A stretch of 43,194 nucleotides of DNA from an uncultured Bacteroidia bacterium (lineage in GTDB: Bacteria > Bacteroidota > Bacteroidia > Bacteroidales > F082). The translations under genes and the position numbers were made by a program. The DNA lies in contig CADBZW010000027.1 in assembly GCA_902799345.1 (NCBI GenBank), positions 1 to 43,194 of the forward strand. The letters run 5' to 3'. The notes beneath the pieces were generated by a model, which did not search any database, was not told where the DNA came from, and saw only the letters and a list, made by a program, of their open reading frames with translations. This document shows, one piece after another, positions 1 to 43,194 of this stretch (position 1 is the stretch's first letter; each line of letters begins with the position of its first letter).

Positions 1-226
1 CGCCGTCGCCGAGGTACTGTTGCTTGTCGAGACCGAAATCGACGGTGCGATGGGTCACGAACATGTCAGTCTCTTCGAAGCTGCCTTCGTCGAGCAGGAG
101 GGCGATGCGTTCGCGGGCAGTCATTTTGCCCTTCGCATGTTGGGAGTCGATGCGCTTCTGGCCACCGCCGAGACGGGCCTCACCGCGCTTCTCCAACAAT
201 TCCTGGATTTTTTGTTCTATTAACAT
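1..226 (-). CDS. Acyl-CoA carboxyltransferase, N-terminal part (MmdA/PccB family), cut by window edge
   Basis: Only the first 75 codons are inside the window; the gene continues past base 1. The visible N-terminus ([17 protein letters not shown], then [16 protein letters not shown] and [18 protein letters not shown]) is the typical start of the carboxyltransferase subunit of biotin-dependent propionyl-CoA carboxylase or methylmalonyl-CoA decarboxylase. The [12 protein letters not shown] block is highly conserved in that family. The enzyme moves a carboxyl group between biotin and propionyl-CoA/methylmalonyl-CoA. It lies downstream of the methylmalonyl-CoA epimerase on the same strand, which supports the C3 substrate. 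The start is the ATG at 226-224; there is no strong Shine-Dalgarno sequence, as is usual in Bacteroidota. Whether it is the carboxylase or the decarboxylase form cannot be decided from this fragment. Confidence 0.85.
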
Positions 227-258
227 GATATTCTGAGTGTTATGATTATTTCGTTTTT

Positions 259-332
259 GACGCGGGACGCGGGACTGCGAGACGCGGGACAGGTCTAAAG
301 TCTCGCGTCTCGTGTCTCGAAGTCTCGTGTCT
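259..332. repeat. Dispersed GACGCGGGAC-type inverted repeat
   Basis: Several units related to GAGACGCGGGAC are followed by their near-complement (GTCTCGCGTCTCG, TCTCGTGTCT), so the stretch can fold into an imperfect hairpin. It lies between the epimerase and carboxyltransferase genes. A related sequence forms the first codons of the gene starting at 21829. Confidence 0.7.
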
Positions 333-748
333 TATTTATTCTTGTTCTCGCAAAGTTCAGTCAGCACGCCGAAGGTGGATTTCGGATGCAGGAAGGCGAT
401 GCTCAGGCCTTCAGCGCCGCCGCGCGGGGCCTGGTCAATGAGACGGATACCAAGTTCCTTAGCCTCTTCGAGGTGAGCTTCGATGTTTTCCACGGCGAAA
501 GCGATGTGGTGCATGCCACCACGACCATTGTTGTTCTCAATGAACTTGGCAATGGTGCTTTCGGGGCTGGTGGGTTCCAAAAGCTCGATTTTGGTCTGGC
601 CGCAGCGCAAGAAAGCGGTCTTCACTTTCTGGTCGGCGACTTCTTCGATGGCGTAGCACTTGGTGCCAAGCAGCGTTTCAAAGAAAGGAATGGACTCGTC
701 CAAACTTGTGACGGCAATTCCAATGTGCTCAATGTGAGAGGGTTGCAT
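332..748 (-). CDS. mce: Methylmalonyl-CoA epimerase
   Basis: This 138-residue protein of the vicinal oxygen chelate (glyoxalase-like) superfamily interconverts the (R) and (S) forms of methylmalonyl-CoA in the succinate-propionate pathway. It has the two beta-alpha-beta-beta-beta modules of the fold: the first begins HIEHIGIAVTSLDES, the second MHHIAFAVENIEAHLEEA. The His in each module and the Glu residues in IELLEP and VLTELCE fit the metal ligands. Length and motifs match the family closely. The ATG at 748-746 follows a good promoter (801-831) by about 50 bases. The next gene downstream is the acyl-CoA carboxyltransferase, so the two likely form a propionate/methylmalonyl operon. Confidence 0.95.
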   Translation of the reverse strand: MQPSHIEHIGIAVTSLDESIPFFETLLGTKCYAIEEVADQKVKTAFLRCGQTKIELLEPTSPESTIAKFIENNNGRGGMHHIAFAVENIEAHLEEAKELGIRLIDQAPRGGAEGLSIAFLHPKSTFGVLTELCENKNK

Positions 749-800
749 AACTTATTCGAATAATTGATTGTTAAAAAATACGTATAGTGAATTCACGGTG

Positions 801-831
801 CAAAGGTAAGATATTTCTTGCAGATTACAAA
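801..831 (-). promoter_or_regulatory. Bacteroidota-type promoter for the epimerase gene
   Basis: On the minus strand a TTTG (831-828) is followed after 19 bases by TACCTTTG (808-801). This matches the Bacteroidota sigma factor consensus TTTG / TAnnTTTG at normal spacing. Transcription would start near 795, about 47 bases before the epimerase ATG. Confidence 0.75.
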
Positions 832-843
832 ATGAAAAACAAC

Positions 844-893
844 GAAAAACCCCTTCCCTTTGTTGCTGCAAGTCTAGCAACCGGGAAGGGGCC
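844..893 (-). terminator. Rho-independent terminator after the outer-membrane barrel gene
   Basis: Read on the minus strand, GGGCCCCTTCCC pairs with GGGAAGGGG and an inner GTTGCT/AGCAAC stem extends the hairpin. A T-rich tract follows (complement of 844-849). It lies 30-80 bases beyond the stop of the barrel gene and just upstream of the epimerase promoter. Confidence 0.8.
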
Positions 894-924
894 CTTTTGG
901 AAATACGTCAGATGAGCCTCAAGC

Positions 925-1473
925 TTAGAACCTGAAGGTGAAACCAATGTTAAGATAACTCATGTAATTGGAATAGTTGGCTTCTGCTTCCACTCCAAAA
1001 TTGGGGGTGAAATAGTAGCGGGCACCGACGAACTCGCTATGGCAGAAATTCCAATGGCTTTCAGAATGATTCTCAAATCCACCATGCCCATTATCAAGAT
1101 ACTTATAGGTATGCTGCCACATGGCGGCACCCATCATCACACCAGCGTGGACTTCAAAGTCCCTAGTGATGTTCAAGCCATAAGAAGCTCTCGGCATGAT
1201 ACCAAAGTGCACATAGTAGTCTTTGTAATCATTATAACGATTAAAGTTGTTTACGTTGAAACCAGCATAGGCACCAACGGTAAAGTGGCCTTTCCACCAA
1301 TTGTTTACTGCGGTGACGTCAACGGTGAGATTGGAACCAACACCAGGTAAAAAGCCTGCGCGAAGACCAATTACCGTTGTCCCCACCGGGTTCGGATCTT
1401 CAATGGCTTGAGCCTTCTGGCTCACGGCGAGGGTCATGATAGCGACCATCACGACCATAATAACTTTCTTCAT
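925..1473 (-). CDS. Small outer-membrane beta-barrel protein
   Basis: The protein has 182 residues. A Sec signal peptide (MKKVIMVVMVAIMTLAVSQKAQA) is followed by alternating hydrophobic/polar strands ending in the aromatic C-terminus YLNIGFTFRF, the mark of an outer-membrane barrel, probably eight strands (OmpW/OmpX-like size). The start is the ATG at 1473, because the signal peptide begins there; the frame stays open for 21 codons upstream without coding features. A His-rich stretch (HGGFENHSESHWNFCH) lies in a probable surface loop. No specific function can be assigned. Confidence 0.75.
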   Translation of the reverse strand: MKKVIMVVMVAIMTLAVSQKAQAIEDPNPVGTTVIGLRAGFLPGVGSNLTVDVTAVNNWWKGHFTVGAYAGFNVNNFNRYNDYKDYYVHFGIMPRASYGLNITRDFEVHAGVMMGAAMWQHTYKYLDNGHGGFENHSESHWNFCHSEFVGARYYFTPNFGVEAEANYSNYMSYLNIGFTFRF

Positions 1474-1574
1474 TTCAATCAATTTTTGGTAAGGCTCTTT
1501 TTTGTTTTGGTCACCCGCCTTCGGCACAAGAGCCACTCAAGCCTAGGGCGGGTTTCTTGACTTGCTTTTCGCTG

Positions 1575-1582
1575 CAAAAATA
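1575..1582 (-). promoter_or_regulatory. Candidate -7 element for the barrel gene
   Basis: TATTTTTG on the minus strand fits TAnnTTTG. It would give a leader of roughly 95 bases before the ATG at 1473. That leader contains an inverted repeat (ACCCGCC near 1515-1521 with GGCGGGT near 1549-1555). No clear TTTG was found at -33. Confidence 0.4.
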
Positions 1583-1641
1583 CTAACTTATCCTTTTTGG
1601 GATGTCGTTTTTCAACAACAACGAGGCTTGTCTTTACCAAA

Positions 1642-3030
1642 TCACTTATGCACTCTACGAACGAAACTGTCCACCTCGGGCACGCCGCCTTGGTAGACAA
1701 GGTAGCCGTTGTAAGGCTCTCTCGGGGTGATTTCGCTGTTCACAGGCGTGAGCATGATGTTCTTCACCTCTTCCCTGTCCTGCGTCTGGCCCAAGGCCCA
1801 GCCCAACTTGATGTAGGCGGTCTCGGCGAGCATGTTCTGCGCCGGGATGATGCCACGGTCCATCAGGTCGCGGCCAGTGTCGTAGACGAACATGTGGGCA
1901 TAGCCCCAAATGGTCTGCACGGTCATGTACTGGTGCACGCCCTTGTCGGTGGCACGCTGGATGGCGTCGAACATGCCACGGTTGACGTGACCCAAGCCGG
2001 TGCCGTCCCAAACGATGCCCTTGTAGCCGTTGTCGACCAAGGCGTCAAGCACGTCGGGTTTCATGCCAGGATAGTAGTAGAGGATGGCCACGCGGTCGTC
2101 GAAGGTCGGGATGATCTTCACGTCGCGGTCGTTGCGGCGGTGGTTGTAGACTTCCTTGATCGGCACCACGCCACGCTTGCGGTCGACAGTGGCGACGGGT
2201 GTGTCGCCGATAGTGCGGAAGGTGGAACGATATGAGGAGTGCATCTTACGCACACGCGTGCCACGGTGCAGGAAGCCGTACTCGTCGGAGGTGGGACCAA
2301 ACATGCAGACCATCACCTCGGCAATGTCGCCGTGACCTGCAGCAGTCATGGCATGCATCAAGTTCAAGGCGGCATCCGAAGAAGGACGGTCAGATGAACG
2401 TTGCGAGCCGACCAAGACGATCGGCACAGGCAGGTTCTGGCACATGAAGGTCAGGGCGGCGGCGGTGTGGGCCAAGGTGTCGGTGCCGTGGCCGATGACG
2501 ATGCCGTCGATGCCGTTCTTGATCTCCTCGCCAATCTTCTTGGCCAGGGCGATGTATTCCTTGGGCGACATGTTCTCGGAGAACACGGCAAACACCTTCT
2601 CGGTGTCGAGGTTGCAGATGTCGGCCAACTCCGGCACGGCGCCATACAACTCACCAGGCGAGAAAGCAGGGATCACAGCACCCGTGCGGTAGTCCAGACG
2701 CGAGGCGATGGTGCCACCGGTGCCGAGCAGCTTCACGTGCGGAAGTCCCTCGGTATAAGGAAATTCCTTCTCCGGGATGTGGTAGTTGGCTTTCTTGTAG
2801 TCAAGCTCGACCATGCCCGTGATGGTGCTGATGTCGACGCCGATGTTGTAGCCCGTGTTGACCTTCATGACGATGTGTTGGTCGTCCTGGAAGGCGGCGC
2901 GAGGCAGGATCGTGCCTTTGAAGAGGCCACCCGTGGTCTGGCATTCGGCCTGACTCCACACGCGGCAGTTGTATTTCTTGAGCACCTCAAGCGAGGCACC
3001 CCAATATCCTTGGAAAAAATCTTCAGCCAT
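1642..3030 (-). CDS. gatD: Glu-tRNA(Gln) amidotransferase subunit D (archaeal type)
   Basis: The 462-residue protein is the asparaginase-like glutaminase that makes ammonia for GatE, which converts Glu-tRNA(Gln) to Gln-tRNA(Gln). The N-terminal ~95 residues look like the small Tudor-like domain of GatD (GGLFKGTILPR, VMKVNTGYNIGVDIS). The type I asparaginase core begins with GTGGTIAS (103-110) and has GHGTDT (180-185). Expected catalytic residues are present: Thr107, Thr183, Asp184 and Lys262, with nearly the same spacing as archaeal GatD. A free asparaginase would lack the N-terminal domain. It starts 8 bases after the stop of gatE, so the two are surely cotranscribed. The pair is the archaeal system, which is notable in a bacterium. 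Confidence 0.93.
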   Translation of the reverse strand: MAEDFFQGYWGASLEVLKKYNCRVWSQAECQTTGGLFKGTILPRAAFQDDQHIVMKVNTGYNIGVDISTITGMVELDYKKANYHIPEKEFPYTEGLPHVKLLGTGGTIASRLDYRTGAVIPAFSPGELYGAVPELADICNLDTEKVFAVFSENMSPKEYIALAKKIGEEIKNGIDGIVIGHGTDTLAHTAAALTFMCQNLPVPIVLVGSQRSSDRPSSDAALNLMHAMTAAGHGDIAEVMVCMFGPTSDEYGFLHRGTRVRKMHSSYRSTFRTIGDTPVATVDRKRGVVPIKEVYNHRRNDRDVKIIPTFDDRVAILYYYPGMKPDVLDALVDNGYKGIVWDGTGLGHVNRGMFDAIQRATDKGVHQYMTVQTIWGYAHMFVYDTGRDLMDRGIIPAQNMLAETAYIKLGWALGQTQDREEVKNIMLTPVNSEITPREPYNGYLVYQGGVPEVDSFVRRVHK

Positions 3031-3038
3031 GTTCTTCT

Positions 3039-4985
3039 TTATTTGATGTTGTTAGCCAATTCTTTCATTTCGATGTTGCCCGTCGCTTCCCTCATCTGAC
3101 CCATGATCCAGTTCTGGCGGTCGAGGTCGGTGCACGACTTCTTCTTAGGTGCGAAGCCGGCGCAGAGGTTGTCGAGCTTGGTGAGCAGGTCGTCTTTGGC
3201 GAAACGCTTGAAGCCAATCTTGTTGAGCACTTGCTCCATGGGCATTGTGGCGTCGTCGACCAAGGCGGGAGCCATGTTCCAAGCCAGACGGCAGTCCAAG
3301 CCTTGTTCCTTCAGGAAGGCGAAGAGCTTGAAGAGGGTCTCGCCGTTGAACTTCGAAGCGGGGTTCTTGCCAAGCAAATGCTTGAGTCTCATGCCGACGA
3401 AGCGACCCACGGTGCGGCCGTCCACGCCGAGCTTCTCGACCACTTCGGCCATGGCGGGGAACCAGTTCTTCGCGAAGATGTAACGGAAGCAGTCCTCCGG
3501 CACGTTCCACTCCTTGAGTTTGTAGTAACGGTCGATGATCTCGGTAGGCATCTCGGCACGCATGGCCTTGATGAACGCCGGGTCGAGCGGGATGGGAGCC
3601 GAGTCGGTGTCGGGATACATACGGTCGGCACCAGGCAACACGCGCTCGAAGATGGTGATGCCGTTACAGATGGCCTTACGGGTCTCCTTCGGCACGCCGT
3701 CGAAGGCCATGAGGCAACGCTCTTCGATGGTCTCGATGGCAGTAGGCATGTCGTTTTGCGGACCCCACACGAGGATGAGGGCATCCTCATCAGTGGCATG
3801 GATGCGCTTGGCCAGCTTATGCCATTGCGAGTGGCTCAGCACGGGTTCCAGCATCTCATCGTGGAGCATGTTGGGACGCTCGAGGCAGGCGATGACCTTC
3901 AGACGGTCGGCGATTTCGTCGGCGAATATCTTGCCGGGTTGCGTGAAGTGCGACAAAACGCCACGGAATTTCGGCAACTTGACGAGTTTCAGTGCGCCAC
4001 CCTTGGCCTTGTTGTCGAGGATGGGCATATATTCGGTCGGGAACGACACGTCGATGACTTCCACTTTCCAGCCTTCTTTCGGGACTTCGCGGTTGAGGCG
4101 CTCTTGCAGTTGCACCAATGACCACTGGCGGAAGCACTCGTTGTGCGACAACTCAGGAATCCACTTGATGTGTTGCACGCCTTTCAGCTCGATGCGGGTG
4201 CCGCCTTTGCAGCTGACGTTGACGTCCTGACGGCCTGCGCCCATGCCCGTGCGCACGAGACCCGTGCTGCGGCCAAGGAAGCGGATGTATTCGCCCGTCT
4301 CCTTCAGCTCGTCGGGGTTCTTGCAGTCGGGATAGGTGACGGTCTCGATCAACGGCACGCCCAGACGGTCGGTCTGATAGATACGGCGGTGTCCGATGTC
4401 GCTGATCTCGCGGCAGGCGTCCTCCTCGATGCTCAGTTGGATGAGGCGGATGTCCTTCTTCGGCAGCTTGAGCAGACCTTCCACGCCCACGATGGCGGTA
4501 CGCTGGAAGCCCGTCGGGATGGAGCCGTCAAGGTATTGTTTACGGGTGATATGCACCTCGCCCACGATATTCAGGTTGGAACGCAGGGCGATGATGATGG
4601 CGTTGTGCAGCGCCTCGCGGTTGATGGGGAACGGCGGGGTGTCGTCGATGTCGTAGGTGCAGGCGGTGCCGTTCTTGATGCGGTAGACGATTTCCTTCTT
4701 CGTTTTGAACTCCATCAAGGCTGTGCCGTCGTATTCGCCTAATTCTGAAAGAGTTGGGCGCATGTGACGAATCAGCTCGGCATCGTAATCCTCAAACTTG
4801 TTGAATTGTCCGGCGGGACAGTGGCAAAACAGCTTTTCTTTGGTCTTGATTTGCTGGTGCACTTCCAGTCCCGACATGAAGCCTATGCGGTCATAGTCTT
4901 CTTGGGTGGCTTTCTTGCGCTCGACGTAGCCGGCCTGTTGCTTGGTTAGCTCGTAGTTGGCGCGTGGGTCAAAGTTGGTGCTCAT
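3039..4985 (-). CDS. gatE: Glu-tRNA(Gln) amidotransferase subunit E (archaeal type)
   Basis: The 648-residue protein is of the GatB/GatE family and closest to GatE. It phosphorylates the Glu on Glu-tRNA(Gln) and amidates it with ammonia from GatD. The cradle domain starts with GFMSGLEVHQQIKTKEKLFC and contains GFQRTAIVG, the EEDACREI region, RLGVPLIETVTYPD and RQDVNVSCKGGTRIELKGVQ. A central segment (about 290-440) corresponds to the AspRS-like insertion that is present in GatE and absent from GatB. The C-terminus is the helical plus YqeY-like tRNA-binding tail. Length is close to archaeal GatE (about 620-640). The ATG at 4985 is the only good start. It is followed at once by gatD. No gatA, gatB or gatC is in the window. 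Confidence 0.93.
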   Translation of the reverse strand: MSTNFDPRANYELTKQQAGYVERKKATQEDYDRIGFMSGLEVHQQIKTKEKLFCHCPAGQFNKFEDYDAELIRHMRPTLSELGEYDGTALMEFKTKKEIVYRIKNGTACTYDIDDTPPFPINREALHNAIIIALRSNLNIVGEVHITRKQYLDGSIPTGFQRTAIVGVEGLLKLPKKDIRLIQLSIEEDACREISDIGHRRIYQTDRLGVPLIETVTYPDCKNPDELKETGEYIRFLGRSTGLVRTGMGAGRQDVNVSCKGGTRIELKGVQHIKWIPELSHNECFRQWSLVQLQERLNREVPKEGWKVEVIDVSFPTEYMPILDNKAKGGALKLVKLPKFRGVLSHFTQPGKIFADEIADRLKVIACLERPNMLHDEMLEPVLSHSQWHKLAKRIHATDEDALILVWGPQNDMPTAIETIEERCLMAFDGVPKETRKAICNGITIFERVLPGADRMYPDTDSAPIPLDPAFIKAMRAEMPTEIIDRYYKLKEWNVPEDCFRYIFAKNWFPAMAEVVEKLGVDGRTVGRFVGMRLKHLLGKNPASKFNGETLFKLFAFLKEQGLDCRLAWNMAPALVDDATMPMEQVLNKIGFKRFAKDDLLTKLDNLCAGFAPKKKSCTDLDRQNWIMGQMREATGNIEMKELANNIK

Positions 4986-5023
4986 ATTTCGTTAATTGAT
5001 GATTCGATTCAAAGATTGAGGTT

Positions 5024-5072
5024 CTGGCGGATTTGCAATCCGCCAGCCTTGAATTGCGGATTTGTAATCCGC
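5024..5072. repeat. Paired GCGGATTTGxAATCCGC palindromes
   Basis: Two related palindromes lie in the 162-base gap between the ABC exporter and gatE: one around CTGGCGGATTTGCAATCC (5024-5046) and one GCGGATTTGTAATCCGC (5056-5072). They look like copies of a dispersed intergenic repeat; either could also act as a processing or termination hairpin in the transcript. Confidence 0.75.
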
Positions 5073-5147
5073 GCTTCAAAAACAATCGGCTAAAATAGAA
5101 AATATTTGGATTGGTTGAACGAAATTGGAAAGAAAATTTGTTCAATT

Positions 5148-6947
5148 TCAAGCCTTCCCGTCGTCAATCGTCCGCGCAATCTTCTCGATGTTGAGGCTGC
5201 GGGCCGAGGCATCGATGATGTCTTTGTAGATACCGCCTTTCTTATAGATGCTGTCGGGGTCGCCGTCCTCTTCAACGCGACCTTGCTGGAGGGCGTAGAT
5301 GTAGTCGGCGTCGATGATTTGCGAGATGCTGTGAGAGATGATGATGACGGTGCGGTCTTTCTTGATGGCGTCGATGCTGTTTTTGATCTGCTCGGTGGCG
5401 ATGGCGTCGAGGCTGGCGGTAGGCTCGTCGAGGAAGATGATGGGCGGGTTCTTGAGGAACATTCGCGCGATGGCCACACGCTGCTGCTGACCACCCGAAA
5501 GGTCGGCGGCGTTGTTGTTGAACTGCTTCGGCAGCTCCATGACCTGGTCGTAGAGGTGAGATTTTTTGGCGGCCTCCACCACGTCTTCATGGGTGGCGTT
5601 GGGATTACCGTAAAGGATGTTCTCTTCTATCGTTCCGTCAAAGATATGGTTCTTTTGCAGCACGAGGCCGATGTTCTCGCGGAGGTATTGCGTGTCGTAT
5701 TCACGCAAATCCACACCATCGAGTAGAATCTGACCCACCTGAGGCTCATAGAACTTGTCCAACAGGTTGACGATGGTGCTCTTGCCTGCACCCGAAAGGC
5801 CCACCAATGCGGTAATCTTTCCCGTGTCGATGGTCATGTTGACGTCGAAGAGGGCTTGGTTGCCATTGGGATAGGTAAAGTCGACGTGTTTGATTTCGAA
5901 TTTGCCGTGGATCTTCTCAGGCTTGTAGCTACCCGAAGGCTCCACCTCTTCTTCCGCGTCAAGGATGCCGAAGAAGCCCTCGGCGTAAATCAAGGCGTCG
6001 TTCACGTCGTCGAAGATGCGCTGCAGCTGCGTGATGGGTGCGATGACGTTGCTGAACAGCATCACGTGGTACATGATCTTACCGATGGTCATACCAGGGT
6101 ACCCTATTAATACAAGGTATGCGGTGAGGATGATGACCAACACCGTGCCGACCTGCTTCACAAAGCTCTTGATGCCGTTGTAGTAAAACGCCACCCTACG
6201 CGTTTTCATTTGGTTTTCCGTCACTTGATTCTGGATATCCAGCTGCTTCTGTCCTTCGATTTGCTCACGGTTGAAGCTCTTGATGACATTGATGGAGTCG
6301 ATGATGTTTTTGATGCCCTGGCTCTTGGTTTCAAGGTGACTACGCATCTCGCGGCGCCACCCTTTCAAACGCTTGGCTTGACGGTAAGTAATCCAAAAAT
6401 AGATAGGCACGATGCCCAATGCCACCAAGCCGACATACACGTTGGCGATAAACATGAGTATCAATGCCAAGAGGGCGCTCGTAAACAGCGGCAAAAGGTC
6501 GATGAAGAAGTTTTGCACCGTGCGTGAGAGACTGCTCACGCCTTGGTCAATACGGGCTTGGAGCTTGCCAGTGGCGTTGTCGCCCGTGTTGAAAAAGGCC
6601 ATGCGGAAGGTCAGCACCTTTTCGATGACGCTCTGGGCGAGGTCGCGGCTGACGAAGATGCGCATACGCTCACCGTAGTAGTTCTGCGCGAAAGTGATGA
6701 GGGCCGAGATGATTTCCTTACCCAGCAAGACCACAGATATCATGATGACGATGTGAGCGGCAGCATGCCCCCATTGCTCGCCAGCAGTGACGAGTCCGTT
6801 CACTTGGTCGACTGTCCAGTCGAGCACGATGGCATTGACCTGTGCCATCAAGGAGCCGATAAGGGTAAGTACTAAAGTAATGAAAACCAGCCACTTATAC
6901 GGTTTTACGAAGGGGCTGACGTTTTTGAAGAGTTGAAAGAGATTCAT
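5148..6947 (-). CDS. ABC exporter, fused permease and ATPase (MsbA-like)
   Basis: The 599-residue half-transporter works as a homodimer in the inner membrane and exports a lipid, drug or peptide. The N-terminal ~310 residues hold about six membrane helices of the type I exporter fold. The ATPase domain follows, with Walker A GLSGAGKST near residue 382, Q-loop VLQKNHIF, signature LSGGQQQR near 480, Walker B IIFLDEP near 502 and the switch His in IIISHSIS. All catalytic elements are intact. Substrate cannot be told from sequence. It has its own promoter (6969-6998), and gatE lies downstream on the same strand. Confidence 0.9.
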   Translation of the reverse strand: MNLFQLFKNVSPFVKPYKWLVFITLVLTLIGSLMAQVNAIVLDWTVDQVNGLVTAGEQWGHAAAHIVIMISVVLLGKEIISALITFAQNYYGERMRIFVSRDLAQSVIEKVLTFRMAFFNTGDNATGKLQARIDQGVSSLSRTVQNFFIDLLPLFTSALLALILMFIANVYVGLVALGIVPIYFWITYRQAKRLKGWRREMRSHLETKSQGIKNIIDSINVIKSFNREQIEGQKQLDIQNQVTENQMKTRRVAFYYNGIKSFVKQVGTVLVIILTAYLVLIGYPGMTIGKIMYHVMLFSNVIAPITQLQRIFDDVNDALIYAEGFFGILDAEEEVEPSGSYKPEKIHGKFEIKHVDFTYPNGNQALFDVNMTIDTGKITALVGLSGAGKSTIVNLLDKFYEPQVGQILLDGVDLREYDTQYLRENIGLVLQKNHIFDGTIEENILYGNPNATHEDVVEAAKKSHLYDQVMELPKQFNNNAADLSGGQQQRVAIARMFLKNPPIIFLDEPTASLDAIATEQIKNSIDAIKKDRTVIIISHSISQIIDADYIYALQQGRVEEDGDPDSIYKKGGIYKDIIDASARSLNIEKIARTIDDGKA

Positions 6948-6968
6948 AGAGCATTAATTCTGAAAAGG

Positions 6969-6998
6969 CAAAAATACAAAAAAGAAAGGCAACCCAAA
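6969..6998 (-). promoter_or_regulatory. Promoter of the ABC exporter, nested in an upstream terminator
   Basis: Minus strand: TTTG (6998-6995), 18 bases, then TATTTTTG (6976-6969). It lies 22 bases before the exporter ATG. The -33 element sits in the loop of the terminator at 6978-7011. Confidence 0.65.
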
Positions 6999-7011
6999 CG
7001 GATTGCCTTTC
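6978..7011 (-). terminator. Rho-independent terminator of the adhesin gene
   Basis: Minus strand: GAAAGGCAA pairs with TTGCCTTTC (7011-7003 with 6992-6984), a 10-base loop, then TTTTTT. It is about 95 bases past the adhesin stop. Confidence 0.8.
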
Positions 7012-7023
7012 GATTTTCATCGG

Positions 7024-7101
7024 TTGGTCGTTTGTAGGGCTGTCACAGCGTGGCAGCCGTTTTTGCGGCGGCTGCCGTGATACGACAGCCCTACAGACCA
7101 A
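7024..7101. repeat. Inverted pair of the GGCTGCC..GTG..CAGCC repeat
   Basis: Two copies of a 27-base repeat face each other: TGTAGGGCTGTCACAGCGTG.. (from 7033) and ..GACAGCCCTACA (to 7095). Flanking TTGGTC/GACCAA extends the symmetry. The same repeat occurs inside the U32 gene (16449-16475) and three times at 20221-20344. Confidence 0.85.
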
Positions 7102-7105
7102 TCAA

Positions 7106-10100
7106 TCAATGCATGACAGTGACGCGCTTCACGGTCACACCGCCGTCGGTGTAGATGCGGACCATGTACATGCCGGTGTTGAACTGAGCCATGTTCAGGA
7201 TGTACTCATCTTGATCAAGCTCGGTGTCGAACACCACCTGGCCGAGGACGCTCACCACAGTGATGCGGTTCATATCCTTGGCTTGGATGGTCACATTGCC
7301 CTTCGTCGGGTTCGGGAAGAGGGCCACGTTGGCTTCGTTCTCGATCACGTCGTCGTAGTAAATCTCAACTTCCACGATCTCGCTTTCGCAGTCGGAGTGG
7401 ATGGCTTGGGCACCGATCATGAAGGTATGCTCGGGTACTTGGCCGTCGAAGCCCAAGAAGATCGGGTGCTGACCCACAGGCAGTTCACCGATGAGTTCAC
7501 CGTCGGCGTACAGTCTGATGGCAGTGGCGCCTTCCGGATCCTCCCAATCAACGTAGAGGCCTTCCATGCCTTCGTTGTTCATGTACTGGCCAACGAGGTT
7601 GGTCACAGGAGCGCAGAGGTCGCCAGATTCAGCGCAGTCGCCGCAGCTCATGGCATAGTAGTAGTTGTTTTCAGGCAGTTCGGCAGTGCCGTCGTAGACC
7701 ACGCGGACGCAGATTTCCTGGCCGTCGCCTTCGTAGGTGTAGGTGTTGGTCGGGGCCTCAACGAAGGCTTCCCATTCACCGTCAACGAAGATCATGGCAC
7801 CGAGGATGCCTTCAGCAGGAGTCGGAGGCGTAGGAGGCGTGGTACCTTCTTCAACGTAGGCACGGATCATCCAGTTGCCGTTGTAGGCACCACCAGTGGC
7901 TGTCACAACCGTCTGCCAATCATCAGCCAGCAGGTCAGAATAGAGCCACATACCATTTGCATTACCAGCCTGAGTATCAAGAGCAGCCACAAAGCCACCG
8001 TCGGTGTGCATCACAACCCACAGGCTTTGAGCAGGATCAATCGTTACAGGAGTGGTGAAGGTGAACTCGACAAAGTCTTCGGCACCAGTGGTGCTATAAG
8101 GCTGTGAGTAGACCAGCGTAGTAGGAGCGGTAGTACCGCCTTGGTAGATCTCGATGTTGCCAGTGTTAGCAGCAGGATCATAGTAAGCAGCCTTGGTCAA
8201 GGTGTTGCCTTGGTAACTGCCAGCAGGGAACATAACACCGAATGAGAACGGGAAGACCTCACCAGTGGTTTGGTTGGACAAACCGAGAATGGTGTTGCTA
8301 ACGGTACCATTGTCGTAATAGATCCAACCATCGCGGTTGTCAAAGTTGACAGTCTTGCCAACGACAGTCTTGCCAACGACAGAAGCGCTAGTGGTATTTT
8401 CAACCATACGGTACTCACCGTTGTCAACAGCAGGCTTGTTGCATGCGAAGCCAAGGGCTCTGCCGTTTTCAGTGATGGTGAGGTCAACTTGGTCGTTGGT
8501 GCCACCGAAGGAGACAGTGAAGGTGTAAGTCTTACCAGCCTCGAAGACATAGTCGTCATAGCGGCCAGGAATGTTACCGTTGGCGGAAGCAATCCAGACA
8601 CGGTCGCCAGGAGTCGGGTTGGTGATGCACCAGTCGTAGGTACCGGCAGGAACGGTGATGCTTTGAGAACCAGTCACAATGATGTTGCTAGTGTTCAAGT
8701 TACCATCGGCATTCTCCGGGATCTTGTACTCGAAGTTGTCGTACATGCCGGCAGGAGCGTTGCCGCTCGTGGTCAGACCGCCAGTTTCAGGAATGATGGT
8801 GCCGTAAGCAGTAGCATCGGCATCGATCAGCATCTGATAGCCGGTGCCATCCTCCCAAACATCCTGAGGAACACTCAAGACGATAGTGGCTTCTTCGGTA
8901 GGAGTCGGAGGAGGAGTCGGGCCATCGCCACCGGCAGGATACGTCCAGCTGATGGTGTTGCCTTCGACGTTAACAACGCCGTCGACGACGCCAGCATAGT
9001 TGTCGCAAGGCTCGTATTGCCATTCGGCTTCAACATAGTCGCTCATGCCAGTGCTGTAGATAGCAGCAACTTTGCAGATGTAGTGTTCACCCTCGACGAG
9101 GTCGGCGGTGGCCACTTGGCAGAACGGTTGTTCAGCAGGCGTGTTCTCGTTGAAGATCGGCTCACCATCGATGCTGGTGCACATGATCTTGTAACCTTCG
9201 AGGTGACGCATCGGGTCATCTTCAGGATTCGAGAGAGTGCCATTGGGTTGCCACATGGCCCAGCCGGTGCGGCTGACATAGAGCTCTCTGGCGTTGAAGA
9301 TCTTTTCGATCAACACGTAGCGGAGATCCATGGGCGTCCAGATTTCTTGATAATCAAGCTGCGTGAAGTAACCATCCTTTTCGACAGTGATGTTGTAGTT
9401 ACCCTTGCGGAACTCGGGGAACACATAGTAACCGGTCTGGTCGAGGACCAGCGGTTCGATGGCGTGGAGTTCTTGTTCACCAGGATTGGTGTTCTCGAAG
9501 GTCACCACGGTGCCTTCCGGGCTGTCGGCGCTGTTGAGCACCACGTTGACAGTCACACCTTCCATGATGGTCATATCCTTGTCGATGCACGGAGCGCAAC
9601 CAGTGTGCCACGTGATTTCGCTTTCACGCTCTTCGAACGGATAGTCGATACGCGGGTTGTTCGGGTTGTCGGCTTGGTTGCCAGCATAGACGGCGCTAAC
9701 GCCCCACTTGTAGACACCAGGCTCGGCGTTCGGCCAGCTCACGTCGAAGTAAGCGGTATCCGGCACCCAGGCGGTGGCCAGGAACTCAGTGTTTTCACTG
9801 TTGTAAGGACCATCGTTGTAGCAGTCAGTACGATAGATGTTGTAGTGATGCAAGGCGCGGGTAGGTTCGGCCTCGGCAACGGCTCTGCCAGCCTCGCCGA
9901 TGGTGATATCGTCGACATCCAGATAGAACATGTCGCTGCAGTTGAAGTGACGGAGAGCCACATAACCGGTTTGGCCGGCGTATGCGCTCAGGTCGACATT
10001 GAATTCGTACCAAGTGCCTTGGGCACGACCGCTGCGGGTGTTCATGGCAACAGGCTTGCCGTTGTTGTCACCCTTGGCGCTCATCGTCCATTCCTGAACC

Positions 10101-13100
10101 ATCGTGAAGGCCGAAGCGCTGGTGTTGCCAGTGGTGGAGACGGCCACGCCGAAGTGCTCAGCAGCGTAGCTGGCGTCTTGAGCGCAAGCGTAGAATCTCA
10201 GCTGGCCACCCAGTTGCACCTGAGGCGACACGAGGTAGTTGTCAGGATGGAGGACACCGTAGGTGTTGTCATAGCTCTGTGAGAACACGAAGTCGGCGGA
10301 GCCGTCGTGACCGGCTGCACCGCTCATCAAGTTGGAAGCCATATCCCAGTTGAAGCCGTCGCCATCAGCGTCGATGGTGGTCCAGCCTTGCATGCCGTCT
10401 TCGAAGTCGTAGGTATCGCCAGCGATAGGCGGTTCGGGCAGGAGGTTGAAGCGGATGTAGTCGAGGTACACGCAGTCGTCGTTGCTGTTGACGCTACCGT
10501 CCTTAGTATAGCTCCATCTGAGGGTGTGTTCACCTTCAGTGATAGGATAACGCTTCTCACCCCAGTTGCCAGCACCAGTGAAGGTGGCCATCTCGTTACC
10601 ATCGAGGTAGAAGTGACCATAATCCCAGTTGTTTTCGCAGCTCGGCTTGATGAAGAAGCTCAGGATACCGTCGTTCGGGATTTCAACAGTCAGGTTGAGG
10701 TCGCTCACCACGTTGCCGACGCCAGCGCCACCGCTCTTCAGGCAGTAGGTGCCTTCGTAAGGATTGTTCGTGGTGATGGTCCAAGGATAGTTGGCTGTGG
10801 TTTCCCAATCGAACTGGCTGAGGTCGCCGGTCTCGAAGTCTTCAACCATCTCATTGTAGAAGTTGAAGTCCCACCAAATCTTGACGAGTTCTTCGCCACC
10901 AACCTCGACGGTTTCAGCGCAGACATTGGCAGGAGCGTAGAACACTTCGTTCATGATGAAGTTGACGTCGTTGACCTGGCCCTGGTGAGGAGCTTGGAAG
11001 GGCAGTGCATGATTCGTGACGGTTTCCTGATAGCCTTCCTTGTTGGCAACGGCCACGGTATAGTTACCAACGTAGACTTGGACGTTGTAGTAACCGTTGT
11101 CGTTGGTGGTGGCGGTGTAGGTGTGCTCGTGGCCAAATTCGTCGGTACCAGTGATGGTGACGGTGACACCGCCGATCGGGGTGACGCCGTCCTGCTCGTA
11201 AGCATAGCCGTTGATACCGGTTTCATTGGTGTAGCCAGACACCTTAACGATAGCATCGTTCGAGAAGGCGGATTCACCTTCGTCGTAGATGGCGGTGACG
11301 TTGAACTTGTAACCATCCATGTTGTAAGGCAGCTCGCTGGCGGCCACGGTGTAGGTGGTCATGTTGACTTGGTTGACGGTGGTACGATCGAGATACTCGT
11401 CATCCTTGTAGATGTAGTAGTAACGATAGGTACGGTCGACAATCGAGTTCCAGTTCAAAGTGGTGGTTTGGCCTTCGAAGAGTTCAACCGGGGTGGCGGT
11501 CAAGTTCTGAGGCACGTTGAAGTGCGTGGTGAAGCCCCAAATGTCGCCGATGGTGGTGCAGCCGACAGGCTCGCCGCCATTGGTGCGCTGGTCGACACGC
11601 CAGAAGTAGTTGGTGTTGTTCCAGAGGTTGGTCACAGTGTATTCCTCAGCGAGGTCGTTCGTCCAGTCGACGAGGATGGTCTGAGGATGCGTCTCCACTT
11701 CATCGTCCGGCCAGTAGGTCGTGCTGAAGGTGAGGCGGTACTCGGTGCAGTTCGGGTCGAGCAACCACTTCAGGGTCACGCTGTTGGGCTGGATGCCTTC
11801 GGCGTTGTCGATAGGAGCGACCACGACAGCCTTTTCGGGGCAGGGCAGTTCTTCGATGCCGATTTCGACTTCATAGTCGCGGTCGGTCGAGGAGGCCACC
11901 AGGTAGTAGGTACCGGGCAGGATGTTGAGGTTCTCGATGACCGGGCCGGCGCTGAATTCAGCAAATGCGCCAGGCACTTCAGGATCGACGGGCTGATCGG
12001 GATCGACGGGAGTGCTGGAAGCAGCGTTGATGGTGACATCGTCAATAAAGACTTCGTATGCGTCATAATTGACATCGTGGAAGGCAATCCACACGTTTTG
12101 GCCAGCGTATGCACTCAAGCTGACAGTATGTGAACGCCAGTTGTCCCAACGATCGTTCGTATGGCGAACGGCAGCGTTGCCATTCGAACCAGCCTTGGCT
12201 TCGCCACCCCAAACCTGGGTGAAGCTGCTGGCAGTCGGGTTGGCTGCAGTGGAAACACAGACCGAGAAGCTCTCCGGATAATCATCGTTGGCGTTGTCGG
12301 CCCAGAAAGTAATCGAGGAGTTGTTGTCGATGCTGTATTGCTGGGGGCTAACGAGGTATGAGTCGGTGTCATAAGCGCCATCATAGTCGACGAATGAGTA
12401 GCACATGGCAAAACCAGTACCACCATGAGTATGAGTGGTATAATCATAACCACCAGGATTGTTGTCGCTGTGGAGCCAAGTGCCGCCATCGGCGTTGACA
12501 TCAAGGACAGTCCAGCCTTCGAGGCCGTTTTCGAAGCCGTAGGTGTAGGCATCGCGGTTGTCGCGGTTGCCACCCTTGAACTTGATGATGGAGCGGCTGG
12601 TGGAGGTGGACAGTGAATAGGTATTCGTAGTGGTGTTGTAGACCGTGCCATCGCTGATGGCGTAAGCCGAGGCGTTGAAGCTGATGTTAGTTTCAGCCTT
12701 CCATTCCGTACCGTTGGGGCACTGTGTATCGTTGCGAAGCACGCAGATCAACACGTTGCTGGTGCCGTCCCAGGCGAAGTTGCCTTGGTTGAATTGGAAC
12801 TCGTTCCAACCCTGAACCGTTTGATGGTCGCCAGCGAACACCTTGGTCATGCCGCTGGTGAGGTGCGAGTTGGTGGTCAGGGCGGCGTCGCTCACGTTGG
12901 CCATCCAAATCTGGATGCCATGAGCCGTAGGATTAGAAGCGACGGAAGATGCATACCAGCTCAAGCTCGTCATCGGGGCGCGGCCCACACCGGCGGCCTG
13001 CAGTTCAGCAGCGGTGTAGAGGGTCTCACCGATGGAGTTATAGAACCAAGAACGGAAAGGAACATAGTTGAAGGTCGAGGTGCTGGCTTCGTTGCCGATT

Positions 13101-15280
13101 TGGGCCTCGAAGGTGCCGCCGGCAGGAGTGCTGCCGCCGCCTTGCATCGGGCGTTCGGTGTAGTTGTTGTTAGCCATCGGGCCAGGCTGGCCATAGAAGT
13201 CCTCAGTGTAGAGGGCCACCTTGCCATTCTGGTAGCCTTCCATCACGTGGGCGTTGAGGCTCATGGCTCTGTTGACCTTGAACTTCATCACGGCGTCGTA
13301 GCCATCAGGAATGTTGGCTGCGAAGTCGGGCATGTCGTAGTTCTGGTGCAATTGGAACTGCTGGGCAGGACCGTCCCACAGGTTCGACATGTACTTTCTC
13401 CATTGCGTGGCTTCGGTCACGGTGCCGAGGTCGTAAGCCTTTTCGAAGACATCGGGGCAGTAAGGAGTATAAGGAGCAGCTACAATCTGATAGAGGTGCG
13501 TGCTGCGTTCGGTGGTGTTCACGGCGAGCAGGCTCTCGATCGTTTCGGTGCTGGTCCAGTCGCGGTTGGTGTTGAGGTAGAGGTCAACGCCAGGACGGCC
13601 GTTGGCGGCCACGGTGAAGGGATACTCGGTGGTCTCTTCGTCCATGCTGAAGTAGCCGTTGTTGTGGAGGAAGTCGATCAGGACGACTTCGACGTCTTCG
13701 TCACCATCGTTGTAGAGGTTGAAGTGATAAGGCTCCATCCAAGCGCCGTTGGGGCGTTCGATGAGGAGGCGGTCGATGCTTTCGTACTCACCTTCACCCA
13801 CGCCGTAGGTCGACAGGGTGTGCAGACCTTCCTCATAGGTGTAGTAAGCGTAGGTGTAAATCACGGCAGCGCCCACCGGAAGTTCTGGTTCTTGAGCAGC
13901 ATCTTCCGGAGTAATAACCCTAGCTAAGAGGACAAGGTCGGATGAGCCATTGATATAAGCCTCCAAGGCGGGGTTGAATGCATAGCCCTCATTGGGCAGC
14001 AAAATGAATCCCCAAATGTAATCCATCTCATCAAGGTTGTAGATAGGATCGGGGTTGATTTCGCGGCCCGGCAATATGCCATGAGGCAATGTAAACCATG
14101 AGGCAGCCATGAGGCTGTAGTTGGCATCCTCAGGGATGGTCACGTTTTGGGTGACAGGCTCACCCCAGACAGGAGCGACGAAATCGTTGATTTCGACGAC
14201 GTCGACGACTTCGTAGTCGGGACCTTCACCCATGGTAACATTGATTTCGACATCGTCGAGACCAACGCCATAGCCATATTTGTCATGCATCAAGAAACCG
14301 ATCTGGTAGTTGCTGGCAAAACCAGTGAGTTGGATTTCACCCATCTCAGTCCAAGAGGAATGGGCAGTAGTGGTGTAATAAAGCTGTTGCCATGCGCCAC
14401 CGTTCACGCGGTAGTAAACACCGAAATAATCGATGTCGCCAGCCCAGCTTCTGTTGACGAACCAGCAGTTGATGGTGCCTTCCGTTGCGGTCGAGAAGTC
14501 GAACATCGGGGAGACCAGATAGGTCTGGTTTCCAGTGCTGCTGTGGGTGATCAGGGCATTGTAGCTGCCGCTATGGGTGCCGGTAGAGGTGGAGTAGTCA
14601 CCCACGCCGACATGCCAGTTGCCAGGACCTTCAACAGTCCAGCCAGCCGGTAAAGCACCTTCTTCGAAGTCGATAATTTCGGAAAGGGATTCGCCGCCAC
14701 CTTGGGTGACGGTCACATCGACACCATCATTGGTGCCAAAAAGGCTCACAACGAACTCGTAGGTCGCGCCAGCCTCGAACACGTAGTCGTCCTGGCGACC
14801 GCCAGCAGAACCGTTTGCAGCGGCAATCCAGATGCGATCACCGGGAGTCGGGTTGGTGATGCACCAGTCGTAGGTTCCAGCAGGAATCTGAATGCTCACA
14901 CTGTTGTTAATGACAATGTTGGAGGTCTCACAAACCCCATCAGCATTCGTCGGGAGTTTGTACTCGAACTCGGCATAAATCGACTCGTTGCCAGAGCAAT
15001 CCAAGCTCAAAGCACCAGTCTCTGGAATCGTCGAGCCGTAAGCCGTTGCATCGGCGTCGAGCAGCATTTGATAGCCCGAACCATCCTCCCAGACATCGCC
15101 AGCGGTCAAAATGATCGTGGCGTTGCCCGCGTTAGGAGCCACGGCTCTAATGGCCGGGGTACCCGATAGAGGGGACGCAGGCGTTCCATGCGCACCGTTA
15201 GAAACACGGTTTTGCGCAAACATCGCTCCAGGAAAAACCAAGAGCAATGCCATCATCAAAGAAAATACTTTCTTTTTCAT
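7106..15280 (-). CDS. Giant T9SS-secreted adhesin with gingipain/HagA-type domains
   Basis: A 2724-residue surface protein. Signal peptide MKKKVFSLMMALLLVFPGAMFAQ sets the start at the ATG at 15280; the frame is open for 69 more codons upstream, but these run through a repeat. Order by rough residue: DUF2436 at 60-195 (WEDGSGYQMLLDADATAYG, TYDWCITNPTPGDRIW); anchor-J/MAM-like 200-350; cleaved-adhesin 910-1090 (FENGLEGWTVLDVNADGG); fibronectin III 1257-1347; carboxypeptidase regulatory-like 1355-1440; anchor-J 1475-1615; second cleaved-adhesin 1620-1795; second DUF2436 2140-2270; C-terminal sorting domain 2645-2724 (ALFPNPTKGNVTI, NTGMYMVRIYTDGG). DUF2436 and cleaved-adhesin modules are known from the hemagglutinin regions of P. 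gingivalis Kgp, RgpA and HagA. No protease domain was seen, so it is HagA-like rather than a gingipain. Likely role: adhesion to host or substrate polymers. Confidence 0.9.
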   Translation of the reverse strand: MKKKVFSLMMALLLVFPGAMFAQNRVSNGAHGTPASPLSGTPAIRAVAPNAGNATIILTAGDVWEDGSGYQMLLDADATAYGSTIPETGALSLDCSGNESIYAEFEYKLPTNADGVCETSNIVINNSVSIQIPAGTYDWCITNPTPGDRIWIAAANGSAGGRQDDYVFEAGATYEFVVSLFGTNDGVDVTVTQGGGESLSEIIDFEEGALPAGWTVEGPGNWHVGVGDYSTSTGTHSGSYNALITHSSTGNQTYLVSPMFDFSTATEGTINCWFVNRSWAGDIDYFGVYYRVNGGAWQQLYYTTTAHSSWTEMGEIQLTGFASNYQIGFLMHDKYGYGVGLDDVEINVTMGEGPDYEVVDVVEINDFVAPVWGEPVTQNVTIPEDANYSLMAASWFTLPHGILPGREINPDPIYNLDEMDYIWGFILLPNEGYAFNPALEAYINGSSDLVLLARVITPEDAAQEPELPVGAAVIYTYAYYTYEEGLHTLSTYGVGEGEYESIDRLLIERPNGAWMEPYHFNLYNDGDEDVEVVLIDFLHNNGYFSMDEETTEYPFTVAANGRPGVDLYLNTNRDWTSTETIESLLAVNTTERSTHLYQIVAAPYTPYCPDVFEKAYDLGTVTEATQWRKYMSNLWDGPAQQFQLHQNYDMPDFAANIPDGYDAVMKFKVNRAMSLNAHVMEGYQNGKVALYTEDFYGQPGPMANNNYTERPMQGGGSTPAGGTFEAQIGNEASTSTFNYVPFRSWFYNSIGETLYTAAELQAAGVGRAPMTSLSWYASSVASNPTAHGIQIWMANVSDAALTTNSHLTSGMTKVFAGDHQTVQGWNEFQFNQGNFAWDGTSNVLICVLRNDTQCPNGTEWKAETNISFNASAYAISDGTVYNTTTNTYSLSTSTSRSIIKFKGGNRDNRDAYTYGFENGLEGWTVLDVNADGGTWLHSDNNPGGYDYTTHTHGGTGFAMCYSFVDYDGAYDTDSYLVSPQQYSIDNNSSITFWADNANDDYPESFSVCVSTAANPTASSFTQVWGGEAKAGSNGNAAVRHTNDRWDNWRSHTVSLSAYAGQNVWIAFHDVNYDAYEVFIDDVTINAASSTPVDPDQPVDPEVPGAFAEFSAGPVIENLNILPGTYYLVASSTDRDYEVEIGIEELPCPEKAVVVAPIDNAEGIQPNSVTLKWLLDPNCTEYRLTFSTTYWPDDEVETHPQTILVDWTNDLAEEYTVTNLWNNTNYFWRVDQRTNGGEPVGCTTIGDIWGFTTHFNVPQNLTATPVELFEGQTTTLNWNSIVDRTYRYYYIYKDDEYLDRTTVNQVNMTTYTVAASELPYNMDGYKFNVTAIYDEGESAFSNDAIVKVSGYTNETGINGYAYEQDGVTPIGGVTVTITGTDEFGHEHTYTATTNDNGYYNVQVYVGNYTVAVANKEGYQETVTNHALPFQAPHQGQVNDVNFIMNEVFYAPANVCAETVEVGGEELVKIWWDFNFYNEMVEDFETGDLSQFDWETTANYPWTITTNNPYEGTYCLKSGGAGVGNVVSDLNLTVEIPNDGILSFFIKPSCENNWDYGHFYLDGNEMATFTGAGNWGEKRYPITEGEHTLRWSYTKDGSVNSNDDCVYLDYIRFNLLPEPPIAGDTYDFEDGMQGWTTIDADGDGFNWDMASNLMSGAAGHDGSADFVFSQSYDNTYGVLHPDNYLVSPQVQLGGQLRFYACAQDASYAAEHFGVAVSTTGNTSASAFTMVQEWTMSAKGDNNGKPVAMNTRSGRAQGTWYEFNVDLSAYAGQTGYVALRHFNCSDMFYLDVDDITIGEAGRAVAEAEPTRALHHYNIYRTDCYNDGPYNSENTEFLATAWVPDTAYFDVSWPNAEPGVYKWGVSAVYAGNQADNPNNPRIDYPFEERESEITWHTGCAPCIDKDMTIMEGVTVNVVLNSADSPEGTVVTFENTNPGEQELHAIEPLVLDQTGYYVFPEFRKGNYNITVEKDGYFTQLDYQEIWTPMDLRYVLIEKIFNARELYVSRTGWAMWQPNGTLSNPEDDPMRHLEGYKIMCTSIDGEPIFNENTPAEQPFCQVATADLVEGEHYICKVAAIYSTGMSDYVEAEWQYEPCDNYAGVVDGVVNVEGNTISWTYPAGGDGPTPPPTPTEEATIVLSVPQDVWEDGTGYQMLIDADATAYGTIIPETGGLTTSGNAPAGMYDNFEYKIPENADGNLNTSNIIVTGSQSITVPAGTYDWCITNPTPGDRVWIASANGNIPGRYDDYVFEAGKTYTFTVSFGGTNDQVDLTITENGRALGFACNKPAVDNGEYRMVENTTSASVVGKTVVGKTVNFDNRDGWIYYDNGTVSNTILGLSNQTTGEVFPFSFGVMFPAGSYQGNTLTKAAYYDPAANTGNIEIYQGGTTAPTTLVYSQPYSTTGAEDFVEFTFTTPVTIDPAQSLWVVMHTDGGFVAALDTQAGNANGMWLYSDLLADDWQTVVTATGGAYNGNWMIRAYVEEGTTPPTPPTPAEGILGAMIFVDGEWEAFVEAPTNTYTYEGDGQEICVRVVYDGTAELPENNYYYAMSCGDCAESGDLCAPVTNLVGQYMNNEGMEGLYVDWEDPEGATAIRLYADGELIGELPVGQHPIFLGFDGQVPEHTFMIGAQAIHSDCESEIVEVEIYYDDVIENEANVALFPNPTKGNVTIQAKDMNRITVVSVLGQVVFDTELDQDEYILNMAQFNTGMYMVRIYTDGGVTVKRVTVMH

Positions 15281-15667
15281 AATGAATTGAATTTGGTTAA
15301 TAATTAAGTGAATTGATTGAATTTGATAAATTTTTGTTCGTTTTGTTTGTTTCTGATCGAAAGCAAAAGGTATGGGGTGTTTTACTCCCCCTGACCCCCT
15401 CGAAGAGGGGGAAATGCAAAATCCATCGCCCCAAAATGGCACGATGTCAGCTAATTTCCTAAGCATGAAAATTGCATTCGAATGCATAGCAAACGCGTTT
15501 TTAATGTTGTCTAGACACTTATATGACTTGCAAGTCGGGTTTTACCCTTAGTCGTATTGGGCTTTTTTTTCGTTTTTTTTCACCGATTTTTGTATGTTGT
15601 TGATTTATAGTTGGTTATATACTTTTTTTATTATTTATTATAATTAGATAGGCTGCAAAGGTACGAA
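15281..15667 (-). other. Long leader of the adhesin gene, with palindromes and a repeat
   Basis: This stretch of 387 bases holds no gene. It includes a repeat of the CCCCCTC..GAGGGGG family (15384-15412), the perfect palindromes TGCATTCGAATGCA (15473-15486) and GACTTGCAAGTC (15525-15536), the small hairpin GGGTTTTACCC (15537-15547), and A/T-rich tracts from 15560 to 15650. If the promoter at 15656-15689 is used, nearly all of it is untranslated leader. Confidence 0.6.
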
Positions 15668-15689
15668 TTAATTTTGAACATACATCAAA
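15656..15689 (-). promoter_or_regulatory. Candidate promoter of the adhesin gene
   Basis: Minus strand TTTG (15689-15686), 22 bases, then TACCTTTG (15663-15656). The -7 matches the consensus well. It overlaps the end of the upstream U32 gene and implies a leader of about 370 bases. Confidence 0.5.
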
Positions 15690-17566
15690 CAATGGCGACA
15701 ATCAAAGACGAGACGGAAGGTGACTCCCCCGCCCTGCGGGCACCCCCTCTCAGAGGGGGACGACTCCCCCGCCCTGCGGGCACCCCCTCTCAGAGGGGGA
15801 TAGCCTACCGGACGCAGGAACAAATCGGTGGCCTTTTGGCCGGTTTCCTTGCTGCACATGCCGTTGGCATAACGGATGCAATGGTGGCAGGTCATTAATT
15901 GGGTGGGAATGGCGTCGGGATCAGTTGGGAGTTGGGGGGAATTGAGAATTGATAATTGAGAATTGACAATTGAAAATGATGATGTTGGGGTTTGCATGGA
16001 TTCTTCCTTCGGGATTCTCCGCAAACTGCGATGGGATTGGTGATCATTAATTAGGGCATCTGTTAGTTTTTCAACCAGTTGGCGTTTCATCTCGCCGATG
16101 ACGGAGGCGGGGATGAGACGTGGCTCGGCGAATTGCAATTCAAGATTAATGGGGTTGAACGACGTGTCGCCCCATTGCAAGGCCTTCTTCCGGATGTTTT
16201 CGGTGGCCTTTTCGGGGTTGGTGGCGGTGATTTTTTCACAGGTGACGCTGGTAGAGACGCGATTAATCGCGTCTCTACAAACGGCGACCATTTCATACCC
16301 GGTTTCGGTCTCCGCCAAGGTCAGATTAATGTCGATCTTTCGGTTGCCTGTGGAGGCCTCCACCTGGCGTTGCCATTCGATGTCGAGGTTGCGGTAGATT
16401 TTCGCGCCACGATGGGCGCCGTGGGGACGGTTGCACGAAACGGTTAGGCGGCTGCCACGATGTGACAGCCCTACAAAACCGTTGACTACGTCGGCACGGA
16501 TGCCGATTAATTCGTTGTCCTGGCTCAAGAAACAGAGGCCGTCGCCGTTGTGCAGGGTCTTGTCGGTGACGAGTTCCATGCGCAAGGGGTTGCACCACTC
16601 GACCTCGCCGATGTATTCGCCCATGGATTTCGGCGTGAAAGGCGAGTCGATGCCCTTCTGCCGCCCATTAATGAAGAAATCCGTGAAACCTCGGTTGAAC
16701 GATTTCTCGGGGTTGATTTCGAATGTGTATTGGCAATGGCCACGCGAGGCCATTTCATATTCCGTCCGGCGTTCAAAAATGGCGTCCAGTTTCTGGCGAT
16801 AAAACGCCGTCACATTCTTCACATAATCAGCGTCTTTCATGCGTCCTTCGATTTTAAAACTGGTGATGCCGGCGTCCATTAATTCTTCCAGATGCGCGCT
16901 GTTGTTGAGGTCTTTCAGGCAGAGGAGATGCCTGTTTTTAATCAGCACGTTGCCGTCGGCGTCGAGGAGGTCGTAGGGCAGACGGCAGGGCTGGGCACAA
17001 GCGCCACGGTTGGCGCTGCGGTTGCCGATAAACTGACTCAGATAGCACCGCCCGCTGTGGCTGACACACAGGGCGCCGTGGACGAAAAACTCCAACGGCA
17101 CGGTGGTCTTCTCCCTGATTTCACGGATCTCCTTGAGGCTCAGTTCACGACCGAGGACGACCTGACCAAATCCCAGACTTTCAAGTTGTTGCACCTTCTC
17201 AACGGTGAGGTTGTCGCATTGCGTGCTGGCATGGAGCGGAATGGGCGGCAGGTCGAGGTCGAGGAGCTGCATGTCCTGCACGATGAGGGCGTCGACGCCG
17301 GCGTTCCAGCAATCGTAGGCCAGTTGTCGGGCGCGTTCAAGTTCTTCCTTATATAATAAGGTGTTGAGCGTGACGTAGACCTTGGAGTCGTAGAGGGCGG
17401 CATGACGGCAGAGGCGCTCGATGTCGGCGATGCTGTTGGAGGCCTTCTCGCGGGCGCCAAACGAGGGTCCGCCGATGTAGACGGCGTCGGCGCCGTGGTT
17501 GATGGCGGCCATGCCCACCTCGGCATCTTTGGCGGGCGAGAGCAGTTCTATCTTCTTCGTGTTCAT
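15668..17566 (-). CDS. U32 family protein (RlhA/YdcP-like), with in-frame repeat insertions
   Basis: A 632-residue peptidase U32 family member. The N-terminal barrel starts KKIELLSPAKDAEVGMAA and has NHGADAVYIGGPSFGAR; the family signature with its cysteines is at FVHGALCVSHSGRCYLSQF and GACAQPC. Middle and C-terminal regions fit the DUF3656-containing type, whose E. coli member RlhA is needed for 23S rRNA C2501 hydroxylation; the C-terminus has MTCHHCIRY..GMC and FDCRHC. Four stretches come from repeats in the DNA: VGLSHRGSRL (16449-16475), CRDAINRVST (16251-16278), FSIVNSQLSILNS (15940-15974) and the Pro/Gly/Arg-rich stretch at 15722-15800 just before TFRLVFDCRHC. All keep the frame open, so the gene may still work. 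MNTKK is the family start and lies next to a -7 element. Confidence 0.88.
   Translation of the reverse strand: MNTKKIELLSPAKDAEVGMAAINHGADAVYIGGPSFGAREKASNSIADIERLCRHAALYDSKVYVTLNTLLYKEELERARQLAYDCWNAGVDALIVQDMQLLDLDLPPIPLHASTQCDNLTVEKVQQLESLGFGQVVLGRELSLKEIREIREKTTVPLEFFVHGALCVSHSGRCYLSQFIGNRSANRGACAQPCRLPYDLLDADGNVLIKNRHLLCLKDLNNSAHLEELMDAGITSFKIEGRMKDADYVKNVTAFYRQKLDAIFERRTEYEMASRGHCQYTFEINPEKSFNRGFTDFFINGRQKGIDSPFTPKSMGEYIGEVEWCNPLRMELVTDKTLHNGDGLCFLSQDNELIGIRADVVNGFVGLSHRGSRLTVSCNRPHGAHRGAKIYRNLDIEWQRQVEASTGNRKIDINLTLAETETGYEMVAVCRDAINRVSTSVTCEKITATNPEKATENIRKKALQWGDTSFNPINLELQFAEPRLIPASVIGEMKRQLVEKLTDALINDHQSHRSLRRIPKEESMQTPTSSFSIVNSQLSILNSPQLPTDPDAIPTQLMTCHHCIRYANGMCSKETGQKATDLFLRPVGYPPLRGGARRAGESSPSERGCPQGGGVTFRLVFDCRHCLMYVQN
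15722..15800. repeat. Two tandem 40-base repeats inside the U32 gene
   Basis: The unit GACTCCCCCGCCCTGCGGGC plus CACCCCCTCTCAGAGGGGGA occurs twice back to back. Each has two hairpins (CCCGC..GCGGG and CCCCCTCT..AGAGGGGG). A related hairpin lies at 15384-15412. Confidence 0.9.
15940..15974. repeat. AATTGA(G/T/C)AATTG short tandem repeat in the U32 gene
   Basis: Units of AATTGAGAATTGATAATTG type repeat over 35 bases, in frame in the U32 coding sequence, encoding the peptide FSIVNSQLSILNS. Confidence 0.8.
16251..16278. repeat. 28-base perfect palindrome in the U32 gene
   Basis: A perfect 28-base palindrome centred on GACGCGATTAATCGCGTC with outer GTAGA/TCTAC. It encodes CRDAINRVST in the U32 reading frame. 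A second copy with one change in the outer arm is at 23063-23090. Confidence 0.95.
16449..16475. repeat. GGCTGCCAC..GTGACAGCC repeat inside the U32 gene
   Basis: One copy of the 27-base repeat also present at 7033-7095 and 20221-20344. It is read in frame and gives VGLSHRGSRL. Confidence 0.85.
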
Positions 17567-17570
17567 GCCG

Positions 17571-17578
17571 CAAAATTA
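17571..17578 (-). promoter_or_regulatory. Candidate -7 element of the U32 gene
   Basis: TAATTTTG on the minus strand fits TAnnTTTG. It lies only 4 bases before the U32 ATG at 17566, so the transcript would be leaderless or nearly so. No -33 TTTG is clear. Confidence 0.4.
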
Positions 17579-17584
17579 CGCAAT

Positions 17585-17601
17585 TTCGGCATGATGCCGA
17601 A
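17585..17601. promoter_or_regulatory. Perfect inverted repeat between divergent promoters (candidate operator)
   Basis: TTCGGCAT-G-ATGCCGAA lies midway between the two outward-facing -7 elements at 17571-17578 and 17610-17617, covering the -33 area of both. The position suggests an operator for a dimeric regulator; no regulator gene is in the window. Confidence 0.45.
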
Positions 17602-17609
17602 TAATTTGC

Positions 17610-17617
17610 TATTTTTG
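17610..17617 (+). promoter_or_regulatory. Candidate -7 element of the acylation cluster
   Basis: TATTTTTG fits TAnnTTTG and lies 19 bases before the first gene of the cluster (17637). A TTTC at 17584-17587 is a weak match to the -33 element at about 22 bases. Confidence 0.5.
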
Positions 17618-17636
17618 CAATTTATTTTCATCTGTA

Positions 17637-19043
17637 ATGAAAGTCAACGTCAAGGTCATATTGTTTTCACTCACCGCTGTCGTCTTGTTTCTCTTCCCGA
17701 TACAGCAAGCCACGGGCCTCTTCAAATTCAAGAAGCTTTATGGTGCTATGGAGGAACAGCCCAAGCCCCGACTGACGGCACAGCAATGGCTTGACTGCAG
17801 CTTTCAGGACGGCGCCGAGGCTTATCTGCAACAGCATTATGGCTTTCGGGAGCCATTAACGCGCCTTTACAACCAGTACATCTGGGATTGCTACGGCTTG
17901 ACCTTCGCCAAGGAAAGAAACTGGGTCTTCGTCAGCGACGACGGATGGTATTACGAATCGAGTTATGTGCAGGAATACTACGAAGGCAGCTCCTGGAAAT
18001 ACGCCCAAGACTCCTTGCAGATGGCGAATATCCTTGGCAGGGAAGCCTTGATGCTTTCCCAAACCCAACAGATCCTCGACAGCATGGGGGTCCACCTTTT
18101 TGTGTTGCTGGAGCCAGGGAAAGAATTAATCTATCCCGAACACATCCCTACCAACACGCAATACCACCACGACAAGGTGTTCTCGGCCCACAAGTTCCTT
18201 CACCAACGCTTCGAGGAGCTAGGCATCCACTACATCGACGCGGGAGAATGGTTCTTGCAGATGAAAGACACCGTCGACTTTCCCCTGTTTCCGCAGACGG
18301 GAACGCATTGGAGCAACCTCGCCGCCATGTATGTCGCCGACAGCCTCATCCGCTACATGGAAGACTTAGGCGACGTCAACATACTGAATTTCAAGATTGG
18401 GGAGAAATACGTCAAGACCAAAGAGCCTGACAACGACCTCGAAGAATGGCTGAACCTCATGCGCCCTCTGAAAGGAGAGCCTAACTATTACGCCAAGACC
18501 CCCATCGTGGACGACCCCACAGCCGTGAAACCCAGGCTCATCACCATCGGCGACTCGTTCTATTGGAACATCCTCAACCACGCGCCATTCAAGAGAATCT
18601 TCGGCAGCGTCCCTTATTGGTATTACTTTAGCACCATCTATTTCGATGGCCCCGAGGTGAATGTAGCCGACATCGACCTGCTCGAAAAGGTGACGGGAGC
18701 CGACTTCATCATGCTGGCCTATAGCACGCCACAGCAATACGAGATGAGCAACGGCTTCGCGCAACGCTTCCTGATGGAATGGTGCTACGACAAAGAAGAA
18801 ATTGAGCCTTTGAAACAGAAGATGAAGGAACGCATTAGCCATGACACGCCCTGGATGGACGGTATCGTCAAAAAAGCTGAAAACATGGGCGTTTCCGCAG
18901 ATTCAGTCCTGAATATGGAGACCGCCTATTTCATCACCAAGCGTCCCGATGTCTGCTTCCCCGCCCTGACCGACAGTATTCCGCTCAAACGGTCGGGCAA
19001 AGCCGAACTCCTCCTAAAACGAAAGAGCCACACCGATGAATAG
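17637..19043 (+). CDS. AlgJ/AlgX/DHHW-type SGNH protein 1
   Basis: The 468-residue protein has an N-terminal membrane anchor (VKVILFSLTAVVLFLFPIQQ) and a periplasmic SGNH-type domain of the alginate O-acetylation family. In AlgJ, AlgX and PatB this domain takes acyl groups passed through an MBOAT protein and puts them on a polymer. Visible: HYGFREPLTRLYNQ near 65-80, GKELIYPEHIP, TGTHW (G222, T223, H224, W225) and IGDSF with the nucleophile Ser307. The Asp of the canonical Asp-x-His-Trp motif is Gly222. The C-terminus (about 399-434) has one copy of the helical module DTPWM..VKKAENMG. The start is 20 bases after a -7 element. Its stop overlaps the next start by 8 bases. Closest relative in the window: the next gene. 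Confidence 0.85.
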   Translation: MKVNVKVILFSLTAVVLFLFPIQQATGLFKFKKLYGAMEEQPKPRLTAQQWLDCSFQDGAEAYLQQHYGFREPLTRLYNQYIWDCYGLTFAKERNWVFVSDDGWYYESSYVQEYYEGSSWKYAQDSLQMANILGREALMLSQTQQILDSMGVHLFVLLEPGKELIYPEHIPTNTQYHHDKVFSAHKFLHQRFEELGIHYIDAGEWFLQMKDTVDFPLFPQTGTHWSNLAAMYVADSLIRYMEDLGDVNILNFKIGEKYVKTKEPDNDLEEWLNLMRPLKGEPNYYAKTPIVDDPTAVKPRLITIGDSFYWNILNHAPFKRIFGSVPYWYYFSTIYFDGPEVNVADIDLLEKVTGADFIMLAYSTPQQYEMSNGFAQRFLMEWCYDKEEIEPLKQKMKERISHDTPWMDGIVKKAENMGVSADSVLNMETAYFITKRPDVCFPALTDSIPLKRSGKAELLLKRKSHTDE

Positions 19044-20319
19044 CCGCACCCAAGTCATATTGTTCGCCTTGACCGCCCTGTTGCTGTTTGCCTCCGCAAT
19101 ACAACAACAGACGGGGCTTTTCAAGTTCAAGGAGCTGAATGGCGTGGTCTATTCGAACTCTAAACCCGACTTGACTTGGAACAACTTCCTCGATGGTGGC
19201 TTGCAGGACTCGACCGAGGCTTACCTGCAACAAAACTTTGGCTTCCGCGAGCCTCTGACGCGATTCTACAACCAGATGGAGTGGACTTTGTTCCGCTATT
19301 CTCAGGTGGCCGCGGACAAGCGTATCGTCATTACCGACGACAACTGGATTTTTGAGCCGTGGACGGTGGAGGAATACTACCAAAGCCACGCCTACCAACA
19401 TGCCAAAGACTCGTTGGAGATGGCTGAAACATTAGAGGCTGAAGCGCAAAGACTACTCAGACTACAACAGCTGCTTGAGCCTTACCACACCCGCCTCTTC
19501 GTGGCACTGCTGCCAGGCAAGGAATTAGTTTGCGGCGAGCACATGCCCAAAAACACCAGCTACATCAAGGAAAAGAAAATCACGGCATACGACTTCTATA
19601 GGACACGATTCAAAGAGCTGGGCGTCAACCACATCGACTTGGGTGAATGGTTCGTTCAGATGAAAGACACGGTGAGCTATCCGCTGTTTCCGCAGACGGG
19701 CACGCACTGGAGCAACCTCGCCGCCATCCACAGCACCGACACCCTCATCCGCTACATGGAACACCTGAGCGACTCCAACATGGTCAATATCAGGGTTGGC
19801 AACGCTTGGCAGCGCACCCTCAAGCCCGATGCCGACCTCGAAAGCCTGATGAACCTCATTTGGCCCATACAGAAAGCGCCCAACATGTTCGCTACGGCCA
19901 TTTACGACCTCGACACCACGGCCTGGCGTCCGAAGCTTATCACCGTTGGTGACTCGTTCTATTGGAACATCCTCAACTATACGCCAGTGTGGGCCGTGTT
20001 TGAAAGCGTCCCCTATTGGTATTACTTCAGCACCGTCTATTTCGGTGACGACGACCTTAACGTGACCCATAAGATCAGCGACATCGACGTGCTTCAAGAG
20101 GTCATCGACGCCGACTTCGTCATGCTCTCCTACTCCACCACGGCCCTTTACAAGATGAGCAACGGCTTCAGCCAAAGCCTGCTCGACAAATTAATACAAA
20201 ACCAACAAACTGAACAATATGTACGGCTGCCACACTGTGACAGCACCAAACACGTACGGCTGCCACACTGTGACAGCCCTACAACTGTAAACTATAAATG
20301 TACGGCTGCCACACTGTGA
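19036..20319 (+). CDS. AlgJ/AlgX/DHHW-type SGNH protein 2, C-terminus made from repeats
   Basis: A 427-residue paralogue of protein 1 with the same order of motifs at the same residue numbers: membrane anchor VILFALTALLLFASAI, NFGFREPLTRFYNQ, GKELVCGEHMP, TGTHW (G222-W225) and VGDSF with Ser307. The canonical Asp is again Gly. After SNGFSQSLLDKL, where protein 1 goes on with its helical module, this protein ends in VRLPHCDST, VRLPHCDSP and CTAATL, which are read from three copies of the dispersed repeat at 20221-20344; the stop codon lies in the third copy. The native C-terminus was evidently lost. Translation is probably coupled to the gene before it. Confidence 0.82.
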   Translation: MNSRTQVILFALTALLLFASAIQQQTGLFKFKELNGVVYSNSKPDLTWNNFLDGGLQDSTEAYLQQNFGFREPLTRFYNQMEWTLFRYSQVAADKRIVITDDNWIFEPWTVEEYYQSHAYQHAKDSLEMAETLEAEAQRLLRLQQLLEPYHTRLFVALLPGKELVCGEHMPKNTSYIKEKKITAYDFYRTRFKELGVNHIDLGEWFVQMKDTVSYPLFPQTGTHWSNLAAIHSTDTLIRYMEHLSDSNMVNIRVGNAWQRTLKPDADLESLMNLIWPIQKAPNMFATAIYDLDTTAWRPKLITVGDSFYWNILNYTPVWAVFESVPYWYYFSTVYFGDDDLNVTHKISDIDVLQEVIDADFVMLSYSTTALYKMSNGFSQSLLDKLIQNQQTEQYVRLPHCDSTKHVRLPHCDSPTTVNYKCTAATL

Positions 20320-20360
20320 CAGCCCTACAACTGTAAACTATAAACTGTAAACTATAAACT
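20221..20360. repeat. Three copies of the GGCTGCC..GTG..CAGCC repeat plus an AACTGTAAACTATAA tandem
   Basis: GTACGGCTGCCACACTGTGA starts at 20221, 20254 and 20300. The last two are part of a 46-base tandem unit ending in CTACAACTGTAAACTATAAA. Short CTGTAAACTATAAA repeats follow up to 20360. The core GGCTG..CAC..GTG..CAGCC is an imperfect palindrome. The block forms the end of protein 2 and the spacer before the first MBOAT gene. Confidence 0.92.
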
Positions 20361-20368
20361 GAAAAAAA

Positions 20369-21826
20369 ATGGTATTCAGCAGTAACGTATTCCTACTCTA
20401 TTTCATGCCAGCGTTCTTCCTGGTGTATTTCCTCATGCCAAAGAAGACCCGCAACTATGTGCTTTTGCTGGCTTCGCTCATCTTCTATGCCTGGGGCGCA
20501 CCTGAGTTCATCATTCAGCTGGTCGTTTCCCTCGTCGCCAACTTCTTACTGGTCAAGTGGATGTGCGCCACCGAGAACCCCCGAAAACGCAAATGGCTCT
20601 GCGGCATCTCCATCGCCATACCGCTGGGGTTACTGTTCGTCTACAAGTACGGCAACTTCACCATGGAGAACCTCAACGCCCTCATTGGCCTGACGGGTCA
20701 CGCGCCGCTGTCGTGGAAGCGCATCATGCTACCCATCGGCATCTCGTTCTTCTCGTTCCAGAGCGTGACCTACACCTTGGACACCTACCGTGGCGTCAAC
20801 CAGCCGTTGAAGAAGCTGAGCGACTACATGCTATACATCACCATGTTCCCGCAGCTCATCGCAGGTCCCATCGTGCGCTACTGCGACGTCGCCGACCAAA
20901 TCCGCACGCGTGAGTCGACGATGGCCGACCGCCTGCAGGGTTTCTACCGCTTCGTCATCGGTTTAAGCAAAAAGATTCTCATCGCTGATGTCATCGGCTT
21001 GTGTGTCGACAAGATGCTGGGGCCCGCCGCCCTCGACCCCTCACAGGTGGGCGGCATCATGACACGCATCGCCACTTTGGACACGGGCACGGCCTGGCTT
21101 GTGGCTTTGGCCTACACCTTCCAAATCTATTTCGACTTCGCCGGTTATTCCGACATGGCCATCGGATTGGGCCGTATCATGGGCTTCAAGTTCCCCGAGA
21201 ACTTCGACAACCCCTACACCTCACGCAGCATCACCGAGTTCTGGAGACGTTGGCATAAGACCCTCGGCGCTTTCATCATGAACTACCTCTACATCCCGCT
21301 GGGCGGCAACCGCAAGGGCACGGGACGCATGTACCTCAACCTTTGGCTTTGCTTCCTACTTAGCGGCTTGTGGCACGGCGCATCATGGAACTTCGTCGTT
21401 TGGGGTGCCTTGCACGGCCTCTTTATCTGCCTCGACAAACTCTTCCTCGGCAAGGTGATGAAGAAAATCGGCACGGTGCCTTCCGTCATCCTTACTTTCA
21501 TCACGGTTTGCGTCATCTGGGTGTTCTTCCGCATCGAGAACCTCAACTTGGCCTGGACCTTCGTCACGCGCATGTTCGCCTTCGACTTTAGCGGCTTCGC
21601 TTTCGACGGCAACGCCCAGGTCTACACCATCATGGTGGTGGCAGCCCTCTTCTCCTTCTTCACCCTGACGGGATGGGGCAAGAAAGTGGAGCAAAAGGTC
21701 TACTACACCGACTATAGCGACCGCCAGCACATCTGGGTGTGGATTGTGGCCGCCATCGTGTTCATCTTCTGCGTGGCCGCGCTCAATGCTACGAGCTTCA
21801 GCCCGTTCATTTACTTTAGGTTCTGA
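20369..21826 (+). CDS. MBOAT acyltransferase 1 (AlgI-like)
   Basis: A 485-residue polytopic inner-membrane protein of the MBOAT family, AlgI type. Such proteins take acetyl (or another acyl) from cytoplasmic CoA and pass it across the membrane to an AlgJ/DltD-like partner. It has about ten or more hydrophobic segments; signature pieces include LPIGISFFSFQSVTY, FPQLIAGPIVRY, YFDFAGYSDMAIG, FWRRWHKTLG, YIPLGGNRKG and LSGLWHGASWNF (His336), followed by WGALHG (His349). The C-terminus is FSPFIYFRF, matching the C-terminal Tyr-containing motif of DltX and AlgI-type proteins, where the Tyr is proposed to carry the acyl group. The MVFSSN start is shared by all three MBOATs here. The next gene begins 2 bases after its stop. 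Confidence 0.93.
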   Translation: MVFSSNVFLLYFMPAFFLVYFLMPKKTRNYVLLLASLIFYAWGAPEFIIQLVVSLVANFLLVKWMCATENPRKRKWLCGISIAIPLGLLFVYKYGNFTMENLNALIGLTGHAPLSWKRIMLPIGISFFSFQSVTYTLDTYRGVNQPLKKLSDYMLYITMFPQLIAGPIVRYCDVADQIRTRESTMADRLQGFYRFVIGLSKKILIADVIGLCVDKMLGPAALDPSQVGGIMTRIATLDTGTAWLVALAYTFQIYFDFAGYSDMAIGLGRIMGFKFPENFDNPYTSRSITEFWRRWHKTLGAFIMNYLYIPLGGNRKGTGRMYLNLWLCFLLSGLWHGASWNFVVWGALHGLFICLDKLFLGKVMKKIGTVPSVILTFITVCVIWVFFRIENLNLAWTFVTRMFAFDFSGFAFDGNAQVYTIMVVAALFSFFTLTGWGKKVEQKVYYTDYSDRQHIWVWIVAAIVFIFCVAALNATSFSPFIYFRF

Positions 21827-21828
21827 TC

Positions 21829-23583
21829 ATGACGCGAGACGGGGGGACACGGGACACGAGACGCAGGACGACCTACGACATCGTCCTGTTCTGCATCCTT
21901 ATGGTGCTGCTCTTCCTGCCTATGCTTCAAGCCCATGTCCTACGCATCCCCTTGAAGCCTTTGAACGGCGTGACCATCGAAACGGAGAAGCCGGAATTTG
22001 AGCTTGAATCCTATCGTTCGGGCGCATACGCCAAACAAGAAGAGGCTTTTGTGGGCGAACATTTCGGCTTTCGGGAGCCTATTATCCGACTTTACAACCA
22101 ATACCTCTGGAGCTGTTACAAGAAAACCTACGCCCACGACGTGATGGCAGGCAAACAAGGCTGGCTTTACACCCCCGAGAGCGTCAGCGACTACTATGGC
22201 ACCGAGCTACTGAACTGGCAGCCCTCGGTCGAAGAGGCCCGACGTAATTTCGAACGCGAGGTGAAATACCTATGCCACGCTCGCGACATCCTCAAAGAAA
22301 ACGACGTGGAATTGTTGGCCTTCATTGCCCCAGAAAAAAGCTTTGTCTATCCCGAGTATCTCCCTGATGGTGAACACGATACCACTACCATTAACGCCTG
22401 TGCCACTTTTTTGCACAGGTTCGCGGAAAACGGATTCCCTTGCATCGACATGACCAGCTGGTTCAAGCAGATGAAAGACACCGTCGACTATCCCGTGATT
22501 CCGCAAACGGGCGCCCATTGGGTCTTCCCCGCCGTGTATGCCGCCGACTCGCTGTTTCGCTTCATGGGCGAATTGAAAGGCATCGAACTGCCCAAGCTGA
22601 AATACGGTGCGTTGCACGAAAGCGACAACCACGGCACCGACAACGACCTGGAGCGGCTGCTTAACCTTTCGCTACCCATCAGGAAACGCCAAGGCTATAG
22701 CCCTACAGCAGAGGTCACGGTAGAGCATAGGACAAACAGTGTCAAACCCAGAGTGCTGTTTATTGGCAACTCGTTCATGTGGGGCTTCGCCACCCGGTTG
22801 CCAATGAAGGAAGTGTTTGACGAGGTGGAGTTTTGGTACTACTTCTCCACCGCCTACACTGGCGACCCGTTGACACCGAGCGGCAATGTCGTCGACCTCA
22901 ACCTGCTCGAAAAGCTGTTGGATTTCGACTATATCGTGTGGTTCACCACAGGCAACCAGCTGAACAAAGGCACCAACGGCTTTGCCAATTCCGTCATTCT
23001 CACCCTTGGTGTTGACGACAGCATCCGGCAGGCATACATCGACCGCATTGCCGACACGATTTGTAGAGACGCGATTAATCGCGTCTCCACAGACAGCATC
23101 AGCCGAAAAGAGGCCATCGCCATCCTGCACAACCACCCGGAAATCATCCCCGAATTGAACGCCGAAACGCTGACTACAAAAAACAGCAACATCCCCTACG
23201 CCAAGGTCACCAAGGACATCCGCAAAGACAGCATATGGATGGCGGCTTTAAACGCACAGGCTTTCCTGCGCAGCGCCACGATGGACCAAATGCTCCATGC
23301 AGAAGTGGACCGCATCAAGGCGGGCAAGCCGCTCTACAAAGACCAAGCCGAGGAAATCAGGTTCTCATTGTTAGTACAAGAAGAAGTCAGGCAACGCATA
23401 GAACGGATTCCCAACCACAAGGAATTGATGGAAAGCATCCGCGAAAAAGCCATAAGACTCAACAAGCCTCTTGACAAAGCCATTAAAGACGATGCCATTT
23501 GGATCACACGGGAAAAATACGGTCTCGACCATTGTCGCCTCATCGACGACCCCGATGCCGAAATCCCGATACCGCCAGGCTGA
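21829..23583 (+). CDS. AlgJ/AlgX/DHHW-type SGNH protein 3, long form
   Basis: A 584-residue SGNH protein with a membrane anchor (IVLFCILMVLLFLPMLQ), HFGFREPIIRLYNQYLW, the DYYGTE motif shared with proteins 6 and 8, EKSFVYPEYLP, TGAHW (G228, A229, H230, W231) and IGNSF with nucleophile Ser315. The canonical Asp is Gly228. Two helical modules follow (about 460-500 and 519-563). Two parts come from repeats: the first ~15 residues (TRDGGTRDTRRR) are read from the GACGCGGGAC-type repeat, and CRDAINRVST is read from the palindrome at 23063-23090. There is no later Met before the anchor, so the start at 21829 stands. Confidence 0.85.
   Translation: MTRDGGTRDTRRRTTYDIVLFCILMVLLFLPMLQAHVLRIPLKPLNGVTIETEKPEFELESYRSGAYAKQEEAFVGEHFGFREPIIRLYNQYLWSCYKKTYAHDVMAGKQGWLYTPESVSDYYGTELLNWQPSVEEARRNFEREVKYLCHARDILKENDVELLAFIAPEKSFVYPEYLPDGEHDTTTINACATFLHRFAENGFPCIDMTSWFKQMKDTVDYPVIPQTGAHWVFPAVYAADSLFRFMGELKGIELPKLKYGALHESDNHGTDNDLERLLNLSLPIRKRQGYSPTAEVTVEHRTNSVKPRVLFIGNSFMWGFATRLPMKEVFDEVEFWYYFSTAYTGDPLTPSGNVVDLNLLEKLLDFDYIVWFTTGNQLNKGTNGFANSVILTLGVDDSIRQAYIDRIADTICRDAINRVSTDSISRKEAIAILHNHPEIIPELNAETLTTKNSNIPYAKVTKDIRKDSIWMAALNAQAFLRSATMDQMLHAEVDRIKAGKPLYKDQAEEIRFSLLVQEEVRQRIERIPNHKELMESIREKAIRLNKPLDKAIKDDAIWITREKYGLDHCRLIDDPDAEIPIPPG
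21831..21869. repeat. GACGCGGGAC-type repeat forming the 5' end of SGNH gene 3
   Basis: GACGCGAGACGGGGGGACAC, then GGGACACGAGACGCAGGAC. Related to the block at 259-332. It directly follows the ATG at 21829 and encodes a charged N-terminal tail. Confidence 0.75.
23063..23090. repeat. 28-base palindrome in SGNH gene 3
   Basis: A second copy of the palindrome at 16251-16278, with the same core GACGCGATTAATCGCGTC and one change in the right arm. In this gene's frame it encodes CRDAINRVST, the same peptide as in the U32 protein. Confidence 0.95.
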
Positions 23584-23590
23584 TGCCTAT

Positions 23591-23676
23591 GTCATACCGA
23601 GGAGTTTGTCTGCATAGATACACTCCCTCCTTCGTCGGTCGGTATGACATGCAGACAAACTCCGAGAGTATCTATG
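23591..23676. repeat. Interleaved inverted-repeat element in the spacer
   Basis: Three inverted-repeat pairs lie in the order A-B-C-A'-B'-C': GTCATACCGA (23591) with TCGGTATGAC (23639), GGAGTTTGTCTGCAT (23601) with ATGCAGACAAACTCC (23649), CATAGATAC (23613) with GTATCTATG (23668). All pairs are perfect. The order is crossed, not nested. Confidence 0.85.
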
Positions 23677-23693
23677 AGCATTAAATTAATTAC

Positions 23694-23701
23694 TACTTTT
23701 G
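23694..23701 (+). promoter_or_regulatory. Candidate internal promoter (-7) before the second MBOAT gene
   Basis: TACTTTTG fits TAnnTTTG and lies 24 bases before the ATG at 23726, in the only gap over 100 bases in the cluster. No good -33 TTTG is seen. Confidence 0.5.
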
Positions 23702-23725
23702 CAAACCAATAACAGACGATAGAAC

Positions 23726-25195
23726 ATGGTATTCAGCAGCAACGTATTCCTACTCTACTTCATGCCGATTTTCTTCCTGGTGTATTTCATCCTGCCGAAG
23801 AAAGTCCGCAACTACTTCCTGCTGTTGGCCTCACTCGTCTTTTACGCCTGGGGCGCACCAGAGTTCATCATTCACCTAATTGTCAGCGTAATAGCCAACT
23901 TCTATTTGGTGCGCTGGATGAACAAGACCGAAAAACCAGGCATGAAAAAACTGCTCTGCGGCATCTCGATTGCCATCAGCATCGGGTTGCTGTTCTACTT
24001 CAAGTACGGCAACTTCACCATGCAAAACATCAACTCGGTGCTGGGTTGGTTTGGAGGCCGGCCGTTGCAATGGACCAAGATCCTACTGCCCATCGGCATC
24101 TCGTTCTTCTCGTTCCAAAGCGTGACTTACACCTTGGACACCTATCGTGGCGTCAATGCTCCAATGAAGCGGTTGAGCGACTACATGCTCTACATTGTCA
24201 TGTTCCCGCAACTGATTGCAGGACCCATCGTGCGCTACTGCGACATCGCCGACCAAATCCGCAACCGCGAATCGCTTTATACAGACCGTTTGCATGGCTT
24301 CTACCGCTTCGTCATAGGTTTGGCGAAGAAAGTGCTGATTGCTGACGTCATCGGCTTCCAAGTCGACCAAGTGCTTGGGCCGTCGAACTACGATGTGTTG
24401 ACCTCGGCCCAACTCGCCGACATCGCCAACAAGATTGCCACCATCGACTCGACCACGGCTTGGATTGCCATCTTCGCCTTCACCTTCCAAATCTACTTTG
24501 ATTTCGCAGGTTATTCTGACATGGCCATCGGCTTGGGCCGCATGATGGGCTTCAAGTTCCCCGAAAACTTTGACAATCCGTACGTCTCCACCACCATTTC
24601 AGAGTTTTGGCGCCGTTGGCACCAAACCTTCAGCGTGTTCATCAAGAACTACCTCTACTTCCCCTTGGGCGGCAGTCGCGTGAAGACCGAAGCGAGAAAA
24701 TACTTCAACCTGTGGTTCTGCTTCCTCGTCAGCGGTCTGTGGCATGGCGCGGCGTGGAACTTTGTGGTCTATGGTGCCTTGCAGGGCATCTTCATCTGCG
24801 CCGACAAGCTGTTTTTGAAGAAATTCAACGAACGGTTAGGGCGCATCCCGAGCGTATTCTTCACCTTCCTCATCATCGTGTTGACACGTTGCTTCTTCCG
24901 CATCGAGCGCATCGACCTGTCGTGGCTGTTCATCAAGCGCCTGTTTACCTTCGACTTTGCACCGTTCCACTTCAGCGACAACCCGCACCTCTACGTCACC
25001 ATGCTTGTGGCAGCCTTCTTCTCGTTCTTCACCCTCTCGAAGTTCGGCCTCAAGGTGCAGGACAAGGTCTACTTTACCGAATACAACAAGCGCCAGCATA
25101 TCATCGCGTTTGTGGTCAGCATCCTAGCCTTTGTCTTCTGCCTTGGCGCGTTGAACGCCAGCGGTTTTAGTCCATTCATTTACTTTAGGTTCTAA
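23726..25195 (+). CDS. MBOAT acyltransferase 2 (AlgI-like)
   Basis: A 489-residue polytopic membrane protein, the closest paralogue of MBOAT 1 (near-identical blocks such as LPIGISFFSFQSVTYTLDTY and FPQLIAGPIVRYCD). It has YFDFAGYSDMAIGLGRMMG, FWRRWHQTF, YFPLGGSRVK and SGLWHGAAWNF with His340. The second conserved His (WGALHG in MBOAT 1, WGAFHG in MBOAT 3) is Gln353 here (YGALQG). The C-terminus is FSPFIYFRF. It may have its own promoter after the spacer at 23584-23725. SGNH gene 4 begins 11 bases after its stop, and MBOAT 3 follows that gene, so proteins 4 and 5 are the nearest partners. Confidence 0.92.
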   Translation: MVFSSNVFLLYFMPIFFLVYFILPKKVRNYFLLLASLVFYAWGAPEFIIHLIVSVIANFYLVRWMNKTEKPGMKKLLCGISIAISIGLLFYFKYGNFTMQNINSVLGWFGGRPLQWTKILLPIGISFFSFQSVTYTLDTYRGVNAPMKRLSDYMLYIVMFPQLIAGPIVRYCDIADQIRNRESLYTDRLHGFYRFVIGLAKKVLIADVIGFQVDQVLGPSNYDVLTSAQLADIANKIATIDSTTAWIAIFAFTFQIYFDFAGYSDMAIGLGRMMGFKFPENFDNPYVSTTISEFWRRWHQTFSVFIKNYLYFPLGGSRVKTEARKYFNLWFCFLVSGLWHGAAWNFVVYGALQGIFICADKLFLKKFNERLGRIPSVFFTFLIIVLTRCFFRIERIDLSWLFIKRLFTFDFAPFHFSDNPHLYVTMLVAAFFSFFTLSKFGLKVQDKVYFTEYNKRQHIIAFVVSILAFVFCLGALNASGFSPFIYFRF

Positions 25196-25206
25196 CCCTA
25201 ACAGCT

Positions 25207-26406
25207 ATGAAAACAAAACCAAGACATATCATCTTTACTGTTTGCCTTGTGGCAACGATTGCAGCATGCATGTATAAAGGTTTTCCTAGGTTTTGGGAAC
25301 GCTGTTATAATCAGGTGGCTTATTCCTTTTTAGGCAAAACCATCAATCCGTATGTCGTCAAAGGGAGAGCTAACGAGCTGTTTTTAAAGCCCAATATCGA
25401 TGACATCTCGGGGAAAACACTCCTGGACCATTATGGCAGCATAGAAAATGCCAAAGCCGAGGCCCAAAAAAACGTTGAAGCCACCAAGAGACTCATCGAC
25501 ACCCTTCATCGGCATGGAAGTGATTTTTTGTTTGTTTTTTGTCCCACAAAACCAGCTGTCTATCCAGAATATCTGCCCAAAGACATACAAAAACAAATCT
25601 CAGGGTTTTCGATGGCCGATTATTACATCCAACTGTTCAAGGAAAACGGTATTCCCCATATTGATTTTTATAGTCACTTCAAAAATGTCAAAAACAGTTT
25701 CCCGTATCCACTTTACACACGATATGGCAGTCATTGGGCAGAATCCACTATACCTTTCGTTGGCGATTCCATCTACAGGAAGTTGGAAGAGATAGCTGGC
25801 ATTGAACTCCCCTCCATCCGCACTATCGATCTTAATCTCACCAAGGATTATTCCATCCAAGACGATGAATTGGAACCGGGACTCAACCTGCTTTTTTCTT
25901 TACCCAAGCCCAAACTACCCCGTCCCATTTGCTCATTGACCGACACCTTGGGCAAAGATCGTCCCAATCTTTTAGTCATTTGTGATGGCTATTTTACTCC
26001 TTTAGCCAATTCGTGTTTTTTGGATGCTTTTCACCATTGGGATTATTGGATATATAACCGCGATACGTATTCCTCAAGGCCCGCCTACCATTGGCGACAT
26101 CTGGACATGCTGTATGAAGCCGCAGAAATCTTGGAGGAAGCCGACATCGTCATCGCTCTCTATACCTCAAATTACTTGTTCGATTATTTACATGGATTTA
26201 CGGAAAGCGCCCAAGACTTATTGCAACATGGGAAATATGACAGACAAGAATCCATCCAATTAATCATCGAGCAAATCAAGGCCGACCCACAATGGATGGA
26301 GGCCGTTGAGCAACAGGCCAGGGAACGAGGCCTATCCACAGAGGAAAACCTCTATCAAAACGCCGAATATGTATTCAACCAAAATGAAATGAAAAAAGAG
26401 CAATAG
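25207..26406 (+). CDS. AlgJ/AlgX/DHHW-type SGNH protein 4, probable pseudoenzyme
   Basis: A 399-residue protein, closest to protein 5 (shared RLIDTLHRHGS/T-FLFVF, DYYIQLFKENGIPHIDF, KDRPNLLVI). Two changes suggest loss of catalysis: the nucleophile Ser of the GDSF-type motif is Gly261 (CDGYF; protein 5 has ADSYF), and about 50 residues between the anchor and CYNQ are absent, including the GFRE block present in all other members. The His motif is YGSHW (G174, S175, H176, W177). TKPAVYPEYLP is intact. TIAAC near residue 21 resembles a lipobox, so it may be a lipoprotein rather than anchored by a helix. One helical module (about 354-392) is kept. The gene is visibly more A/T-rich than its neighbours. 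It may be a binding or scaffold subunit. Confidence 0.8.
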   Translation: MKTKPRHIIFTVCLVATIAACMYKGFPRFWERCYNQVAYSFLGKTINPYVVKGRANELFLKPNIDDISGKTLLDHYGSIENAKAEAQKNVEATKRLIDTLHRHGSDFLFVFCPTKPAVYPEYLPKDIQKQISGFSMADYYIQLFKENGIPHIDFYSHFKNVKNSFPYPLYTRYGSHWAESTIPFVGDSIYRKLEEIAGIELPSIRTIDLNLTKDYSIQDDELEPGLNLLFSLPKPKLPRPICSLTDTLGKDRPNLLVICDGYFTPLANSCFLDAFHHWDYWIYNRDTYSSRPAYHWRHLDMLYEAAEILEEADIVIALYTSNYLFDYLHGFTESAQDLLQHGKYDRQESIQLIIEQIKADPQWMEAVEQQARERGLSTEENLYQNAEYVFNQNEMKKEQ

Positions 26407-26408
26407 CC

Positions 26409-27824
26409 ATGGTCTTCAGTAGCAACATATTCCTTTTCTTTTTTTTGCCCGTATTCCTTGCGGCGTATTTCATCACGCCAAGGAAGTTCAGGAACTATAC
26501 TTTATTGCTGTTCTCGCTCATCTTCTACGCTTACGGAGCCCCCGACTTCGTCTTCCTGCTCGTCGGGGAATGCATCGTCAACTACTTCATCGTGCGAGGC
26601 ATGGCCAAGACCGAGAAGACAGGCACGAAGAAATGGCTCTGCGCCCTCTCCGTCATCATGGCCTTGGGGCTGCTGCTGTACTTCAAGTATGCCAACTTCT
26701 TCATGGAGAACCTCAACGCCATTCTCGGCTGGATGCATCACGAGCCTGTCGGTTGGATGAAAGTGGCCTTGCCCATCGGCATCAGCTTCTTCACTTTCCA
26801 AAGCATCACCTACACCATAGACGTGTATCGTGGCACCACGCCGCCGAGCAACAAGCTGACCGACTATGTGCTGTATATCATGATGTTTCCGCAACTCATC
26901 GCGGGTCCCATCGTCAACTACAACAGCGTGGCGGCACAACTCGTGGAGCGCACCAGCACGATGGAAGACCGCGTGGTGGGGTTCTACCGTTTTGTCATCG
27001 GCTTGGGCAAGAAAGTGCTCATCGCCAACACCTTGGCCGCCTACGCCGACCAGGTCTTCGCCATGAACTACGGCGACTTGGCCACGGGCACGGCATGGAT
27101 CGGCATCCTCTCCTATACCTTCCAGATCTACTTCGACTTCTCGGGCTACAGCGACATGGCCATCGGTCTCGGCAAGATGATGGGATTCAAGTTCCCTGAA
27201 AACTTCAACGACCCCTACACCAGCCGCAGCGTCACCGAGTTCTGGAAACGCTGGCACATGACCTTGGGCAACTTCATCATGAACTACCTCTACATCCCTT
27301 TGGGCGGCAACCGAAAGGGCAAGGGACGCATGTACCTCAATCTGTGGCTCTGCTTCCTGCTCTCGGGACTGTGGCACGGCGCCAGCTGGACCTTCGTCCT
27401 CTGGGGTGCCTTCCACGGCCTGTTCATCTGCGCCGACAAACTCTTCCTGAAAGACCTGCTGAAGAAGGCGGGCAAGTGGCCAGCGGTCATTCTCACCTTC
27501 TTCGTCGTCAACATGGGATGGGTGCTGTTTCGCGTCGACACCGCTGCCGATGCAGGTGGCTTCTACCAAGCCCTGTTCTCCTTCAAGGGCGGCATGACAC
27601 AGCCCGGCGACCTCCTGTTCTGGTTCACCTTCGCTTTGGCCGTGGTGTTCTCCTTCCTCACCCTCTTCAAAGGCGGACAGAAGCTGCAGGACGCCATCTT
27701 CGCCGACCATTACTCCAAAGGCCTGTCATGGACGATGTTCGCCCTCTGCCTGGTGCTGTTCATCCTCTCTGCCGGCTCCTTGTGTGTTTCCGACTTCAAT
27801 CCCTTCATCTACTTCAGATTCTAA
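26409..27824 (+). CDS. MBOAT acyltransferase 3 (AlgI-like)
   Basis: A 471-residue polytopic membrane protein, more distant from MBOATs 1 and 2 than they are from each other (NYNSVAAQLVERTSTMEDRV in place of RYCDVADQIRTRES). All family pieces are present: LPIGISFFTFQSITY, FPQLIAGPIV, YFDFSGYSDMAIGLGKMMG, FWKRWHMTLG, YIPLGGNRKGKG, SGLWHGASWTF with His323 and WGAFHG with His336. The C-terminus is FNPFIYFRF. It starts 2 bases after the stop of SGNH gene 4, and SGNH gene 5 starts 3 bases after its own stop, so it is embedded in one transcript. Confidence 0.93.
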   Translation: MVFSSNIFLFFFLPVFLAAYFITPRKFRNYTLLLFSLIFYAYGAPDFVFLLVGECIVNYFIVRGMAKTEKTGTKKWLCALSVIMALGLLLYFKYANFFMENLNAILGWMHHEPVGWMKVALPIGISFFTFQSITYTIDVYRGTTPPSNKLTDYVLYIMMFPQLIAGPIVNYNSVAAQLVERTSTMEDRVVGFYRFVIGLGKKVLIANTLAAYADQVFAMNYGDLATGTAWIGILSYTFQIYFDFSGYSDMAIGLGKMMGFKFPENFNDPYTSRSVTEFWKRWHMTLGNFIMNYLYIPLGGNRKGKGRMYLNLWLCFLLSGLWHGASWTFVLWGAFHGLFICADKLFLKDLLKKAGKWPAVILTFFVVNMGWVLFRVDTAADAGGFYQALFSFKGGMTQPGDLLFWFTFALAVVFSFLTLFKGGQKLQDAIFADHYSKGLSWTMFALCLVLFILSAGSLCVSDFNPFIYFRF

Positions 27825-27827
27825 GCC

Positions 27828-29183
27828 ATGAATAAGAAGCCTCGTTTCCTCATCCAATTTGTTTGCTTTGCGGCAGTCTTTCTAGCCATACTGCTGCAAA
27901 GCTTTACAGGCTTTGTCAAGATGAACCCTTTGCAAGGCTTTGACAAAGAAGAGCCAACACCTGTTGCGTTGACGTTCAAGACCTACTATGACGGCTCCTA
28001 CCAAGACTATCTGACCGAACACGCCAAGCGCAACACGGGCTTTCGCGAGTTTTTTATCCGTAGCTACAACCAAATGGCCTATTCCTGCTTCGGCAAAATC
28101 ACCAACGACAATATCGTGGAAGGACGCAACCATGAGTTGTATCTCAAGATGTATCTGAACGATATCACGGGCAAAACGATAGAGAAAGATTTCGGCACTG
28201 TTGATCAAGCTAAGGTCGTTGCCCAAAACAACGTAGAGGAAACCTTGCGCCTCATCGACACGCTGCATCGGCACGGCACCGAGTTCCTGTTTGTGTTTGC
28301 CCCGTCGAAGACCTGGGTCTACCCCGAAAACATGCCTAAAGCCTACCGTCAACATGTTTCCGACTTCTCGTTGGAAGAATATTACATCCAACTCTTCAAG
28401 AAAAACGGCATCGCTCATATCGACTTCCTCGACTATTTCAGGAACAACAAGGAAGCCTTAAAAAACACGCCTTATTATCCACTCTTCCCTCGCACGGGGA
28501 CACATTGGGCCGAGGCCACCATCCCCCTTGTGGCCGACTCTATACTGAAAAAGCTGTCGGCTATCACAGATTACTCCTTGCCTTCGGTACATTATGTTGA
28601 TGAGAACCTCACCACTGACTATTCCGTCCAAGATGGTGAGCTGGAGGCCTCGATGAACTTGCTCTTCCCTTTGAAAAAGCCTGCCATCCCCAAGCCCATC
28701 TTCACCCTGACCGATACCATAGGCAAAGACAAGCCCAATCTACTCGTCATCGCCGACAGCTATTTCGTTCAACTTAGGATTTCGGACTTCTCCAAGGCTT
28801 TCAACCATTGGGACTATTGGGCGTATAACCGCGACGTGCAGGCATCACGAAAGGAATACCAATGGATGGAACTGAAATACCTCGCCGACGCCCCTACCAT
28901 CTTGAAAGAGGCCGACATCGTTCTGGCCCTGTTCACCGCTCCCATGTTTTATAACTACATGTTCGGCTTCACCCAGTCGGCACAAGAGCTTTATCAAAAA
29001 GGAGAGCCTACATTCGACGACCTCGTGCAAATGACCATCCATCAAATCAAGTTGAATCCGAAATGGATGGATGCTGTCGAAAAACAAGCGGCTGAATTAG
29101 GCATTTCCGTTGAAGAAAACTTGATGCGCAATGCAAAATATGTCGTTGAAATGAAACAAACGAAGGCATCCCAAAATGACTAG
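27828..29183 (+). CDS. AlgJ/AlgX/DHHW-type SGNH protein 5
   Basis: A 451-residue protein with a membrane anchor (FVCFAAVFLAILLQSF), DGSYQDYLTEHAKRNTGFRE then FFIRSYNQ, APSKTWVYPENMP, TGTHW (G224, T225, H226, W227) and IADSYF with the nucleophile Ser311. The canonical Asp is Gly224 and the usual Gly before Asp-Ser is Ala309. It is the intact paralogue of protein 4, so a duplication around MBOAT 3 is likely. One helical module (about 404-442: NPKWMDAVEKQAAELGISVE) ends the protein. Expected location: inner membrane facing the periplasm. Confidence 0.85.
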   Translation: MNKKPRFLIQFVCFAAVFLAILLQSFTGFVKMNPLQGFDKEEPTPVALTFKTYYDGSYQDYLTEHAKRNTGFREFFIRSYNQMAYSCFGKITNDNIVEGRNHELYLKMYLNDITGKTIEKDFGTVDQAKVVAQNNVEETLRLIDTLHRHGTEFLFVFAPSKTWVYPENMPKAYRQHVSDFSLEEYYIQLFKKNGIAHIDFLDYFRNNKEALKNTPYYPLFPRTGTHWAEATIPLVADSILKKLSAITDYSLPSVHYVDENLTTDYSVQDGELEASMNLLFPLKKPAIPKPIFTLTDTIGKDKPNLLVIADSYFVQLRISDFSKAFNHWDYWAYNRDVQASRKEYQWMELKYLADAPTILKEADIVLALFTAPMFYNYMFGFTQSAQELYQKGEPTFDDLVQMTIHQIKLNPKWMDAVEKQAAELGISVEENLMRNAKYVVEMKQTKASQND

Positions 29184-29189
29184 GAAAAG

Positions 29190-30872
29190 ATGAAGAAACG
29201 TAGTTCCATATTCTACGGCATATTGTTTGGCCTCTTGATGGTCTTCCTATTCTCGTTTATGATTCAGGAGCACTTCAAGCCATTCAAGACCAAGGAGTTG
29301 ATGGGGTATTTCCTGAAGCCCAACAAACCCAAATTCCGTTGGGAGTGGTACAAGAACGGCTATTTCCAACAAAGCCTTGAAAAATACATCACCAACAACT
29401 ACGGTTTCCGCGAGCCTATCATAAGACTCTATCACCAATATTGCTGGGACTTCTACGGCAAGGAATATGTGAGCTATATCCATTCGGGCAAGGAAAGGTG
29501 GCTCTATTACGGCCACAACATTGAAGACTATTACGGTACCGAGATGTACAATTGGTATCCTGACGCCGAGGCTGCAAGAAAAGGTTATGAGCAGGAGGTA
29601 CGACTAATGAAAAAAGTAAAAGGTATCTTGGACGAATATGACGTCACTTTGCTGACTTTCATCGCGCCCAGATACTTCATCAAACGTTTTGCTGAGACGA
29701 ACATGCCTTGTTTCGACATGAACGAATACTTCCTGCGGATGAAAGACACTTGCTCGTTCTACCTGTTCCCGCCCACGGGCGACCACTGGAACTTCTCCTG
29801 CGTTTATGCCACCGACTCGCTGCTGCGCTTCATGGAACAACAAAGAGACATTCGGCTGCCCCGCATCGCATACGGCAACGAATGGCATAACACCTGCCGC
29901 ATCGGCGATGACCAAAACCGTGACCTTGAGGGCGAACTCAACCTCATTCGGCCCATCAAATTCAATCCGAAATTCGACTACAAGGAACGTGACTACTGGC
30001 TGACTTCCGATTCCACGACGGTCAAGCCCTCAGCCCTGTTCATCGGCAATTCCTTCTTGCTGAGAACAATGGCATACATCCCACCCAAAGAGGTATTTTC
30101 CGACTTCCAGTTCTGGTATTACAATCGTGTGATCTATCAAGATGTCGACAAAATCATCGACAGTGTCAACACGCTCGACCGCCTCGATTACCTTCTCGAT
30201 GCCGACTACATCGTTTGGTTCTCAAGCAGCAGCCAGATGTACCGAGCCACTGAAGGCTTCGCCGAAGACGCCATCATCCAACTCTGTATCGGCGATGAGC
30301 GATTCCGTCAACGCCAGGAGCAGCTGATTGACAGCCTCTTCCACGACCAAGCCACCCACAACGCCATCGCCTGGAACTATCCCGACTCGCTCTACCGCAT
30401 CAAATTGGAAAGCTATACGCTCGACCTACTACGTAAAAACCCCGAAGCCTATTTCCCAGAAATTGCTGGCGAGGGCATACCTGCTGTGCGGAATCCCAAA
30501 TTATTGGAAGAAGATTATTGGATAAAGCGTGACATCCGCCGACAGATCAAGCACGACCCCGAATGGATGACTAACGTTTCCGGTTTCATGGCGACCAAAG
30601 ACTTCACCTTGCAGCAAGCCATCGACCAAGAAACCGACAATGTGTTTTACGGCCGTCCGCTCATGCGCGACACCAAAATCGGGGCCAAAGAATACCGTGA
30701 AATCCTCATCCGGCAAACGGAACAGCAAATCAGAAACTACAAGGAGTGGTATGACGCAGTAAAAGCCGATGCCGAACAAAAAGGCATCACGGTGGAAGAA
30801 GCTGTACATGGCCATGCCACTTATACCGTTGACCAGCAGATCCATGAAGGAATAATTATCTTACCCGAATAA
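29190..30872 (+). CDS. AlgJ/AlgX/DHHW-type SGNH protein 6, long form with internal deletion
   Basis: A 560-residue long-form member like proteins 3 and 8: membrane anchor GILFGLLMVFLFSFM, NYGFREPIIRLYHQYCW, DYYGTEMYNWYPDAEAARKG, TGDHW (G197, D198, H199, W200) and IGNSF with nucleophile Ser288. Here an Asp sits directly before the His rather than two before it. Compared with protein 3, about 24 residues are missing after FIAP: the block P-x-K-x3-YPEYLP, found in all seven other members, is gone and the sequence runs straight into RYFIKRFAE. Two helical modules close the protein (about 447-486 and 509-548). The next ATG follows its stop codon with no gap. Confidence 0.83.
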   Translation: MKKRSSIFYGILFGLLMVFLFSFMIQEHFKPFKTKELMGYFLKPNKPKFRWEWYKNGYFQQSLEKYITNNYGFREPIIRLYHQYCWDFYGKEYVSYIHSGKERWLYYGHNIEDYYGTEMYNWYPDAEAARKGYEQEVRLMKKVKGILDEYDVTLLTFIAPRYFIKRFAETNMPCFDMNEYFLRMKDTCSFYLFPPTGDHWNFSCVYATDSLLRFMEQQRDIRLPRIAYGNEWHNTCRIGDDQNRDLEGELNLIRPIKFNPKFDYKERDYWLTSDSTTVKPSALFIGNSFLLRTMAYIPPKEVFSDFQFWYYNRVIYQDVDKIIDSVNTLDRLDYLLDADYIVWFSSSSQMYRATEGFAEDAIIQLCIGDERFRQRQEQLIDSLFHDQATHNAIAWNYPDSLYRIKLESYTLDLLRKNPEAYFPEIAGEGIPAVRNPKLLEEDYWIKRDIRRQIKHDPEWMTNVSGFMATKDFTLQQAIDQETDNVFYGRPLMRDTKIGAKEYREILIRQTEQQIRNYKEWYDAVKADAEQKGITVEEAVHGHATYTVDQQIHEGIIILPE

Positions 30873-32225
30873 ATGAAAAACCGTATTTGCACCATATTAT
30901 GCTTACTCACGATGATTGGTTTCGTGCTGGGCTTCGCGCAGGAGAAATGGCATCTATTCAAGCTGAAACCCTTGGGAGGCGTCACTTTCAAGACAGAATG
31001 TCCTCACCTGACGCTGCAAAGCTTCGCCTCGGGTGCCTTCCAGCGAGATGCCGAACAGTATAGCCGCGAGAACTTCGGTTTCCGCGAATGGCATATCCGT
31101 CTTTTTAACCAATTCAGACACAGCCTATTCGGACAAACCACCAACCAATTCGTCGTGAAAGGCAAGGATGGCAAAACTTTCTTCGAGGAGTCGTATGTCA
31201 TCAGCTATACGGGCGAAACTTACCTTGGCAAAGAAAAAATCCAAGAAAACGCACGACAACTGAAACTCATCCAAGACATGCTGCACGCCAAAGGCACCAC
31301 CTTGCTGCCGGTCTTCGTGTTGGGCAAGGCCTCCTTTTATCCAGAACTCATCCCCGAAAAATACATCGCCAAACGGCATGAGACCAACAACTACCAAGAA
31401 TACCTGAAAGCCTTTGAGCAACAAGGTCTTGAGATGATCGACTTCAACAGGTACTTCTGCGAGCGAAAAGGCTCAGAATCCCATCCCATCTACTGTAACC
31501 TGAGCGCCCATTGGACGGTGTATGCCGCCTCCCAAGCTGTCGACTCCTTGGTGCGCTATATGGAAGACAAAACACAACAAGAACAGGCGCATTTCAACAT
31601 CGAAGGCTTCGACACCTCCTACCTGATGGAGCAGGACGATGACCTCTATCGCATGATGAACCTCATGTTCCCGATGAGGCACAACACCATCGACCAGCCA
31701 CAGTTTAGCTTCACCGAGGGCTACAAGCCCAAGGTGCTGGCCATCAGCGACTCATACTGGTGGACCGTCTATGCCTGGAACGTGGCCTTGCCGCAAAACC
31801 TCTTCTCTGACGGCGGCTTCTGGTTCTATAACAAGACCATCTACCCCGAGCGCACACCCATCCAAAACGTGGAAGCCATCGATTACAAGCAAGAAATCGA
31901 AAACCAAGACTTCGTTCTCTTGGTCTGTACCGAAGCCACCAACCACCTTTGGCCCTACGGCTTCATCGAACGCTACCTGAGCAACTACGACAACGTGTTC
32001 CGCTACAAGCCAACGGAGCAATACGATGCTGCTGACAGCCTTTACCTTGACTATCGCAACACGGAAATCGAGAAAAATATCCAGCGCATCAAGGAATCGA
32101 CCGAATGGTTGGAGAGTGTCACGAGACAGGCCGACGAAAAGGGCATCACCGTAGAGCAGTCGCTGTGGGACAACGCCGAATACACCTATCGAATGGACAT
32201 TGAACCGAAAGGATTTGTAAGATGA
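30873..32225 (+). CDS. AlgJ/AlgX/DHHW-type SGNH protein 7
   Basis: A 450-residue protein. The N-terminal anchor (ICTILCLLTMIGFVLGF) and ENFGFREWHIRLFNQ block are nearly the same as in protein 8, showing recent duplication or conversion of the 5' end, but the middle part is closer to the short forms 4 and 5. Motifs: LGKASFYPELIP, LSAHW (S211, A212, H213, W214) and ISDSYWW with nucleophile Ser294. The canonical Asp is Ser211. One helical module (about 404-440: STEWLESVTRQADEKGITVE). Its stop overlaps the ATG of gene 8 by 4 bases (ATGA arrangement), so translation is coupled. Confidence 0.83.
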   Translation: MKNRICTILCLLTMIGFVLGFAQEKWHLFKLKPLGGVTFKTECPHLTLQSFASGAFQRDAEQYSRENFGFREWHIRLFNQFRHSLFGQTTNQFVVKGKDGKTFFEESYVISYTGETYLGKEKIQENARQLKLIQDMLHAKGTTLLPVFVLGKASFYPELIPEKYIAKRHETNNYQEYLKAFEQQGLEMIDFNRYFCERKGSESHPIYCNLSAHWTVYAASQAVDSLVRYMEDKTQQEQAHFNIEGFDTSYLMEQDDDLYRMMNLMFPMRHNTIDQPQFSFTEGYKPKVLAISDSYWWTVYAWNVALPQNLFSDGGFWFYNKTIYPERTPIQNVEAIDYKQEIENQDFVLLVCTEATNHLWPYGFIERYLSNYDNVFRYKPTEQYDAADSLYLDYRNTEIEKNIQRIKESTEWLESVTRQADEKGITVEQSLWDNAEYTYRMDIEPKGFVR

Positions 32226-33925
32226 AACGACCGATTTGCACCATATTATGCCTCGTCACCATGGTCGGCTTCGCCATGGTTTTCGTGCAGCAACAATGGC
32301 ATCCGTTCAAGCTGAAGCCATTGGCAGGCGTCACCTTTGCCACCGAAAAACCCGAACTGACGCTCAAGGACTTCGCCTCAGGCCAATACCAAAGCCAAAC
32401 GGAACAGTACAGCCGCGAAAACTTCGGCTTCCGCGAATGGCACATCCGACTCTACAACCAACTCAACTACAGCCTTTTCAACCAAACCACCTGCCACTTC
32501 ATCGTGCCAGGAAAAGACGGCTATCTCTTTTATACAGAAGCATTTAACGACTATTACGGCATTGAGCCTATCCACCAATACAAGACTTACGACCGTGCCC
32601 GCGAATGGGCAAGGAAAAACGTCAGGATGATGAATAAGCTTAGGTATGTGCTGAAAGACTATGGCGTTGAGTTCCTGTGTTTCGCCGCACCCAACAAGGC
32701 GGAAATCTACCCCGAGTACCTGCCTTATCACCAACCTGCGCCTGCCGATGCCATCCACACAGCCGCATACTACGACTCGTTGATGACCGCCATCGACTTC
32801 CCCCATGTGGAAATGACCAAATGGTACCAGGCGATGAAGGACACCGCCTCGTTCCTCTTGTTCCCCAAACGCGACACGCACTGGCGCTATTCGGCGGTTT
32901 ATGGCTATGACAGTCTTTTCTCTTATATGAACAGCCTCAACGACTTCGGCATCCCCGACATCCATGTTGACAGGTTGGTGAAACTCGACACAATGTATCC
33001 CGAAAACGACGAGAAAACGCTCAACCTGATGTTTCCCATCGGCAACGACTCGCCCAAGTACCGCGCCGACATCAGCGTGGACTGCGGTGAAGGCTGCCGC
33101 AAACCCAAAGTGCTCTTCGTGGGCGACTCATTCGTCTGGGACTTGGAAACCTACATGCCTTGGCGTGAGTTTATGGAGTATGTCGAAATCTGGTTCTACA
33201 ACAAGTCGGCCTTCCTCGGCTTTGAAAAAGAGAAGCATCCTATCGGCGAAATCAACCGACTGCGTTCCATCCTCAATGCCGATTATGTGGTATGGTATTC
33301 CTCTGGTTATCAATGGGGATTGTCGTCATACGACTTCGTGGAAGATGCCTTGCTGCGCCTCTGTGTTAGCGACAGCCTTTTTGACGCACAAATTCCGTGG
33401 GTGATGGACAGTTTGAGCCACGACAGCCTTTTCTGGAAATACCATTACCCATGGCGCTATTCCGAGCACCGCGACGATAGCTTGAGGCATTATGCCATCA
33501 AGACGCTGAAAGATGACCCCGAACTCATCCCAGGCCTCGGCGGTGAGACCATGCCCACTATCCGCAACTCTCAAGCCATTGCTTTGGCCCAACAAGCCAA
33601 TGCCATCGCCAACGACCGACAATGGAAGACCGCCTTGAACATTCAAGCCTCAAGAACGGGACGCACGTTTGACGAGCTTTTGGACGAAGAGGCCGAAAAC
33701 GTGATGTTAGGCAGGCCTTTGATGCGGCAAGAAATTGCAGTCGACACAGCCTCCATTATCGAGTTTGAGGTCCACAAACTGATGGAGCAATGGCGCAACA
33801 ACGCTGAGAGCGTCAATTACTTGGAGGACAAAGCCGCTGAGCGCGGGATGACCTTCGAGGAAATGCTGGAAGCCGATGCCCGCTGGGTGATCGACGAACG
33901 GCTGCGCAACGGGGAGTTGTTCTAA
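32222..33925 (+). CDS. AlgJ/AlgX/DHHW-type SGNH protein 8, canonical catalytic motifs
   Basis: A 567-residue long form and the last gene of the cluster. It is the only one of the eight with the canonical Asp-x-His-Trp motif (D218, T219, H220, W221 in KRDTHW) together with VGDSF and nucleophile Ser303, so it is the best candidate for a full SGNH acyltransferase or esterase. It also has the anchor ICTILCLVTMVGFAMVF, ENFGFREWHIRLYNQLNY, DYYGIE and APNKAEIYPEYLP. Two helical modules follow (about 459-495 and 518-560). It ends 116 bases before the convergent GH16-like gene. Confidence 0.87.
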   Translation: MKRPICTILCLVTMVGFAMVFVQQQWHPFKLKPLAGVTFATEKPELTLKDFASGQYQSQTEQYSRENFGFREWHIRLYNQLNYSLFNQTTCHFIVPGKDGYLFYTEAFNDYYGIEPIHQYKTYDRAREWARKNVRMMNKLRYVLKDYGVEFLCFAAPNKAEIYPEYLPYHQPAPADAIHTAAYYDSLMTAIDFPHVEMTKWYQAMKDTASFLLFPKRDTHWRYSAVYGYDSLFSYMNSLNDFGIPDIHVDRLVKLDTMYPENDEKTLNLMFPIGNDSPKYRADISVDCGEGCRKPKVLFVGDSFVWDLETYMPWREFMEYVEIWFYNKSAFLGFEKEKHPIGEINRLRSILNADYVVWYSSGYQWGLSSYDFVEDALLRLCVSDSLFDAQIPWVMDSLSHDSLFWKYHYPWRYSEHRDDSLRHYAIKTLKDDPELIPGLGGETMPTIRNSQAIALAQQANAIANDRQWKTALNIQASRTGRTFDELLDEEAENVMLGRPLMRQEIAVDTASIIEFEVHKLMEQWRNNAESVNYLEDKAAERGMTFEEMLEADARWVIDERLRNGELF

Positions 33926-33933
33926 ACCTCAGT

Positions 33934-34021
33934 CGTCATGGCGGGCTTGACCCGCCATCTCCTAAGCGACATAGACAAACATTCGCGTATAGGAGATGGC
34001 GGATCCTTGTCCGCCATGACG
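33934..34021. repeat. Long inverted repeat between convergent genes
   Basis: Arms of about 30 bases: CGTCATGGCGGGCTTGACCC through ATCTCCT (33934-33963) and AGGAGATGGCGG through CCGCCATGACG (33991-34021), with a 27-base centre. Each arm also holds its own GGCGG/CCGCC hairpin. It looks like a dispersed element and could end transcription from both sides. Confidence 0.85.
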
Positions 34022-34041
34022 GTATAGGCTTTGGGTAAATC

Positions 34042-36015
34042 TTATTCCACCACTATCTCATAAACCCTACCTTCAATATCACTCTTATTATAAGGAATCA
34101 GCCCCTGCTCCCAAACGATGGGTGGCCACCATTCCGAGTAGTGGTACTCTTGCGTGACGATAGCCTTCATCTGGTTGTTCGGAATCGAGGTGTACTCGTT
34201 GTTCATATAGCCCATCACCCGCATGTGCTCCGGGTCGGGACCCAGCCGCCAAATGATTTCGGTCGGCTTCCATTCGATTTCGTAGTAATAATACGGCTCC
34301 TTAAAGGCTTTGTTGCTCATCGGGACGCGCTCGGTGAGGGCCTTGTAGAGCTTGTACCAGCGCAAAGTCTCAAACTTGTTCTCTTTGCCGTAAGGGATGC
34401 TGTCGATGCCCCATGAGAAATACTTGGGCGAAGGTACGGCCAAGTCCCAGTTGGTGCAGCAATACATCACATCATCGTTCAAGGTCTCGTCTTGCTCCAC
34501 GCAGATGCTGTCGGCCCGCTTGCCGTAATAGTCTCTCGGCCAAAAACGCGAGGCCTTCACGATTTCAATATCGATTTCGGAATAATGATAGTCGGGACGG
34601 CGCACAGGGTTCTCTGAGTCGTCGTTCTTATCCACATAACCACCTTCAGCCTCGTCGTGACGACGGTTGTTCCAAGCATGGTTATCGCTGTAAATCAACC
34701 AGAAAGCGTAAGTCAGGCCGTTCCAGATGTTCTCGTCGTTGAGCATCACAGGGAACTTGATTTTGCCACGGAACTTACCATAGGTAAAGCCCACACGGGT
34801 CCTTATGCCCGTCGATTCCTTGTGCAAATTGTTCAGGTCATCATTGCCTGGGTTGATGAGACTGATGTAACTGCCATCGTCGGCAAGGCGGACGGTTTGG
34901 CAAGGCGTTTCGCTCACCACAGGCCAGTTCATCTGTAACTCTGTGCTGTCGAAACGATTACGGTTGGCTTCGTAATCGGCTCTCGTATAAGGGTTTTCGC
35001 CCACCACATCTTGGATGACGGGGATGTTGCGCAAGGTGTATTGCTTGCTGATGGAACTGAAAAACTGCTCGTACAAGGCACTGCGATACAACGAGTCATC
35101 CGTGCCGCAGTGGCAATTGGTGGTATCCAAATGATAGCCGATATTGTTCACCTTCGACTCGTCAATGAACACACCCTTGTCGACGGCGATGACGGCGCGG
35201 GTCTTCAGCTTGCGTTTCGAGCGGATGACCTTGATGTTTTTCGAAGGATGCGTCTCAAACCAGCCGTAAGGGTTCACAAACTGGCCGTTTTCGTCAGTCT
35301 GCCCAATATGCTGCACATAATCAGGGATTTCTTTCAAGCCTTCTTCTTTGCAGAGCACCAAGATAAAGCTGTATTCGCCCACGCGCGGATTGCGTTTCCA
35401 ACGGTGGTTCACGTCACCATTATTCCGGTTATCGCTGATGACCCAGAGGGCATCCAGATAAAGTTGCTCGTCCACGCTGCAGCCATTATTTTCCGCCTTC
35501 TCCACTATGCTGTTGTACCATTCCGGCACGTTGTGGATGGAGTTGATGACTTGTTGTATATGCTCGGGACTGAAACTGTTTTCGGAGAGGTCGGCGCCAT
35601 AGTATTGCTTTTCGTCGCGCGGGTTGCCCACAATACGGAAAGCGTCTTTCGTGCGGTGGTGCTCAATGGGCTTGAATCCGATGCTCACGTCCTCCCAGCT
35701 GCCGTAGAAGTTCTCGTTGGCCAAAGGCAAAGTATCGGCAAACTTATAGCTTTCGTTTTGGTAGTAAATCTTATAGTATTTGTACTTTTTCGACAGCGTA
35801 AAAAAGCGGAACTCAAACATTCCCGATCCATCTTTGGTCTGATTCACCGAGGGCAAGGTGATGCCTTCCAAAACGGCATCGTCCAGGTCCATATCGAGGG
35901 TAACCGTTCGACTGCGACCGAAGTTTGACATCGGGCGGAAATAATTGGTTTTCAACAAGATTAAACCCAAGAGTAGCAGTAATAGCCACCAGTATTTTTT
36001 GTTGCTTTTTTCCAT
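34042..36015 (-). CDS. Membrane-anchored GH16-like protein with a helical module shared with the SGNH proteins
   Basis: A 657-residue protein with an N-terminal anchor (YWWLLLLLLGLILLKTNYF). The C-terminal half looks like the jelly-roll fold of glycoside hydrolase family 16: FTYGKFRGKIKFP, GLTYAFWLIYSD, then SEIDIEIVKAS with the E-x-D-x-E active-site motif (Glu480 nucleophile, Asp482, Glu484 acid/base), then YYYYEIEWKPTEIIWRLG. Family members cut or transfer beta-1,3/1,4-glucans and galactans. The N-terminal ~150 residues are unassigned. Residues 149-193 (NVPEWYNSIVEKAENNGCSV..) match the helical module at the C-terminus of the SGNH proteins across the terminator. The start lies 4 bases after the stop of the AAA ATPase gene, suggesting coupling. 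Confidence 0.75.
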   Translation of the reverse strand: MEKSNKKYWWLLLLLLGLILLKTNYFRPMSNFGRSRTVTLDMDLDDAVLEGITLPSVNQTKDGSGMFEFRFFTLSKKYKYYKIYYQNESYKFADTLPLANENFYGSWEDVSIGFKPIEHHRTKDAFRIVGNPRDEKQYYGADLSENSFSPEHIQQVINSIHNVPEWYNSIVEKAENNGCSVDEQLYLDALWVISDNRNNGDVNHRWKRNPRVGEYSFILVLCKEEGLKEIPDYVQHIGQTDENGQFVNPYGWFETHPSKNIKVIRSKRKLKTRAVIAVDKGVFIDESKVNNIGYHLDTTNCHCGTDDSLYRSALYEQFFSSISKQYTLRNIPVIQDVVGENPYTRADYEANRNRFDSTELQMNWPVVSETPCQTVRLADDGSYISLINPGNDDLNNLHKESTGIRTRVGFTYGKFRGKIKFPVMLNDENIWNGLTYAFWLIYSDNHAWNNRRHDEAEGGYVDKNDDSENPVRRPDYHYSEIDIEIVKASRFWPRDYYGKRADSICVEQDETLNDDVMYCCTNWDLAVPSPKYFSWGIDSIPYGKENKFETLRWYKLYKALTERVPMSNKAFKEPYYYYEIEWKPTEIIWRLGPDPEHMRVMGYMNNEYTSIPNNQMKAIVTQEYHYSEWWPPIVWEQGLIPYNKSDIEGRVYEIVVE

Positions 36016-36019
36016 AGCA

Positions 36020-37141
36020 TCAATAGTTTTCTCTTAACCAAATATCGAAAAATTTGTCATAAACAGTATAAACGCCCTGCTCTTCAGTAATAAATTCCTT
36101 GTCCAACAAGCTATTGCAAGCCGATTGCACGGTGCTCGTCGAATAGATTTTGTGTCGTTTAACGAAATTAACCGAAGTGATTTTTGAAGCCTTGCCCTCA
36201 CGATTGATAGCCAGCAGTAGTTCCTTCTGCTTTTCGGGCAGTTGAAACATCTTTTCGGCGTATGTGAAATCATTCGATTCGATAATACTTTGGATGGCTT
36301 CCTCCATTTCGTCTAAGCCATATTCTTGGTTCTCGGTCTGTAGCCTAAACATGGCATTTAGCGTTTTTTGCATATACCAAGTAATACCATCAAAACGATT
36401 GTATAATTCATCTATCACATTGATATTCAATGTTTTATTCGCTTCTGCAAACAAACCACAGGCAAACTTGCGGTATTTTTCCTTGTCAATTGGTCCCAGA
36501 TGCATAACTGAAGCACTTTGGTAGAAAGGATGCGACGCGCTGGTAAATAACTCGCCCATCATGTGGTGCTGACTACCGGCAAAGATAAACTTGGTGTTGT
36601 GGCAGTTCTGTATGTAGGTTCTCAACAAGGCTTCCACATTCTTTTCGGGATATTTGGCAATCTGCTGAAACTCGTCAATTGCCACAATATTCGGTTTTTC
36701 CGAGTGCTCAAGGTAGTCAAAAATCTCTTCCAAAGTGATATAAGGTTCGCGCAACTCCCCCAACTGCAGATTGAGTTTCGGTACGCCAGCCAAATCCGTT
36801 GTCATCACCAATGACAGCGAGCGCACCGCTGCACTGAAGCGTTGCAGCCACACCGTTCCTTTCGGCGCCAAGGCATTCACGATGGAACGGCTCATCATAT
36901 ACACCATCTCACGCAAAGTGCCCGTCGCGTAAAAATCGACAATAAACAAATTATAGTCTTTTTCAAGGCCGAAAGTGTCAAAACAATGGGAAATCAGTCC
37001 CGACTTGCCGATTTTTCGGGTTGCGACCAAAGCCACATCATTCCCGTTTTCCAGCTCTTGGAGTAACTTTTGGCTTTCTTTCTCCCTGTCGCAGAAATAC
37101 TTAGCCGAAACATAACCTTTTGTTACAAATGGGTTCATCAT
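36020..37141 (-). CDS. AAA ATPase of the archaeal-type (PF01637-like) family
   Basis: A 373-residue ATP-binding protein. MNPFVTKGYVSAKYFCDRE is the usual opening of this family. Walker A is ATRKIGKSG (residues 40-48), Walker B is NIVAIDEFQQI, and FIFAGSQHHMM fits a sensor/switch region. The C-terminal ~80 residues look like a winged helix (STSTVQSACNSLLDKEFI) followed by YDKFFDIWLRE, typical of the family. Cellular role unknown; relatives are often found singly and patchily. The start is the ATG pair at 37141/37138; an upstream in-frame TTG is less likely. A good -7 element precedes it, and the GH16-like gene follows directly. Confidence 0.85.
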   Translation of the reverse strand: MMNPFVTKGYVSAKYFCDREKESQKLLQELENGNDVALVATRKIGKSGLISHCFDTFGLEKDYNLFIVDFYATGTLREMVYMMSRSIVNALAPKGTVWLQRFSAAVRSLSLVMTTDLAGVPKLNLQLGELREPYITLEEIFDYLEHSEKPNIVAIDEFQQIAKYPEKNVEALLRTYIQNCHNTKFIFAGSQHHMMGELFTSASHPFYQSASVMHLGPIDKEKYRKFACGLFAEANKTLNINVIDELYNRFDGITWYMQKTLNAMFRLQTENQEYGLDEMEEAIQSIIESNDFTYAEKMFQLPEKQKELLLAINREGKASKITSVNFVKRHKIYSTSTVQSACNSLLDKEFITEEQGVYTVYDKFFDIWLRENY

Positions 37142-37164
37142 TGTTTTATGCAAAAATAATTATG

Positions 37165-37172
37165 CAAAGGTA
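37165..37172 (-). promoter_or_regulatory. Candidate -7 element of the AAA ATPase gene
   Basis: TACCTTTG on the minus strand is a full match; a second, TATTTTTG, lies at 37151-37158. Either gives a short leader to the ATG at 37141. No clear -33 TTTG. Confidence 0.5.
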
Positions 37173-37204
37173 ATAATTTTTTCTACATAAAAATAAATAA
37201 TTGT

Positions 37205-39025
37205 CTAATATCTCACGATTTTCTGGGTATGTTCGCCGATTCTGAGGACATAGACCCCTGCCTTCAGATGTGGATTGAAGGTGATGGTAGGATTGGCATT
37301 GTCAAACTGGCAGGGCATAGCGAAAACCTTTCTGCCCAACAAGTCGTAGATGCTGATTTCGTCTGCACCTAAATCGGCATCAATGCTGATGTGAATCTCG
37401 TTTGAGAAAGGATTGGGATAAAAAGAAAAACTGACTGTCTCCTCGTCAGAGAATACATTCATGAAAGCCTCGATTTGCTCATTCATACGCTCGTTCCTCC
37501 CTCGCAGGAAGGCGTCTATCACTTCAATATCGGCCAACCAACGCGACATATTGGTCGGAAAATGGAATCTATAGCTTTGATTCGGGACTTCATCTTCAAT
37601 TTCCGCACGCAGCGCATCCAAGACAGGTCCTGTATGGCCGTAATTCAGCCGTGTGGCCATCAATTCCCCAAAACGCGAACGGAGCGCTGTGACGAATTCT
37701 TCGTTCCTTAACAGACGACGATAGAACAAGGTGGAAGTCGCATTGGAGGGGCCCAGGTTGTCGCTGGTGTCAATGATATTGGCAAACACATCCCAATCGC
37801 GGAAGAAACAACCATCGCCGTCAAAAAAGAACCACCGCCACTTCCTATCCTCCGCTTGCCAACAACGGACATTATTGGCTGGCCAGTCAACATTGGCGGA
37901 ATACAACTCAAAAACCAAGTAATCAATGAAATTGTGCATGTCAATCTTTGAGCACAGATAGTCATAATTTTCAGGCAACGACACATCGGAATCCTCAAGC
38001 CAGTCGTAGAGTTCCTGCCATTCAGCATCGTCGCCATTATCCAAAGTATTCCAATTTTTGATGATATTGCAACTATCGGGGTCAACATCATAATGATCCT
38101 CCAAATAGCGCTCGTCTGTCGCTTCTTCCAAATAATAAATGCCCCAATACTCACCATTCAGAAACATGACCGTAGCTCGTGTACCCAACACATCCATATC
38201 CATTCGACGTGCGACACGATGCGCCAAAGCATCATTCAATCCGATTTGAAGCCAGTTGCTGCACCTAAACGGCTTAAGCGTTAAATGCTTTACGTTTTCG
38301 ATAGGCGCATCATCGAAAAAATGATGTTTAAAGCGTTTTTTACCATATTCCTCGCGGGCATAGAGCTTCAGGCCTTTCTGTTGAAACCTACGCGACGCAC
38401 CGCCATGTGTGCGCAATCCCGCCTGTTGGTTGATTCCCCTATTATCCAGCTCATAAAACTCCACATTGCAGCATCGTTCCCATTCCCTGCCCTTACAGAA
38501 ATAATTACCCGTCCATTGGGGCAAACTCGATGATTGCCATGCTCCAGGCACAAAGATACCTCTGGAGAAACTGAACAAGTCCAACGAGTCGGCACAAAGC
38601 GAAACCGCGGGCAGACCATGCGTGTCGCAGCCTAAAGCTTTGATAAAATAACTGTGTGTCACAACCGAACTGATACATTCTTCAGCTTCATTGAATACAG
38701 CAGCACGAATGACGATGCAATGTTGCACCGAATCGACAGCATAAAACTCGTCGCTAGGGCAATTCACTACGGTATAAATGTCGGATGTTGAATACTTACT
38801 GGCATCAAGCGCCAAAGACTCGGCATAAATAGGCGACTGTGCCGTCGGGCGGTTGCCATTGGTAGTGTAGCGTATATGGTTTTGCGGATAATAGTTGTAC
38901 AACTCCAACGAAAAAACATCATCATAAAAGCCACCGCGCGTCGAAAACAACACCGTGTCGTTTTGGGCTTGCGCGGCAAAGCCAACCATCAAGCACGCAA
39001 CAAGTAGTATTTTTTTGATTCTCAT
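37205..39025 (-). CDS. CotH-kinase-family secreted protein A with T9SS signal
   Basis: A 606-residue protein. Signal peptide MRIKKILLVACLMVGFAAQAQ sets the start at 39025. A short Fn3-like/chitobiase C-terminal-like domain follows (HIRYTTNGNRPTAQSPIY), then the CotH domain: GLRTHGGASRRFQQKGLKLY, MFLNGEYWGIYYLEEATDER, NFIDYLVFELYSANVDWPAN and KWRWFFFDGDGCFF with the acidic Asp-Gly-Asp metal-binding segment. CotH proteins are atypical protein kinases in Bacillus; bacterial secreted relatives are poorly understood. The C-terminus (FYPNPFSNEIHI, DLLGRKVFA, GVYVLRIG, KIVRY) is a T9SS sorting domain. Its ATG overlaps the stop of the paralogue upstream (ATGA). Confidence 0.9.
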   Translation of the reverse strand: MRIKKILLVACLMVGFAAQAQNDTVLFSTRGGFYDDVFSLELYNYYPQNHIRYTTNGNRPTAQSPIYAESLALDASKYSTSDIYTVVNCPSDEFYAVDSVQHCIVIRAAVFNEAEECISSVVTHSYFIKALGCDTHGLPAVSLCADSLDLFSFSRGIFVPGAWQSSSLPQWTGNYFCKGREWERCCNVEFYELDNRGINQQAGLRTHGGASRRFQQKGLKLYAREEYGKKRFKHHFFDDAPIENVKHLTLKPFRCSNWLQIGLNDALAHRVARRMDMDVLGTRATVMFLNGEYWGIYYLEEATDERYLEDHYDVDPDSCNIIKNWNTLDNGDDAEWQELYDWLEDSDVSLPENYDYLCSKIDMHNFIDYLVFELYSANVDWPANNVRCWQAEDRKWRWFFFDGDGCFFRDWDVFANIIDTSDNLGPSNATSTLFYRRLLRNEEFVTALRSRFGELMATRLNYGHTGPVLDALRAEIEDEVPNQSYRFHFPTNMSRWLADIEVIDAFLRGRNERMNEQIEAFMNVFSDEETVSFSFYPNPFSNEIHISIDADLGADEISIYDLLGRKVFAMPCQFDNANPTITFNPHLKAGVYVLRIGEHTQKIVRY

Positions 39026-40845
39026 TGTCTTACGATTTTCATAGTTTGACAGCCCAATTTCAACACATACACGCCTGCACATAAATTGGGCTGAAGCATT
39101 ATGTCGTTGTAACCATGGCTTAACATACAAGACTGAGCGAAAACCTTTCTGCCAAAAAGATCATAAATGCTGATTTCGTCGGCCACAAGTCGTTCGGAAC
39201 CGATGCAAACATGAATCTCATCCGAGAAAGGATTGGGGTAACACATGAAATCGAGGATTTGCTCTTCAAACACGGAAAGAAAAACACCCAATTCCTCTAT
39301 GATTGCCGTAGGTCTTTCGCTTAAAAAATTGTCTATCACTGCCATGCAATACCATTCCCATGTAGAATAGTTACTGGGCGAATGGAACCGCTCTATCTGG
39401 TTAGGCACTTCGTACATAAGTGTCTGCTTGATGTATTCAAAATAAGGTTTGGTATTCTGATACGAAAATACCGTAGAAGCCAATTGGTTGAATCGGTTTG
39501 CAAATTGTTCCTTAAAGTGATTGTTTTCCAACAACCTCCTGAAGAACAGCGTCGCCCTTTTGCTGGAAGGATAACCTTCATCGCCATCGTAAGTCGCATT
39601 GGCAAAGACATCGAATGACTGCGCTTCAAGACAGGCATCGCCATCATAAAAAATCCATCTCCATTTACCGTCACCAAGCTGCCACATCCTCACATTGTAG
39701 GCGGGCCAGTCAAGGTTGGCGGAGAATAGCTCCATAACATAATAGTCTATGAAATTTGCAATGTCGATATGCGCTTCAGCATAGGCGTATTGTTCCTCAT
39801 CGGATAGGTCGGCAGTTTCCATCCAAGTGCACAAAGCATAGAAATTATCGGAGTTGCCACATTCCAATTCATTCCAAATATTGATAAGATTTACCGCTTC
39901 GATGTCGACACCCAGATGGTCTTCCAAAAAGCGCTCATCAGTCTTTTCGGCCACATAATAGATGCCCCAATACTCGCCATTAAGGAACAACGATGTCGGC
40001 CTTGAGGCCTGCGACTCCACATTAAGATGTTGGGCTATGCGGCTACAAATGTAGTCCTTGCACCCCGAACCGTTCCAAGCGGCACCATAAGGCTTCAAAC
40101 AGAGATGTTTGAAATTATTAAGTGGCAAAGTTTCAAAAAACTTATGCTTAAGACGCTTTTTCCCATATTCCTCACGAGCATAAATTTTCAGTCCCTTCTG
40201 CCCACGCCATCTCGACTGCTTACCGTGCGTCCTTAATCCCACCTGTTGGTTGACCCCAGTATTATCCCTTTCATAGAATTCGAAATTGCTCCATCGTTCC
40301 CATTCGTCCCCCCTCATGAAATAATTACCAGTAAAATAAGGATCCAACGAGTCGTAATTCACACCAGGAACAAAAATACCCGTTTCATAATCAAATAAAT
40401 CCAACGAATCGGCGCAAAGTGAGACGGCAGGCAGGCCATGCGTGTCGCAACCCAATGAGCGGATGAAATAGCTGTTGGTCTTCACCGCACTGACGCAACT
40501 GTCATTCTCATCAAAAACAGCGGCACGAATCACGATGCAATGTCGTACCGAATCAGGGAGATAAAAGTCCTGCTCGGGACAATTGATGATGGTATAGATG
40601 TCAGCATTTGAAAAAAGATGCTCATCCAGCACCAGGGCCTCTTCATACAAAGGTGAATGCGCCGTGGGGGTGTTGCCATTGGTGGTGTAACGGATATGGT
40701 TCTGCGGATAATAATTGTACAATTCCAATTGGAACACATCTTCATAAAAGCCACCTTGGGCCGAAAAGATGACCGTGTCGTTTTGTGCCTTCGCAAAAAA
40801 CGCGGTAAACAAAACAAATCCTATGAACCACAGGCATCTTTTCAT
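39022..40845 (-). CDS. CotH-kinase-family secreted protein B with T9SS signal
   Basis: A 607-residue tandem paralogue of protein A with the same domain order: signal peptide MKRCLWFIGFVLFTAFFAKAQ, Fn3-like HIRYTTNGNTPTAHSPLY, CotH domain (GLRTHGKQSRWRGQKGLKIY, LFLNGEYWGIYYVAEKTDER, NFIDYYVMELFSANLDWPAY, KWRWIFYDGDACLE) and a T9SS sorting domain (CYPNPFSDEIHV, DLFGRKVFA, GVYVLKLG). The start at 40845 is set by the signal peptide; the frame runs open for 64 codons further upstream. A -7 element lies 24 bases before it. The two genes form an operon by duplication. Confidence 0.9.
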   Translation of the reverse strand: MKRCLWFIGFVLFTAFFAKAQNDTVIFSAQGGFYEDVFQLELYNYYPQNHIRYTTNGNTPTAHSPLYEEALVLDEHLFSNADIYTIINCPEQDFYLPDSVRHCIVIRAAVFDENDSCVSAVKTNSYFIRSLGCDTHGLPAVSLCADSLDLFDYETGIFVPGVNYDSLDPYFTGNYFMRGDEWERWSNFEFYERDNTGVNQQVGLRTHGKQSRWRGQKGLKIYAREEYGKKRLKHKFFETLPLNNFKHLCLKPYGAAWNGSGCKDYICSRIAQHLNVESQASRPTSLFLNGEYWGIYYVAEKTDERFLEDHLGVDIEAVNLINIWNELECGNSDNFYALCTWMETADLSDEEQYAYAEAHIDIANFIDYYVMELFSANLDWPAYNVRMWQLGDGKWRWIFYDGDACLEAQSFDVFANATYDGDEGYPSSKRATLFFRRLLENNHFKEQFANRFNQLASTVFSYQNTKPYFEYIKQTLMYEVPNQIERFHSPSNYSTWEWYCMAVIDNFLSERPTAIIEELGVFLSVFEEQILDFMCYPNPFSDEIHVCIGSERLVADEISIYDLFGRKVFAQSCMLSHGYNDIMLQPNLCAGVYVLKLGCQTMKIVRQ

Positions 40846-40868
40846 AATAACTAGCTTGATTATCAGTG

Positions 40869-40876
40869 CAAAAATA
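40869..40876 (-). promoter_or_regulatory. Candidate -7 element of the CotH operon
   Basis: TATTTTTG on the minus strand, 24 bases before the ATG at 40845. No exact -33 TTTG at the expected distance. Confidence 0.45.
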
Positions 40877-40996
40877 CACAATAAAATGCAACACAAGATG
40901 AAGAAAAGGTTTTGTCTATTTATCAAAAACATTAAGTTGTTAAAAATCAAACTATTACAAGCCTGCATTTCATACCATTGTCTATCATCTTCACCC

Positions 40997-41033
40997 AAAA
41001 AAGAAAGGCAGAGGCCGCATGGCCCCCGCCTTT
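40997..41033 (-). terminator. Rho-independent terminator of the S46 peptidase gene
   Basis: Minus strand: AAAGGCGGGGGCC pairs with GGCCTCTGCCTTT around CATGC, followed by CTTTTTT. It lies 20-60 bases past the peptidase stop. Confidence 0.85.
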
Positions 41034-41054
41034 CCACAAATATTAGACTTAATG

Positions 41055-43194
41055 TTAGATTTTCTCTTCTTCCACGCGCAGCGGCTTGGGTTCGCTTCTG
41101 CGAATGTCGAGTTCGTCGATGAGGTTGGTGGCACCGGCGTACTTGTCGATGATGAAGAGCACGTAACGCACGTCGACGTTGATGGTGCGCTGCAGTTTAG
41201 GCTCAAAGTTGACGTCGCCGCTCATGGCTTCCCAGTTGCCGTCGAAGGCCAGGCCGATGAGTTCGCCCTTGCCGTTCATAATGGGGCTACCGGAGTTACC
41301 GCCCGTGATGTCGTTGGTCGACAGGAAGCACACGATGAGTTCGCCGTTTTCGTCGGCATAGGCACCAAAGTCCTTCTTCTCGATGAGGTCGATGAGGCGC
41401 TTGGGGGCGTCAAACTCGAAGTCGCCGGGGATATACTTCTCGAGGATACCGTTGGCGGTGCACACATAGTCATAATGCACGGCGTCGGCGGGCATGTAGT
41501 CCTGCACCGAGCCATAGCTCATACGCATGGTCGAGTTGGCATCGGGATAGAGGCTCTTCTCGGGTTGAGTGGCAGCGTAGTACTCACGCAGACCCTTCAC
41601 GAAGACGTGGTCGTTCTCGCTCACGGCGCTCATGGCATTGCGGTAGGCGGGCATGGCGTTGATGATGACTTCCATCATCGAGGTGTTCATGATATAGGCA
41701 TAGTCCTTACCGATCTTCTTGGGGTTGGGCTTGGCCAGGAAGGCCTTGATGTTGTCGGCATTGCCGAAGATGGAGTTGGCATACACGTCATCAGCGAAGG
41801 CGTCGATGTCGCCCTTGAATTTCTTGTCGATGATGTTGTAGATTTCGGGGAGTTCCTCAGCCTTGAAGGCGGCCTTGTAGGTCTTCAGCATCTCGGCGAA
41901 GGTCTTCTTTTCGACTTGTTGGTCCGTCTCAGCAAAGAGGTCGTCGACATTCATGGATTGGAGAATCATCAGCGACATCTCTTGGGAATCCTTATCCTTT
42001 TCAAGATAAGCCTGATAGTAGGCGGCAAACTGAGCGGCGATGCCGGCAGGGCCTGCCTGGGCGACGAAGTTGGGATAATAGATATACTTGGCCACTTCAC
42101 TCATGTCCTGGTAGGCTTTTCTCAGGTTCGGCAGGGCGTCTTTGTATTCGGTCTTGTTGTTCTTGTTCACCCAATTGGTGAAGTCACGCTCCAAAGCGAC
42201 CTTGGTCTCGCTGACCTTGTTCTTGCGGAGCATCTTGCACTGGCCGATGAAGTTCTTCCAGGTGTTGGCGAGGCCGGCGTGGTTGTCGGCATACATCAAG
42301 TTGATGTGGTCGTCCACCTTCATGTATTCTTCCATCACTTCGAGCTGTGTGCCGAAGATGTCGATGATGGCGGGATAGAAGGTCTCGACATTATAGTCGA
42401 TGCCGTAGCTCGACATATAACGCTCGGTGGTGCCGGGGAAGCCCCAAATCATGGTGAAGTCATCCTTCTGCACGCCGTCGAGGCTGATGGGCAGGTGGTA
42501 CTTGGGGGTCAACGGCACATTGTCTCTGCTGTAGGCGGCGGGGTTGCCATCCTTGTCGGCATAGACGCGGAAGATGGAGAAGTCGCCGGTGTGGCGGGGC
42601 CACATCCAGTTGTCGGTGTCGCCACCGAACTTACCGATAGAGGCATTGGCGACGCCCACGAGACGCACATCGGGGAACACTTGATAGACAAACATGTAGT
42701 ATTCGTTGCCCTCGTAGAAGCTCTTCACCATGGGATAATACTTGCCATTCTCGGAGGCAGCGGCTTCCAATTCCTTCATCTTGGCACGCTTGGCGCTCAC
42801 TTGCTCGTCATAGTCCATGTCGTCGGTGACCACGCCAAGGACGTCCTTGGTCACGTCTTCCATGCGGACGAGGAAGCTGGCGGTCATGTCAGGAGCGGGC
42901 AGCTCTTCGCCATAGTTCTTGGCCCAGAAGCCGTCTTTCAGATAGTCATGCTCGTCAGAGCTGAGCTTTTGGATGGCACCGTAGCCGCAGTGGTGGTTGG
43001 TGAACAGCAAGCCGTGCTCGCTCACGATCTCACCGGTGCAGAAAAACATGCTCGGCATGGCATCGCTGCCCAAGCCCACGATAGCGTCTTTCAAGCTGCT
43101 GTGGTTGATGCTGTAAAGCTCTTCAGGGGTCAGTTGCAGCCCCATCTTCTGCATGTCAACATAGTTCAGGCGCTCGACGAACATCGGGAGCCAC
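41055..43194 (-). CDS. S46 family dipeptidyl-peptidase, DPP7-like, 5' end outside the window
   Basis: At least 712 codons are visible; the gene enters from beyond base 43194, so signal peptide and start are missing (WLPMFVERLNYVDMQKMG is internal in this family). S46 enzymes cut dipeptides from the N-termini of peptides in the periplasm and feed amino-acid fermentation. The catalytic His lies in FTNHHCGYGAIQ (near residue 65 counted from the Met at 43184) and the catalytic Ser in GGNSGSP (Ser631). Eighteen residues after that Ser is Gly649 (FDGNWEAMSGD); this position is Gly in DPP7 and Arg in the acidic-specific DPP11, so hydrophobic P1 preference is expected. A terminator follows the gene. 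Confidence 0.93.
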   Translation of the reverse strand, partial: WLPMFVERLNYVDMQKMGLQLTPEELYSINHSSLKDAIVGLGSDAMPSMFFCTGEIVSEHGLLFTNHHCGYGAIQKLSSDEHDYLKDGFWAKNYGEELPAPDMTASFLVRMEDVTKDVLGVVTDDMDYDEQVSAKRAKMKELEAAASENGKYYPMVKSFYEGNEYYMFVYQVFPDVRLVGVANASIGKFGGDTDNWMWPRHTGDFSIFRVYADKDGNPAAYSRDNVPLTPKYHLPISLDGVQKDDFTMIWGFPGTTERYMSSYGIDYNVETFYPAIIDIFGTQLEVMEEYMKVDDHINLMYADNHAGLANTWKNFIGQCKMLRKNKVSETKVALERDFTNWVNKNNKTEYKDALPNLRKAYQDMSEVAKYIYYPNFVAQAGPAGIAAQFAAYYQAYLEKDKDSQEMSLMILQSMNVDDLFAETDQQVEKKTFAEMLKTYKAAFKAEELPEIYNIIDKKFKGDIDAFADDVYANSIFGNADNIKAFLAKPNPKKIGKDYAYIMNTSMMEVIINAMPAYRNAMSAVSENDHVFVKGLREYYAATQPEKSLYPDANSTMRMSYGSVQDYMPADAVHYDYVCTANGILEKYIPGDFEFDAPKRLIDLIEKKDFGAYADENGELIVCFLSTNDITGGNSGSPIMNGKGELIGLAFDGNWEAMSGDVNFEPKLQRTINVDVRYVLFIIDKYAGATNLIDELDIRRSEPKPLRVEEEKI

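Follow-up and report, generated by a model that had tools for sequence, protein, structure and literature searches.

An array of eleven genes in a Bacteroidales genome, encoding three MBOATs and eight AlgJ/AlgX-like SGNH proteins, is likely to be an expanded, mosaic form of an envelope O-acylation module that acylates an envelope glycan. The window, by which we mean the whole stretch of 43,194 nucleotides that was analyzed, is one contig (C27) of this genome (3.13 Mb, 91% complete), and the array lies at 17,637–33,925 with all of its genes on the + strand (5’ to 3’: g1 A, g2 A, M1, g4 B, M2, g6 e, M3, g8 E, g9 C, g10 F, g11 D; the letters on the SGNH genes, A–F and e, are clades of the SGNH tree). 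The array and its surroundings contain the following features:

15,668–17,566, − strand: U32 peptidase gene, a frequent left boundary (29/67 loci), outside the system
17,637–19,043, + strand: g1, SGNH group A, GTHW and GDSF; PF16822 47.7 bits; model pLDDT 95.5, AlgJ/PatB1 fold
19,036–20,319, + strand: g2, SGNH group A, C-terminal end formed by a short repeat; PF16822 42.6 bits; 52% identity to g1
20,369–21,826, + strand: g3, MBOAT M1, C-terminus FIYFRF; PF03062 108 bits; DltB structures, E 1.7e-25
21,829–23,583, + strand: g4, SGNH group B (long), GAHW and GNSF; PF16822 41 bits
23,601–23,663: inverted repeat within the 142 nt that separate g4 from M2
23,726–25,195, + strand: g5, MBOAT M2, C-terminus FIYFRF; PF03062 85.5 bits; 67% identity to M1
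25,190–26,497, + strand: near-identical tract common to the window and species G002 (recent exchange), 5 mismatches in 1308 bases
25,207–26,406, + strand: g6, SGNH group e, Ser replaced by Gly (CDGY), ~46 residues missing after the anchor
26,409–27,824, + strand: g7, MBOAT M3, C-terminus FIYFRF; PF03062 115.8 bits
27,828–29,183, + strand: g8, SGNH group E, GTHW and ADSY; PF16822 41.1 bits
29,190–30,872, + strand: g9, SGNH group C, in-frame segment loss; no Pfam match; 34% identity to g4
30,873–32,225, + strand: g10, SGNH group F, SAHW and SDSY; PF16822 58.4 bits
32,222–33,925, + strand: g11, SGNH group D (long), full DTHW and GDSF triad; PF16822 37.6 bits
34,042–36,015, − strand: GH16-like membrane-anchored protein, SEIDIE, a frequent array neighbor; PF00722 E 2.7e-4
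37,205–43,184, − strand: pair of T9SS-tailed CotH proteins plus a Dpp7-like S46 dipeptidyl-peptidase, a frequent right boundary

All eleven reading frames are open, and the intergenic gaps range from −8 to +49 nt, with the single exception of 142 nt between g4 and M2. This agrees with the coordinates, strand and gene count of an earlier note on this DNA, whose reading of the run as an expanded MBOAT/AlgJ-type acylation cluster is supported by the analysis below. Seven of the eight partners match PF16822 (ALGX) over the cut-off; g9, the exception, aligns with g4 over 584 columns. By a simple count, an N-terminal hydrophobic stretch is present in all eight partners. Genome-wide there are seven PF16822 matches over the cut-off, all inside the window, and six MBOATs, three of them in the window. 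One of the MBOATs outside the window (contig C9; L143, 1–18,001) lies beside an O-antigen-ligase-type protein (PF04932) and some genes that, by eye, resemble glycosyltransferases, which is a classical polysaccharide setting.

Several smaller features were noted along the stretch. A 28-base perfect palindrome at 16,251–16,278 has a copy with one mismatch at 23,063–23,090; both lie inside reading frames (U32 and g4), and a genome-wide search allowing up to 3 mismatches counts 28 occurrences, against none for a reversed control. At 20,218–20,325 a short direct repeat replaces the usual C-terminal segment of g2, which is also missing in two g2 orthologues. A REP-type-like inverted repeat follows g11 at 33,949–34,005, and the 150-base bin from 33,951 is 99% identical to G002, compared with 76% for the adjoining g11 end. 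A tRNA-Leu called by ARAGORN on the − strand over the M2/g6 junction (25,136–25,228) had no Rfam support and was judged false. Further out, 7,106–15,487 encodes a T9SS-sorted protein of 2793 residues whose cleaved-adhesin, DUF2436, MAM and fibronectin domains make it akin to the Porphyromonas gingipain/haemagglutinin adhesins. The two tandem CotH-kinase proteins (37,205–41,037), with Fn3-associated domains and T9SS tails, share 71% and 63% identity with their G002 counterparts, below the other flanking genes.

The three window MBOATs all exceed the curated cut-off of PF03062 and end in FIYFRF, an instance of the FXYXXF acyl-shuttle motif with its invariant Tyr. This tail is found in 74 of the 76 MBOATs of the set, and the remaining two end at contig ends. 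H336 of M1, identical in all three, sits in LWHG and is taken here to be the conserved catalytic His of MBOATs. DltB was the only solved MBOAT matched by the M1 sequence; in a Dlt equivalog test, M1 scored 151 bits with the NCBIfam DltB model TIGR04091, far below its cut-off of 375.

For the SGNH partners, the AlphaFold model of g1 had a mean pLDDT of 95.5 and matched AlgJ, AlgX, PatB1 and a DHHW protein in structure (g1 only), with AlgJ as the best Foldseek match and PatB1 giving the highest VIA-align Z, 16.8. The active-site counts and the SGNH tree cover 112 SGNH proteins, outgroups included. The tree resolves the window partners into four clades (g1 and g2; g4, g9 and g11; g6 and g8; g10 alone) instead of the three groups previously proposed. 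The His is present in 112/112 proteins, and the nucleophile is Ser in 106 and Gly in 6, the latter forming a single clade that includes g6. At the position of the AlgJ Asp, by contrast, 77 proteins have Gly, 16 Asp, 13 Ser, 2 Ala, 2 Asn, 1 Glu and 1 Cys. The sixteen Asp carriers comprise 14 group D proteins and two AlgX-like outgroup proteins from one genome; group D itself has Asp in 14 of 17, Asn in two and Glu in one, and is the sole Asp-bearing clade of the genus. Among the eight window partners, His is found in all, Ser in seven and Asp in g11 alone, so the DxH triad of AlgJ/AlgX is incomplete in seven, mostly through Gly at the position of the catalytic Asp. The Lys of PxK is kept in 111/112 proteins, and an acidic residue stands at the position of g1 residue 267 in 112/112, outgroups included. 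The designation of the partners as SGNH proteins therefore calls for a caveat, since the full triad occurs only in g11, g6 has Gly in place of Ser and g9 lacks PxK...YPE.

GxHW was also found in 10/10 full-length SGNH proteins from seven other Bacteroidales families (seven non-genus loci; one partial protein was unreadable at the Asp position and shorter fragments were left out), and because of this the loss of the Asp looks old. Group D, which is nested within the GxHW proteins in the SGNH tree, probably regained it. According to PMC4148444, the PxK of AlgJ supports the Asp, and an Asp-to-Ala substitution abolished alginate acetylation in vivo while lowering esterase activity in vitro by only ~80%. 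In view of the in vivo effect, activity of the GxHW type is only putative; CE2 SGNH enzymes, according to PMC9487903, provide a precedent for Ser–His dyads without Asp. Besides the Ser-to-Gly change, g6 has lost ~46 residues behind the membrane anchor, and an in-frame loss has removed from g9 a segment containing PxK...YPE, which is present in all three orthologues used for comparison. The dN/dS values were 0.03–0.10 for the MBOATs and 0.07–0.21 for SGNH orthologues; the two ranges overlap, since g9 and g11 lie near the bottom of the SGNH range, as low as M1. The Ser-less clade gave 0.115–0.161 (four orthologues), compared with 0.095–0.132 for the live group E in the same four genomes. The array genes, the Ser-less clade included, are under purifying selection.

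A search for the gene order in related genomes found arrays of the same kind in separate assemblies of related species. The named relatives of this genome are nearly all uncultured Bacteroidales, many of them from the abomasum, rumen or gut of ruminants or horse. PF16822 matched in 30 of 35 same-genus genomes (the window’s own excluded), up to seven times each, and in 7 of 24 other genomes of the order; in a 197-genome sample of the order 69 matched, and among those outside the genus the maximum was five and three genomes had at least four. Per examined stretches, 62 same-genus genomes had 0–8 SGNH and 0–4 classified MBOAT genes, and the window’s eight SGNH genes are the maximum. The chromosomal slot recurs: across 67 genus loci, many of which end at contig or stretch ends, a U32 peptidase was found in 29 and a GH16-like or CotH protein in 42 (by family, GH16-like 28, CotH 24, S46 17). 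Within this one slot the partner sets vary between species. The earlier note had considered that the run might be an assembly artefact of collapsed paralogues, or a set of pairs from separate glycan loci broken up by rearrangement. Because the arrays recur in one slot across the genus, the run is not an assembly artefact, and its parts are not fragments of such loci.

One change of content is recent. G002 is a different species by construction of the genome collection, yet dS between the window and G002 is 0.004 for g6, compared with 0.50 for M2, 0.23 for M3 and 0.12 for g8, and with 0.99 (ABC), 0.89 (GH16-like) and 0.71 (S46) in the flanks. The near-identical tract (~25,190–26,497) reaches from the last bases of M2 into the beginning of M3, and its five mismatches contrast with 38/588 before and 37/600 after it (about 6% on either side). 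Across 99 genomes of the genus, the window’s own among them, the g6 copy with the next-highest score has 67% identity, and g6 is missing from that place in G019, a relative that is closer at the array’s left end. The g6 gene was exchanged recently between species. A scan of the arrays of 30 genomes for stretches of at least 250 bases at 94% identity or more returned six pairs, none of them a second SGNH exchange as sharp as that of g6.

Some MBOATs and partners tend to occur together. In the first 30 genomes M3 came with group E in 12/12 (p 1e-6) and M4 with group F in 5/6 (p 2e-4); in 32 further genomes the counts were 11/12 (p 0.005) and 7/7 (p 1e-4), where the p values ignore the relatedness of the genomes and the second set, partly picked by g6-like DNA, is enriched in group E. 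Group F lay directly downstream of M4 in 7/7 cases of the second set. Group E directly followed M3 in 11/12 cases of the first set and 7/12 of the second, and since it directly followed M2 13 times in the second set, it is not tied to M3 or to any one MBOAT. On a U32 tree of 17 genomes, independent changes numbered two for and none against M3–E, and two for and 0–1 against M4–F, which are too few events for a phylogeny-controlled test of pairing. Group F occurs without M4 in 5/17, including the window, where g10 lacks this usual upstream partner; the excess of partners over MBOATs in the window, eight against three, may therefore be due in part to loss of an MBOAT.

The run itself is free of glycosyltransferase, flippase and polymerase genes, as the earlier note had seen in calling the system stand-alone. 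That label is only half apt, since a GH16-like gene (34,042–36,015) adjoins the run. The protein is sub-threshold for PF00722 (20.9 bits, cut-off 22), has no PDB sequence match and gave a poor model (pLDDT 55.6), and its EIDIE motif is invariant in 20 homologues. Its residues ~151–203 resemble the SGNH C-terminal segment, and the profile also matches g6, g8, g9 and g10 there. Outside the genus, 16 sampled genomes had strong matches (>300 bits), with E-I-D-[IF]-E in 16/16 proteins and, by eye, a lipoprotein-like signal in 15/16; the window’s protein has a plain anchor. In seven of these 16 genomes an SGNH and an MBOAT gene lie in the same 10–20 kb stretch as the GH16-like gene, in three (G139, G125, G168) as a contiguous set of one each and in four with intervening genes or several copies; in the other nine neither was found near it. 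By a rough estimate, chance co-location would be well under one in 16, given one to few such loci per genome.

By sequence, the fold of one partner and the shuttle motif, the array is a member of the MBOAT–SGNH acyltransferases, and by analogy it would work like acylation of the AlgI/AlgJ or PatA/PatB type. With Pseudomonas AlgI/AlgJ/AlgX it shares an AlgI-type MBOAT, a membrane-anchored ALGX-family SGNH protein and the PxK and HW signatures. It differs in its three MBOATs and eight partners, in the loss of the DxH Asp in seven of them, in a content that changes between species and in the absence of alginate polymerisation and export genes among the 21 window genes searched (two small left-end ORFs excluded). 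Because the triad is incomplete in seven of eight partners, the array is not a full AlgJ/AlgX member. PatA1/PatB1 of Bacillus cereus (DHHW family, secondary cell wall polysaccharide) likewise combines an MBOAT with the permuted SGNH fold, but is a single pair, whereas the array has no DHHW motif and shows 12% identity. The C-terminal FXYXXF acyl shuttle is shared with the MBOAT of PatA/PatB peptidoglycan O-acetylation, whose PatB belongs to another SGNH family, DUF459, according to PMC9487903. Unlike in DltB/DltD/DltX, the shuttle motif of the array is fused to the MBOAT, so that no DltX would be needed. Known MBOAT–SGNH systems are small and each is tied to one polymer, and a literature search found no description of such arrays; the novelty lies in the array and the mosaic way in which it evolves, in the GxHW subfamily and in the GH16-like neighbor.

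An ordinary accumulation of paralogues, with a single active pair, such as g11 and an MBOAT, and the other SGNHs redundant or decaying, would fit the truncated and Ser-less g6, the segment loss in g9, the missing M4 and the repeat at the end of g2, though two g2 orthologues also lack the usual C-terminal segment. We regard this as unlikely, given that all frames are open, that the SGNH genes, the Ser-less group among them, show low dN/dS, that the His is universally kept and that a supposedly dead gene, g6, has recently become common to two species. Another reading is a relay of the kind put forward for AlgJ and AlgX, in which most GxHW proteins would be acyl carriers or scaffolds between the MBOAT and one terminal DxHW transferase, g11. 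In its favor, group D is the only clade of the genus with the Asp and stands at or just past the 3’ end in many arrays, though not all, but it is present in only 16 of the 30 first-set genomes (examined stretches). Because of these D-less genomes and of the non-genus loci in which all 10 full-length SGNHs are GxHW, D seems not to be required for the GxHW type to work, and we give the relay little credence.

The neighbors of some arrays raise the question of whether the decorated polymer bears phosphoglycerol or phosphoethanolamine, as in Gram-positive LtaS with DltB/DltD or in osmoregulated periplasmic glucans. An LtaS/OpgB-type sulfatase-fold protein lies beside 16/19 arrays with MBOAT M5 versus 3/43 without (p 2.8e-9), an AT3 acyltransferase beside 6/19 versus 0/43, and in one genome outside the genus, genes for AT3, a sulfatase-fold protein, an SGNH, an MBOAT and a GH16-like protein lie together. 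Neither an LtaS/OpgB-type protein nor AT3 is among the window genes searched, however, the NCBIfam matches of six sulfatase-fold proteins are far below cut-off, and MdoG/OpgG was absent from 21/21 genomes searched, including the window’s own, with a positive E. coli control; such a polymer is thus rather improbable.

In the reading that we prefer, an expanded envelope O-acylation module, each MBOAT would draw on acyl-CoA for an acyl group, which is probably acetyl, and load it on the Tyr of its own FIYFRF tail for presentation at the periplasmic face, where the membrane-anchored AlgJ-like SGNH proteins would take it over and transfer it to hydroxyls of an envelope glycan, on which the GH16-like protein may also act. 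The array probably descends from a small Bacteroidales module in which a GH16-like lipoprotein accompanied an MBOAT and a GxHW-type SGNH; in this genus its MBOAT and SGNH genes would have multiplied in one chromosomal slot. The decoration would vary because SGNH genes come and go and pass from one species to another, on a background of more slowly changing MBOATs, and the benefit may be escape from phage, protozoa or glycan-degrading enzymes. The earlier note had proposed acylation of one polymer at several positions or of several polymers; the turnover of partners from species to species is at least as compatible with diversification, and the array resembles a mix-and-match kit with which the cell surface could be varied. 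More speculatively, the arrays might form a recombining ‘acyl-code’, in which slow MBOATs supply the acyl group and exchangeable, mostly faster SGNHs set the site, so that species re-tailor a shared glycan; the SGNHs would then work without the classical Asp, with g1 residue 267 as a candidate replacement, and the Ser-less paralogue would be a non-catalytic modulator of a neighboring pair.

With up to eight partners in the same slot and a content that changes, two questions become accessible to experiment: does the SGNH partner by itself determine the acceptor, and can the SGNH fold transfer an acyl group without the triad Asp? If the arrays diversify the surface glycans of this rumen genus, they would be candidate loci of phage and protozoal resistance, and a candidate compact set of parts for the site-selective acylation of polysaccharides.
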